NCBI GenBank assembly: GCA_030374765.1
Contig: JARGXX010000088.1
Location: 2,852,001-2,916,000, forward strand
Origin: Agarophyton chilense
Taxonomy: Eukaryota; Rhodophyta; Florideophyceae; Gracilariales; Gracilariaceae
Direction: 5' to 3'
DNA length: 64,000 nucleotides
Shown here: piece after piece, positions 1-64,000 of the stretch
Layout: each line of letters starts with the position of its first letter
Position numbering within the stretch: the first letter of the stretch is position 1
The notes under the pieces: model-generated
What the model saw: the letters and a program-made list of their open reading frames with translations, nothing else
The model's database searches: none
What the model was told of the DNA's origin: nothing
Position numbers and translations under genes: made by a program

Positions 1-1552
1 AGTTCTTCTCAGGGTTTTATCATCCGAAAGGTTATCGTGACAGAACTTCTAGAAACATTACATTACTTTTTTATCATTATTTTTTGTTTCGCATATTTTG
101 ACGTTGGAGGGTGGGTAGAACATAATAGAGCGACATAGTGCTAACTGTGAGAAACACAACTTTTTTCAGGGTCCCATGTAGTCTACTCTAATCGATTGCC
201 CTTTTCTTTTTTGAAGGTCAATTATAGCAAACAATTACAAAATATTGCGTGCGCGTGAATCCATACTCAAAAAGCGTTCCCTCGGAATGTCTAAAGCGTA
301 TTCTATGAAAGAAAAACGCTTTACTTTGAGTGGACATGTAGCTAAACGGAAAAACAGTATACTGCTTTTTCATCGTTCAAATACGCGTCTCAAACCTTTG
401 AAATGTTTTTTGATAAAGTCCAAATTTTGCAGCAGCTTAACCATCAATTATTTTAGATTTTTTATTAATGATTGAGAAGTGCAGTTCTCGCATGGATTGT
501 ACTAAACATCTTCACGGGGTATTGCAAGGCGTTTTTGATCTTCATCCGCTACTTTATCAGAGATGTGATATGTTTTAGAGGGTCCGAAAATCAAATGTTC
601 AATTAAGTCCTTTAACTGTGGTTGGCGACTGCTCTTTGTTGTCATTATTACTGTAGTGGTAGTTCAAGACACATTTCAGTAGTTTCAAGATATTCCCTTA
701 AATACAGCGAAATATATAGTTCGGTAGCAAGGATGATGCTGAATTGAGGGTGGGAGGGAAAAAATCAGTCAAAGGAGTCTCATGCTTTAAGTATGGTTAC
801 GAAATGCAATCAGTGTGTTGTTCTAGGTAAGATTACTCGTCTCCAATCGAGAAAAATGGCTTGATATTTGTAATCAATTATGGACGATTTGCGCTCAAAA
901 TCCACGAAAAACTACAAACAAATTCTGATGACAATCATGGTGTACCAAAAGATACTTGCGTCCAAACGAAATATTCGAGCGCAAAATAACTTGTAGAGTG
1001 TGCTACAGAGCTTCAACGCCAAAGAAGTGGCACATAACTATCTCATATCATATGAATAAGTCGAAGTTGTGTATCCTTTGGGTCAGTGTATAGTTAAAGG
1101 AGATGCATCACTTGCTATTATGATTCAAACCCTCCGGAGTGCATCAGCTCTTTTAAGTTGACTTAAAATTCAGCTTCTCTCCAGGACTAGCCATGGTACA
1201 CGTAGAAGTTGATCCATAACTAAAATAAGTAAAATGATTAGTTCAGTTACTTTAATCTTCATTATTTATATTAAGGTGAAGATTGTACTGTAGTAACTCA
1301 CACTGTATTGTGGCTCAGCGATCTCGCCTTTCCGCTCCGTAAATCTTCTCCAACCGAGTTCTTTTGGCTCTTTTTTCTTTCGTGTGCTACTACTCTCTTC
1401 GTAGGTTTTGCCGTGTTGTTCACGTTAGACTTATCCATCCTACGTCTTCATGAGAAACACTACCGTTGCTATTTTATTTTATTTATTACTAACATATTCT
1501 CGACCCTGTAAAAGTTTGATTTATTTTGGTTCGTTTGGCTCCCGTGCCCTAC
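1..1552. other. AT-rich intergenic stretch
   Basis: No recognisable coding region, RNA gene or repeat is seen here. The longest open frames (about 65-75 codons, for example at 245-475) have no family resemblance and are basic, AT-driven frames. The stretch ends at the target site of Gypsy element A. Confidence 0.6.
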
Positions 1553-1557
1553 GCTTC

Positions 1558-2411
1558 TGTAGGACAATGCCCCCAAGGGGGAAAACCTACGAAGACGTCC
1601 GGATCTTCCTCTCACGAGGTAACCGGCGCGGTAGAGCCCTCCCAGGGATCGGCGCGCAATGCCGGGTGTAAGCCGGAGCCGAACCGTCGCGACGGGCGCA
1701 GGGAGGCTGAAAGAAGCCGAGGATATCCGCTGAAGCGGTGCTTGCGTATCCCCTGAGGAGGCAAAACCCACGAGAGTGGCCAGCACGACAGGTGTCAGTG
1801 CGAGCCGCAAGAGCGGGAATTGCCCAATGAAGGGGAGGAAAATGGGAACGGAGGTAAGAGGGCGAGGTTGACCACGAGTCGCAAGAGGGGACTCGGGAAT
1901 AGCTGGCACTGCCGGGTGTAGCAAACCGTATACACGGGCGGAACCACGAAAGTGGGAATAGATACCCAACACACGAAGGCTGCTTGAACGTCCAAGGGGG
2001 TTGGGAAGCCGTGCACCACGGGAAATCCCTCCGTAAGGAGTTGTATATCCGCGCAGGCGGTTCGACCCAGAGCCAAGATCTGGAAGACCAAGATCACCCT
2101 TGTTGGGGAGACTTTACTGGACCGGCGGCCGCGAGGCCGGCCGCCTAAGTACTGTAGTCACCGTAGAATACAATAAATAAAGTCTATCCTAAATAGCTAA
2201 ATGTCCGTCTAACAAAAGGGGCCAATCTGGCGGCCACGTGTCGCGCGGGCGCTGCGGCCACGTGTATGGCACCCAGTCCCGCCGGTGCATCACCGGCGTT
2301 CCGGCCATCGCCGTAAATACGGATTACTCCTACTCATAACGAGGTTGCACGCCGGAGGCTCCGGAAAAAACTTAAGTCCCCAAGAACCTCCCTGGAGGAC
2401 GTTGCTCTTCA
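1558..2411 (-). repeat. 3' LTR of Gypsy element A
   Basis: It starts TGAAGAGC and ends CCTACA in element orientation. It belongs to the shorter LTR subtype, lacking the extra ~10 bases that element C and the right LTR of element B carry in the pyrimidine-rich middle. The inner edge abuts a polypurine tract at about 2412-2424 (read on the minus strand). Confidence 0.95.
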
Positions 2412-2458
2412 TATCCCCCCCCTTAAGACAGGGCGAACACCTCGAAGAGGAAGTCGGC

Positions 2459-4233
2459 ATGGCAGCTCGTTGTGATAAGAGCGCGTCCGACACCGGGTCT
2501 CCGGAAACCAACACACCTTCACCAAGGATCCCACGCACGCTCTCCGCATCCGATTCCAACCACAGCACACCAACACGCACCATGTCCAACCCCGACCGTC
2601 ATAACACATCCGCGACTCCCGCCCTTGGCGGTTCCACCGGCTTCCGGTCCGCGCCCTACCCTGGGGATGTTACCAACCTCGCGTACGAAAACCGCCGTAT
2701 TGGCGCCCGCTTTCGCGGACAGGCGGACCCACCGCAGTGGCCGACCTACGACGCCCTTGTGGGTGCAAATCCGAGAACTCGGCATGGCTCCGCGATGTTG
2801 CGGTATGCGCCTTGGTTTCACCCATTGGCTGTTCGCGATGAGGATTTGATCCAATCCTACACCGATAATTCGGAGATGCTCCCGGGCGACCTGCCCGGCG
2901 TGGTGACCATGTCCTGGGATTGGCGTAATCGCATCGCCATCCCGGTACACCACATACTCCGCCGACGCGGTGAATCCTCTGCGGAGGCTCAGGCCGCGCT
3001 TGTGCGGATCGCTTATCTCAGGCACCATCGGGCGCCTTTCGAGTTCCCGATACCGCCAGAGGTCGAATTCGACGTCCACCTTTACCGCACTCGCGGGGAA
3101 ATGTCGAACAGCAACCGTCTCAACGGATTGGAAACCCTCGCTTGGAGGGGTACACCGATCGCTCGGCAAGAAGACCTTTGCTGGGTACGATCGATTCTTC
3201 GGGCAGAGTTCCGCTACCAACCGCGGCAGTCGCGCTCGAACTTCCTTCAGAACTTCATCCGCGATGAGCGGCGTTGGCGGGCCCGGACCGGGTATTTCGT
3301 ACCCTACCAGAACACGGAGATTGAGCGCATCGCGCCTGCTCACCGACGTGGTCGGTACGTCAGTCTCCCAGACTGGTGGTCCTCCTTGGAGGCGTGCTGG
3401 GCTTGCTTCATTGAGCTGCCCCCAGTATTCACCTATGTAGGGTCGTCGTTCTTGAACGATCCCCAGTCGGGGTGGTGGTCCGTCGTGGTAAGCGAATGGG
3501 CCGTCCGCACTGCGGCTTTTATCCTCGCTGAGGCGTACGACCAATACCGATTGTGGTACGTGCCACCGCGTGTGCGGGCTGCGATCCGCCGTTTGGACAT
3601 GCGCATCCCCCTCGGGGGCGAGGCGAACGAAGAAGAGATGCTGGCCCTCCTCGACTTTGTGGAGGGGGTCCAGTTGGATGAGGTCCCGCTGGAGAACTCC
3701 TAACGCATTCAACCGCGTCGCGGGTCTGGCCCCGGATTCGGGAGGAATACCGCGCTAGCGGGGGATTTCATCTACTTCGACCCCTGGGATTACCACGAGA
3801 TCAGCCGCGAGGAAGCGGAAGCCAACCGGCATGCGCCGCGTGAAGTCCCGGCCGACCACCCGCGAGGGTATGTCGACTCGAGCGACTATTACCGCGACTA
3901 TGCGGATGGTGACCCGATGGTCGACAACGAACCGGAGGATCCGGGTTACGCTCCGATGGAGGATGACGGGTCCGGCGAGGCCGGTGAGGAGTCCGTTGAA
4001 TACGGTGGTGGGCTCCATCCGGGGCTGCTGATGCCGTGCAAACGGATTCCTATCCGACTCCATCGGTGGCGGGCCCGCCCGCAACCGTCGCTGGCGCGGA
4101 GAGGGGCGAGGTCATCGCGCGCTTCCTTCGGGAGGTGGGGCTTCGCCCTTCCGAGATCTCGGGTGATGTGGCCGCCATGCGGGATGCCTTAGCCAACCGC
4201 CTGGGCGGGGGTCCACCTCGTGCGGAGGAATGA
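2459..4233 (+). pseudogene. Antisense ORF of Gypsy element A
   Basis: This is a long reading frame on the strand opposite gag-pol, between the chromodomain end and the 3' LTR. It runs inward from the LTR. The protein has a Ser/Thr/Pro-rich N-terminus starting MAARCDKSASD, a Trp/Tyr/Arg-rich core with phrases such as MSWDWRNRIAIPVHHI and YVSLPDWWSSLEACW, and an acidic C-terminal part ending LGGGPPRAEE. I recognise no domain. Elements B and C have the same frame over the same span, about 590 codons. Antisense extra ORFs between pol and the 3' LTR are known in some plant Tat-type Gypsy lineages; I do not know one in a chromovirus. It is treated as a fossil part. Confidence 0.7.
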
Positions 4234-4565
4234 CCGGAGCTTCCGGTAGAATGTAGGGCGGCGCCCCTAGGGCGCCCTTGCCAGTAGTGAGAAATAAAAG
4301 AAGAGCGTCGCCTTTCCGACGCCCTTTCCCAAGTCCACTTCTTTCTTTCCGGGGTACCGGCCTTCAACCGGGGTTCCGGCGTTGCAGGGAACCAGCCTAG
4401 CTGGGAGTCCCGTGTTTAACGGTGGGCGTTTCGCGCGCGGACCAGGTAACTGTCACGACCACCAACGAGGTTGGGATAGCGTGAGCGGTTGCTTCCTTCC
4501 CCGCGTTGAGGCATGGACGGAGATGGCGCGTGGCGCCATCAGCCATTCCATTCCGTGTTCACGGT

Positions 4566-7500
4566 TTATCCCTCTTGGGCGTTTACCAGCGTGGCAGGGA
4601 GTGCGGTCCCCGCAAGGCGGTGGTATCGCATTACCGCAGAGCGCGGGAGGTGCTCGATGGGCTCCGGGGTGTCCCACTCCGGCCCGTATCCGTACCAGCG
4701 GGTCCGGTACTGGAGCACCCCGTGCTCATCGTAGCTATGTCCGACGATTCGGTCGAGGACGTACTCCTGCACGTAAACATGCCGGCCTTGCCGGGTGGTG
4801 GTGACCCGAGCCTCAGCGCCGCGTGGTGCTGGGCTCGTCGTCGCCTGTTCCGGGTCACCCGGTTTGTCATTCCGCTCTGCCGTTGTTGCCGGATTTCCGG
4901 GGCTGCCGTACCGCTTCGCGGAAGTTGCCGGCGCGGCCGGGTTGTGTTTCCCCTGGGCGGTAGGGGCCTCCCTGAAGTCCGCTCTTACCGCGAGTTTGCG
5001 GGGGTCCTTCCGTCTTGGTGACGGTTCGCCGGAGGCCTCCGCTTGATTTGCGGCATGCGGCGTTCCCATTGGTGGGCAGTTTCCGCTGTGCGGTGCGCCG
5101 TGGGCGGTGAGTGGTTCACCGTCCCGGCGATTCGCCTCCGCGGGGTGGCTCTCAGCCAATGACCGGGATGCCGGGTGCCCATTTGTCCGATGTCCCGCCC
5201 GGGTCACGTGACCTTGAGGACGGGTGGCCGGACAGTCGCGGACGGTTGGCTCCGATTGTTCGGCAAGGGAGGCGGTTTTCGACTTGTCGTCGCGCCCCTT
5301 TTCCCCCATGGGGTTCGTACCGTTCTCAACGGAGTGGCTCGCTAGACCTGCTTACGCAGCGCCCGCCGGAGTACCGGTATCGACCAAAACGCTCGGTGTG
5401 CGACCGCGAATGTGCGGGGAGCCCTCAGTTGCTTCCATGCGATGCGGAGCGTCCGTAGGGTCTCGCTTCCCGGCTTCGGGTCTTCGAGCGCCTTGGTTCC
5501 CCTTGCAGGGTTGCGTGGCGGTCGGGTTGACCGCCGCGTCCCGCTGGAGCGGATTAGCGTCCGGCGACGATGCCGGTTGCCCACTCGGGGCCCTTGCCCG
5601 AGGTGTCCGGTTAAACCTCCGTTGCGACGGCGATGCTTCCGCGATTGAGCGGGTCCCCTCCCCCTCCTTAGACGGAACGACGGGTGATGGTGGGCTAACC
5701 GCATGGCGGGTATAAATACCGCTGCGCGGTGCCCGTAAGGGTAGCTGGCTGCGAGGGCCAGGTGTTTCCGGCATTGCCGGTGGTTCCGATAAAGTCGGTA
5801 TATCGGAGAGACCCCGTGAGGGGTGCGGTACCACGGCGGGGCGTGGTCCCACCGTTATACCCGTGGTATCCGAGGCCGTTTCGACGGGGGCTGATGCGTT
5901 TTCCGCCTGCGGCGGTGGGGCGGCTACGATGCGGTCTTGTGAAAGACGTTCGTGGTCGCCGTTCTTGTCCACCACAACGGTGCCGGGGAGGGAGGACATG
6001 ACCCGGAACGGACCTTCAGCGACAGGCGAGAGCTTGTGACGCTTGTCGGTCCGGGGGTTGTAGTACTCCCGGCGAACGAACACGTAGGTTCCCGGCTTGG
6101 GCGGTGCCGGTAGTGGTCCGCGTAAGCGGTTATCAAAATCCCGCTTGTAGGTGGCCTGTGCACGTTCCATGGACTTCCGGGCGACCGGTACGAGCTTGGT
6201 AAGCCATTTCTTCCACTTGAGGCGGTATTGACCCACGGATGGGAAAGAGGTGACCCTGTGTTGGGGTTCGACCGCCACTGGCGGGGGTGTCCTGGAGAGC
6301 ACAAGCTCGAAGGGAGTCAGACCGGTTGTCCGGTGAACCTGCGTGTTGTAGGCGTAGGTGATAGCATCAGAATAAATGTCCCACGTTATTGGGTGATCGG
6401 ATACGTAGGAGCGTAGCCACGCGAGTAGGGTGCGGTTGAAGCGTTCCACCTGCCCGTTTGTTTGCGGGTGGTAGGTGGTAGTAAACAGGTTCTTGACGTC
6501 GAGGATGCGGCAGACGTCCTGGAAGAACTTAGAGAAGAACTGCTTACCGTTATCGGATAGAACCTCTATCGGAGGGCCATAAACGAACGCCCAGTGCGTA
6601 ACGAAGGCGTTCGCAACCGTGAAAGCGGTGATTTTCCGTAAAGGTACGGTGCGCACCAGCTTCGAAAAGCGGTCAGTGATAACCAAGAGGAACTTGTTTC
6701 CCTTGCGCGTCTTGAGTAGAGGCCCGAGAATGTCGATTGCGACAAACTCGAGGGGCGCCCTTGCGGAAAAAAGTTTCATCCGTTTGGAGTGCTTCCGGAG
6801 TTTCACCCGGTTCTTTGCGCATTGGGTGCAGAATTGCACCGTAGCGTAGCAATCGACCGCCATAGCGGGCCAATAAAAGTCCCTTCGCAGGGTTAGATAA
6901 AGTTTTCTCCCACCGGAGTGTCCCCCGAGGGTCGGGTAGTGTGAGAGGTGGAGCACCCTGGTTTGCAGGGTGTGAGGGACCACGATCTGGGATCGGTGGT
7001 CCACCGTCCGGACGAGGTATCCGATGTCGTTTACCTCGAACGGGAGGTCCTCTCCACCGTTTAGGCGGGCCCGTATGCGCGTGCAGAACGGGTCACCGAA
7101 CTGTTCTCGGATCATCTCCTCGGTGGAGATGGGTACAAAGGTCCCGGGTACGGGTTTTTCATTCTCGCGCGCTGCGAGTAGCTCATCCATTTCCATGGTG
7201 TCTTCCCCGGTTTCGGGCCAATACGACTCCGTCGGTGTTTCCCCTTCCAAGGTAAAGCACGGGATCTCGTCGACCTCCGGGTCGGCAAGTGCTTCACCTG
7301 TCGTAGGTAATCGAGAGAGGGCGTCTGCTTGGGTGTTCTGGACACCCTTCTCGTAGACGACCTCGAAGTCGAATTCCGCTAAGCGGAGGCGCCACCGCAT
7401 TAAGCGGCCAGAAGGATCTGCGATGTTCAGCAGCCACCTCAACGAGGCATGGTCCGTGCATACGGTGAAATGAACGCCCATGAGGTATGGGTGCAGAGTG

Positions 7501-9456
7501 GATAGCGCCCAGACCACTGCGAGGCACTCCTTCTCGGACACCGAGTAGTTGCGCTCGTTGACGTTCAGCGTGCGAGACCAATAGCCAATTGGTTTGCGTT
7601 CCCCCTCGGGGGTGGTTTGGAACAGTGCGCAGCCCACCTGGTGGTCGCTGGCGTCGGTGTCGATGGAGTAGGGAAGCCCAGGTTTGGGCAAGGATAGGAT
7701 GGGAGCTGTCGTAACTGCCTTAATCAAGGAGCGAAAAGATTCCGACTGATCGGTGGTAAATGGCGCAAGCTTTGGTGGCTGGCCCTTCCGCAGTAGCGCG
7801 TTTAGCGGAGCGGCGATATCCGAGAAACTCGGTATAAACCGTCGATAGACGTTGACCAGACCTAAAAAGGATCGGAGCTCCGTTTGAGTACGGGGCTCCT
7901 TCGCCTCGCAGAGGGACTTGATACGAACGTGTTCGATCATTAACCGTCCTGGACGGATGACGTGCCCGAGATACTTCACCGTGTCGGTGAAAAACTCGCA
8001 CTTCATCAACTTGAGGGTTATTCCTGCGTCTCGCAGTACGGTCATTACGTCCCGCACGTGGGTCAGGTGATCGTCCAGGTTTCTGGAAAAGACAATGATG
8101 TCGTCCAAGTAGACAAGGCACGTGCGCCACTTGAAACGCGACATCAGTATGTCTATTGCCCTTTGAAAGGTGGCCGGTGCATTGGTTAAACCAAACGGCA
8201 TCCGCTTGAAGCGGTAGGAACCCGAGTGGCAAACAAACGCGGTTTTGTCTCGGTCCTCTTCCCGGACTGGGACTTGCCAGTAGCCCCAGTTAGCATCCAG
8301 AGCCGTAAACACGGTAGCGTCCCCGAGCGAGTCTATACACTCGTCCATGCGCGGAATCGGGTAGGTGTCCCTCACGGTGACGGCATTGAGGCGGCGGTAG
8401 TCAACGCAAAACCGCCACGTGCCGTCAGCCTTGAGGGCCAGCACCACCGGTGAAGCCCAAGGAGATTGGGCGGGCTCGAGGACTCCAGCAGGGAGCATCT
8501 TGTCCACCTGAAATTCTTCCTCCTCCCGAGCTTTCGGTCCCGCCCTGTAAGGGGGTTGTGCAACCGGACGTGCGTCCGGTAGCAAGTCTATCCGATGTTC
8601 GGTTGTATTGATCTCATCCAGTGAGCCGTCCCACATTGTGGTAAACTCGCGTAGCATTCCGCGTAAGCGGTCCCGGTGTGAGACCGGTACATGACTCAGG
8701 TCGAGGTCCTCGAGGGCCTTGATCGGGTCTATCTTATCGTAGCTCGTAAGCTGTGCCCTGGTGTCAGGTGTGGGAACCGACGAGGTCGGAAATGCATCCG
8801 TCTTGACGGTTTTATCGAGCGCCAACTGCTGTGCCTCCCCGGAGGTTTCTGCACCGGATACCGAGAGACCATCCTCGGTAGAGGGAGTTATTCCGAGTAC
8901 TTCGGCAGCCGTCACCTTTGTAGGGAGCATCGCGAGCGGGTGCGGCGTCACAGACCCAATGACTTGGTTCTTTGCCAGCGTCTGGGGAGCGAGCGGCACA
9001 CAATAAAAGTTAGTTTAACCACCATCCGCCCTAGCCCGACGACCAGGTCGATCACACCAACCGTTTTCAACGGGTTGTTATTGGCGTCTGAGACGTCGGG
9101 TACCGTTTCAGAACGGATGAGTGACCGCAATGGCGGGGGTAAAACCGATTCCACAATAAAGTTCGGCCCAGCACCTGTATCCAGGACAGTGAGATATCTC
9201 ACCATAAACTGCGTGTGCAGACCAAGGTCAGGGTAAACCTTGTAGTTACGCTTGGCCATTACCAAGACTCTATCCGGGATCCGGTTATTTCTAATCCGTA
9301 TCCACGGTCGACGCAAAACACCGAGGTGTTTAGAGTCCGCGTCTGCGGTGTCCTTCCTTGTCAGGATTTTCACCGGGGAGCGAGGCATCGGCGCCTTGGG
9401 CGTCGTCAGCCTCAACTCTGAGGACGCCTCTCCCGAAGGGGAGACTCCCTCTATTC
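4566..9456 (-). pseudogene. pol region of Gypsy element A
   Basis: It contains the protease motif LTVLDTGAGPNF, reverse transcriptase (FCVDYRRLNAVTVRDTYPIP, YLDDIIVFSRN), RNase H (IDTDASDHQVGCAL), an HHCC zinc-binding integrase N-terminus, an integrase catalytic core (VAIDILGPL, VLSDNGKQF, TYHPQTNGQVERFNRTL), a long Pro/Arg/Thr-rich linker and a C-terminal chromodomain (YVQEYVLDRIVGHSYDEHG to AVMRYHRL). It is a fossil, closely similar to element C with a few breaks. Pol lies in the -1 frame relative to gag. Confidence 0.93.
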
Positions 9457-9463
9457 TTTTCCC
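9457..9463 (-). promoter_or_regulatory. Putative -1 frameshift heptamer, element A
   Basis: On the minus strand this reads GGGAAAA in gag phase, just before the gag stop codon, followed by a TCTCCC/GGGAGA hairpin. It is identical in arrangement to elements B and C. Confidence 0.6.
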
Positions 9464-11562
9464 TGTACAGGGTCCTGGTCGGGCGATGGCCCGACTTCCT
9501 CGGCAACGAGTGCATGATTCCGTTGCACGGTAGCTACCGCAGGAGCGGGTTGAGATCCACCAACGTGGTTTGGCGCTGGTGCGGCGCGTGCCAGCTGAGC
9601 CGGTTTGTACCGAGAATTCGGAGTGTGAGCCAATGCGTTGGGGAAGTCCGTCTTCGTGCGGAGATATGACGTGAGTGGCACGGAGCCCTTCTCCTGCGGG
9701 GAGAGGGCTTCGTAATTATCCACCACTCGCTCCATATCGCGTAGCGATAAAAGGCGTTGCGGGGAGGTGTCCCCGCGCTCGTAGCACAAGTGGCACACCA
9801 ACGTCACTGCCGCGTTTCGCGGTACGGAATTCCGAGCATCGGTGTATCTTCCGGGTTCCCGGTTTCCAACCCATCCAGGGCGCTGACTTCGTGTCATTCC
9901 GTTCGATTACGGCATACGGGGGGCCGGAGTGCGGCGGTCATTAAGATAAAAGAACTGCCCGTTCTCCGTGTCCCTTGCGGTTGAGTCAACCGAGCCATCC
10001 GTCGTAGACGGTAATTTCGTTGTCGGAATAGATAAACCATCGTGATGGATGACATTCATATTGTCATAACCCTGTTTGGGGATTCCATCCGTCGCAAGTG
10101 ACGGTGAAGAAGAGTCCGACTCAAACAGCAATGCTTTAGCGGCCTTCGACCGGGTTCCCGGATTGCGTGCACGTAGTGCATCTCCTTCTGCGCGGGCAAA
10201 CTGTACGAGTTCAAGGTACGTCACCTTCGGCTCTTGTTCCCTGTAACGGGCGACAAGAGTCTTGATGGCTGGATCCAAGCCATCAATGAACATCGTACAG
10301 CGTTCCCCAGCGGGGTATACATTACCACAACGGTGGAAAGCCTTATTCAGGCGTACCGAGTAATCGGTCTCGAGCTCGCCTGAGCGTTGTCGAGTGTCTC
10401 GCAAAGCGAGTATCGCCGCTTGTATCGCGGAGTTGGTTGCGTAGGAACGCAGGAGGTACTGCACAGCCTCGGGCCAGCAGGTCACACCTCCTTCAGAGGC
10501 TCGCGACGAGCCCCGAACCGACAAAAACTGATCTTCAGCGACACCCCGTAGAAAGTAGGGTAGCGCCAAGTAGGCTTGTCCTTCGTTCATTCCGAGTATA
10601 TCGGCTTCCGCTACAAAGCGGTGTAGGAAATCCAAGACCAGAATTGGATCATCCCCAGTAAACGACTGGTTACGAAGTGAAAGCTGCATCCGCTTGATGC
10701 AGTCTTTCACTTTACCCGTGTCACGCGGTGTCCGACCTAAAGAGGAATCTTCTAGCCGGTAATACCGGTAGGATAGGAGTGTCCTGTACACAGGGTTGGT
10801 GGGCTTCAAGAGTTTGAGGCCCGGATGTCGCCGACCCTTGGGGCGCGACCGGATGGCCCCGTAGGTGGCGGAGGACCCCTTTGAGCGGAAAGAGCGCCCA
10901 TAACGATCCTGTGGGTCATCGCTCACCGACGAATCGGAACTCTCCGAGTCACTCGGTTTACCGTCCGACTCAGATGATGAGTCGGACGGGGGTCCGTGCT
11001 TACGGTTAGAATCCCGGTTCTTTTGGCTCTTCCGGTTCCGCGACTGGGTCTCTCGATGAGAGACAACCGGTCTAGCCGCGTTCGCGGGCGAGGTTAACGT
11101 CCTCTCGACCGACTCAAGTCGGCTTCGGAGACGCTCGAAGCGATTCTCCATACCTTCTGCGAATGAAGACGGAGCGCCAAAACACTCGAGTAGTGTATTG
11201 ACGTCCGACCGCAATACGCGGATATCCTCGGCTAACTCACTTGTATGGGGGCTAGCGAGGCTTCCTCGTAAAGAGGTGAACTCCCTCGAGAGGGTATTGT
11301 GAGCAGCCCGCAGGGAGCGGAGCTGCTCTTCCAAGCGTACAATCCGCGCTTGGTCGACCAACCGCGGAGGCGGAGAAACCACCGTTGCGACGGTCGTTAA
11401 CCCGGAATCGGGCTGCGGGTCTTCAGTGCCGGTGACCAGTATCTCCCGGGAATGGGGTGTTAGAGCCAGGGCCTGTGGAACATCAGTGCCCCTGGCATCA
11501 CCGCTTTGGCGGGAACGGCTGCGTGTTGCAGGAGGCTCCATGCTAGGCGGTTTCCTTGGCAT
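9457..11562 (-). pseudogene. gag region of Gypsy element A
   Basis: The polyprotein begins MPRKPPSMEPPATRSRSRQS. It has a coiled-coil-like stretch, a Ser/Asp/Arg-rich segment and a capsid-like central part (GDDPILVLDFLHRFVAEADILGM). The nucleocapsid-like C-terminal part follows. The start is placed at the ATG shared by all three copies just inside the leader. Fossil. Confidence 0.85.
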
Positions 11563-11685
11563 TGGCCACACCGTCTCGACGGAAGAATAGAAAGCAAACC
11601 GGTGAGACCGGAGAAAACCCGTTAAACGGAAAACAACCTCAGAGAGGACACAAGCGGTCTTGACTTCTAAGTCGGGAGACCAATT

Positions 11686-12539
11686 TGTAGGACAATTCCC
11701 CCAAGGGGGAAAACCTACGAAGACGTCCGGATCTTCCTCTCACGAGGTAACCGGCGCGGTAGAGCCCTCCCAGGGATCGGCGCGCAATGCCGGGTGTAAA
11801 CCGGAGCCGAACCGTCGCGACGGGCGCAGGGAGGCTGAAAGAAGCCGAGGATATCCGCTGAAGCGGTGCTTGCGTATCCCCTGAGGAGGCAAACCCCACG
11901 AGAGTGGCCAGCACGACAGGTGTCAGTGCGAGCCGCAAGAGCGGGAATTGCCCAATGAAGGGGAGGAAAATGGGAACGGAGGTACGAGGGCGAGGTTGAC
12001 CACGATTCGCAAGAGGGGACTCGGGAATAGCCGGCACTGCCGGGTGTAGCAAACCGTATACACGGGCGGAACCACGAAAGTGGGAATAGATACCCAACAC
12101 ACGAAGGCTGCTTGAACGTCCAAGGGGGTTGGGAAGCCGTGCACCACGGGAAATCCCTCCGTAAGGAGTTGTATATCCGCGCAAGCGGTTCAACCCAGAG
12201 CCAAGATCTGGAAGACCAAGATCACCCTTGTTGGGGAGACTTTACTGGACCGGCGGCCGCGAGGCCGGCGGCCTAAGTACTGTAGTCACCGTAGAATAGA
12301 ATAAATAAAGTCTATCCTAAATAGCTAAATGTCCGTCTAACAAAAGGGGCCGATCTGGCGGCCACGTGTCGCGCGGGCGCTGCGGCCACGTGTATGGTAC
12401 CCGGTCCCGCCGGTGCATCACCGGCGTTCCGGCCATTGCCGTAAATACGGATTACTCCTACTCATAACGAGGTTGCACGCCGGAGGCTCCGGAAAAAACT
12501 TAAGTCCCCAAGAACCTCCCTGGAGGTCGTTGCTCTTCA
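11686..12539 (-). repeat. 5' LTR of Gypsy element A
   Basis: It is an 854-bp terminal repeat with TG...CA ends, matching 1558-2411. It is of the short subtype. Just inside it, in element orientation, is a primer-binding-site candidate beginning TGGTCTCCCGACTTAG, about three bases from the LTR edge. Confidence 0.95.
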
Positions 12540-12544
12540 GCTTC

Positions 12545-13600
12545 GTTCGCCTACACTGGGTGGTCTCTTTTTTTTTACACAGCTTTCGTGGCTGATTACC
12601 ATCATTTTTCCAATACTGTTTTACACTCTTTCAACTATACTGACATTGTTTGTCGTGCCGATTTGCCTCGGGCTTACACCTCTACTTCTACGTGCATTGC
12701 TGTAGATGCTCCGTTTCTGCTCTATCCCTCAGAGAAAAAATTACCAAACGTCTTCGTGTCATTTGATCTTCCGACTTTGCACCACAGCCGGGTAGGGAGG
12801 ACGTAGACAAAATAGGAGATTCTGATGGTAACAGTAACGAAAAACGCAATGGGAATGACAACTTGCGCCCCACTCTCAAAGAGTATTGTAATGCGGCCCC
12901 TGTGCACTGGCTTAGCAAACCTGGCTCGCAAACACTCATGGCAGTCCGCCTCCTCACCAACCCGCCTCGCAACTTTTTCGCCTTGTCTCCCAATGCTCAC
13001 TCCATTTTCCGGCGGGCAGTCTACAGGCGCGCCCATCTACCGGCACTGACCCTGTCGGCTACAGTTTTTATGTCAGAGTCGCAGAACCACCCCCCCCCTC
13101 AGGAGCCATACTTCGGTCATCGGGCCCAACCCCCCACGCCTTCTCCGAGACCTCGTGATGTTCGCAACCGTAGACCACTCCGGTGCAACCGCTCTTAAAG
13201 CGCACCCACTCGGGAGTTTTTTCAGCCCCGATTGACGTTCAAGCTGGTGCCGTGACTGCCGCACCAAACACCCAGTCCCGCATACAATTGGCTTGCGAAG
13301 CCACATATGCCGCTGTTCTCAAATCCCGCGCCTTTCCATTCTCTTTTTCCCCGCCACGTTTCCCAAACCCTTCTGCAGCCGCGAGGGAAATACGGACAAA
13401 TACACACACACACTCACTCACACACAGGCACTGTAGTAATTAGATTGAATCGATTTTTTCTAATCAGGCTGTAAACTGTTCATGATTATTGTTACACAGT
13501 GGACCACGCATGACGATGAAGTTCTGCGAAAATAAATTCTACGCAACTAAAAGGCCCATATATATATGAATTTGATATAATTATTCCAGAATAAACTTCT
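12545..13600. other. Intergenic stretch between elements A and B
   Basis: No gene is recognised. An open frame at 12863-13198 has no family resemblance. A short CA-rich microsatellite-like run lies near 13400-13425. Base composition is more balanced than in the Gypsy elements. Confidence 0.5.
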
Positions 13601-13604
13601 TTTT

Positions 13605-14390
13605 CATCTTGATCTTCTTATAACAGCTCGAAACCAAAGACATATCTCAAAATTTACTACGGTTCCGATACCATGGCTTCCTATTACACACTATGGATGT
13701 GTAACGATTTCTTCAGCCTTCTTACTTCGGCCTTAACAAGAAGCAGGCGCGCTCAATCCTTAAAAGGCATCCGGAGGAACGGTAATAACACAGAAATATG
13801 CCTTCACTATATACCGAAAGCTGGCATTTTGCAGGAAAGGTGACGTGACGCCACTTGCAGCAGCTTCCTGTTTAGTGCTAGATCCCAGATCGCCACCAGA
13901 TCTTTAAGACCGTCACAGGCTTTTCACTCTGTGGTGGCTTTCAAGGCAGATCCAGCAGCGTTAGTACACACAGACTATGTATCTTCCACACCAGGGGCTC
14001 GTCAACAGGTACAGTTCGCTTACAGGGGTTGCTACGTCCAACGGCTAATGCCTCACGGGTCCCCTTTACAACGGCAAACGTCTCACCTATTGTTATAATG
14101 TATGGGGTTGCTTTTCCAGCGGCAGTCTTCTCATTGGACCTAAGGCGGCACCCCCCACCCGCCTTACCTTTTCACAAATTTGAAGGGCTCCAAGACATAG
14201 GAAAGTCACGTTTTGTCCGTAAAATGTTGGTTTAGGTCGTTCGACAGAGAGCTCGAAGACATCAGAGCCTCTTTTACAGAGATCAGCAACCTTTTAAAAC
14301 GAGGTGAAATGCATTGCTTCTCGAGAGTTACTACTATGTGCTTCTAGACTATTCTATTTGCTGTTAGCAGCGTGAAATGTAGCCCAATAC
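13605..14390 (+). repeat. Dispersed repeat, copy 1 (inverted partner at 25.5-26.3 kb)
   Basis: This segment matches the reverse complement of about 25510-26310 over most of its length at clearly visible but imperfect identity. Shared landmarks include the ATCGCCACCA region near 13900, CAAAGCTGG-type sequence near 13820 and GTTACTACTAT near 14327. It contains about 1.6 copies of a ~30-base unit (start GGCTAATGCCTCACGGGTCC, near 14040) of which the partner has about 2.5. It is a decayed interspersed repeat of unknown family. No intact protein is seen. Confidence 0.7.
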
Positions 14391-15364
14391 TCAATAAAAA
14401 TATGAAAACTATGATTATTTTTGTTAAAAGGCCATAATTTGTTTCTGCACCAGCGATGATATAGAAAGTACAGACCCTTCTGGCACTTGGTACAAGTGTT
14501 TGCCAGCATTTATAGAATACTATACACATATCGCGACACACACCGTATTTGAAATCAGCGCGTTCGTTTGTCATGGGACAGTACCTCTCAATGATCTCGA
14601 GCTGTTCTATGACCGCCTTACAGACTTCTCAATACCAAACAGAGACATTCTAGATCCAGATCATCTGCGGCTACGTAATTGCTCTCAAAGCGCGTTTTGG
14701 CCCCGAATCGCAACCGGTTTTATGCCGAACAGCTTCGAAGTGCTGTTTCTCACTATTCAATCTCAATAACTTCGCTAGGAAAAACTAGCAATCTGTTAAA
14801 AGTAGCCAAGTCGAACTTGCATCGCGTCCGGAAATAAAAATAAACAACTTTCTCACAAAGCCAATTCGGAACTGCGGTTATCCATGAATTAATAAAAGCA
14901 AATCAGATTAAAACGAAGGATTTATCTCGAAAAGCTTGGACATCTCGCAATGAATCTCGAAAATTTTGCATCACAATACGTTTGTCTCGAACAAGCCTAC
15001 AAAAAGTACTACGTACATTCTGTCGAACAGATTTTCAATATCGATGATATCCGTTTCTTTGTTCAAAGCGTTTTACCTGCCAGATCTAAAACAATGTTCA
15101 GTTTTAGTGGTAAGATCATTTCAGTAGAACTAAAATGCTCGGATAACACTCACCATGCTACTCTCATCTCTGTTATATCTGGATTTGGAAAAGTCTAGCT
15201 GTCATTGGTTTTATTGCAAAGATATCGTGCGAAATACAGGCTTCAAGCGGATGTTATACGCCAGAAACAACGTACTTTTCTTTTCGCAAATGTTAAAATG
15301 TGCTACAGAGACCCCGTCGCCCAAAAAATTTCTCATATTTTTGTAGTGGGTAAATCATTTTATT
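14391..15364. other. Gene-free stretch left of element B
   Basis: AT-rich sequence without a recognisable gene. Frames of 80-90 codons at 14500-14769 and 14950-15198 have no family resemblance. It ends at the target duplication gagca of element B. Confidence 0.5.
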
Positions 15365-15369
15365 GAGCA

Positions 15370-16223
15370 TGAAGAGCAACGTCCTCAAGGGAGGTTTCTC
15401 GGGACTTTAGTTTTTTCCAGAGCCTCCGGCGTGCAACATCGTTATGAGTAAAAGTAATCCGTTTTCACGGCGATGGCCGGAACGCCGGTGATGCACCGGC
15501 GGGACTGGGTTCCATACACGTGGCCGCAGCGCCCGCGCGACACGTGGCCGCCAGATTGGCCCCTTTTGTTAGACGGACATTTAGCTATTTAGGATAGACT
15601 TTATTTATTCTATTCTACGGTGACTACAGTACTTAGGCCGCCGGCCTCGCGGCCGCCGGTCCAGTAAAGTCTCCCCAACAAGGGTGATCTTGGTCTTCCA
15701 GATCTTGGCTCTGGGTCGAACCGCCTGCGCGGATATACAACTCCTTACGGAGGGATTTCCCGTGGTGCACGGCTTCCCAACCCCCTTGGACGTTCAAGCA
15801 GCCTTCGTGTGTTGGGTATCTATTCCCACTTTCGTGGTTCCGCCCGTGTATACGGTTTGCTACACCCGGCAGTGCCAGCTATTCCCGAGTCCCCTCTTGC
15901 GACTCGTGGTCAACCTCGCCCTCTTACCTCCGTTCCCATTTTCCTCCCCTTCATTGGGCAATTCCCGCTCTTGCGGCTCGCACTGACACCTGTCGTGCTG
16001 GCCACTCTCGTGGGTTTTGCCTCCTCAGGGGATACGCAAGCACCGCTTCAGCGAATATCCTCGGCTTCTTTCAGCCTCCCTGCGCCCGTTGCGACGGTTC
16101 GGCTCCGGTTTACACCCGGCATTGCGCGCCGATCCCTGGGAGGGCTCTACCGCGCCGGTTACCCCGTGAGAGGAAGATCCGGACGTCTTCGTAGGGTTTC
16201 CCCCTTGGGGGCATTGTCCTACA
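15370..16223 (+). repeat. 5' LTR of Gypsy element B
   Basis: An 854-bp LTR of the short subtype. Its 3' (U5) end has the type-1 signature shared with element A: TTCAGCG, GGCTCCGG, GTGAGAGG and GCATTGTCC. The other LTR of the same element differs at all of these sites. Confidence 0.95.
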
Positions 16224-16346
16224 AATTGGTCTCCCGACTTAGAAGTCAAGACCGCTTGTGTCCTCTCTGAGGTTGTTTTCCGTTTAACGGGTTTTCTCCG
16301 GTCTCACCGGTTTGCTTTCTATTCTTCCGTCGAGACGGTGTGGCCA

Positions 16347-18458
16347 ATGCCAAGGAAACCGCCTAGCATGGAGCCTCCTGCAACACGCAGCCGTTCCCGC
16401 CAGAGCTGTGATGCCAGGGGGACTAGTGTTCCACAGGCCCTTGCTCCAACACCGGATTCCCGGGAGATACCGGTCACCGGCACTGAAGATCCGCAGCCCG
16501 ATTCCGAGTTAACGACCGTCGCAACGGTGGTTTCTCCGCCTCCGCGGTTGGTCGACCAAGCGCGGATTGTACGCTTGGAAGAGCAGCTCTGCTCCCTGCA
16601 GGCTGCTCACAATACCCTCTCGAGGAAGTTCACCTCTTTACGAGGAAGCCTCGCTAACCCCCCTCCAAGTGAGTTAGCCGAGGATATCCGCGTATTGCGG
16701 TCGGACGTCGATACACTACTCGAGTGTTTTGGCGCTCCGTCTTCATTCGCAGAAGGTATGGAGAATCGCTTCGAGCGTCTCCGAAGCCGACTTGAGTCGG
16801 TCGAGAGGACGTTAACCTCGCCCGCGAACGCGGCTATACCGGTTGTCTCTCATCGAGAGACACAGCCGCGGAACCGGAAGAGCCGGAAGAACCGGGATTC
16901 TAACCGTAAGCACGGACACCCGTCCGACTCATCATCTGAGTCGGACGGTAAACCGAGTGACTCGGAGAGTTCCGATTCGTCGGTGAGCGATGACCCACAG
17001 GATCGTTATGGGCGCTCTTCCCGCTCAAAGCGGTCCTCTGCCACCTACGGGGCCATCCGGTCGCGCCCCAAGGGTCGGCGACATCCGGGCCTCAAACCCT
17101 TGAAGCCCACCAACCCTCTGTACAGGACACTCCTGTCCTACCGGTATTACCGGCTAGAAGATTCCTCTTTAGGTCGGACACCGCGTGACACGGGTAAAGT
17201 GAAAGACTGCATCAAGCGGATGCAGCTTTCACTTCGTAACCCGTCGTTTACTGGGGATGATCCAATTCTGGTCTTGGATTTCCTACACTGCTTTGTAGCG
17301 GAAGCCGATATACTCGGAATGAACGAAGGACAAGCCTACGTGGCGCTACCCTACTTTCTACGGGGTGTCGCTGAAGATCAGTTTTTGTCGGTCCGGGGCT
17401 CGTCGCGAGCCTCTGAAGGAGGTGTGACCTGCTGGCCCGAGGCCGTGCAGTACCTCCTGCGTTCCTACGCAACCAACTACGCGATACAAGCGGCGATACT
17501 CGCTTTGCGAGACACTCGAGAACGCTCCGGCGAGCTCGAGACCGATTACTCGGTACGTCTGAATAAGGCTTTTCACCGTTGTGGTAATGTATACCCCGCT
17601 GGGGAACGCTGTACGATGTTCATTGATGGCTTGGATCCAGCCATCAAGACTCTTGTCGCCCGTTACAGGGAACAAGAGCCGAAGGTGACGTAGCTTGAAC
17701 TCGTACAGTTTGCCCGCGCAGAAGGAGATGCACTACGTGCACGCAATCCGGGAACCCGGTCGAAGGCCGCTAAAGCATTGCTGTTTGAGTCGGACTCTTC
17801 TTCACCGTCATTTGCGACGGATGGCATCCCCAAACAGGGTTATGACAATATGAATGTCATCCATCACGATGGTTTATCTATTCCGACAACGAAATTACCG
17901 TCTACGACGGATGGCTCGGTTGACTCAACCGCAAGGGACACGGAGAACGGGCAGGCCTTTTATCTTAATGACCGCCGCACTCCAGCCCCCCGTATGCCGT
18001 ACTCGAACGGAATGACACGAAGTCAGCGCCCTGGATGGGTTGGAAACCGGGAACCCGGAAGATACACCGATGCTCGGAATGCCGTACCGCGTTACGCGGG
18101 AGTGACGTTGGTGTGCCACTTGTGCTACCAGCGCGGGCACACCTCCCCGCAATGCCTTTTATCGCTACGCGATATGGCGCGAGTGGTGGATAATTACGAA
18201 GCCCTCTCCCCGCAGGAGAAGGGCTCCGTGCCACTCACGTCATATCTCCGCGCGAAGACGGACTTCCCCAACGCATTGGCTCACACTCCGAATTCTCGGT
18301 ACAAACCGGCTCAGCCGGCACGCGCCGCACCAGCGCCAAACCACGCTGGTGGATCTCAACCCGCTCCTGCGGTAGCTACCGTGCAACGGAATCATGCACT
18401 CGATGCCGAGGAAGTCGGGCCTTCGCCCGACCAGGACCCTGTACAGGGAAAAGAATAG
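16347..18458 (+). pseudogene. gag region of Gypsy element B
   Basis: It is near-identical in layout to element C gag. It has the MPRKPPSMEPP start, a Ser/Asp-rich middle, the capsid-like part, and a C-terminal zinc knuckle of the CX2CX4HX4C type (CHLCYQRGHTSPQC, near 18113-18154). Fossil. Confidence 0.87.
18446..18452 (+). promoter_or_regulatory. Putative -1 frameshift heptamer, element B
   Basis: GGGAAAA sits in gag phase (CAG GGA AAA GAA TAG). The downstream hairpin TCTCCC-CTTT-GGGAGA keeps its stem although the loop differs from CTTC in A and C. Confidence 0.6.
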
Positions 18459-18472
18459 AGGGAGTCTCCCCT

Positions 18473-21127
18473 TTGGGAGAGGCGTCCTCAGAGTTGAGGC
18501 TGACGACGCCCGAGGCGCCAATTCCTCGCTCCCCGGTGAAAATCCTGACAAGGAAGGACACCGCAGACGCGGACTCTAAACACCTCGGTGTTTTGCGTCT
18601 ACCGTGGATACAGATTAGAAATAACCGGATCCCGGATAGAGTCATGGTCATGGCAAAGCGAAACTTTAAAGTTTACTCTGACCTAGGCCTTACTACCAAG
18701 TTCATGGTGCGTTTTCTCACTGTTTTGGATACAGGTACAGAACCGAACTTCGTCGTGGAATCTATCCTACCACCTGCTTTGCAGTCGCAAATCCGCCGTG
18801 GCGTAGCATTAGACGCCGCTGACGCTGGTAACAACCCGTTAGAAACGGTTGGAGTGATCGATTTGGTGGTACGCTTAGGACCCTGCGTCGTGAAGCTGCA
18901 CTTTATTGTCTGTCGGTCACTCCCCGCCCCTCTCATCTTGGGTTGTGATTTTTGCGACCGTTTCGTCGAATCGATTGTACCCGGCTTAAAGCGTGTGGAA
19001 TTGGACGATGGATCCTCTGTTCCCATCGTCCGCCGTCCGCCGAAGGGTGCATCGAAGAAGCATGTTCCTCTTCCTGCTGCACAGGAGTTTCCCGCCGCTT
19101 TTCGCGAGTCTACAAAGCTTCGTGTCGACGAGTCGATTTGCATTCCGCCAAAGTCCCACTCTTGGGTGCGTGTCAGTTCTCGTCAGCACGGTACTCCAAT
19201 CTTTCGACCGATGCCATCACTGTCGAACAGGCATCAACTCGCTTTCGCGGATGGAATGGTTCACATTGAGCCCGACAAGTCGTTTTGTGTATGTGTTTCC
19301 AACTCTGGAGAGAAACACCAGTATCTGGTTAGGAACCAAGTCATTGGAAGAGTTGCTCCTCACCCCATGTCTATCTTTACCCTTCAAGGGGATCGTACCG
19401 GTTCAACCGGAATGGGTCACTCTGAGGAGGGGGATAATCTCGTCGGAGGTCCCCAGTCTACGCTGAACTTATCCACACTTCCGTGTGTGTCGCCACCAGC
19501 ACTACTGGTTAGGTTATCCAATGGTTCTTGGATTGTTGTCATCGACTACCGTCGGTTCTGCACGACTGACGTCGGAAAGATACCACCTGAGTTGGTAAAT
19601 TTCAAAGCCCAGCCATTGCTGGATGGGCTACAAATTTGTTCGGATCATGAGAGTTGCTGGAACTCGTGGCTTTCAGTAATGCCTTCCGCTGTTCAGCGTT
19701 CGATGGCCTGCATACGCCCAAGGCGCAGAGGAGGTCCATTTAACAGAACTCTGGATGCTTCAGCCCCTCGCAACGAGGATGGTTCTCAGAATCCCTCGCA
19801 TATTGCGGAAGTTCCCGTTTCTACGGTAGGGCTAATCTATCCCATCCAGATGGTTGCTTTACCCGCCAATAAGCGATTCCCGCTCTACAACCCACCCGTG
19901 GGACTCTCTGATATACCGATTCAATCGGACGCTGGCCTGAATGGCCTTTCTTCTCTCACGCCACTGCGCGGTGTCTATCCCCGCCAGTTGGGCATTTCTA
20001 CCACTCTCTATGTCGCTCCGTCTAAGGAGGGGGAGGGGACCCGCTCAATCGCGGAAGCATCGCCGTTGCAACGGAAGTTTAATCGGACACCCCGGGCAAG
20101 GCCCCCGAGCGGGCAACCGGCATCGTCGCCTGACGCCAATCCGCTCCCGCGGGACGCGGGGGTCAACCCGACCGCCACGCAACCCCGCAAGGGGGACCAA
20201 GGCGCTCGAAGACCCGAAGCCGTAAAGCGAGACCCTACGGACGCTCCGCATCGCGTGGAAGCAACTGAGGGCTCCCCGCACATTCGCGGTCGCACACCGA
20301 GCGTTTCGGTCGATATCGGTACTCCGGTGGGCGCTGCGCAAGCAGGTCTAGCGAGCCACTCCGTTGAGAGCGGTACGAACCCCATGGGAGAAAAGGGGCG
20401 CGACGACAAGTCGAAAACCGCCTCCCTTGCCTAAAAATCGGAGCCAACCGTCCGCGACGGTCCGACCATCCGTCCTCAAGGTCACATGACCCGGGCGGGA
20501 GATCGGACCAATGGGCACCCGGCATCCCGGTCATTGGCTGACAGCCACCCCGCGGAGGCGGATCGCCGGGACTGTGAACCACTCACCGCCCACGGCGCAC
20601 TGCACGGCGGAAACTGCCCACCAATGGGAACGCCGCATGCTGCAAATCAAGCGGAGGCCTCCGGCGAACCGTCACCAAGACGGAAGGACCCCCGCAAAAT
20701 CGCGGTAAGAGCGGACTTCAGGGAAGCCCCTACCGCCCAGCGGAAACACAACCCGGCCGCGCCGGCAACTTCCGCGAAGCGGTACGGCAGCTTTGGCGAC
20801 CCGGCAACAACCGCAGAGCGGAATGACAAACCGGGTGACCTGGAACAGGCGACGACAAGCCCAGCACCACGCGGCGCTGAGGCTCGGGTCACCACCACCC
20901 GGCAAGGCCGGCAAGTTTACGTGCAGGAGTACGTCCTCGACCGAATCGTCGGACATAGCTACGATTTGCAAGGGGTGCTCCAGTACCGGACCCGCTGGTA
21001 CGGATACGGGCCGGAGTGGGACACCCCGGAGCCCATCGAACACCTCCCGCACTCCGCGGTAATGCGATACCACCGCCTTGCGGGGACCACACTCCCAGCC
21101 ACGCTGGTAAACGCCCAAGAGGGATAA
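18473..21127 (+). pseudogene. Protease, linker and chromodomain region of element B
   Basis: It contains a protease-type motif (LTVLDTGTEPNF) and the downstream ILGCDFCDRFV phrase of the Gypsy protease, then unassigned sequence. After that come the Pro/Arg-rich linker and the chromodomain (YVQEYVLDRIVGHSYD). The stretch from about 18640 to 19990 is much more diverged from A and C than its two sides, which points to recombination between lineages. No RT or integrase motif is visible. Fossil. Confidence 0.8.
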
Positions 21128-21459
21128 ACCGTGAACACGGAATGGAATGGCTGATGGCGCCACGCGGCATCTCCGTCCATGCCCCAACGCGGGGAAGGAA
21201 GCAACCGCTCACGCTATCCCAACGTCGTTGGTTCTCGTGCCAGTTACCTGGCCCGCGCGCGAAGCGCCCACCGTTAAACACGGAACTCCCAGCTAGGTTG
21301 GTTCCCTGCAACGCCGGAACCCCGATTGAAGGCCGGTACCCCGGAAAGAAAGAAGTGGACTGGGGAAAGGGCGTCGGAAAGGCGACCCTCTTCTTTTATT
21401 TCTCACTACTGGCAAGGGCGCCCTAGTGGCGCCGCCCTACATTCTACCGGAAGCTCCGG

Positions 21460-23235
21460 TCATTCCTCCGCACGAAGTGGACCCCCGCCCAGGCGGTTGG
21501 CTAAGGCATCCCGCATGGCGGCCACGTCACCCGAGATCTCGGAAGGGCGAAGCCCCACCTCCCGAAGGAAGCGCGCGATGACCTCGCCCCGCTCCGCGCC
21601 AGCGGCAGTTGCGGGCGGGCCCGCCACCGATGGAGTCGGATAGGAATCCGTTCGCACGGCATCAGCAGCCCCGGATGGAGCCGCACCACCGTATTCAACG
21701 GACTCCTCACCGGCCTCGCCGGAGTTGTCATCCTCCGTCGGAGCGTAACCCGGATCCTCCGGTTCGTTGTCGACCATCCGGTCACCATCCGCATAGCCGC
21801 GGTAATAGTCGCTCGAGTCGACATACCCTCGCGGGTGGTCGGCCGGGACTTCATGCGGCTCATGCCGGTTGGCTTCTGCTTCCTCGCGGCTGATCTCGTG
21901 GTAATCCCAGGGGTCGAAGTAGATGAAATCCCCCGCTAGCGCGGTATTCCTCCCGAATCCGGGGCCAGACCCGCGACGCGGTTGAATGCGCTGGGAGTTC
22001 TCCAGCGGGACCTCATCCCACTGGACCCCCTCCATAAAGTCGAGGAGGGCCAGCATCTCTTCTTCGTTTGCCTCGCCCCCGAGGGGGATGCGCATGTCCA
22101 AACGGCGGATCGCAGCCCGCACACGCGGTGGCACGTACCACAATCGGTATTGGTCGTACGCCTCAGCGAGGATAAAAGCCGCAGTGCGGACGGCCCATTC
22201 GCTTACCACGACGGACCACCACCCCGACTGGGGATCGTTCAAGAACGACGACCCTACATAGGTGAAGACTGGGGGCAGCTCAATGAAGCAAGCCCAGCAC
22301 GCCTCCAAGGAGGACCACCAGTCTGGGAGACTGACGTACCGACCACGTCGGTGAGCAGGCGCGATGCGCTCAATCTACGTGTTCTGGTACGGTACGAAAT
22401 ACCCGGTCCGGGCCCGCCAACGCCGCTCATCGCGGATGAAGTTCTGAAGGAAGTTCGAGCGCGACTGCCACGGTTGGGAGCGGAACTCTGCCCGAAGAAT
22501 TGGTCGTGCCCAGCAAAGGGCTTCTTGCCGAGCGATCGGTGTGCCCCTCCAAGCGAGGGTTTCCAATCCGTTAAGACGGCCACAGTACGACATTTCCCCG
22601 CGAGTGCGGTAAAGGTGGACGTCGAATTCGAACTTTGGCGGTATCGGGAACTCGAAAGGCGCCCGATGGTGCCTGAGATAAGCGATCCGCACAAGCGCGG
22701 CCTGAGCCTCCGCAGAGGATTCACCGCGTCGGCGGAGTATGTGGTGTACCGGGATGGCGATGCGATTACGCCAATCCCAGGACATGGTCACCACGCCGGG
22801 CAGGTCGCCCGGGAGCATCTCCGAATTATCGGTGTAGGAATGGATCAAATCCTCGTCGCGGACAGCCAATGGGTGAAACCAAGGCGCATACCGCAACATC
22901 GCGGAGCCATGCCGAGTTCTCGGATTTGCACCCACAAGGGCGTCGTAGGTCGGCCACTGCGGTGGGTCCGCCTGTCCGCGAAAGCGGGCGCCAATACGGC
23001 GGTCTTCGTACGCGAGGTTGGTAACATCCCCAGGGTGGGGCGCGGACCGGAAGCCGGTGGAACCGCCAAGGGCGGGAGTCGCGGATGTGTTATGACGGTC
23101 GGGGTTGGACATGGTGCGTGTTGGTGTGCTGTGGTTGGAATGAGATGCGGAGAGCGTGCGTGGGATCCTTGGTGAAGGTGTGTTGGTTTCCGGAGACCCG
23201 GTGTCGGACGCGCTCTTATCATGACGAGCTGCCAT
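21460..23235 (-). pseudogene. Antisense ORF of Gypsy element B
   Basis: It occupies the same position and span as in A and C, opposite to gag-pol. It has the MAARHDKSASD start, the Trp/Tyr-rich core and an acidic C-terminal part ending LGGGPLRAEE. Its presence in this reduced copy, which lacks recognisable RT and integrase, is notable. Fossil. Confidence 0.7.
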
Positions 23236-23282
23236 GCCGACTTCCTCTTCGAGGTGTTCGCCCTGTCTTAAGGCGGGGGATA

Positions 23283-24146
23283 TTAAGAGCAACGTCCTCC
23301 AGGGAGGTTTTTGCGGACTTAAGTTTTTTCCGTAGCCTCCGGCGTGCAACCTCGTTATGAGTAGGAGTAATCCGTTTCACGGCGATGGCCGGAACGCCGG
23401 TGATGCACCGGCGGGACCGGGTGCCATACACGTGGCCGCAGCGCCCGCGCGACACGTGGCCGCCAGATTGGCCCCTTTTGTTAGACGGACATTTAGCTAT
23501 TTAGGATAGACTTTATTTATTCTATTCTACGGTGACTACAGTACTTAGGCCGCCGGCCTCGCGGCCGCCGGTCCAGTAAAGTCTCCCCAACAAGGGTGAT
23601 CTTGGTCTTCCAGATCTTGGCTCTGGGTCGAACCGCCTGCGCGGATATACAACTCCTTACGGAGGGATTTCCCGTGGTGCACGGCTTCCCAACCCCCTTG
23701 GACGTTCAAGCAGCCTTCGTGTGTTGGGTATCTATTCCCACTTTCGTGGTTCCGCCCGTGTATACGGTTTGCTACACCCGGCAGTGCCAGCTATTCCCGA
23801 GTCCCCTCTTGCGACTCGTGGTCAACCTCGCCCTCCTGCCTCCGTTCCCATTTTCCTTCCCTTTTCCTCCCCTTCATTGGGCAATTCCCGCTCTTGCGGC
23901 TCGCACTGACACCTGTCGTGCTGGCCACTCTCGTGGGTTTTGCCTTCTCAGAGGATACGCAAGCACCGGTTCGGCGGATAGTCTCGGCTTCTTTCAGCCT
24001 CCCTGCGCCCGTCGCGACGGTTCGGCCCCGGCTTACACCCGGCATTGCGCGCCGATCCCTGGGAGGGCTCTACCGCGCCGGTTACCTCGTGAAAGGAAGA
24101 TCCGGACGTCTTCGTAGGTTTTCCCCCTTGGGGGTATTGTCCTACA
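23283..24146 (+). repeat. 3' LTR of Gypsy element B
   Basis: An 864-bp LTR of the long subtype, carrying the extra pyrimidine-rich bases near 23850. Its U5 end has the type-2 signature: TTCGGCGG, GGCCCCGG, GTGAAAGG and GTATTGTCC. It therefore does not match its own 5' LTR but does match the 3' LTR of element C. Confidence 0.95.
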
Positions 24147-24151
24147 GAGCA

Positions 24152-25509
24152 AACGAAATCACTACGCGAGAGATACCATCACATTTTGCTAGATTTTCAT
24201 GGTTATAGTGCGTAATATGCCTCTATAGCATTGAATCTTTTGCAGGATGTCCGAATTGTGGCTCTGAAACTGTCAGTGTACACGATCTATCTAACACAAG
24301 TACTTGTTACTTTGTTTTCTTTTTTATTCAAGATCTTTTTGGAATCTTTTGAATGAGAGGACGTTTTCGGTTATTTATGATGGTCGTAATGATTTATATA
24401 ACCAGTGACATTAGAACGAAAGTTTATATGCAATTTATAAATGACTGAAATTTTGTCAAGAGATTCAAGACGTATGGACTTTGGGATCCTATGCCTAAAG
24501 CGCCAAACCCAGGGCAATCCAGGAAACATAAATATGTAAATTAGAGTCAGCCGAAGCCCAAAAGAAGGCACACAGTACAGACCAAAAGAAGGCGCACAGT
24601 ACATACTTGGATCCAGTAAAAGACTACAAAAACCACAGGAAGTTGCGGAAGTTTGAAGCATATGTTGTGCAGAATAGAACTTTGATGAAAACTTTGGGAT
24701 TTCAATTGACGTTAGAATGTGCGTTTAAGGCATTTCATTAGCTCAAAGAAAAAAGAAGAGCAGAGGTGGCTCACATTATAGCAAGATTCGAGAAGCTTGA
24801 GTGTAGAATGCAGCAGCGAAAGTAACAAGAGGCGCGAATGGCATGAAAGCTTCTGTCCAAGAAAAGAAGATTCCAATCACCAATTTGATTTAAGTAATTC
24901 ATCGGGGAGGAAGCGACTTAGCTGCTTAAGGTGTGCTTGACGTGCGAAAGCCAGGCCTTTTGTTTCGCTGCTTCAATCGACTATTTGAATACTGTTGGCT
25001 TTCTGAGCACTACGCGCGCTCTACGGTGCTTTACGGTTTCTTCTCTTTCCAAAGAAATTGATTGTGAAGCGGATAGAAAGTTTGACTATAGAATCGCTTC
25101 TTGTAACTTTGTTTCTATGCAAGTTCTTTGCACACTTTTCTGGACTGTAGACAGTATTGGATTTCTTTCTCTTTCTTTGTATCTCTCTATTTTCTTTTTG
25201 ATTCTGCCGCACCCCAATGGTATCCTTGTCCAGGTCTCGCTGGTGGTTGTTTTCTTGTTTTCGTAACGCCGGGCTTCCGACAGCTTGTCGCTGCCATCAC
25301 CACTACAGTGGGCTGGCGACCTCTGCGGAGGATATGCCACACTCTTTTTGAGGTTTCTGTGGGTCCTGGAATGCGTACGGTGTTCCCGCATTGAAAGAAC
25401 ACACGTGTATGAAGTGGCAGCAGGGTCTGCAGTTTCCATCCCATCGCTGGCTTCGAAAGCCATAACGGCGCATTTGGGAAAATAATCTAGTTGTCATATT
25501 TTTATTGGA
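24152..25509. other. Gene-free stretch right of element B
   Basis: No recognisable gene. Frames at 24931-25266 and 25086-25463 overlap on opposite strands and match no family I know. The sequence is low in GC and looks like decayed intergenic DNA. Confidence 0.5.
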
Positions 25510-26310
25510 TAGTTTGCTGCTTTAAACGCTACTGGCAGCGATTAGAGTAACCTAGAACCATATAGTAGTAACTACTGAGTTTACATGCGTTTCAGCTCCA
25601 TTTTGGATTTTCCAGATCTCTAAAACAGAGACTCTGATGTTTTCGAGCTATCTCTTGAACGTCTTCAACCAATAATTGACACTCAAAAAGATCATTTATC
25701 TTTGGCTTCGAGCCCTACAACTTTATTAAACGGTGAGGCGTCTGGCGCTTGGGGACTAGTAAGGCGGCTGCGGCTGGAAGAGTAACCTCATACATAATAA
25801 AAATCTGTGAGACGATTGCCGCAATGCAAGAGGCTAGTGAGGTGTTTTCCGCAGTGCAGGGGACCAGTGAAGTGTTAGCCGCTGGACGAAGCACCCCCCT
25901 TTCAGCCCACAGTACCATATCACGTGTCCCGGTAAGGACGGGAGACGGTATGTGTGTACCAACGGTGCTGGGGCCCTCTAGAAAGCGCCCAAAGAGTGAG
26001 AAGCCTGTGAAGGTCGTAAAGACTTGGTGGCGATCTGGTATCTAGCACTGAACGGGAAACTGCCGCATTTGGTGCAGCATAATCTTTACTGCAAAAGGCC
26101 AGCTTTGGGTATACAGTGAAAGCATATCCCTTTGTTACTACCTCTCCTCCAGAAGCCCTTTCAGGATTTTACAAGCCTTTTTTCTGGTTGTCGCAAAAGT
26201 GGAACGGCCGAAGAAATCATTACAAACCTGGAGTGTCTAACCAGAAGCGAGGGAGTCTGGCCCCTAGTGACTACTGACAATAGTCTTCGGTGGCGTTTCT
26301 TTAAGAAGAT
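25510..26310 (-). repeat. Dispersed repeat, copy 2 (inverted partner at 13.6-14.4 kb)
   Basis: This is the reverse-complement partner of 13605-14390, so the two copies face each other across element B. It carries about 2.5 tandem copies of a 30-base unit beginning GCGG near 25805-25880. On the plus strand the unit gives a ten-residue repeat (MQEASEVFSA, VQGTSEVLAA). The phrase ending WWRSGI followed by a stop is shared by both copies and could be the end of a lost ORF. The element family is unknown. Confidence 0.7.
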
Positions 26311-26559
26311 TTAGAACCCGAATAATATATCGGAATACTTGTATTTCATTCATCTATCTGGGCCATTCTGTAATGGAAAAGGTTTATCCCCGCCGAATCT
26401 TACTGTAGAGTCTGGCCCAAACCGTCATATGCAAAGATAGCGCCCACAGTTTCTATCGTTTTTTCTCAACTCTAATCGCTTTTCGTGAAGTTGAGTATCG
26501 TACTTACACTTATGTAATACAATAACTGGTGGGTCAGGGTAAGGGTCTTGACCGGTGGT

Positions 26560-27064
26560 AGCGTGGTAGAGCGGCTCCTGAGGTTTGTCTCCTTGACGGC
26601 GGCACTCCCAGAGTACTTGGTGCAATGGGCTGGCCTTTACTGCGTAGTCCTGCAGGTCGGAGCTACGGAAACGATGGCTTGAAGACCAATTCGTGGAACT
26701 AATATACGAAAAGGGGTTGTTTAGTATCCTAACGGTGACTACCTTACTCTAAGGGAGAAACGGCACTCGAGCCAAGTAAATAGTAACGGCGAGCTGGGAT
26801 CTCCCTGGCACTGTAACTCTAATCTAGTACACTAATTTAAATAAATTAATAATCTACATGAGTCCAGCTGAGGTCGGCCAGTCCACGTGGCGTCTATAAG
26901 ATCCTTCAGGGTCCGGTGCCTTACAGAGCTGAACCGTTATCGTTGCTTCTTCACAACTCCAAGCAAATTGTGTTCTTCTGAAAAAACCCTTCCGCTGATC
27001 TACCTTTCTGACGGAAAGATCCGAACATCTTCATGGTTTTCTTACCTCGCGGCATTGACCCACA
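26560..27064 (+). repeat. Eroded solo-LTR remnant related to the Gypsy LTR
   Basis: The last ~65 bases (AGATCCGAACATCTTCATGG, then the CATTGACCCACA end at 27064) align with the U5 end of the element A-C LTRs. An internal anchor near 26732 (ACGGTGACTAC followed by a TACT/AAGG-like motif) aligns with the LTR middle. It looks like an old, heavily diverged LTR of a sister family, without internal coding sequence. The left boundary is uncertain. Confidence 0.5.
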
Positions 27065-30000
27065 ATCAGAGCATTCATTTCCATTCTTAACATTACATTG
27101 GAATTGATGTACAAAATTACTCAAGGTGCATCAGCGTCTCTCGCGGAAACCCCAGAACGATTGTTTTTAGACGCATACACAACCGAGATATTGTTATTCT
27201 AGAATACACCTGGACTATGGCCAATCACCTGGGGCTATTCTCTTCTTTACAAGGCTACAGAAAAGAATAGTATTACTATTCTCTTTGAAGACATCAAAAA
27301 GATCCGAATACCCGAGTTATAGCATTTGTTTCATTTTTCCCGCACTTATCTTCCTTTATTTTTCTTTTTTTCCATCCTGATACCTTTAATCGAGTTAAGC
27401 CGCGTATGAAGTCACAGATTTGTCACCAAGCCTCTCCTGATACCCTTGCTTTACGGGCCACCATTTTTTCAAGATGCAGTAATCCAACGTCTCTCTCCTG
27501 ATCTCTGACGAAAGTGGACCTGGATGCATGATCGTTGTCCTACAAACGGAGGCATCCGTCGTTTTCAATTCGACTAATGCTATTATCTCAGCCATTTTCA
27601 TTACTAAAGAACCTTCTTGAAGCCTTCGGCGATCATTTTCATACGTTCATAAAATACTCTCTCCGGCACTGCTTTTTGATTTTACAGAATTTCAGCATAC
27701 CTTGTCTACAAAATCGAAATCTTCAGCTGCTTGTAAGACGGAATCGCTTTGATCGAGTTCGAAAATACTCTCTTGTGCATTCTAGATTAGTGGGTTTTTA
27801 CGTGAGGTCCTTCTTAGTCATTGCCGCCTAATCTGTTTACGAGCCCACACGGATATTGTAGCTACCATATTTTGAGAAAAGATTTTTTATCGATTCCCAC
27901 AAAATAATAACTTCCTTTCTGGCTTCCAACCTTTAACAATCCTCTGTTTCATACCTTAGCTCTGAAAGACGAGTATTCTCTCCGCCTCTGCGTGGTGTTT
28001 TCTCCGAATTCGTACTGGGATTATTCGCTCCAGGAGAATTTAAGCCCTTCCCACATTTCTTCTCGCGTCTTTTTCTTTGTATGAGAATTAAGTTACCTTA
28101 CTTGCTTCGGTAAACGTTTATCGTTTTGAGAACGAATCCAGCTTTGAAGAATTGTGTCATTCCATCTCAAATGTAATTCTTCTGCTCTGCAGTTAGAAAC
28201 TTCCTCATAGATATTTCTTGCTGCCACAATGCTGACGGAATTAGTAACATGCCTTCTGTTTTCAATACCACACATTTTTATGGGCATCATAAAGAGTTCA
28301 AAGTGTCCGTCAAAGAGGCCTTTTTTTCACTTTGGATGTCGGAATGTATAAAAACAATCATAGATAGCCCATGCTGTTCGGTAAAAAATGGAGCCAATAC
28401 AGGTAGTAGATCGACAGATCCTCCATTTGGCAATAGTAAATATAGGTCTCTCAAAAGGTGTAGTTCACTCCCCACGCAATCTATAACTTCATTCGATATG
28501 GAACAGATGGCTACTCAGCCCTGTTTCATATCGTTACTGAGAATTTGATTGAAATATAGAGTACTTGTGTGGTCCTGATGGCGTCTGGGATGCAGGTGTG
28601 TTCCAGAGAGACCTAATTCCGAAATAATCTGCCCTTATCTCGAAGTATAGAGCACAACTGCTGCATCCTATAACATCTGTTTTTGATGAACAACTCTGCT
28701 TTCTATACCCTGAATCTTATTGCTTCCATTTTATTTTTTAATCAAACAAAATAACCTCCACCTCTTCATTAGGATCTCTTTTGGCATCCTTGAACAATTG
28801 AGTAGTCCTCTTTTCCTAGGTCAAACAGCAGTACTGGCGGCAAAGGTACCGAATGAACTCATTATTGAAGGGATTTAGAGCTGTTGATAGGTCTGGTCTC
28901 GTGCCCTCTACTATTCGTTACCTACTGGAGAGTAGCTGAGACGGCGAAAGGCAAGTCTTACAGTTGGTAACAAGTGTCGATGTATTAGTGAATTGTGGAG
29001 AACCTTCGAGAGAAAAGAATTTATGGTGGATGGCATCTCTTTCCTAATAAAAATGCTCTACAAATTTGAACTTGAGAAACGTCTCAACAAAAAAAGTAGA
29101 TCAAAGAAATCTGGATTTTTTCCAACCTCACATATTACATGGCTAACCAAACCTCTGATAGTTTTAACGGTGCCATATACAAACGTTCCTGCAAGCTAAG
29201 CCACTTCCATTTTCCTCTTTTCTTGCCCTTTCACGAAAGTGGTAACGATTTCAGTTAACCAAGATCTTTCCGAGAGCCTTCCTTTTCCTTCTGGCACTTT
29301 ATCATGCTGTGCAGCTGCTTGGTTGTTTCGGAAGATTTTCTCTAAACAAAGTTTCCCCATGACAGCTGGAAAATCTACCCATCTCTTATATATCTTGAAT
29401 CTTTTTCTACCCCATAACAGGAGTTCAACCTTTTCAGATCTAAACAAAAACTGTAGTATATTCTTGATTTTTCCATCCTATGTGCGCTTCATATTTCGAG
29501 ATGTTTCAGACCCTGTCTTAACAAAGCACGCTTTCACGCGTTATCTAAATTTGTGAAGCTTTGATTGGCGAACTTAAAGACCCTGTCTTCGCCCCCGGGC
29601 TTTTCTTTAACCCGTTCGATCAACAAATATTATATCACTCTCGGTGTATTCCTAGGACCTCCTGGAGGTCATCAGTCTTAACGATGCATCAGTACATATT
29701 AGAAAATGAGTACCGGGGAGCGCAACAGATCTGGGAGGCAGAAGCCAAAAATCTGCAAGTTGGCTGTTTAATTTCCCCGAACTTTACGCAACACGTGCAA
29801 CGACAACCTTGGTTTCCGTTAAACTGCGCCGTTATCGGCCCTCATGACCAAGATTAATAACCATGCTCAAGCCATTCCTTCTCCATCTCCCTTGCAGCCA
29901 AACGTGCCAACGACCAGTAAAGTGCAGTCTACAATAGCCGTTTCTAGTAACCACATCTTACAACAGTTTTTAGCTTCAAGCCCACTAGCTGCACCGACTC

Positions 30001-31040
30001 GTACACACCCAAATAACGTAGATGCGTTACACATCGCGCTCAGATCTAACCAACCTTCTCGTGAGGTAGCAGACCGGGGAAAAGTCTCGTATTTGACATA
30101 GGAACCAATGCGTCGTCGCAGTCCGAGCAAACAGGGTCCTTGTCACAGTAAAACCTCTGATACAGACTAAAACTTTCAGATAAAAATAACATGCCCCAGT
30201 TCCACACATGCAATTATAGGGAGAATAAAGCGCATTAAAGTTCTATTTCTAAATATCTGAGCACACATCTAAACACGTCCAACCGATCTCCAAACAGAAA
30301 AAAGTAAAATAAGCAACCTGTGGAAAGAAGAGTCTATTGCGAGATGTATGCTTCAAATTTTTCTTAATAACAGAAATGAAACGTCTTTCAACGAGATTGT
30401 TAGGAATAACAGAGCTTGTAATGATTACACGATTTTACTGGAGGACGCCGTTGAATATTTGAACATGGAAAATCCTTCCTGAGGCTCAGTCTCTTATACG
30501 AAAGATATATCCTGCTGAGAAACCAGGGACTGTAAGAGGCGTATTGGGTACAGAGAAAAGGAATGGTAATGAAAAACTGTCCAATGGATCCCCAAATTTC
30601 TCACTCATCGCGTTTGCCCGTTTTCTGGTGCTACTACAAGACATTGAGCGATGCCATCGGGCGCAATTTGAAGCTTGCGGTGCAGAACCTAGCCGAGCTG
30701 AATGCAATGCGCCTGTTTCCCGGGAGATGTTCTGGGTTGCAATCGCGAACATGTGCAATGACGTTCTTGTGGACTCCAGAGCAGACTTTACTGGTCACTT
30801 GGAAGAGCTGGATTCCAAATATCGACCGCTAGCGCAGAGAGCAGCTTCGTTTCTAAACAGGCGGGTCGCGCACGGTTGCATGGTGTCATCGGCGTTGACG
30901 ACCTGACCAGAAGAAGGCGAGGACCGGAGGGGCAGGTTTGAGATCAATCTGCACCGGCAGAGCCTGCGAAGGTCCGGGTACGGAGCGCTGGGCGAAAGAT
31001 TGGGGTCTCTGGGGACACTCCTCGTCCGCTAATGCCGCAA
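27065..31040. other. Long gene-poor stretch
   Basis: I recognise no gene, RNA or complete element in about 4 kb. Open frames of 80-120 codons (27535-27831, 28249-28548, 29239-29556, 29561-29857, 30544-30906) match no family I know and lack conserved motifs. The last part, from about 30.55 kb, becomes GC-richer and may belong to the 5' side of the DIRS-like remnant that follows. Confidence 0.45.
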
Positions 31041-31044
31041 ATCC

Positions 31045-32340
31045 TTGCGGGACCTCCGCTTCTCGCTCACGCTTACAAGAGGAGAGAGGCGCGAGCTGCA
31101 CCGGCCAGCGCCCGACCTCACTATGCACAGCGACGCCGCTGATGTTGGATACGGAGGAAGGCTGGCGTTAGACACGGCCGCTGGGTCCAACGGTTCGTGG
31201 GCTAGGCAGGGTAGTTGGACAGCGACGGAACGCCAGCATTCCATCATCCTGCGGGAATTGAGGGCCGTGCGCCTCCTTTTCAGCGGGTCATTCGCACGTT
31301 TCGTCTGGGACCGGAATACGCGTCGGCTCCTTCTTCACGAGGACAATCAAGTGGTCGTCTACGTACTAAACGCCATATTATCGGTCCCCAAGCCCATTAT
31401 GGCAGAATAGCGGCGACTGCAAAATCTCCTGGTTTCTTTGGGAGTATCGATTGAGGCCCGCTGAATTCTGTTGGCCGTGAATCGCCTCGCCGATTCTTTG
31501 TCGCGCATATGGGATCCCGGCGACCTCCGTTTCTCAAGTCGGATCCTTCGCACCATACAGGACCAATACGGACTCTAACCGGCGCTTTTCTTCTGGAGAC
31601 CGATGCACAAAACCCGGCTGGAGCGCGTCAGGGAACTTTCAACGCGGCTACAGGACCACTGGCGAGATGGGCGCACAGGCTTTTGGAACCCGCAATTCGA
31701 TTTCCTGCCTAAAGTCATCCGCAAGCTCGAGGACAAGGGGGCTCAGGGAGTGTTATTGGCGCCGCATTGTCCGGCACAACCCTGGTTCAAGCGCTCAGGT
31801 AGATTTTCTACCCGGCTCTCCGTCTTTTATTCGTCCCCCTCGTGCCTGTTCGAGTCGGCACGGAGAATCAACCCGGCATGGACACTCGTCATCGCCGAGA
31901 TTTGGTCCAAGACGACTGGGAAAACGGTATTCGGCGGGCGGTTCTCTCCCGTACCGGCTACAGTACCTCTAACGGTGGGGCACAAGAAGCAGCTCATCTA
32001 TTATCGGTGCATGGCTGGGCCACCAGCACTTCGCGAAACAGATTGAGTCAGCTGCTGAAGTGGCTGGCTTTCTGCGATGAAGAAGACCGCTGCCAATTGC
32101 CGGCCGCAGAAGGAGACTTGCTCGCCTTCCTCGGCTTTCTCTCTTTAGATGGGCAAATTGCCGCCGTGTCTCTTCCGCATTACCTCACGGCCATTATCAG
32201 CTACAATGAGCTGCAATACCATCCATCGCCTAAATAAGGATCTGGTAGCGGCGTATGCCCGCCGCCATGAACCACGGGAAAGCATTCGATCGCTCTTTCT
32301 TTTGGAGGGGAATGGATTTTACGTCGCCTTGACTGGCTGA
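31045..32340 (+). mobile_element. DIRS-like tyrosine-recombinase retroelement remnant
   Basis: An RNase H-like segment (HSDAADVGYGG, ILRELRAVRLLF, LLLHEDNQVVVYV) is followed by the NRLADSLSR-type phrase that ends RNase H in DIRS-like elements. Next comes a VLLAPHCPAQPWF-type motif, then an N-terminal core-binding domain of a tyrosine recombinase (RNRLSQLLKWLAFCDEEDRC, LLAFLGFLSL, SLPHYLTAIISY). This order is the hallmark of DIRS-type elements, which integrate by tyrosine recombinase. It is a broken fossil lying immediately beside the Copia insertion. Confidence 0.75.
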
Positions 32341-32606
32341 ATCTCTCCAATTTCGGACCTACATAGACTCGCGTATCGATGTTACCGACCATTGGAAGTG
32401 TTTCTTTGAGCACCTTCGACCTTCGCTGTGATGCGCATCTCCGTGTTTCTTTTGGTCTTTGTTTCATGTACACTGGTGTATATATGAGTGAAGAATACCG
32501 GGTAGTAGGACGTGGCTGTAACTCTGCTGTCAGCCGGTCGGGGGTCACGGCGGCGATGGGAGCCTACATAAGGAAACCAACAGCCCCCCGCAGTCCAAGC
32601 TCTCGG

Positions 32607-33069
32607 TGTTGGGCGAACGACGATTCGTTGTAAGCGGTGTTGAACGAGGCGGTGCGGCGGAATCGGTGTAAACGGCGTAGAAGGCGGCGGTGCGGCGGAA
32701 TCGATGTAAACGACGTAGAAAGGCGGCGCGAGAGCAAAACGAACGAGAAGGATGGTGACGGTGATGAAGATGTTGTAGTGGAGGAGGTTCAGAGTTGTGC
32801 AGTCGAATGATGTCCGACAAGAGAAGTAGTTCTCTTGTTCTCAGCTCTTTTATAGTGGATGGGGGCTTGGTGTGGATCTCTACCGTGCCAAGTAAGCAGC
32901 GTCATTCTTATTCAACGTCTCCTAGATTAGAGTACTATTTCAAATTAAAGAATCAATTTCGTGTCTATCTAACGTTCGCTACTTGGACTTATAGTGCAAC
33001 CTACGCAGCTATCTACAATAGAATGCGTGTTGTATTTCTACATTCTCCTCTCGCGAGATGTCTTCAAGA
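32607..33069 (-). repeat. 3' LTR of the Copia element
   Basis: About 463 bp, matching 38714-39161 with scattered substitutions and small length differences. A GGCGG-rich, triplet-like stretch lies at its left part (about 32640-32730). Confidence 0.88.
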
Positions 33070-33288
33070 TCGTACTTTTCTTTGAAGCGAAAAAATTGTT
33101 CAAGTATATTGACGTATTATCCATTGTTTAATTTCGTGATCACACTGGTTCTTTTCGTAAATATTTCTGTATGCTCTGTTCATTGTTCGCTTCGTAAAAA
33201 TGTCAGCGGGATTATTTTCAGATTCCACGAATCCAATGTCGGATATTTCATTCCTTTCATAAGCTTCACAGGTTGCCGAAATACCAAG

Positions 33289-34401
33289 TTATAGTCGTTT
33301 TTCAGCTGTAGATAAAGCTTTTGCGATGACATGGAAAATGCTCTTGGAATCCGTGAACATTCTAATTGGAATTACTTGGTCGAGTAAGGTTTCCAAGTCA
33401 AATTTAAGCGTGTATGCAAAATCAAGAACATCTGCAAAAGCATAAACTTCACCTCCTGATACAGACCTCACAACTCGACTGCTCTTGTAACTCTTGTAAT
33501 GAATAATGTTAAAACGATTGGAACGATCAGCCAATAGAATGAGGAAACCAAGTTGGGAAGTACTGTCTTCATTATTTGTAAATGAATAATCACTGTATGC
33601 TCGTATACAGAGAGAGTTTGGATCTAGCTTCACAAACTTCAAAGTATTTGTTTGTTCTTGAATCCCCTTAATGACCTTACTCATTCTTCGTCCAATTGAT
33701 TTCGTAAACATTTTCTCTGTGACTTGAGTAGTTTTGTTCACGGAGAAAGAAATGTATGGAATTGTGTTCACAAGCAAGGCAAGTTGAGCTCTTTTAGATC
33801 TGAACTCTGCATAGTCATTTTTGTTTTCCAATGGCATCATTCTATTATTGAAATATTTTTGATGAATTTCGTACTCTGCTCGCTTGGCCGTAACTTGAGT
33901 TCCACCGAATTTGAAGGAACAAACAACTTTGTCTCGTGATTCGAAACGTTCTAGAGTTTTATTTGTGAACGTCATAAATTTATCTTCACCAGTAATAACT
34001 GAATCGTCTACATATAATTCAATGGTTCCAAAGAGATTACCTTCAGATATCTTGAAAAAACTGGAAATGGCACCTTTCATTGCGGTCATTTCCAGTTCTT
34101 CTCGTAGATGTGACATAATGGCCAGATTCTAATAATCACAGGCATCTGCCAAACCATAGAGTGGTTTGATTAGAAGGAGGAGACAATCTTTGGATATATC
34201 CATGTCTTTGGGAGGTCGTATGAATACCTTTCGAGTGAGGTCTTGATTACTCTCAATGTAGGCTTGGGTAACACCGTGAGTCCATACCTTGTAGTCGAAC
34301 ATTGCAGCGATTGTCATAATAAGCCGAACTGTACTATTGCGAACGGTAGTGACATTATGCACTAAGTAGTTCTTTTCCTCAAAGGAAAGTACTTGGGCCA
34401 C
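33289..34401 (-). pseudogene. RT and RNase H region of the Copia element
   Basis: The Copia-type reverse transcriptase part (TIAAMFDYKVWTHGVTQAYI, RPPKDMDISKDCLLLLIKPL, IELYVDDSVITG) is followed by the RNase H part (LCIRAYSDYSFTNNEDSTSQ, SGGEVYAFADVLDFAYTL). The V/I-DD pair of the RT active site and the single-strand order agree with Ty1/Copia. Fossil. Confidence 0.85.
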
Positions 34402-34566
34402 AAGTCTCGCCTTATGATTTTCTTTCTTAGTTCCTGGATTCTTGATTGCTAATACAAATCTAGATCCTATAATGTTAGCATTTTTTGGAATTCCACTACG
34501 TGTGACAACTTTCCAAGTATCTCTTCGCTTTAAACCATCAATTTCTTTCTTTTTGGCTTCTGAGAA

Positions 34567-35573
34567 CTATGGGGAATTACATCGAGGATCACTTGGTTTC
34601 AGGGTTTCAGTAATATAAATTGATACTTCATCGTTGCCCGTGATTCCTTTACTTCCGTCTGAGAACTCTTTTAAGACGTAGATAAGGTTATTCTCGAAAC
34701 CATGAGGAATCTGTTTTTCAGAATTGACTTCAGAATTTTTGGGAATATCAGGTTTGGCTTTCGTAATACTATGTTGTACTTCCTCGCCGTTTTTCTTTTT
34801 CACGAAAATTTGTTTGCCTGTAACTCTGATTACTTCAAAGGGTCCAGTCCTTCGAGGTAGCTCTTTTTCACGATAGATCAAAAACTTTATTCCTGCTTCG
34901 AAATCGTGGTGAACGGCTTCTGGAAGACGTGATTCGCGGGCCCGTCTCAGTCTTATTTCATTAGCGATAATTTCCATTTCAGAACGAGCAGTCAAGAGAG
35001 CTTGCATAAGATCCTCTTGATCAAGTAGCTTTGTATGAATGCCAGGAAATCTTGGCAAAGTGCCGAAGACTAGTAGCGATGGAACCAGACCTTCCGGGTT
35101 CATGGTGTCATTCATAGCTTTCACAGCTGCGGCGAGGAAATGTTGGCATCGAACTTGTTTTTGTGATATATTAGTCTTAAAAGATCATGATATCGATCGC
35201 CAGCACCAATGGAGTTATGAATTTCCACTCCAGACAGAATAAAATCGATGCCAAATTCATTCATAATTTCCTTCCATCGAGAAGAAGTAAAAGCTGAGCC
35301 TTGGCCATAATGGATAGAGTCAGGGTACCCAGTGTATGCTGTTGCCCAACATTCTAAAAAAGTGTTCCAAATGTCTTGAATGGATTGTCCATCTAAAAAG
35401 CGAGCGGCTCCAAAATGGGTATGTATATCAACCACATGCAACACCGGTTTTTTGTCTAAGAAAAATAGACCCATAGCGAGATCTTTCTTAGAAACAAGTC
35501 CTTGAGGAAAGGAAACCCGAAATCGTTGTGGTTTTGGGGTAAAACATTGACCCGTTTGGCAAGCTTTTGACAT
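34567..35573 (-). pseudogene. Integrase region of the Copia element
   Basis: It has an integrase-type core with HVVDIHTHFGAARFL and IHYGQGSAFTSSRW, followed by a C-terminal part with a chromo/SH3-like patch (RTGPFEVIRVTGKQIFVKKK). It sits upstream of RT in reading direction, as expected for Copia. Fossil. Confidence 0.75.
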
Positions 35574-35720
35574 GTCTTTTAGTAAACTTCGTGTCTCAGC
35601 ATTGGCTTCTTCGGGTTTTGCTCGTTTCAGGAGGTTAAACAGCTGATGTACCGAGGGGTGATAAAAATGTAGATGCTTTTTTCTGAGTTCTGCCTTTGTT
35701 AAATGGGCTGTGTATTCGTT

Positions 35721-36227
35721 TCAGTCGATATATAGATGACCAAGTTTTCGAATGACGGGCATTTCCCACCGATTCTGACAGATCAGAAGGTTCTCTACAC
35801 TGTCAACAAAGATTCTTTGCCTGTCAAGAAAATCTAGTCCAAGCAGTAATGGAACATTGCAGCTGATCACGTCTACGGTGAGCTTGAGTACTCTACAGTC
35901 CGGGGCGCAGATTCGAATTAGTATCTGGCCAGTACTGAAGAAGGTGGAACTGCCAAGTCGAAAACGAATTTTCAAAGGCTTTTTCTTAAACTTTAAGCCA
36001 TAATGCTTGCAATAAGCCTTTGCTTGCTCCTTACCAATCACAGAACGTTGTGCTTCGATATCTAGACATCCACCATTGAACTGGTTGGTGGTTTCAATAT
36101 CGGTATCCACATTTGTAACCTTAAAACATTTAAACTTGTGTTTGAATTGTTTTTGGATTTTATGCGGTGAGCCTTTGGGAACTTCTCGAATTTTGTCCAA
36201 AAATCCACGCATAGGAGAGTTCCTCAT
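35721..36227 (-). pseudogene. Protease-like region of the Copia element
   Basis: The segment contains FNGGCLDIEAQRSVIGKEQA and VPLLLGLDFLDRQRIFVD, the pattern of a retropepsin-type fold with the flap-side LLGLDFL phrase. It lies between gag and integrase. Fossil; the assignment rests on position and the LLGLDFL motif. Confidence 0.6.
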
Positions 36228-36441
36228 TAAAAATCCAGTTTTGGGGTTGAAGTCTCGGCGTCAATGCTGGTAAAAAGGTTTTCAAAAGCATTATCGGCTG
36301 ATTCTCCTGAACTTGCGCTTATATTGTCTTCTGTTTTTCTTCGACGTTGAAGAACGTTTCGAAATCCTCGGTTTCTGAATCTTCTTCAACCTGTTCGCAT
36401 AGTTCGAAAAGTACCTGTTTCAAAGCACGGTTCTGATAAGA

Positions 36442-37910
36442 TTATTGCTTGGATTTTTGATAAAGCTGTACGTTTCTTGCAGCGATAGCGGCTAAGTCCC
36501 GTCCCTTTTCACCACAATTGAAGCAACTTCTATCATTCATTTTAGGCTTCGTATTGTTCTTGTGGCGTCCATATCTAGCAGGAGGAAGGTAGCGTTTCGA
36601 TGGAGAATGATAGAGAACATCTGCGGATTTTGCATTTTTAGAGAACTTGAATACATTAATGGACTTTCGTGCGTTAGCCTCTTCCTTTTCGCGCTGAATA
36701 GCACATTTTAGCTGTATGTAGAATTCCCGATAGCAAAGGGTTTCTGACTCCAATCGGCTACTTCGATTACTAGCCTATGAATGTCCAATAACTGCTTTTC
36801 TAAGATAAGATATCTTGTTTGCCTCAGTACGACAATGTGGTGGACCTTGAGGAGCTAATTTCGATATTTCTAAATCCAATTTTTCAATGGCCTGAGTTGC
36901 CTTACATTCCTCTGATTGGAAGGTATCAATTCGTATGTTCATAAAACGAATATCAATCCGCTTCTGTTTAGAGGTGGAATGAAAATGTGCTTCACTGAGG
37001 TTTATTGCATCAGCGAGAGATTGAGCTGTTTGAACGACATGGTCATTAAAGAAACGCTTTGCATTATCTTTAGAATACTATGCATAAGCTGAACATGTTT
37101 GTAATCAGGTACCATGTAATCTTCTAGTGCGATACGATATTCGTTATAAAAATCCATCCAAGATTCTCCGATGGCTCCGGAAAACTTAGAGTTTCTGAAT
37201 TTGAAACGCATTGCCAGATTGTGTGAGATCTTGGGAAGATCTACGTTGTTAGTGCTCACTCTGATTGTTTGCGAAGGCATGTTAGAGTGATTATTACTGG
37301 TTGAAATACGGTTTTTGACTTCCTGGTGGATTTGAGAGACAGGTATTTGCTCGGAGTATGGGGCAACGGTTAAAGACGCTTTTGAAGTCTGAATAACTTC
37401 TTCAGAAACGGCTCGGTCTTCGTTCTTACCGTAGATCGTAAATGATAGACGGTTTATAGTTATTCCAGAAGGATGAGGGGCCAATTCGACGCCCAGTTTC
37501 TGTAGAAGATGAGAAATTGAGCTGATCAAAGCCACACTGGATGAAATTTGGTGATTGAATAATACATCAGGTGAACAGTCTCCTCTAATGAGATTTGAGA
37601 GCTAATTCCCAGTGATATCGTGTATATCGTCCAAGTAACTCCGGATAGTGTCCAACAGACTCTTCTGAGATGAATGACGGATCACCAGTGAACTTCCAAA
37701 CCCATTACCCGCACCATCGGACATGTCGCGAACAGTTGGAGACGTCGCAAAATTGACAACCGGTATTGGAGAAGAAATTGACGACCCTGCAAGTGGAAAC
37801 GGAATCTTACTGTTGGCTGGTGTCTGTAATGGTGTGTTTGAAGCAGAGGGTTGATCATCAGATGTATTCCGTTGGTCCCTTGCGGATTCTTGAGATATAG
37901 TAATAACCAT
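36442..37910 (-). pseudogene. gag region of the Copia element
   Basis: The gag-like sequence includes KFRNSKFSGAIGESWMDFYN (capsid-like, near 37150-37215) and a nucleocapsid CFNCGEKGRD zinc-knuckle start near 36510-36545. The N-terminal part at 37602-37910 is Ser/Thr/Pro-rich. Fossil. Confidence 0.7.
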
Positions 37911-38108
37911 AAGTTAAAGTATGAATATTATCAAGATTGATTGTGTCTTCAGCTCTCGTGCAAAGAATGAAGCACTTTTGCTAAGAGTAGAACGATGACG
38001 GCGGCTATGAAGATCAACCCTGAGGTCGTGAGCTTCAGTAAATGAAATGTTTCAAACGCGCCAGTGAATGTCTTCACGCGTATAGTTGGTCCAGCGAAGC
38101 TTGCGTTA

Positions 38109-38180
38109 ATGAATTTTTCCTTTCTGATGCGATTCGAGCTGCTGACTACTGCGAACAGAGATGTTACAAACAGCACAACG
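38109..38180 (-). other. U1-type C2H2 zinc-finger motif in the Copia leader
   Basis: One frame reads CAVCNISVRSSQQLESHQKG and then KIH before a stop. The spacing is C-x2-C-x12-H-x5-H, matching U1-type/JAZ zinc fingers, which bind RNA or dsRNA. It lies between the 5' LTR and gag, where Copia elements normally have no gene. It could be a captured host exon or part of an extended gag. Confidence 0.55.
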
Positions 38181-38713
38181 CTTAAACGCACGTTTTTTCG
38201 GAGAAGGCTTCTTTATACGACGCTTTGCTTGATTAGAGACGGGGTGAATGTGTCGCGATCGCCTTTCAGCTCTTTAGAAGGGAAACGAGAAATGGAAGCC
38301 GTATGTGTAGTTATAGGAAGACTTTCGGTGTTGCTGTTTTGTTGCGTACTTTCGTCACTTAAGCTTTCGTCAGCTTCAACCGCTTCGTGTTCGATGACCC
38401 TTGGTACGCGCAATACCAAAATTAGTTATAAAAAATTAATTATTACTTCGCCACTCTTGGCTTAATAAACTTTTTTTAAAGTTATCAACTGTATCACTTC
38501 CGACTACTAGCAACGACGGGTGCAGAGTATCCGGAAGTGAGAGACAGCACAGTACCACAAAAGAAAAAATACAGAAAATGTTTAACGTTTTAACTTTAAA
38601 GACTTCTCGGATGTTCAATCTTGAAAGATCGGGGTTGAAAAAATAACGTTTGAAAAAAATCCAGAAAAACAATTCCAAAAAACTTTTTCAAAACGCGGAC
38701 ATAAATTTCAGAA

Positions 38714-39161
38714 TGTTTTGCAAACCACGATTCGTTGTAAGCGGTGTTGAACGCGGCGGTGCAGCGGAATCGGTAGACGGCGGCGGTGCGGCGGAATTGA
38801 TGTAAACGGCGTAGAAAGGCGGCGCGAAAGCAAAACGAACGAGAAGTATGGTGACGGTAATGAAGTTGTTGTACTGAAGGAGGTTGAGAGTTGTGCAGTC
38901 GAATGATGTCCGACAAGAGAAGTAGTTCTCTTGTTCTGAGCTCTTTGCGGCTGGGAGCCTGGTGTGGGTCTCTACCGCGCCAAGTAAGCAGCTTCATTCT
39001 AATCCAACGTCTCCCAGATTAGAGTACTATGTCAAATTAAAGATTCAATTTCATGTCTATCTAACGTTGGCTACTTGGAATTATAGTGCAACCTACGCAG
39101 CTATCTACAATAGATTGCGGGTTGCAATTCTACATTCTCCTCTCGCGAGACGTCTTCAACA
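38714..39161 (-). repeat. 5' LTR of the Copia element
   Basis: About 448 bp with TGTT...AACA ends, matching 32607-33069. The long shared core includes CATTCTCCTCTCGCGAGA near its right end. Confidence 0.88.
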
Positions 39162-39489
39162 CTCGACATGTCTATTTCTATGACCGCCCTTCTTGCCCCA
39201 CTCCCATTACCAATGTCCCTGTCATCATGTCTACTTCTTTGATTGTTTTTTTAGTGGATTCGGTTTTCTTCTATCATTCCTGGCCAAGTATCTCTAGTGT
39301 CTACACGCTCGGCGGATTGGCCTCACATGAGACCAGCTTAGCCTCATATGAAACCAGTTCTATTTTCGAAAAAATTAGTAAAAATCGCTGGTTTCCATAC
39401 TGCAACGGCGTATTCTATTTTCTAAGTAAAAAACTAATTTGCTAACCATGTTCCTCCTGCTTTAAAGTACATTCCTTAGATACTTGTCT

Positions 39490-39600
39490 TCAGTAACAGC
39501 AGCTCAGTGGTTTCACGACCGCTCGGAGACTGATAAAGACAGGGTTCAAACCTCGCTGAGTTCAGTGTAACTCGAAAACTCCTACGGGAGCTCGACAAAT
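39490..39600 (+). repeat. tRNA-like sequence, possible SINE head
   Basis: AGCTCAGTGG (39501-39510) resembles a tRNA A box, and GGTTCAAACCT (39543-39553) resembles a B box, about 33 bases apart. No convincing full cloverleaf with acceptor stem forms, and no CCA-side pairing is seen. A tRNA-derived SINE head or a decayed tRNA is more likely than a working tRNA. The flanks 39167-39489 and 39601-39904 hold no recognised gene. Confidence 0.45.
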
Positions 39601-39909
39601 TCTAAAAATTATTAAGGTCTAAGAACGCATTTGCGTCCACTGGAACAGCAGACAGAATAAGGTGACATCTGCTAAAGGGATTGTTTCGTCAGAGACCATA
39701 ATATATCTAGCAAGTTGAATAACGCGGATTGAATTAGTAGGGGGCTTAAGGTAATTTCAACTTTTGCTTTATACTTTTAAAAAATGCCTCTAAAAAGCCT
39801 TGAAAACCCATGTTGACATACGACCATCAATGTTGTTGACTAAATGTTGCTCGAAATGTCATGTATGTCACGCAGATGATCTATAAAACACTCACGACCT
39901 GTTCCACTG

Positions 39910-40773
39910 TGAAGAGCAACGTCCTCCAGGGAGGTTTTTGGGGACTTAAGTTTTTTCCATAGCCTCCGGCGTGCAACCTCGTTATGAGTAGGAGTAATCC
40001 GTTTCACGGCGATGGCCGGAACGCCGGTGATGCACCGGCGGGACCGGGTGCCATACACGTGGCCGCAGCGCCCGCGCGACACGTGGCCGCCAGATTGGCC
40101 CCTTTTGTTAGACGGACATTTAGCTATTTAGGATAGTCTTTATTTATTCTATTCTACGGTGACTACAGTACTTAGGCCGCCGGCCTCGCGGCCGCCGGTC
40201 CAGTAAAGTCTCCCCAACAAGGGTGATCTTGGTCTTCCAGATCTTGGCTCTGGGTCGAACCGCCTGCGCGGATATACAACTCCTTACGGAGGGATTTCCC
40301 GTGGTGCACGGCTTCCCAACCCCCTTGGACGTTCAAGCAGCCTTCGAGTGTTGGGTATCTATTCTCACTTTCGTGGTTCCGCCCGTGTATACGGTTTGCT
40401 ACACCCGGCAGTGCCGGCTATTCCCGAGTCCCCTCTTGCGACTCGTGGTCAACCTAGCCCTCTTGCCTCCGTTCCCATTTTCCTTCCCTTTTCCTCCCCT
40501 TCATTGGGCAATTCCCGCTCTTGCGGCTCGCCCTGACACCTGTCGTGCTTGCCACTCTCGTGGGTTTTGCCTCCTCAGAGGATACGCAAGCACCGCTTCA
40601 GCGGATATCCTCGGCTTCTTTCAGCCTCCCTGCGCCCGTCGCGACGGTTCGGCTCCGGCTTACACCCGGCATTGCGCGCCGATCCCTGGGAGGGCTCTAC
40701 CGCGCCGGTTACCTCGTGAGAGGAAGATCCGGACGTCTTCGTAGGTTTTCCCCCTTGGGGGCATTGTCCTACA
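39910..40773 (+). repeat. 5' LTR of Gypsy element C
   Basis: An 864-bp LTR that is itself patchy. Its middle has the long-subtype extra bases and the CAGAGGATACGC variant of type 2, whereas its U5 end has the type-1 signature (TTCAGCGG, GGCTCCGG, GTGAGAGG, GCATTGTCC). It holds many micro-hairpins, for example at 40260-40271, 40280-40291 and 40299-40311. Confidence 0.95.
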
Positions 40774-40776
40774 AAT

Positions 40777-40792
40777 TGGTCTCCCGACTTAG
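40777..40792 (+). promoter_or_regulatory. Primer-binding-site candidate, element C
   Basis: TGGTCTCCCGACTTAG begins three bases inside the 5' LTR and is shared by all three copies. A TGG start fits pairing with a tRNA 3' CCA end; I could not name the tRNA. Confidence 0.55.
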
Positions 40793-40896
40793 AAGTCAAG
40801 ACTGCTTGTGTCCTCTCTGAGGTTGTTTTCCGTTTAACGGGTTTTCTCCGGTCTCACCGGCTTGCTTTCTATTCTCCCGTCGAGACGGTGTGGCCA

Positions 40897-43008
40897 ATGC
40901 CAAGGAAACCGCCTAGCATGGAGCCTCCTGCAACACGCAGCCGTTCCCGCCAAAGCGGTGATGCCAGGGGCACTGATGTTCCACAGGCCCTGGCTCCAAC
41001 ACCCCATTCCCGGGAGATACCGGTCACCGGCACTGAAGACCCGCAGCCCGATTCCGGGTTAACGACCGTCGCAACGGTGGTTTCTCCGCCTCCGCGGTTG
41101 GTCGACCAAGCGCGGATTGTACGCTTGGAAGAGCAGCTCCGCTCCTTGCGGGCTGCTCACAATACCCTCTCGAGGGAGTTCACCTCTTTACGAGGAAGCC
41201 TCGCTAACCCCCCTCCAAGTGAGTTAGCCGAGGATATCCGCGTATTGCGGTCGGACGTCAATACACTACTCGAGTGTTTTGGCGCTCCGTCTTCCTTCGC
41301 AGAAGGTCTGGTGAATCGCTTCGAGCGTCTCCGAAGCCGACTTGAGTCGGTCGAGAGGACGTTAACCTCGCCCGCGAACGCGGCTAGACCGGTTGTCTCT
41401 CATCGAGAGACACAGCCGCGGAACCGGAAGAGCCGGAAGAACCGGGATTCTAACCGTAAGCACGGACACCCGTCCGACTGATCATCTGAGTCGGACGGTA
41501 AACCGAGTGACTCGGAGAGTTCCGATTCGTCGGTGAGCGATGACCCACAGGATCGTTATGGGCGCTCTTCCCGCTCAAAGCGGTCCTCTGCCACCTACGG
41601 GGCCATCCGGTCGCGCCCCAAGGGTCGGCGACATCCGGGCCTCAAACCCTTGAAGCCCACCAACCCTCTGTACAGGACACTCCTGTCCTACCGGTATTAC
41701 CGGCTAGAAGATTCCTCTTTAGGTCGGACACCGCGTGACACGGGTAAAGTGAAAGACTGCATCAAGCGGATGCAGCTTTCACTTCGTAACCAGTCGTTTA
41801 CTGGGGATGATCCAATTCTGGTCTTGGATTTCCTCCACCGCTTTGTAGCGGAAGCCGATATACTCGGAATGAACGAAGGACAAGCCTACGTGGCGCTACC
41901 CTACTTTCTACGGGGTGTCGCTGAAGATCAGTTTTTGTCGGTCCAGGGCTCGTCGCGAGCCTCTGAAGGAGGTGTGACCTGCTGGCCCGAGGCAGTGCAG
42001 TACCTCCTGCGTTCCTACGCAAACAAATCCGCGATACAAGCGGCAATACTCGCTTTGCGAGACGCTCGACAACGCTCCGGCGAGCTCGAGACCGATTACT
42101 CGGTACGCCTGAATAAGACTTTCCACCGTTGTGGTAATGTATACCCCGCTGGGGAACGCTGCACGATGTTCATTGATGGCTTGGATCCAGCCATCAAGAC
42201 TCTTGTCGCCCGTTACAGGGAACAAGAGCCGAAGGTGACGTACCTTGAACTCGTACAGTTTGCCCGCGCAGCGGGAGATGCACTACGTGCACGCAATCCG
42301 GGAACCCGGTCGAAGGCCGCTAAAGCATTGCTGTTTGAGTCGGACTCTTCTTCACCGTCATTTGCGACGGATGGCATCCCCAAACAGGGTTATGACAATA
42401 TGAATGTCATCCATCACGATGGTTTATCTATTCCAACAACGGAATTACCGTCTACGACGGATGGCTCGGTTGACTCAACCGCAAGGGACACGGAGAACGG
42501 GCAGGTCTTTTATCTTAATGACCGCCGCACTCCGGCCCCCCGTATGCCGTACTCGAACGGAATGACACGAATTCAGCGCCCTGGATGGGTTGGAAACCGG
42601 GAACCCGGAAGATACACCGATGCTTGGAATGCCGTACCGCGTTACGCGGGAGTGACGTTGGTGTGCCACTTGTGCTACGAGCGCGGGCACACCTCCCCGC
42701 ATTGCCTTTTATCGCTACGCGATATGGCGCGGGTGGTGGATAATTACGAAGCCCTCTCCCCGCAGGAGAAGGGCTCCGTGCCACTCACGTCATATCTCCG
42801 CGCGAAGACGGACTTCCCCAACGCATTGGCTCACACTCCGAATTCTCGGTACAAACCGGCTCAGCCGGCACGCGCCGCACCAGCGCCAAACCACGCTGGT
42901 GGATCTCAATCCGCTCCTGCGGTAGCTACCGTGCAACGGAATCATGCACTCGTTGCCGAGGAAGTCGGGCCTTCGCCCGACCAGGACCCTGTACAGGGAA
43001 AAGAATAG
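40897..43008 (+). pseudogene. gag region of Gypsy element C
   Basis: It starts MPRKPPSMEPPATRSRSRQS. A coiled-coil-like stretch (RIVRLEEQLRSLRAAHNTLS) is followed by an Arg/Ser/Asp-rich segment, a capsid-like part, and a zinc knuckle of the CX2CX4HX4C type (CHLCYERGHTSPHC). It ends PVQGKE at 43008. Gag packages the RNA into virus-like particles. Fossil part. Confidence 0.88.
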
Positions 43009-43030
43009 AGGGAGTCTCCCCTTCGGGAGA
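42996..43030 (+). promoter_or_regulatory. Putative -1 frameshift signal at gag/pol, element C
   Basis: GGGAAAA (42996-43002) sits in gag phase as CAG GGA AAA GAA TAG, a textbook X XXY YYZ slip site. A hairpin TCTCCC-CTTC-GGGAGA follows at 43015-43030. Pol lies in the -1 frame, and that frame is open across the junction. Confidence 0.65.
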
Positions 43031-46000
43031 GGCGTCCTCAGAGTTGAGGCTGACGACGCCCGAGGCGCCGATGCCTCGCTCCCCGGTGAAAATCCTGACA
43101 AGGAAGGACACCGCAGACGCGGACTCTAAACACCTCGGTGTTTTGCGTCGACCGTGGATACGGATTAGAAATAACCGGATCCCGGATAGAGTCTTGGTAA
43201 TGGCCAAGCGTAACTACATGGTTTACCCTGACCTTGGTCTGCACACGCAGTTTATGGTGAGATATCTCACTGTCCTGGATACAGGTGCTGGGCCGAACTT
43301 TATTGTGGAATCGGTTTTACCCCCGCCATTGCGGTCACTCATCCGTTCTGAAACGGTACCCGACGTCTCAGACGCCAATAACAACCCGTTGAAAACGGTT
43401 GGTGTGATCGACCTGGTCGTCAGGCTAGGGCGGATGGTGGTTAAACTAACTTTTATTGTGTGCCGCTCGCTGGCCGCGCCAGTTATACTGGGATGTGACT
43501 TCTGCGACAGGTTTGTCGACGCCATCCGCCCACGCCTTAAGCAGGTGGAACTTGAGGACGGATCGACCGTCCCCATTGTTCGTCAACCGCTGAAGCGGGC
43601 ATCGAAGAAACACGTTCCTCTACCTGCTGCGCAGGAACCCACACCGGCGAAACGAGATTCTACGAAGCTACGCGTTGCCTCGTCAGTCACCATACCCCCG
43701 GAGAGCCAGGTTATGGTTTCAGTCAATTCCCGTCAACATGGTCTTCGGGTTGTTCAGCCCTTGCCCTCGTTGTACGAGAAATTTCAGTTAACCGTTGCGA
43801 ACGGAATCGTGCAAGTCACGCCGAATTCCCCTTTCAGGGTGTTGGTTGCCAATCTGGGAAATGCTCCCCAGACGCTGGCAAAGAACCAAGTCATTGGGTC
43901 TGTGACGCCGCACCCGCTCGCGATGCTCCCTACAAAGGTGACGGCTGCCGAAGTACTCGGAATAACTCCCTCTACCGAGGATGGTCTCTCGGTATCCGGT
44001 GCAGAAACCTCCGGGGAGGCACAGCAGTTGGCGCTCGATAAAACCGTCAAGACGGATGCATTTCCGACCTCGTCGGTTCCCACACCTGACACTAGGGCAC
44101 AGCCTACGAGCTACGATAAGATAGACCCGATCAAGGCCCTCGAGGACCTGGACCTGAGTCATGTACCGGTCTCACACCGGGACCGCTTACGCGGAATGCT
44201 ACGCGAGTTTACCACAATGTGGGACGGCTCACTGGGTGAGATCAATACAACCGAACATCGGATAGACTTGCTACCGGACGCACGTCCGGTTGCACAACCC
44301 CCTTACAGGGCGGGACCGAAAGCTCGGGAGGAGGAAGAATTTCAGGTGGACAAGATGCTCCGTGCTGGAGTCATCGAGCCCGCCCAATCTCCTTGGGCTT
44401 CACCGGTGGTGCTGGCCCTCAAAGCTGACGGCACGTGGCGGTTTTGCGTTGACTACCGCCGCCTCAATGCCGTCACCGTGAGGGACACCTACCCGATTCC
44501 GCGCATGGACGAGTGTATAGACTCGCTCGGGGACGCTACCGTGTTTACGGCTCTGGATGCTAACTGGGGCTACTGGCATGTCCCAGTCCGGGAAGAGGAC
44601 CGAGACAAAACCGAGTTTGTTTGCCACTCGGGTTCCTACCGCTTCAAGCGGATGCCGTTTGGTTTAACCAATGCACCGGCCACCTTTCAAAGGGCAATAG
44701 ACATACTGATGTCGCGTTTCAAGTGGTGCACGTGCCTTGTCTACTTGGACGACATCATTGTCTTTTCCAGAAACCTGGACGATCACCTGACCCACGCGCG
44801 GGACGTGATGACCGTACTGCGAGATGCAGGAATAACCCTCAAGTTGAGGAAGTGCGAGTTCTTCACCGACACGGTGAAGTATCTCGGGCATGTCATCCGT
44901 CCAGGACGGTTAATGATCGAACAAGGTCGTATCAAGTCCCTCTGCGAGGCGAAGGAGCCCCGTACTCAAACGGAGCTCCGCTCCTTTTTAGGTCTGGTCA
45001 ACGTCTATCGACGGTTTATACCGAGTTTCTCGGATATCGCCGCTCCGCTAAACGCGCGCTACTGCGGAAGGGCCAGACACCGAAGCTTGCGCCATTTACC
45101 ACCGATCAGTCGGAATCTTTTCGCTCCTTGATTAAGGCAGTTACGACAGCTCCCATCCTATCCTTGCCCAAACCTGGGCTTCCTTACTCCTTCGACACCG
45201 ACGCCAGCGACCACCAGGTGGGCTGCGCACTGTTCCAAACCACCCCCGAGGGGGAACGCAAACCAATTGGCTATTGGTCCCGCACGCTGAACGTCCACGA
45301 GCGCAACTACTCGGTGTCCGAGAAGGAGTGCCTCGCAGTGGTCTGGGCGCTATCCACTCTGCGCCCATACCTCATGGGCGTTCATTTCACCGTATGCACG
45401 GACCATGCCTCGTTGCGGTGGCTGCTGAACATCGCAGATCCTTCTGGCCGCTTAATGCGGTGGCGCCTCCGCTTAGCGGAATTCGACTTCGAGGTCGTCT
45501 ACAAGAAGGGTGTCCAGAACACCCAAGCAGACGCACTCTCTCGATTACCTACGACAGGTGAAGCACTTGCCGACCCGGAGGTCGACGAGATCCCGTGCTT
45601 TACCTTGGAAGGGGAAACACCGACGGAGTCGGATCGGCCAGAACCCGGGGAAGACACCATGGAAATGGATGAGCTACTCGCAGCGCGCGAGAATGAAAAA
45701 CCCGTACCCGGAACCTTTGTACCCATCTCCACCGAGGAGATGATCCGAGAACAGTTCGGTGACCCGTTCTGCACGCGCATACGGGCCCGCCTAAACGGTG
45801 GAGAGGACCTCCCGTTCGAGGTAAACGACATCGGATACCTCGTCCGGACGGTGGACCACCGATCCCAGATCGTGGTCCCTCACACCCTGCAAACCAGGGT
45901 GCTCCACCTCTCACACTACCCGACCCTCGGGGGACACTCCGGTGGGAGAAAACTTTATCTAACCCTGCGAAGGGACTTTTATTGGCCCGCTATGGCGGTC

Positions 46001-48289
46001 GATTGCTACGCTACGGTGCAGTTCTGCACCCAATGCGCAAAGAACCGGGCGAAACTCCGGAAGCACTCCAAACGGATGAAGCTTTTCCCCGCAAGGGCGC
46101 CCCTCGAGTTTGTCGCAATCGACATTCTCGGGCCTCTACTCAAGACGCGCAAGGGAAACAAGTTCCTCTTGGATATCACTGACCGCTTTCCGAAGCTGGT
46201 GCGCACCGTACCTTTACGGAAAATCACCGCTTTCACGGTTGCGAACGCCTTCGTTACGCACTGGGCGTTCGTTTATGGCCCTCCGATAGAGGTTCTATCC
46301 GATAACGGTAAGCAGTTCGCCTCTAAGTTCTTCCAGGACGTCTGCCGCATCCTCGACGTCAAGAGCCTGTTTACTACCACCTACCACCCGCAAAAAAACG
46401 GGCAGGTGGAACGCTTCAACCGCACCCTACTCGCGTCGCTACGCTCCTACGTATCCGATCACCCAATGACGTGGGACATTTATTCTGATGCTATCACCTA
46501 CGCCTACAACACGCAGGTTCACCGGACAACCGGTCTGACTCCCTTCGAGCTTATGCTCTCCAGGACACCCCTGCCAGTGGCGGTCGAACCCCAACACAGG
46601 GTCACCTCTTTCCCATCCGTGGGTCAATACCGCCTCAAGTGAAAGAACTGGCTTACCAAGCTCGTACCGGTCGCCCGGAAGTCCATGGAACGTGCCCAGG
46701 CCGCCTACAAGCGGGATTTTGATAACCGCTTACGCGGACCACTACCGGCACCGCCCAAGCCGGGAACTTACGTGTTCGTTCGCCGGGAGTACTACAACCC
46801 CCGGACCGACAAGCGTCACAAGCTCTCGCCTGTCGCTGAAGGTCCGTTCCGGGTGGTGTCCTCCCTCCCCGGCACCGTTGTGGTGGACAAGAACGGCTAC
46901 CACGAACGTCTTTCACAAGACCGCATCGTAGCCGCCCCACCGCCGCAGGCGGAAAACGCATCAGCCCCCGTCGAAACGGCCTCGGATACCACGGGTACAA
47001 CGGTGGGACCACGCCCCGCCGTGGTACCGCACCCCTCACGGGGTCCCTCCGATATACCGACTTTATCGGAACCACCGGCAATGCCGGAAACACCTGGCCC
47101 TCGCGGCCAGCTACCCTTACGGGCGCCGCGCAGCGGTATTTATACCCGCCATGCGGTTAGCCCACCATCACCCGTCGCTCCGTCTAAGAAGGGGGAGGGG
47201 ACCCGCTCAATCGCGGAAGCATCGCCGTCGCAACGGAGGTTTAACCGGACACCCCGGGCAAGGGCCCCGAGCAGGCAACCGGCATCGTCGCCGGACGCCA
47301 ATCCGCTCCCGCGGGACGCGGCAGTCAACCCGACCGCCACGCAACCCCGCAAGGGGAACCAAGGCGCTCGAAGACCCGAAGCCGGGAAGCGAGACCCTAC
47401 GGACGCTCGGCATCGCGTGGAAGCAACTGAGGGCTCCCCGCACATTCGCGGTCGCACACCGAGCGTTTCGGTCGATACCGGTACTCCGGCGGGCGCTGCG
47501 CAAGCAGGTCTAGCGAGCCACTCCGTTGAGAACGGTACGAACCCCATGGGGGAAAAGGGGCGCGACGACAAGTCGAAAACCGCCTCCCTTGCCGAACAAT
47601 CGGAGCCAACCGTCCGCGACGGTCCGGCCACCCGTCCTCAAGGTCACGTGACCCGGGCGGGAGATCGGACCAATGGGCACCCGGCATCCCGGTCATTGGC
47701 TGACAGCCACCCCGCGGAGGCGAATCGCCGGGACGGTGAACCACTCACCGCCCACGGCGCACCGCACAGCGGAAAGTGCCCACCAATGGGAACGCCGCAT
47801 GCCGCAAATCAAGCGGAGGCCTCCGGCGAACCGTCACCAAGAGGAAAGGACCCCCGCAAACTCGCGGTAAGAGCGGACTTCAGGGAAGCCCCTACCGCCC
47901 AGCGGAAACACAACCCGGCCACGCCGGCAACTTCCGCGAAGCGGTACGGCAGCCCCGGCAATCCGGCAACAACCGCAGAGCGGAATGACAAACCGGGTGA
48001 CCCGAAACAGGCGACGACGAGCCCAGCACCACGCGGCGCTGAGGCTCGGGTCACCACCACCCGGCAAGGCCGGCATGTTTACGTGCAGGAGTACGTCCTC
48101 GACCGAATCGTCGGACATAGCTACGATGAGCACGGGGTGCTCCAGTACCGGACCCGCTGGTACGGATACGGGCCGGAGTGGGACACCCCGGAGCCCATCG
48201 AGCACCTCCCGCGCTCTGCGGTAATGCGATACCACCGCCTTGCGGGGACCGCACTCCCAGCCACGCTGGTAAACGCCCAAGAGGGATAA
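43009..48289 (+). pseudogene. pol region of Gypsy element C
   Basis: Domains in order are protease (DTGAGPNF near 43280), reverse transcriptase (FCVDYRRLNAVTVRDTYPIP; YLDDIIVFSRN near 44740), RNase H (TDASDHQVGCAL near 45200), integrase zinc-binding HHCC part (HYPTLGGHSGG to CTQCAKNR), integrase core (VAIDILGPL, VLSDNGKQF, QVERFNRTLL), a low-complexity linker of over 300 residues from about 46930, and a chromodomain at about 48075-48240 (YVQEYVLDRIVGHSYDEHG, RTRWYGYGPEWDTPEPIEHL). Chromodomains direct chromoviruses to modified histones. Fossil with few breaks. Confidence 0.94.
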
Positions 48290-48621
48290 ACCGTGAACAC
48301 GGAATGGAATGGCTGATGGCGCCACGCGCCATCTCCGTCCATGCCCCAACGCGGGGAAGGAAGCAACCGCTCACGCTATCCCAACCTCGTTGGTGGTCGT
48401 GCCAGTTACCTGGTCCGCGCGCGAAGCGCCCACCGTTAAACACGGAACTCCCAGCTAGGCTGGTTCCCTGCAACGCCGGACCCCCGGTTGAAGGCCGGTA
48501 CCCCGGAAAGAAAGAAGTGAAATTGGGAAAGGGCGTCGGAAAGGCGATCCTCTTCTTTTATTTCTCACTACTGGCAAGGGCGCCCTAGTGGCGCCGCCCT
48601 ACATTCTACCGGAAGCTCCGG

Positions 48622-50396
48622 TCATTCCTCCGCACGAGGTGGACCCCCGCCCAGGCGGTGGGCTAAGGCATCCGGCATGGCGGCCACATCACCCGAGATC
48701 TCGGAAGGGCGAAGCCCCACCTCCCGAAGGAAGCGCGCGATGACCTCGCCCCGCTCCGCGCCAGCGACGGTTGCGGGCGGGCCCGCCACCGATGGAGTCG
48801 GATAGGAATCCGTTCGCACGGCATCAGCAGCCCCGGATGGAGCCCACCACCGTATTCAACGGACTCCTCACCGGCCTCGCCGGACCCGTCATCCTCCATC
48901 GGAGCGTAACCCGGATCCTCCGGTTCGTTGTCGACCATCGGGTCACCATCCGCATAGTCGCGGTAATAGTCGCTCGAGTCGACATACCCTCGCGGGTGGT
49001 CGGCCGGGACTTCACGCGGCGCATGCCGGTTGGCTTCCGCTTCCTCGCGGCTGATCTCGTGGTAATCCCAGGGGTCGAAGTAGATGAAATCCCCCGCTAG
49101 CGCGGTATTCCTCCCGAATCCGGGGCCAGACCCGCGACGCGGTTGAATGCGTTGGGAGTTCTCCAGCGGGACCTCATCCCACTGGACCCCCTCCACAAAG
49201 TCGAGGAGGGCCAGCATCTCTTCTTCGTTCGCCTCGCCCCCGAGGGGGATGCGCATATCCAAACGGCGGATCGCAGCCCGCACACGCGGTGGCACGTACC
49301 ACAATCGGTATTGGTCGTAGGCCTCAGCGAGAATAAAAGCCGCAGTGCGGACGGCCCATTCGCTTACCACGACGGACCACCACCCCGACTGGGGATCGTT
49401 CAAGAACGACGACCCTACATAGGTGAATACTGGGGGCAGCTCAATGAAGCAAACCCAGCACGCCTCCAAGGAGGACCACCAGTCTGGGAGACTGACGTAC
49501 CGACCACGTCGGTGAGCAGGCGCGATGCGCTCAATCTCCGTGTTCTGGTACGGTACGAAATACCCGGTCCGGGCCCGCCAACGCCGCTCATCGCGGATGA
49601 AGTTCTGAAGGAAGTTCGAGCGCGACTGCCGCGGTTGGTAGCGCAACTCTGCCCGAAGAATGGGTCGTACCCAGCAAAGGGCTTCTTGCCGAGCGATCGG
49701 TGTACCCCTCCAAGCGAGGATTTCCAATCCGTTGAGACGGTCGCAGTACGACATTTCCCCGCGAGTGCGGTAAAGGTGGACGTCGAATTCGACCTCTGGC
49801 GGTATCGGGAACTCGAAAGGCGCCCGATGGTGCCTGAGATAAGCGATCCGCACAAGCGCGGCCTGAGCCTCCGCAGAGGATTCACCGCGTCGGCGGAGTA
49901 TGTGGTGTACCGGGATGGCGATACGATTACGCCAATCCCAGGACATGGTCACCACGCCGGGCAGGTCGCCCGGGAGCATCTCCGAATTATCGGTGTAGGA
50001 CTGGATCAAATCCTCGTCGCGGACAGCCAATGGGTGAAACCAAGGCGCATACCGCAACATCGCGGAGCCATGCCGAGTTCTCGGATTAGCACCCACAAGG
50101 GCGTCGTAGGTCGGCCACTGCGGTGGGTCCGCCTGTCCGCGAAAGCGGGCGCCAATACGGCGGTTTTCGTACGCGAGGTTGGTAACATCCCCAGGGTAGG
50201 GCGCGGACCGGAAGCCGGTGGAACCGCCAAGGGCGGGAGTCGCGGATGTGTTATGACGGTCGGGGTTGGACATGGTGCGTGTTGGTGTGCTGTGGTTGGA
50301 ATCAGATGCGGAGAGCGTGCGTGGGATCCTTGGTGAAGGTGTGTTGGTTTCCGGAGACCCGACGTCGGACGCGCTCTTATCATGACGAGCTGCCAT
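48622..50396 (-). pseudogene. Antisense ORF of Gypsy element C
   Basis: It begins MAARHDKSASDVGSPE at 50396, just inside the 3' LTR, and runs toward the chromodomain end on the opposite strand to gag-pol. The core is rich in W, Y and R (MSWDWRNRIAIPVHHI, NFIRDERRWRARTGYFVPY, YDQYRLWYVPP). The C-terminal third is acidic (DNEPEDPGYAPMEDD). I recognise no domain and no catalytic motif. An antisense transcript from the 3' LTR would be needed to express it. Fossil part. Confidence 0.7.
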
Positions 50397-50430
50397 GCCG
50401 ACTTCCTCTTCGAGGTGTTCGCCCTGTCTT

Positions 50431-50443
50431 AAGGGGGGGGATA
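50431..50443 (+). promoter_or_regulatory. Polypurine tract of element C
   Basis: AAGGGGGGGGATA lies immediately before the 3' LTR start TGAAGAGC, as expected for the plus-strand primer of an LTR element. Confidence 0.75.
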
Positions 50444-51307
50444 TGAAGAGCAACGTCCTCCAGGGAGGTTTTTGGGGACTTAAGTTTTTTCCGTAGCCTC
50501 CGGCGTGCAACCTCGTTATGAGTAGGAGTAATCCGTTTCACGGCGATGGCCGGAACGCCGGTGATGCACCGGCGGGACCGGGTGCCATACACGTGGCCGC
50601 AGCGCCCGCGCGACACGTGGCCGCCAGATTGGCCCCTTTTGTTAGACGGACATTTAGCTATTTAGGATAGACTTTATTTATTCTATTCTACAGTGACTAC
50701 AGTACTTAGGCCGCCGGCCTCGCGGCCGCCGGTCCAGTAAAGTCTCCCCAACAAGGGTGATCTTGGTCTTCCAGATCTTGGCTCTGGGTCGAACCGCCTG
50801 CGCGGATATACAACTCCTTACGGAGGGATTTCCCGTGGTGCACGGCTTCCCAACCCCCTTGGACGTTCAAGCAGCCTTCGTGTGTTGGGCATCTATTCCC
50901 ACTTTCGTGGTTCCGCCCGTGTATACGGTTTGCTACACCCGACAGTGCCGGCTATTCCCGAGTCCCCTCTTGCGACTCGTGGTCAACCTAGCCCTCTTGC
51001 CTCCGTTCCCATTTTCCTTCCCTTTTCCTCCCCTTCATTGGGCAATTCCCGCTCTTGCGGCTCGCACTGACACCTGTCGTGCTGGACACTTTCGTGGGTT
51101 TTGCCTCCTCAGAGGATACGCAGGCACCGCTTCGGCGGATATTCTCGGCTTCTTTCAGCCTCCCTGCGCCCGTCGCGACGGTTCGGCCCCGGCTTACACC
51201 CGGCATTGCGCGCCGATCCCTGGGAGGGCTCTACCGCGCCGGTTACCTCGTGAAAGGAAGATCCGGACGTCTTCGTAGGTTTTCCCCCGTGGGGGTATTA
51301 TCCTACA
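50444..51307 (+). repeat. 3' LTR of Gypsy element C
   Basis: An 864-bp LTR of the long subtype with the type-2 U5 end (TTCGGCGG, GGCCCCGG, GTGAAAGG, GTATTATCC), like the 3' LTR of element B and unlike its own 5' LTR. Confidence 0.95.
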
Positions 51308-51437
51308 CACTGTGACATATATAAACATCCATATCATTGTACTTTTTGCATTTTGAATAAACAAATTTAGATTTGTAAGTTGTTTTGCAGACCTTTCATC
51401 GTCCTTGATATGTTTGAGACGTCAAAGAACCTTCCAA

Positions 51438-53186
51438 TTAACTTCTTTTTCGATTGGTTTCAATTAAATGAATGCCGGTACCAGCCATATATGGGTTTTC
51501 TATTTCATCTTCCTCCTTACATTTTCTTCTCATAGTTCGAATAGAATCCCAGTTGTTATCTATTAATCTGTCAGCGAGATTAAAATAGAACTTATACGGT
51601 GTAAGATTCAATGTGTTTTCGTATGCACCCTTGTAAAGATTCCAAGCATCAACCATGCACATTGCCAGCAAAGAAGTATTCACTCTAAAAGACCATTCTT
51701 TCACTTCAAACTTCTTTTCCATATTCAAATCATCTTGACGTGACCTATTATGTCTATCAATTCTAGAATAACAAGAATAGTATTTTTCACAAACCTCTGG
51801 AATAGCAATGGAAAGCGGAATTTTCTTTGTTTTTCCATCAGTTGTCCTCCATCTTTCACGAGAAATGGGAGTTCCTGGTTGGGTACTGCTACAAGTGCTG
51901 ATGAAATGTCTCCTCTCGCGGTTCACCCAGAGCACAGACATCATCTTTCGATCCAATTCAGGCAGTTTCGAGACCATTGTCACGTGCTGGCCTCGTGCCG
52001 TCATCGTAAGTTCGGAAAGATGTTTCATAGTAAACCTTCTGGTGGCTGTTTTAACGACCCCAATAAATCGCATTCCGCTTTTTAAAAGTTCTTCAGCTGT
52101 TTCAACAGATGCAAAATATGAATCGGCACAAACGATTCGATCAGTTGCGAACCAATTTTCAACAAGTCTCATTCAAACAGCTGTTTCATGTCCACGTTAT
52201 GATTGAAAAGGCTTTACGTCTGGTTGAACGATGAATTGCCTTATATGTTCAAATCGATTTCGAGACATGATCTTTTCGAGCTGCGGAGATGAGATATATT
52301 TAGAAAACGTGTCTTTAGACCAAAGCGACCTTTTATTTGAAAACTCAGAGCGTGTCATTAAGACCGTCAAACCGAGAAACTTCAAAATTTCACCTTTTGT
52401 AGTCTGCTTTAAGCCTTTTTCTTCCAGCCAATAGTTGGTAGATCAAATTATTCTTTCCAAGTAAGCTACAGGAAACTTCAACACGAATAAATCGTATGGA
52501 GAGAGTCCCGAAGGTGCATGAATGGCGGAGATAAAATTTTCAACAGTTCCCATGACTTTCCATTGATGCATTTGCACTGGACCATTCAGATTCAAAAATA
52601 CATTTTCTGTTGTCCATTTCGTCGAATAAACTTCCATAAAGCTGTCTAGCGTGTCACTTTTGGTCACAGTAAAAGGACTCAACGAATTCATTGTGTGACA
52701 GTGATCAATATCCGTGACAGTAGTCTGCTCTTCATTTTTCGAAACTTCGTTAGTAAAAGCAGCACCATTTATCTCCACGTTGGAATTGATGGCTTCTTGA
52801 GCATTTTACTGAACAGTGACATGATAACCGGCTTTTGCATTGCAAATTTTGAGAGTGCATACTTTCTCGCGACCAGGTAGCTCGAAGTTTATCGTGACAA
52901 AAGTGTGTCTTCGATTATTTTTGACAACTAAGTCCACTTTTGTAACACTTTCGCTGACTAGTTTCGTTTTCCATTGCGTGCCAAAGAAGCGTTTACAGTT
53001 GCTCTCTAATGTGGTGAGACGTGCGCGGGTGTGTACTCTGTTTCCCACTACACGACGGGGATCCATAGATAATGACATATTTGATAAATTATGAAAGAAT
53101 GAAGTAAAGATGATGTTGTTTACAGGTTGTGGACGATCGTTCGTGATCTTTGAGGTTGACGCCAGAGAAGAAGAGAGTGTTGACAA
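51438..53186 (-). pseudogene. Decayed piggyBac-type transposase
   Basis: A single frame runs from 53186 to 51438 on the minus strand, interrupted by in-frame stops near 52806, 52443, 52197 and 52175. The sequence fits the DDE_Tnp_1_7 (piggyBac) family: GLSPYDLFVLKF, KFLGLTVLMTRSEFSNKRSLW and NRFEHIRQFIV upstream; VCADSYFASVETAEELLKSG (second acidic residue), IPEVCEKYYSCYSRIDRHNR and NLYKGAYENTLNLTPYKFYF downstream. The segment that should hold the first catalytic Asp is missing, an apparent internal deletion of roughly 110-130 codons near 52175-52200, where a palindrome AAACAGCTGTTT sits. Terminal inverted repeats and TTAA ends were not found. It is inactive. Element C inserted just beyond its 3' end. 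Confidence 0.82.
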
Positions 53187-53581
53187 CGTCTAGGCACAAA
53201 AATTTAAGGAAATTGACAAAGTTTACAAAATTTATCGATGTTGTAATTTTGGCCTCATATGAGGCCAGTGGTCGTATAGACACTAGTGGCTTCTATCCTG
53301 TTCTAGCAATAAAACACCGGTAGTCTAAATCTCGAAGCGGTCACCCCCCAAACCGTATCATTGAGCCTTAAAATAATTTACCATGTAGATACACGGAGGA
53401 CCACATGAAATGTCCATCCCAACATCTGATTGACTCCTGTGACGTCACCTACCATGGGTACGACGGTACGTGATGGCCATTCCGAAGCAAGCATTCTGCA
53501 AAGGTTTGGATCACGCACGACCCACAGCGCAGCGGCATACTGGAGCAGCTCATCCGCTGACGAATAAATCCATGCACAGCC

Positions 53582-54502
53582 ATGAGCCAACCCCTCCACG
53601 TTGACTCTGTCAGTGAGGAACCACCTTCCCTTACAACACTTTCAGAGCTCCTTCAAGCGCGAGCCCTCAAAGCCACTGGCCATGCCATCCAGGAACTGAG
53701 TGACATCAACGAAGCGTATTGCTCTGTGCATGCTCGTCTCACCACCGAGCTGGCCATACTGCGCGATTCTGTCCATGCCGAACTGAATGCGGCCGCTTCA
53801 CTCCAAAAAGCGAATATCCAAAGGCTGGAGCGAGCTGCTCGTGCTCTGACTGTGAGGGCCATGCAACTAGATAACAGAGCGCTAGAAATCGATATTCGAG
53901 AAAGAGCTGTTGTGGATGCCCAAACCCGGCACCACACCCTTGTCACGCAACGCGAGCAGGACTTCAGACGCTGTCGAGCAGAAATTGATCGAAAGGAACA
54001 AGAAATTCTTGCTAAGGAAGCTTCATTGAAGTATTCAACCTTGCAGCAAGCGCACCTCCACCAATGGTCAAACCGATTAGAGAAACGCGAAAATGAAACA
54101 AAAAAGGCCCTCGGAAAAGAGAACGAACGCATCTCCACACGCTTAGCAAAGGTTGTGGACCGCGAATTGCTCGCTGCTGAGAAAGAGCGGCATTTCGAGA
54201 CAGCTTGCCAGAGAAGGGAAGAGGAGCTCAAGAGGCGTGAGGCAGCGGCCGAATTATTAGCCGATGCTTTGCAGAAACAACGAAAAGAAGCAGCGGACCA
54301 AATCCAGCGTGAGCGGACTCAATTCTGGAAGCATCAACAGAAACTTAGCGCTGTTGTATCGCGCGAGATCGATGCATTGCTCACCGAGCAAGCCAAATTA
54401 CGACATCAGTTTGAGCAAGATGCCACGGCTACGAGCAATACGTTGCGAGCGATGGCGAAGGCTGTCGACGGCGTGAAATCGTCGCTCAGAGAGTCTCCGT
54501 AA
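53582..54502 (+). CDS. Coiled-coil protein of unknown function
   Basis: A single-exon gene of 306 codons starting MSQPLHVDSVSEEPPS. From about residue 25 to the end nearly the whole chain is predicted by eye to be coiled coil. It is rich in Glu, Lys, Arg, Ala and Gln with heptad-like spacing (LERAARALTVRAMQL; EKERHFETACQRREEELKRR; HQQKLSAVVSREIDALLTEQ). There is no signal peptide, membrane segment or enzyme motif. Such proteins are often structural or cytoskeleton-associated, but the sequence does not say which. The neighbouring GCP2 gene is on the opposite strand with converging 3' ends 389 bases apart; that alone is no evidence for a shared role. The uniform frame and composition make a real gene very likely. 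Confidence 0.75.
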   Translation: MSQPLHVDSVSEEPPSLTTLSELLQARALKATGHAIQELSDINEAYCSVHARLTTELAILRDSVHAELNAAASLQKANIQRLERAARALTVRAMQLDNRALEIDIRERAVVDAQTRHHTLVTQREQDFRRCRAEIDRKEQEILAKEASLKYSTLQQAHLHQWSNRLEKRENETKKALGKENERISTRLAKVVDRELLAAEKERHFETACQRREEELKRREAAAELLADALQKQRKEAADQIQRERTQFWKHQQKLSAVVSREIDALLTEQAKLRHQFEQDATATSNTLRAMAKAVDGVKSSLRESP

Positions 54503-54891
54503 GCCTGCCAACCGTTCAAACTAACCCCCGAGTAAGACCGAAAGCAATCCTTAACTGGTACACATGAAACCCCCAAATACCTCTTACATTCGAGAGAGAA
54601 TTCGTCAAAACAAGGTTCACCCAAAGTTCAAGTTCAAGACGAAAGCACTCTTTCTTCTGCGAATTTTTATATCGCACCCCTGACGGAGCATTCGGAACAG
54701 CATTATTTTACACTCATACCGTGCTTCTGTTCCTTTTCGAGTACGTTTGACGAAAGCACTAGTACTCGAACATCCACGACTCTGCGAAAATCAAGGGGTA
54801 AGGGAAAGTGGTCGTTCTCTTTCTCGTTTGCGGAAAGTAGTCGTGGTCCCTATTTACATATGAACACGTCCATTATACCAAACACATTGAC
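54503..54891. other. Intergenic gap between converging genes
   Basis: This is the 3' flank shared by the coiled-coil gene and the GCP2 gene. No gene or RNA is recognised. Confidence 0.5.
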
Positions 54892-56988
54892 TCAGATTTG
54901 CATGTTTCCAAAAGAAGCTAAAGATCGTTCTTTGAATCTACTGTAGTAATCCCCACCGTCAAGGCGTTCACATAAGTTTGCAAGGTGAACATTGGCCCGT
55001 TTCTTTGATACAGCAGAGAGTCCATCCATCAGCTTTCCAAGATGCAGATCAAAGCTGGTCTCAAATTTTGCCAAGGTATTTGGATAAGATCTTTCTTTCA
55101 GTCGATTCTGCACCACATCTGCATCTTCACGAGCCCTTATGAGTGTTTCAAAACCGTCCGTGTACGTTGCAAATGATGTGCAGGTTTCGCCAAGGGCCCA
55201 GAGAACTTGCAAATGCTTCTCGTTAGACAATAAACTTTGAGTCACACACACATCAAGGAAGTGACCGTGTTGGACCATAATCTCATCTATGGTCTTTGCC
55301 TTGTGCATCGCCGTTTCAAGTTGTCTCCAGTTTGGTTCTATCACATCGGCAACTGTGTAATACAGCATGTTTCTGATAAAATGCAACATTCTATTGCGAA
55401 GCGCGAAAGAGCGCACAAGCGAGGTTGCAACTCTTTTCAGAGAACCCTTCGCTCTCATATGCAGGTTCCAGCAATTTTCTAGTTCGCGCTCAACGTACTT
55501 GAGGTAAAATAAGTAACGGAATAGGAACTGGTACTTCAGTACCTCGGTTTCCGAGACGACTAAATTGAGAGGCCATTCGAGTTTGTAGTCCAATGCGAAG
55601 GCTTCGTACCCAGATATAACATCTCGTCTCCCTCGAGTTCGAGGATTATCGACATGTGAGATTTCTGCAGCAAGATGATCATCTGCCAGGACGCAAGTCA
55701 CATCATCGGCAAATTCATCGTTGCGATTTACCCCAGCACGAATACATATATCAAGCAAGGAGGCCAAGCGACTTCGGGAAACACTCGGACGTGGCTTCGA
55801 CAACTCTGCCTGAGCAATATCGAGAAAGTGTGCAATGTAATCCGAGGAGCCGCACAAAAAGAACGATTTTAACGAGCGAAGTCTTTCTTTCAGACGAACT
55901 GTTTTGGAGAGGTGACTCATGAGATGCGACGCAGCCCTTTGATACGTACGCGTCACAAAAGCAGAGATGCTTCGAGATGTGCCAGGAGCGAGAAGATCGC
56001 GTGCACAAGCTGTAAGAGATTCTTCTGCTTTGAGTTGCAACGGAGGTATTGACACCTCGCATTCTCGAAGCACGTTCAAGTACTTTCCCGCACGGAGAAT
56101 AGTTGTTGCGAATTCGGAAAGGAAATCAGGAAGCATATCTCGGTTGATAGAGAATCGTTGTTCCCAACTCTTTGTTGTTGTGGCGCGCATATAACGAATG
56201 TCGTGACGGATGAAAAACTCTTTATGAGGATCTTGTAGCAAACCGTGAATAACCCATGCATCAATATGATGAAATATTGGCATGGCAGCATTTTGAAGCA
56301 AGTGCGAGAACAGGACGCTGTGGTTCGGAGTACCGACATGCGCATGAGCAACATTGTAAACGATATTCAAGGCTGCACCCCCGTGTGCACCTCGCAGTTG
56401 GGTCGAAACCGTAGCGAGCAATTGCATTGTTCGCATTGTCGGTTGCACGTAGTACAAAAGAGTTTGCAGCGACCAAGTGCTGCGAATGGCCTCCTGTTCC
56501 AAGCGAAGAACCAGTTCATGGTATTCATGAAGGAGCGTTTCCAAAGCGACAGCCACACTCTGACGAACATGGCCCGAAGTACGACGCGGAAGTCGAAATC
56601 GTTCGATGAAAGCACGCACACGAGCATGATGAGTGGCAAGAGGCAACAAACGTGCAAGAAGCGGCGCTACATCCGGCGGAAGAACGCCAGGAGGTGGCGG
56701 CTTGTACGTAATTTCAGGCGGTACGCCCGTGGCTTCAACACAGCAGAAAGCGGGCCGCACTCCTAACAAGGCGTAAAGAGCATCGTGGACGGCAAGGATA
56801 TGGTTGTCGTCAGTTGGTGACGGTTGCGGTTGCTCAATTTGATGGGATAAGAACGCCGAGGTAAGGTAAGGGCGTCGAGTGTCCCACGCAGGAGAACTGG
56901 CGCGTGGAGGTGGGGGTTGCTTTCTGGAGGAGTGCGTCGTACCAGTCCCCATCGCAACAAGAGGGAGCAAAATCGGATGGAGGGACAA
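54892..56988 (-). CDS. GCP2: Gamma-tubulin complex component 2 (GCP2/Spc97 family)
   Basis: A single-exon gene of 698 codons. GCP2 pairs with GCP3 and gamma-tubulin to form the gamma-tubulin small complex that nucleates microtubules at spindle poles and other organising centres. The N-terminal GRIP domain is marked by FHHIDAWVIHGLLQDPHKEFFI (about residues 239-260) and TTILRAGKYLNVLREC (about 295-310), the GCP2 signature. The C-terminal gamma-tubulin-binding domain shows EWPLNLVVSETEVLKYQFLF, YLKYVERELENCW and MLHFIRNMLYYTVADVIEPN, then DEIMVQHGHFLDVC. It is shorter than human GCP2 (about 900 residues), mainly at the N-terminus. The start MSLHPILLPLV is the first ATG of the frame; a downstream ATG (residue 13) is possible. 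Family assignment is strong. Confidence 0.93.
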   Translation of the reverse strand: MSLHPILLPLVAMGTGTTHSSRKQPPPPRASSPAWDTRRPYLTSAFLSHQIEQPQPSPTDDNHILAVHDALYALLGVRPAFCCVEATGVPPEITYKPPPPGVLPPDVAPLLARLLPLATHHARVRAFIERFRLPRRTSGHVRQSVAVALETLLHEYHELVLRLEQEAIRSTWSLQTLLYYVQPTMRTMQLLATVSTQLRGAHGGAALNIVYNVAHAHVGTPNHSVLFSHLLQNAAMPIFHHIDAWVIHGLLQDPHKEFFIRHDIRYMRATTTKSWEQRFSINRDMLPDFLSEFATTILRAGKYLNVLRECEVSIPPLQLKAEESLTACARDLLAPGTSRSISAFVTRTYQRAASHLMSHLSKTVRLKERLRSLKSFFLCGSSDYIAHFLDIAQAELSKPRPSVSRSRLASLLDICIRAGVNRNDEFADDVTCVLADDHLAAEISHVDNPRTRGRRDVISGYEAFALDYKLEWPLNLVVSETEVLKYQFLFRYLFYLKYVERELENCWNLHMRAKGSLKRVATSLVRSFALRNRMLHFIRNMLYYTVADVIEPNWRQLETAMHKAKTIDEIMVQHGHFLDVCVTQSLLSNEKHLQVLWALGETCTSFATYTDGFETLIRAREDADVVQNRLKERSYPNTLAKFETSFDLHLGKLMDGLSAVSKKRANVHLANLCERLDGGDYYSRFKERSLASFGNMQI

Positions 56989-57163
56989 CTAGCTAGCTAG
57001 AGAAAACGCTTGCAATGCGGTGATGAAAAGGCGGTCAGTACTGATTGACAGGGGTTGTCAATTAAGTCACGGTAGGCATTCTATGCGTGCTGCGGTGCAT
57101 ATTCAAACCAATTTGGCACTGTGCACGTGCGAGGGATTTTTGAAAAGTTGCGCCGAAGGGCTT

Positions 57164-58076
57164 TCAAGATTCATCTTCGCTTGTGTCAACGTTACCCGTC
57201 TCAACGACATCACGAGACGCAGACACAGGGAACGCGCGTACCGCTTTGGCTGAGAGATCAGAGTAAGGGGGAAACGGTCGGGTTTCGAGCTGTAGGACGA
57301 ACAAATTATTGAGACGAATGGTTGGCCAGAAATTACGCATAGCGTCGACAAGTACCGAGTTTAAGAGCTGTTGCGGGTTGACCACAATAGTCGAATCGCA
57401 ATTAGACGTCACAGTACAGAGCTCGGACAGATCTATGAAATGGAATGATGTTTCTGGCGGCTGCGGCTGGTTGAGCACCATGAAGTTAGTTTTGCTTTTT
57501 TTCCTCAGATGTAACGGAAGCTGACTGCTGTTGTCGTGTGTAACTCTGAGCCTGTGCATGAAGCTTGTTAATCTCTGCCATAAATCTGTATTGAGAGTAC
57601 ACAACAACGGGCCGAATAGCAGTGAGAAGTTAGTCACACGCTACAACTCACGAGCAGAATACATCGATGAAGCAACAACAACGTACACAAAATACGAGGC
57701 GGTCAAAGCGAGACAGAGGAGCAACATAATCTCAAAGTGCGGTGAAAGGACTCTCATCGCTGCAAACGAAGCAAGCAGAGCATTCAGCAAAAACAACACG
57801 ACTCGCAAAATGCTATCGGCAACCCAAGTCAGAAAGCGCGATTAAAGTGCATCAAGACTCACGGTAGTAAGAGACGGTAGGCAAAACGAACATGTGTGTA
57901 GCAGGGCTGACGCCTGGTTGCAACCATCGTGGCAAAGCAGCCAGAATTTCCGCGGCGCTGTTGGCGGCATTGTTTGCGGCGTTGATCGCATCGCTACTGA
58001 CGTTCTGCTGGTTCGTCTGCTGTTTCGCAGCCGGAAGGGAAGAAGCCGGTTGAAAGGAAGATGAACTCGTAGACAT
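57164..58076 (-). CDS. Three-exon small membrane protein, weakly Pkr1-like
   Basis: I assembled this gene from splice signals. Exon 1 is 58076-57863, intron 57862-57802 (61 bases, GTGAGT...AG), exon 2 57801-57652, intron 57651-57586 (66 bases, GTGAGT, branch-like GTGACTAAC, CAG), exon 3 57585-57164. Both joins keep phase and give 261 residues. The N-terminus is Ser/Gln/Asn/Ala-rich. Then comes WLQPGVSPATHMFVLP and two hydrophobic segments (LVLFLLNALLASFAAM; IMLLLCLALTASYFVYVVVA), then a soluble tail ending DTSEDES. The Trp-Pro-Gly stretch followed by two close membrane helices recalls Pkr1, an ER factor for V-ATPase assembly, but the match is weak and Pkr1 lacks this long tail. The start is the ATG giving MSTSSSSFQ. 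It lies 175 bases from GCP2 and head-to-head with rsmI. Confidence 0.65.
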
Positions 58077-58390
58077 GATGAGGCTCGGTTCACGGGCAAA
58101 GCAAGTAAAGACCACCACCTTCCGCCACGGCCTCCAGAGTCTGCAGCCCTCGCCAGCCAAGCGGGACGAAGTAGAAACGCGTCGTCTGCGCAAAATAGTG
58201 GCGCGTTCTTCGGGTTTCCAAGTCACTGGCGTGGCCTGCTGTGCGTCACGGCTCACGAAGTGCCATCGGCAATTTGCAAAGCGCGTCACGGCCCATGCGT
58301 TGCCACGCGCATCACGCATGAGCTCCCCTTCGCATAAAGCAACGTCGAGCCACGCTAGATCGCCTTTGAGTGTAGTGCCGGGAACTCGCC
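58077..58390. promoter_or_regulatory. Shared head-to-head promoter region
   Basis: These 314 bases separate the start codons of two divergent genes, the membrane protein and rsmI, so both promoters must lie here. An open frame crosses it on each strand, but it is not needed for either protein. No TATA box is obvious. Confidence 0.45.
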
Positions 58391-59513
58391 ATGAGCGCCT
58401 TCGCCTTTCTTCCTCGTGCTTTCCCCCGCCTTTCCGTGCGTCGCACCCCGACTCACCGCCTCACCTGCGCCCGCGCCAATGCTTCACCTCCCAGGAAGCA
58501 GTCGCCTGCGGGCAAGAAACAGTCCGCGTCCAAGCAACCGTCTTCCGACCACGGCACTCTGTACGTCGTGCCGACCCCAATTGGCAACGCGCGCGACATA
58601 ACGCTGCGGGCTGTCGATATACTTAGTGCGGTGGACGTCATAGCAGCGGAAGTAAGCTATCTTCAAGCCTAATCATGGAGACATTTTCACTTGCTTATCG
58701 TAACTGACACATTTCCAGGATACGCGGAATGCACGAGTGTTATTGCGACCTCTTGAGCGACCTTCTCACCAACTTGTTCTTTCATGCCACGAGCATAATT
58801 GGCGCTCGCGCATCCCTACTCTACTCTCCCATTTAGAATGTGGCCGCGATGTTGCCCTGGTGTCCGATGCAGGCACTCCCTGTGTCTCCGATCCTGGTGC
58901 GCAGGTAGTCGAGGCCGTCGTGGCAGCCGGACTCAAAGTTGTACCGTTGCCGGGACCATGTGCAGCTGTGTCCGCCATCGTGGCGAGTGCGTTACCCTCT
59001 CCAACGTTTACTTTTGTCGGATTTCTCCCTCGAGTTGGAGAGGCTCGAAGAAAAGCTATCGAGCATATTGGAAAAATCAAGTCCACGGTTGTTCTATACG
59101 AGGCTCCACATCGTTTACTTTCTACCCTCAGAGCTCTCCAAGAGATCGAGGGTGAAGGAAGACCATGCTGTTTGGCCAGGGAGATGACGAAAAAATACGA
59201 GCAGTTTCTCAGGTTTGACACTGTTTCAAATGCATTTAAGTTTTATGACAGTCACGCCGAAAAGCCTAGGGGAGAGTTCACCATAGTTTTGGCCCCGTCA
59301 CCGATTCAACCGCTTGTTGAACACGATCTTACTACGTATCCCACAGCCCCTGTCGAGCTTACTGCGTTAGTTGAGAGTCTTCTCAAGGAAGGTATCCCTG
59401 TTAGCGCTGCCGCAAGAGCTGTATCGTCTGCGTGTGATGTGCCAAAGAAACTTGTTTATGCATACGCCACCAACGTGAAAGAAAAACTGCTGTGGGCAGA
59501 ACCTGACACATGA
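58391..59513 (+). CDS. rsmI: Plastid-type 16S rRNA 2'-O-methyltransferase RsmI
   Basis: Two exons, 58391-58651 and 58719-59513, with a 67-base intron (GTAAGC...TTTCCAG, branch-like TAACTGAC) encode 351 residues. RsmI methylates the 2'-OH of C1402 (E. coli numbering) in small-subunit rRNA using S-adenosylmethionine. The TP-methylase fold is shown by [20 protein letters not shown] (residues 57-76), IAAEDTRN (84-91, formed across the splice), [12 protein letters not shown] (136-147), [32 protein letters not shown] and [10 protein letters not shown]. The first ~50 residues ([18 protein letters not shown], then Arg/Ser/Lys-rich) precede the bacterial core and look like a plastid transit peptide. 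A mitochondrial target is possible. Spliced phase and the intact EDTRN motif make the intron secure. Confidence 0.93.
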
Positions 59514-59703
59514 AAGGAACATTGGGCCATCTTTGCAGAAAAACAGCTGTTCGCTACTCGTCAAAGCCTCGCTGTGCTGCGAAGGGCATCTTCGTCTCGA
59601 CCAGATCAGGTTTGTGAGGCGGAACTTGAAAGTCGCCCTATCTGCCGCGGCGTTTGCAAAGTGTACCAAGGATTTACTCCGGGACACAATCGCTGTGTTT
59701 TTG

Positions 59704-62020
<2,317 letters not shown>

Positions 62021-63801
62021 TTAACCGAGTACTATGACCGGTACAGGCCGGGAATGCTCTTCTGAGATCGAGGTCGCCTGCCGTGATAAAGCATTTGTGT
62101 CCTGATTCAAGACAATAGGAATTAGCCTTGTATCGTCGTTCGCCAAAAGTCTCTGTTTAAAAGATGTCAGGTGAGGGTACACGCCCTCCGTATTTCTAGA
62201 TTCAAGAATCCTCAAGACTGTTGATAAGTCTGCATTGGTGTTCAATTCCATTCCTGAGACCGACCTTTCATACGGTTGAAATGACGAAAACTGTTCACCA
62301 TTCTTTACGAATGGAGCAACATTGTGGGATTCATATCTTTCTAAAATAAAGTCGGTAGTCATTATGATGACAAGAAACAGCGAAAATACGAACAGGAAGA
62401 TTATGGGCGACGTCTTGGAATGAGCCATCGCCGGGGAGACCGCTGCAGTGATTACCAATCTTATTGAGAGACGGATTATTCGGCTTACGTTGGTCAACCG
62501 CGTTCGAAAAGCGGAAAGAATCGTGGTCGCCAATACCGAACAAGCCCAAGCTACGGAAAACAGCTTGCGCGTTGAAAAAGAAAGCTCATTGTTGGAATTC
62601 GACGCGCTGGTCATTAACTGGGCACATGCAGTTGAAAGCAACAAAGTAAAAAAGTGAAGCACCGCAAACAGTACTGTACTTGTCATTGAGACAAAGATCT
62701 TTGGATTGAGATCATTCGAATTCGCGGTATCGATGGAGTGTATCACACGAAGAGAGATCAATGAGATAAACGCCAATACACCAACTCCATATAACCGATT
62801 CAGCCGTGTTGATGGATCATATACAAGATCTTGAAGAGTAGTAGAAACAGCATAAAATGTTCGTAGACAGCTTGTGAGAGATACGTTCTTTTTTGTGACT
62901 TGTGTGAAGAATATATTGACTTACCGTTCCCATGTACGAGGATTAGGAAGCATCCACATGCATAGCAGGCTCTCGACATTAGTCGAAGATCTTCGTAATT
63001 GCTGAATAAGCGGGGCGGAATGTGCGTCTGTGCTCGCCTCCTTCCCCGATGAAGCCAGAAGAAAGCAGCGTGAGGCGCAAAATGCACGAACATTGAAGCC
63101 ACAAACCCCGACCAGTACAACGTTTTGACTCCAAGCATCGAAGATACGAATATGGAGGCAAAGTACGGAGTAGCAACCAGCACATGTGCTGCAGAATGGA
63201 GAGCCAGCTGGTTTGCTCTGTTTGAAACGTCTTTTAGCAGAGGTTCATACCAAGCTTGTCGTAGTAGGAAAACGGATGGGATAAGGATCATAACTGACGC
63301 TGACAGTGCTGTTATTATTCGTGTCTTTGAGAACGCCGTGTGAACAGTGAGCGAATACGTTAGGATAAAGAGGCCGATTATTAGTTTGTAGAAGAGATTA
63401 ATTACATCATTGGGAGCTGGCCACAGAGTTTGAAACATTATTTGAATCCTTGCAAAAGTGGCGAGAGGCCAGAAGAGAAGAAGAGTTCGCTCGCACAGAG
63501 TGTACGAAAATGCCTCCTTCCTCAAAGGCAGAAAGATAGCAAGTTGCGAGAGCGCGACAATGATATGAAACGAATCTTGACAAGAAATGCTTGTTGATGG
63601 CTTTCCGACGTAATCCACTTTGTTGTAGTGATATCTCATTAATGGACGGGGTTGGCACCATATAGACTTCAAACTGCGTACTTTCGGAGGAAGAAGAGAA
63701 TCATCGAGACCATGCTCCTCAATAGCAGGACTCTGCAAAGGGACAGTTCCACCGAGAGGAGTTTCGACGACCGCAATCTTGTTAGGAGACAACTCTGACA
63801 T
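62021..63801 (-). CDS. Two-exon multipass membrane protein, unrecognised
   Basis: Exon 1 is 63801-62925 and exon 2 62829-62021. The 95-base intron starts GTAAGT and ends with a pyrimidine-rich stretch before CAAG. The join keeps phase and gives 561 residues. After a soluble N-terminus (MSELSPNKIAVVETPLGG) there are many hydrophobic segments, for example FHIIVALSQLAIFLPL, LIIGLFILTYSLTV, IITALSASVMILIPSVFLL, YFASIFVSSMLGV, VLFAVLHFFTLLLS and SPIIFLFVFSLFLVIIMT, and a soluble tail of about 80 residues. The spacing and the HIPPRLFSNYEDLRLM loop vaguely recall LtrA-type membrane proteins, but I would not assign that family. Without the intron the frame would stop shortly after residue 292. The role is unknown. 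Confidence 0.65.
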
Positions 63802-64000
63802 GATTGAGCCACACTACCAAGATTTCGCCAAACCGCAAGAATTGTTTCAGTCGCTGCCGCTCATCTGCAAATTTTGCAAAACAGATATTAGGCTACACTC
63901 GGTGGGGAGTAAAACAGAGGTCAAGTGCAAAGACAGGATACGAAGAAATGGTTGAGATCGGATTCAAGATCAGCAGAGTACGCACATCCGTGAGTTCTGG
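63802..64000. other. Upstream flank at the window edge
   Basis: This is the promoter side of the membrane-protein gene; nothing else is recognised. A neighbouring gene may begin outside the window. Confidence 0.4.

Follow-up and report, generated by a model that had tools for sequence, protein, structure and literature searches.

The window analyzed here is a 64,000-nucleotide (nt) stretch of Agarophyton chilense DNA (contig JARGXX010000088.1, positions 2,852,001 to 2,916,000), in which three retrotransposons belong to one Gypsy family, with aligned parts 94 to 98% identical. Element A (1558..12539, minus strand) is bounded by long terminal repeats (LTRs) at 1558-2411 and 11686-12539 (98.2% identical), element B (15370..24146, plus strand) by LTRs at 15369-16223 and 23282-24146 (95.3%), and element C (39910..51307, plus strand) by LTRs at 39910-40773 and 50444-51307 (97.8%). 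Their layout is that of Ty3/Gypsy elements, with LTR pairs around gag and pol and the domain order RT-RNaseH-IN. Profile matches show that the family encodes reverse transcriptase (RT), RNase H, and integrase (IN), while its gag and chromodomain matches are weak. The pol of element A (5352..8930, minus strand) is open for 1,192 amino acids and contains all three enzymes; Pfam gave no Chromo match in this open reading frame (ORF). A Chromo match lies instead at the C terminus of a separate ORF of element C (46685..48289, plus strand), under Pfam's cut-off (E = 1.4e-4; 22.2 bits versus 25.1), and PF00385 is annotated in 9 of 16 aligned relatives. The 412-amino-acid gag ORF of C (41770..43008, plus strand) has a Retrotrans_gag match, also under Pfam's cut-off, and contains CHLCYERGHTSPHC, which we take to be compatible with a CCHC zinc knuckle.

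Close to its 3' LTR, element C carries an antisense ORF of 577 amino acids (48663..50396, minus strand). It has a counterpart in a second Gypsy family of the genome, family D (L042:2900-4303, minus strand), to which it is 39% identical across 350 amino acids. It returned no Pfam matches, and its relatives are hypothetical proteins named from Gracilariopsis chorda and Gracilaria domingensis, presumably both red algae of the Gracilariales. Elements of the A/B/C and D types look ambisense. A further LTR element at 32607-39159 (LTRs 88.7% identical) had been labeled Copia in an initial annotation; one of its four ORFs checked has an integrase-core match, under Pfam's cut-off, and its Copia identity is unconfirmed. 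Rfam models had no matches in the window at the gathering score.

The initial annotation drew attention to 40877..41097, where it listed six perfect units of a 4-bp stem around a 4-nt loop (4-4-4). All six occur exactly in place (40877, 40891, 40947, 41047, 41066, and 41086), the last three spaced 7 and 8 nt apart. Its estimate that chance would yield one such unit per ~220 bases is sound, as a pairing chance of 0.258 gives ~1 in 225. Element C as a whole contains 156, 170, and 159 perfect 4-bp stems at loops of 3, 4, and 5 nt, or 485 in total, where the stem counts at loops 12 to 30 (~51 per loop length) predict ~153, an excess of 3.2-fold. Elements A (455 versus ~147) and B (345 versus ~119) are like C. 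Loops of 1 to 5 nt had been proposed; in this family the excess lies at loops 3 to 5 and is weaker at 6. The proposed bias toward CC...GG stems holds for the A/B/C family (211 versus 22 expected in C). Units are spread fairly uniformly along C, at 8 to 20 per 500 nt, and the codon phase of their starts is about uniform.

The excess in A and C outlasted dinucleotide, codon, and codon+context shuffles, the last of which preserves the protein, codon use, and codon-boundary context. Under the codon+context shuffle, seven ORFs of A and C gave z scores of 3.2 to 9.7 at loops 3 to 5: the gag ORF of C (62 versus 25.6; z = 8.2), pol of A (135 versus 60.9; z = 9.7), the RT ORF of C (80 versus 30.8; z = 8.6), the integrase ORF (44 versus 23.9; z = 4.7), the chromodomain ORF of C (70 versus 36.8; z = 5.7), the antisense ORF of C (72 versus 33.0; z = 7.2), and a 194-amino-acid ORF holding most of 40877..41097 (31 versus 19.8; z = 3.2). 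The 5' LTR of C was compared with dinucleotide shuffles only (33 versus 10.5; z = 6.1). The texture had been described for gag, the LTR, pol, the linker, and the antisense ORF; the LTR and the gag, pol, integrase, chromodomain, and antisense ORFs all carry it. Non-hairpin controls in C were lower, at 1.23-fold for direct repeats, 1.26-fold for mirror repeats, and 1.70-fold for complement repeats. Host genes had been said to lack the texture, and they do: three host ORFs, as well as one ORF of the "Copia" element, gave no excess under the three kinds of shuffle (z = -1.6 to +2.3), and a 12.5-kb host stretch and host loci L043 and L046 are without the texture. The "Copia" element, of which the same had been said, is indeed without the texture as a whole (101 versus 87 expected; 1.16-fold), whatever its identity.

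Although the annotation described the texture for elements A to C, which are indeed rich in it, it is not restricted to a single family. We surveyed the 79.8-Mb genome for further families, finding F1, F3, F4, F5, and F6 by a search with a marine relative, and four additional Gypsy families proved strongly hairpin-rich: D (30 loci, ~68% nucleotide identity in pol), at 2.3- to 2.8-fold, and F3 (2 loci), F4 (2 loci), and F6 (3 loci), at 3.1- to 3.6-fold. In the strong families, inverted repeats reach 2.1- to 3.5-fold, compared with 0.7- to 1.3-fold for direct and mirror repeats and 1.3- to 2.1-fold for complement repeats (2.14-fold in F6). F1 (6 loci) and F5 (3 loci) reach 1.3- to 1.6-fold, a weak signal that may not reflect hairpins, because the complement control reaches the inverted count (1.65 versus 1.58 in F1; 1.50 versus 1.43 in F5). 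Another Gypsy element of GC content 0.43 to 0.44 is without the texture or nearly so in its two copies (L039, 1.26-fold; L040, 1.11-fold). The A/B/C family and the strong further families carry tiny perfect inverted repeats at about three times the chance level and with stem lengths that vary among families, a pattern suggestive of a structural code.

Hairpin counts outside this genome covered 15 of 20 loci (L047 to L061, leaving out L062 to L066). L047 and L054 gave 1.32-fold and twelve others 0.69- to 1.16-fold, while L056, a contig that codes for a relative at 54% and was assigned to a Robiginitomaculum metagenome-assembled genome (MAG), gave 2.18-fold with loops of 1 and 3 nt preferred. 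L056 is Gypsy-like and crowded with odd palindromes that have 1- or 3-nt centers; its presence in a bacterial MAG is probably eukaryotic contamination. Two scans of viral contigs found no relative. In a FastTree phylogeny, from which L056 is absent, A/C, F4, F6, and D group together as a clade with support of 1.0; F3 branches deeper, and F1 plus F5 and L047 fall outside.

The geometry of the units differs among families. Maximal 4-4-4 stems dominate in A/C (105 versus 26 expected) and are enriched in D (53 versus 17.6), where loops of 1 and 2 nt are also somewhat raised (37 and 26 versus ~23 and ~18). F4 and F6 combine 5-3-5 stems (19 versus 1.6 and 17 versus 1.3, respectively) with 4-4-4 stems (20 versus 7.8 and 30 versus 6.8), and F3 favors 6-3-6 and 6-4-6 stems (9 and 8 versus 0.6 each). 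Units are thus mostly 12 nt long in A/B/C and D, 13 nt in F4/F6, and 15 to 16 nt in F3. Read from the outside, stem bases are C-C-G in A/C, (T/C)-C-C in D, and G-rich in F3. In C, maximal 3-bp stems are at 0.8- to 1.3-fold, so that the excess starts at 4 bp and covers spans of ~11 to 14 nt. Extension of 4-bp stems outward, for which chance is 0.258, occurs in 26/132 cases at loop 4, 20/89 at loop 5, and 54/122 at loop 3. Since loop 3 favors longer stems (5-3-5, 5.5-fold; 4-3-4, 2.4-fold), the size limit in C is strict only at loops 4 and 5. A protein of each family that recognizes its units would account for such family-dependent sizes better than stability alone.

Pairing within the stems of C is all-or-none. 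CC..GG frames there are enriched 9.45-fold when both inner pairs match and otherwise stand at 0.9- to 1.2-fold. With the third pair matched, a fourth pair of A-T (7.3-fold) or T-A (15.5-fold) is strongly enriched, compared with 1.0-fold for G-U and 2.0-fold for U-G. Pooled over eight tests that overlap in part and cover six sequences, fully Watson-Crick stems numbered 762 versus 207.2 expected (3.7-fold), stems with one interior G-U pair 216 versus 196.8 (1.1-fold), those with interior A-C 265 versus 237.6, and those with other mismatches 925 versus 874.8. One-mismatch stems generally lie at ~0.9- to 1.3-fold. Within bins of predicted RNA energy of -4, -3, and -2 kcal/mol in C, Watson-Crick stems are at 2.4- to 4.5-fold and one-G-U stems at 0.9- to 1.3-fold: a single G-U pair removes the excess even at equal predicted stability, and the stems are fully Watson-Crick. 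F3 is an exception with small counts (G-U, 7 versus 3.4; A-C, 13 versus 4.8), L056 is raised for A-C, and D is less clean, with mismatched CC..GG frames also up (1.6- to 2.9-fold).

We also compared strands and spacing. Windowed folding energy of C against shuffles is about equally low on the sense (z = -1.13) and antisense (z = -1.22) strands, and raw folding energy is lower on the antisense strand; z is -1.1 to -1.2 in A and C and only -0.2 to -0.3 in D. Strand asymmetries are weak: flanks favor AA over TT (143:77 versus 46:35 in controls), loops in D favor C over G (214:137), and loops show no A-versus-T bias in any of the six sequences. As G-U pairs make no contribution and there is no preference for the sense strand, ordinary folding of one RNA strand explains the texture poorly. 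Enrichment in C climbs with the number of G-C pairs (1.6-, 2.6-, 3.5-, and 3.9-fold for one to four). It also tends upward with stability predicted by a DNA thermodynamic model at loops 3 to 5; as the relation is not simple, we do not count it as proof of single-stranded DNA (ssDNA). Gaps of 0 to 5 nt between units in C are depleted (45 versus 74) and gaps of 6 to 8 nt doubled (63 versus 30). CC..GG units in C have A/T-rich flanks and loops and a modal center-to-center distance of 18 to 20 nt, about the length of a small RNA. Gaps of 5 to 8 nt in F6 and 7 to 11 nt in F3 appear favored, on small numbers, and D has no visible spacing rule. We found no loop motif common to the families.

Third codon positions of A and D are only 38% identical, so one lineage or both acquired the texture afresh. 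Most hairpins of the two families occupy different positions: of the 92 hairpins of A in gapless alignment, D shares 13 (11 with identical stems), compared with 7 of 124 at control loops. Within families, singletons in D (dN/dS, ~0.98) account for 29 hairpin gains where 36.6 are expected and for 124 losses where 106 are expected, and those in A/B/C for 15 gains (16.6 expected), against a null that is rough, because control loops 9 to 11 in D give 30 gains versus 45 expected. Inserted copies simply decay, and their singletons erode hairpins at an approximately random rate. Stems in D are hit by shared polymorphisms at the expected frequency (27 losses versus 27.6 expected) and those in A/B/C only slightly less often than expected (10 versus 15.7). 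Hairpins are affected by similar shares of fixed differences (37/105) and singletons (57/162).

A subfamily comparison comes from element B, whose stretch 18642-20011 (plus strand) has copies at 94 to 98% and 88 to 89% identity elsewhere. Divergence from C starts near 18642, with 134 differences in the 445 nt of 18642..19086, where B-type sequence has 7.1 hairpins at loops 3 to 5 (1.5-fold) and A/C-type sequence 17.2 (4.8-fold). Placing the differences at random would leave 5.3 ± 2.4 hairpins, close to the B-type number; in the B-to-C direction, 17 hairpins are gained, compared with 4.5 ± 2.3 under such placement. Hairpin-level counts (+2/-1 for A/C, +1/-7 for B-type, and 10 unclear) and losses on the A/C branch (1/49 or 2/39) are confounded by the hairpin-poor B-type; as the B-type has few hairpins for the A/C branch to have lost, the low A/C losses are no sign of selection, and the comparison cannot part gains from losses or selection from writing. 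Element B is a recombinant whose middle derives from another subfamily, the 445-nt stretch being almost without loop 3 to 5 excess and the sequence on its left hairpin-rich. L089 to L092 look recombinant too, with the stretch A/C-type up to ~787 nt and B-type beyond.

Our tentative interpretation is that the units are recognized: family-specific hairpins on single-stranded element nucleic acid may bind an element protein such as Gag. The units would fold while the element is single-stranded, as cDNA or as sense and antisense RNA, and would offer many copies of a candidate binding site to a nucleic-acid-binding protein of the element, Gag with its putative CCHC knuckle being the likeliest. Each family could thereby coat, package, or protect its own nucleic acid, and copies competing for the protein would acquire more units wherever the coding sequence permits. 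Judging by the size classes, the spacing, and the free choice of stem sequence, what is recognized would be a hairpin of fixed length formed by single-stranded nucleic acid, with a protein as the presumed reader. Watson-Crick-only pairing fits ssDNA, in which G-T pairs are poor, or RNA of both strands; the latter is plausible because the antisense gene is conserved between C and D. The all-or-none inner pairs, the gap rule, the A/T-rich flanks, the even density, the renewal between A and D, and the CCHC-like gag motif speak for such recognition, which we nevertheless regard as doubtful on several counts. Families share no loop motif, D lacks a spacing rule, geometries overlap (F4 and F6 are also rich in 4-4-4), and Watson-Crick-only stems are, in our judgment, unusual for RNA-binding sites. 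Nor do the polymorphism, fixed-difference, and A/C versus B-type comparisons demonstrate selection. More broadly, this red-algal Gypsy clade may possess a size-coded and nearly strand-symmetric hairpin code, in which each family's own stem length (4, 5, or 6 Watson-Crick pairs), base preference, and spacing constitute a mark of self-identity on single-stranded element nucleic acid, which the family's protein would read or its reverse transcriptase impose; we put this forward with some hesitation.

The second of these options, in which the reverse transcriptase (or repair) rarely copies short inverted stretches of a stem length set by the enzyme and the hairpins are by-products, is a less probable account of the texture. 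It would explain the Watson-Crick-only stems, the free stem sequence, the family-specific lengths, and the positional turnover, and none of the tests run shows selection on hairpins. It does not predict the minimum gap and A/T-rich flanks, and sits uneasily with the absence of enrichment for maximal 3-bp and one-mismatch stems. The initial annotation had raised template switching that writes short inverted copies. On inserted elements the singleton gains noted above speak against such writing, although they are insensitive to rare writing per cycle, and copying of this kind during reverse transcription is compatible with them.

Rather unlikely, in our estimation, is that the hairpins act as armor against RNA interference (RNAi), hiding targets in sense and antisense RNA or making small guide RNAs fold on themselves; only Watson-Crick pairs would serve on both strands. 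The pairing rule, with no clear difference between G-U and A-C, agrees with such a role, as do four Piwi-domain matches in the genome, the antisense gene conserved between families C and D, and the modal 18- to 20-nt center spacing in C. Yet the "Copia" element and the low-GC Gypsy copies L039 and L040 manage nearly or wholly without the texture, nor would armor of this kind lead one to expect stem lengths and base preferences that vary by family.

Selection for stable sense-RNA structure alone, on a genome scale, is improbable. Folding energy in C below that of shuffles, enrichment rising with G-C pairs, and the weak sense-strand asymmetries in flanks and D loops would suit it, as would two post hoc observations in C, namely, G-U slightly up in the 5' leader (61 versus 43.9) and A-C up in the antisense-ORF region (70 versus 51.6). 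Against it stand the G-U results in six sequences, including those at equal energy in C, the equally low antisense z score and lower antisense raw energy, and the near-zero energy z scores of D. Packaging or double-stranded-RNA-based regulation, both suggested by the initial annotation, are compatible with the data, though hardly as ordinary one-strand RNA folding, given the G-U null and the lack of a sense preference. About as improbable as selection on sense-RNA structure are double-stranded DNA sites for a protein dimer binding dyad-symmetric half-sites along the element: the near strand symmetry agrees with these, as does the D excess at loops 1 and 2, where an RNA hairpin would keep only three pairs, but the inner pairs in C must match each other, which fixed half-sites would not need. 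A base- or codon-composition artifact, to which the GC richness of the elements, the raised complement controls in C and F6, and the F1/F5 complement counts might point, is hardly credible and was rejected for the strong families, whose inverted counts far exceed all controls, with an excess in A and C that outlasts three kinds of shuffle and is limited to short loops.

Compared with known systems, the A/B/C elements share with the chromodomain Ty3/Gypsy elements (chromoviruses) the LTRs and the order of gag, RT, RNase H, integrase, and a chromodomain-like ORF, and differ in the micro-hairpins throughout and the conserved antisense gene near the 3' LTR, neither of which is, to our knowledge, a chromovirus trait. 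RNA viruses with genome-scale ordered RNA structure (GORS) likewise show an excess of structure across coding sequence measured against shuffles. GORS concerns genomic-strand structure in which G-U pairs count, whereas here G-U stands at 1.1-fold versus 3.7-fold for Watson-Crick, the antisense strand scores equally, and stem lengths are family dependent. Dispersed packaging signals, as described in PMC6281560, are stem-loops scattered in large number through a genome, for which capsid-protein binding is proposed on the basis of one recognition motif that all share and that in MS2 lies in the apical loop; A/C have a CC..GG base, no fixed loop motif, and units in the hundreds. Retand, a plant Gypsy element with a long internal region for which antisense ORFs are mentioned (PMC11963269), belongs to a non-chromovirus plant lineage. 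Among titles and abstract openings, no literature on such a texture in LTR retrotransposons was found.

Several hundred perfect mini-hairpins embedded in protein-coding DNA amount to a heavy second layer of pattern, which recurs here in families with saturated third codon positions. If recognition is true, a structural size code could separate the nucleic acid of each family from that of the others and of the host, and selective packaging would become computationally testable in other genomes. If RNAi armor is true, a counterdefense would be legible in raw DNA; if writing by reverse transcriptase is true, it would be a templated mode of mutation. Each of the three would be new for LTR retrotransposons as far as we know, and a size-coded mark, if real, would represent a genome-wide kind of structural information that differs from the known packaging signals and from ordered RNA structure.

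Finally, two observations concern other elements of this genome. Four 8-kb host loci were placed arbitrarily: two are without the texture, one has an A/C-family copy, and the fourth, L044, contains a further LTR element (L044:688-6302; repeats at 828-1394 and 5761-6302, 89% identical) with partial texture, 1.9- to 2.5-fold across ~2.5 kb. F3-family pol copies on contigs C5 and C78 of G000 recur every ~9.7 kb, in the manner of a tandem array.
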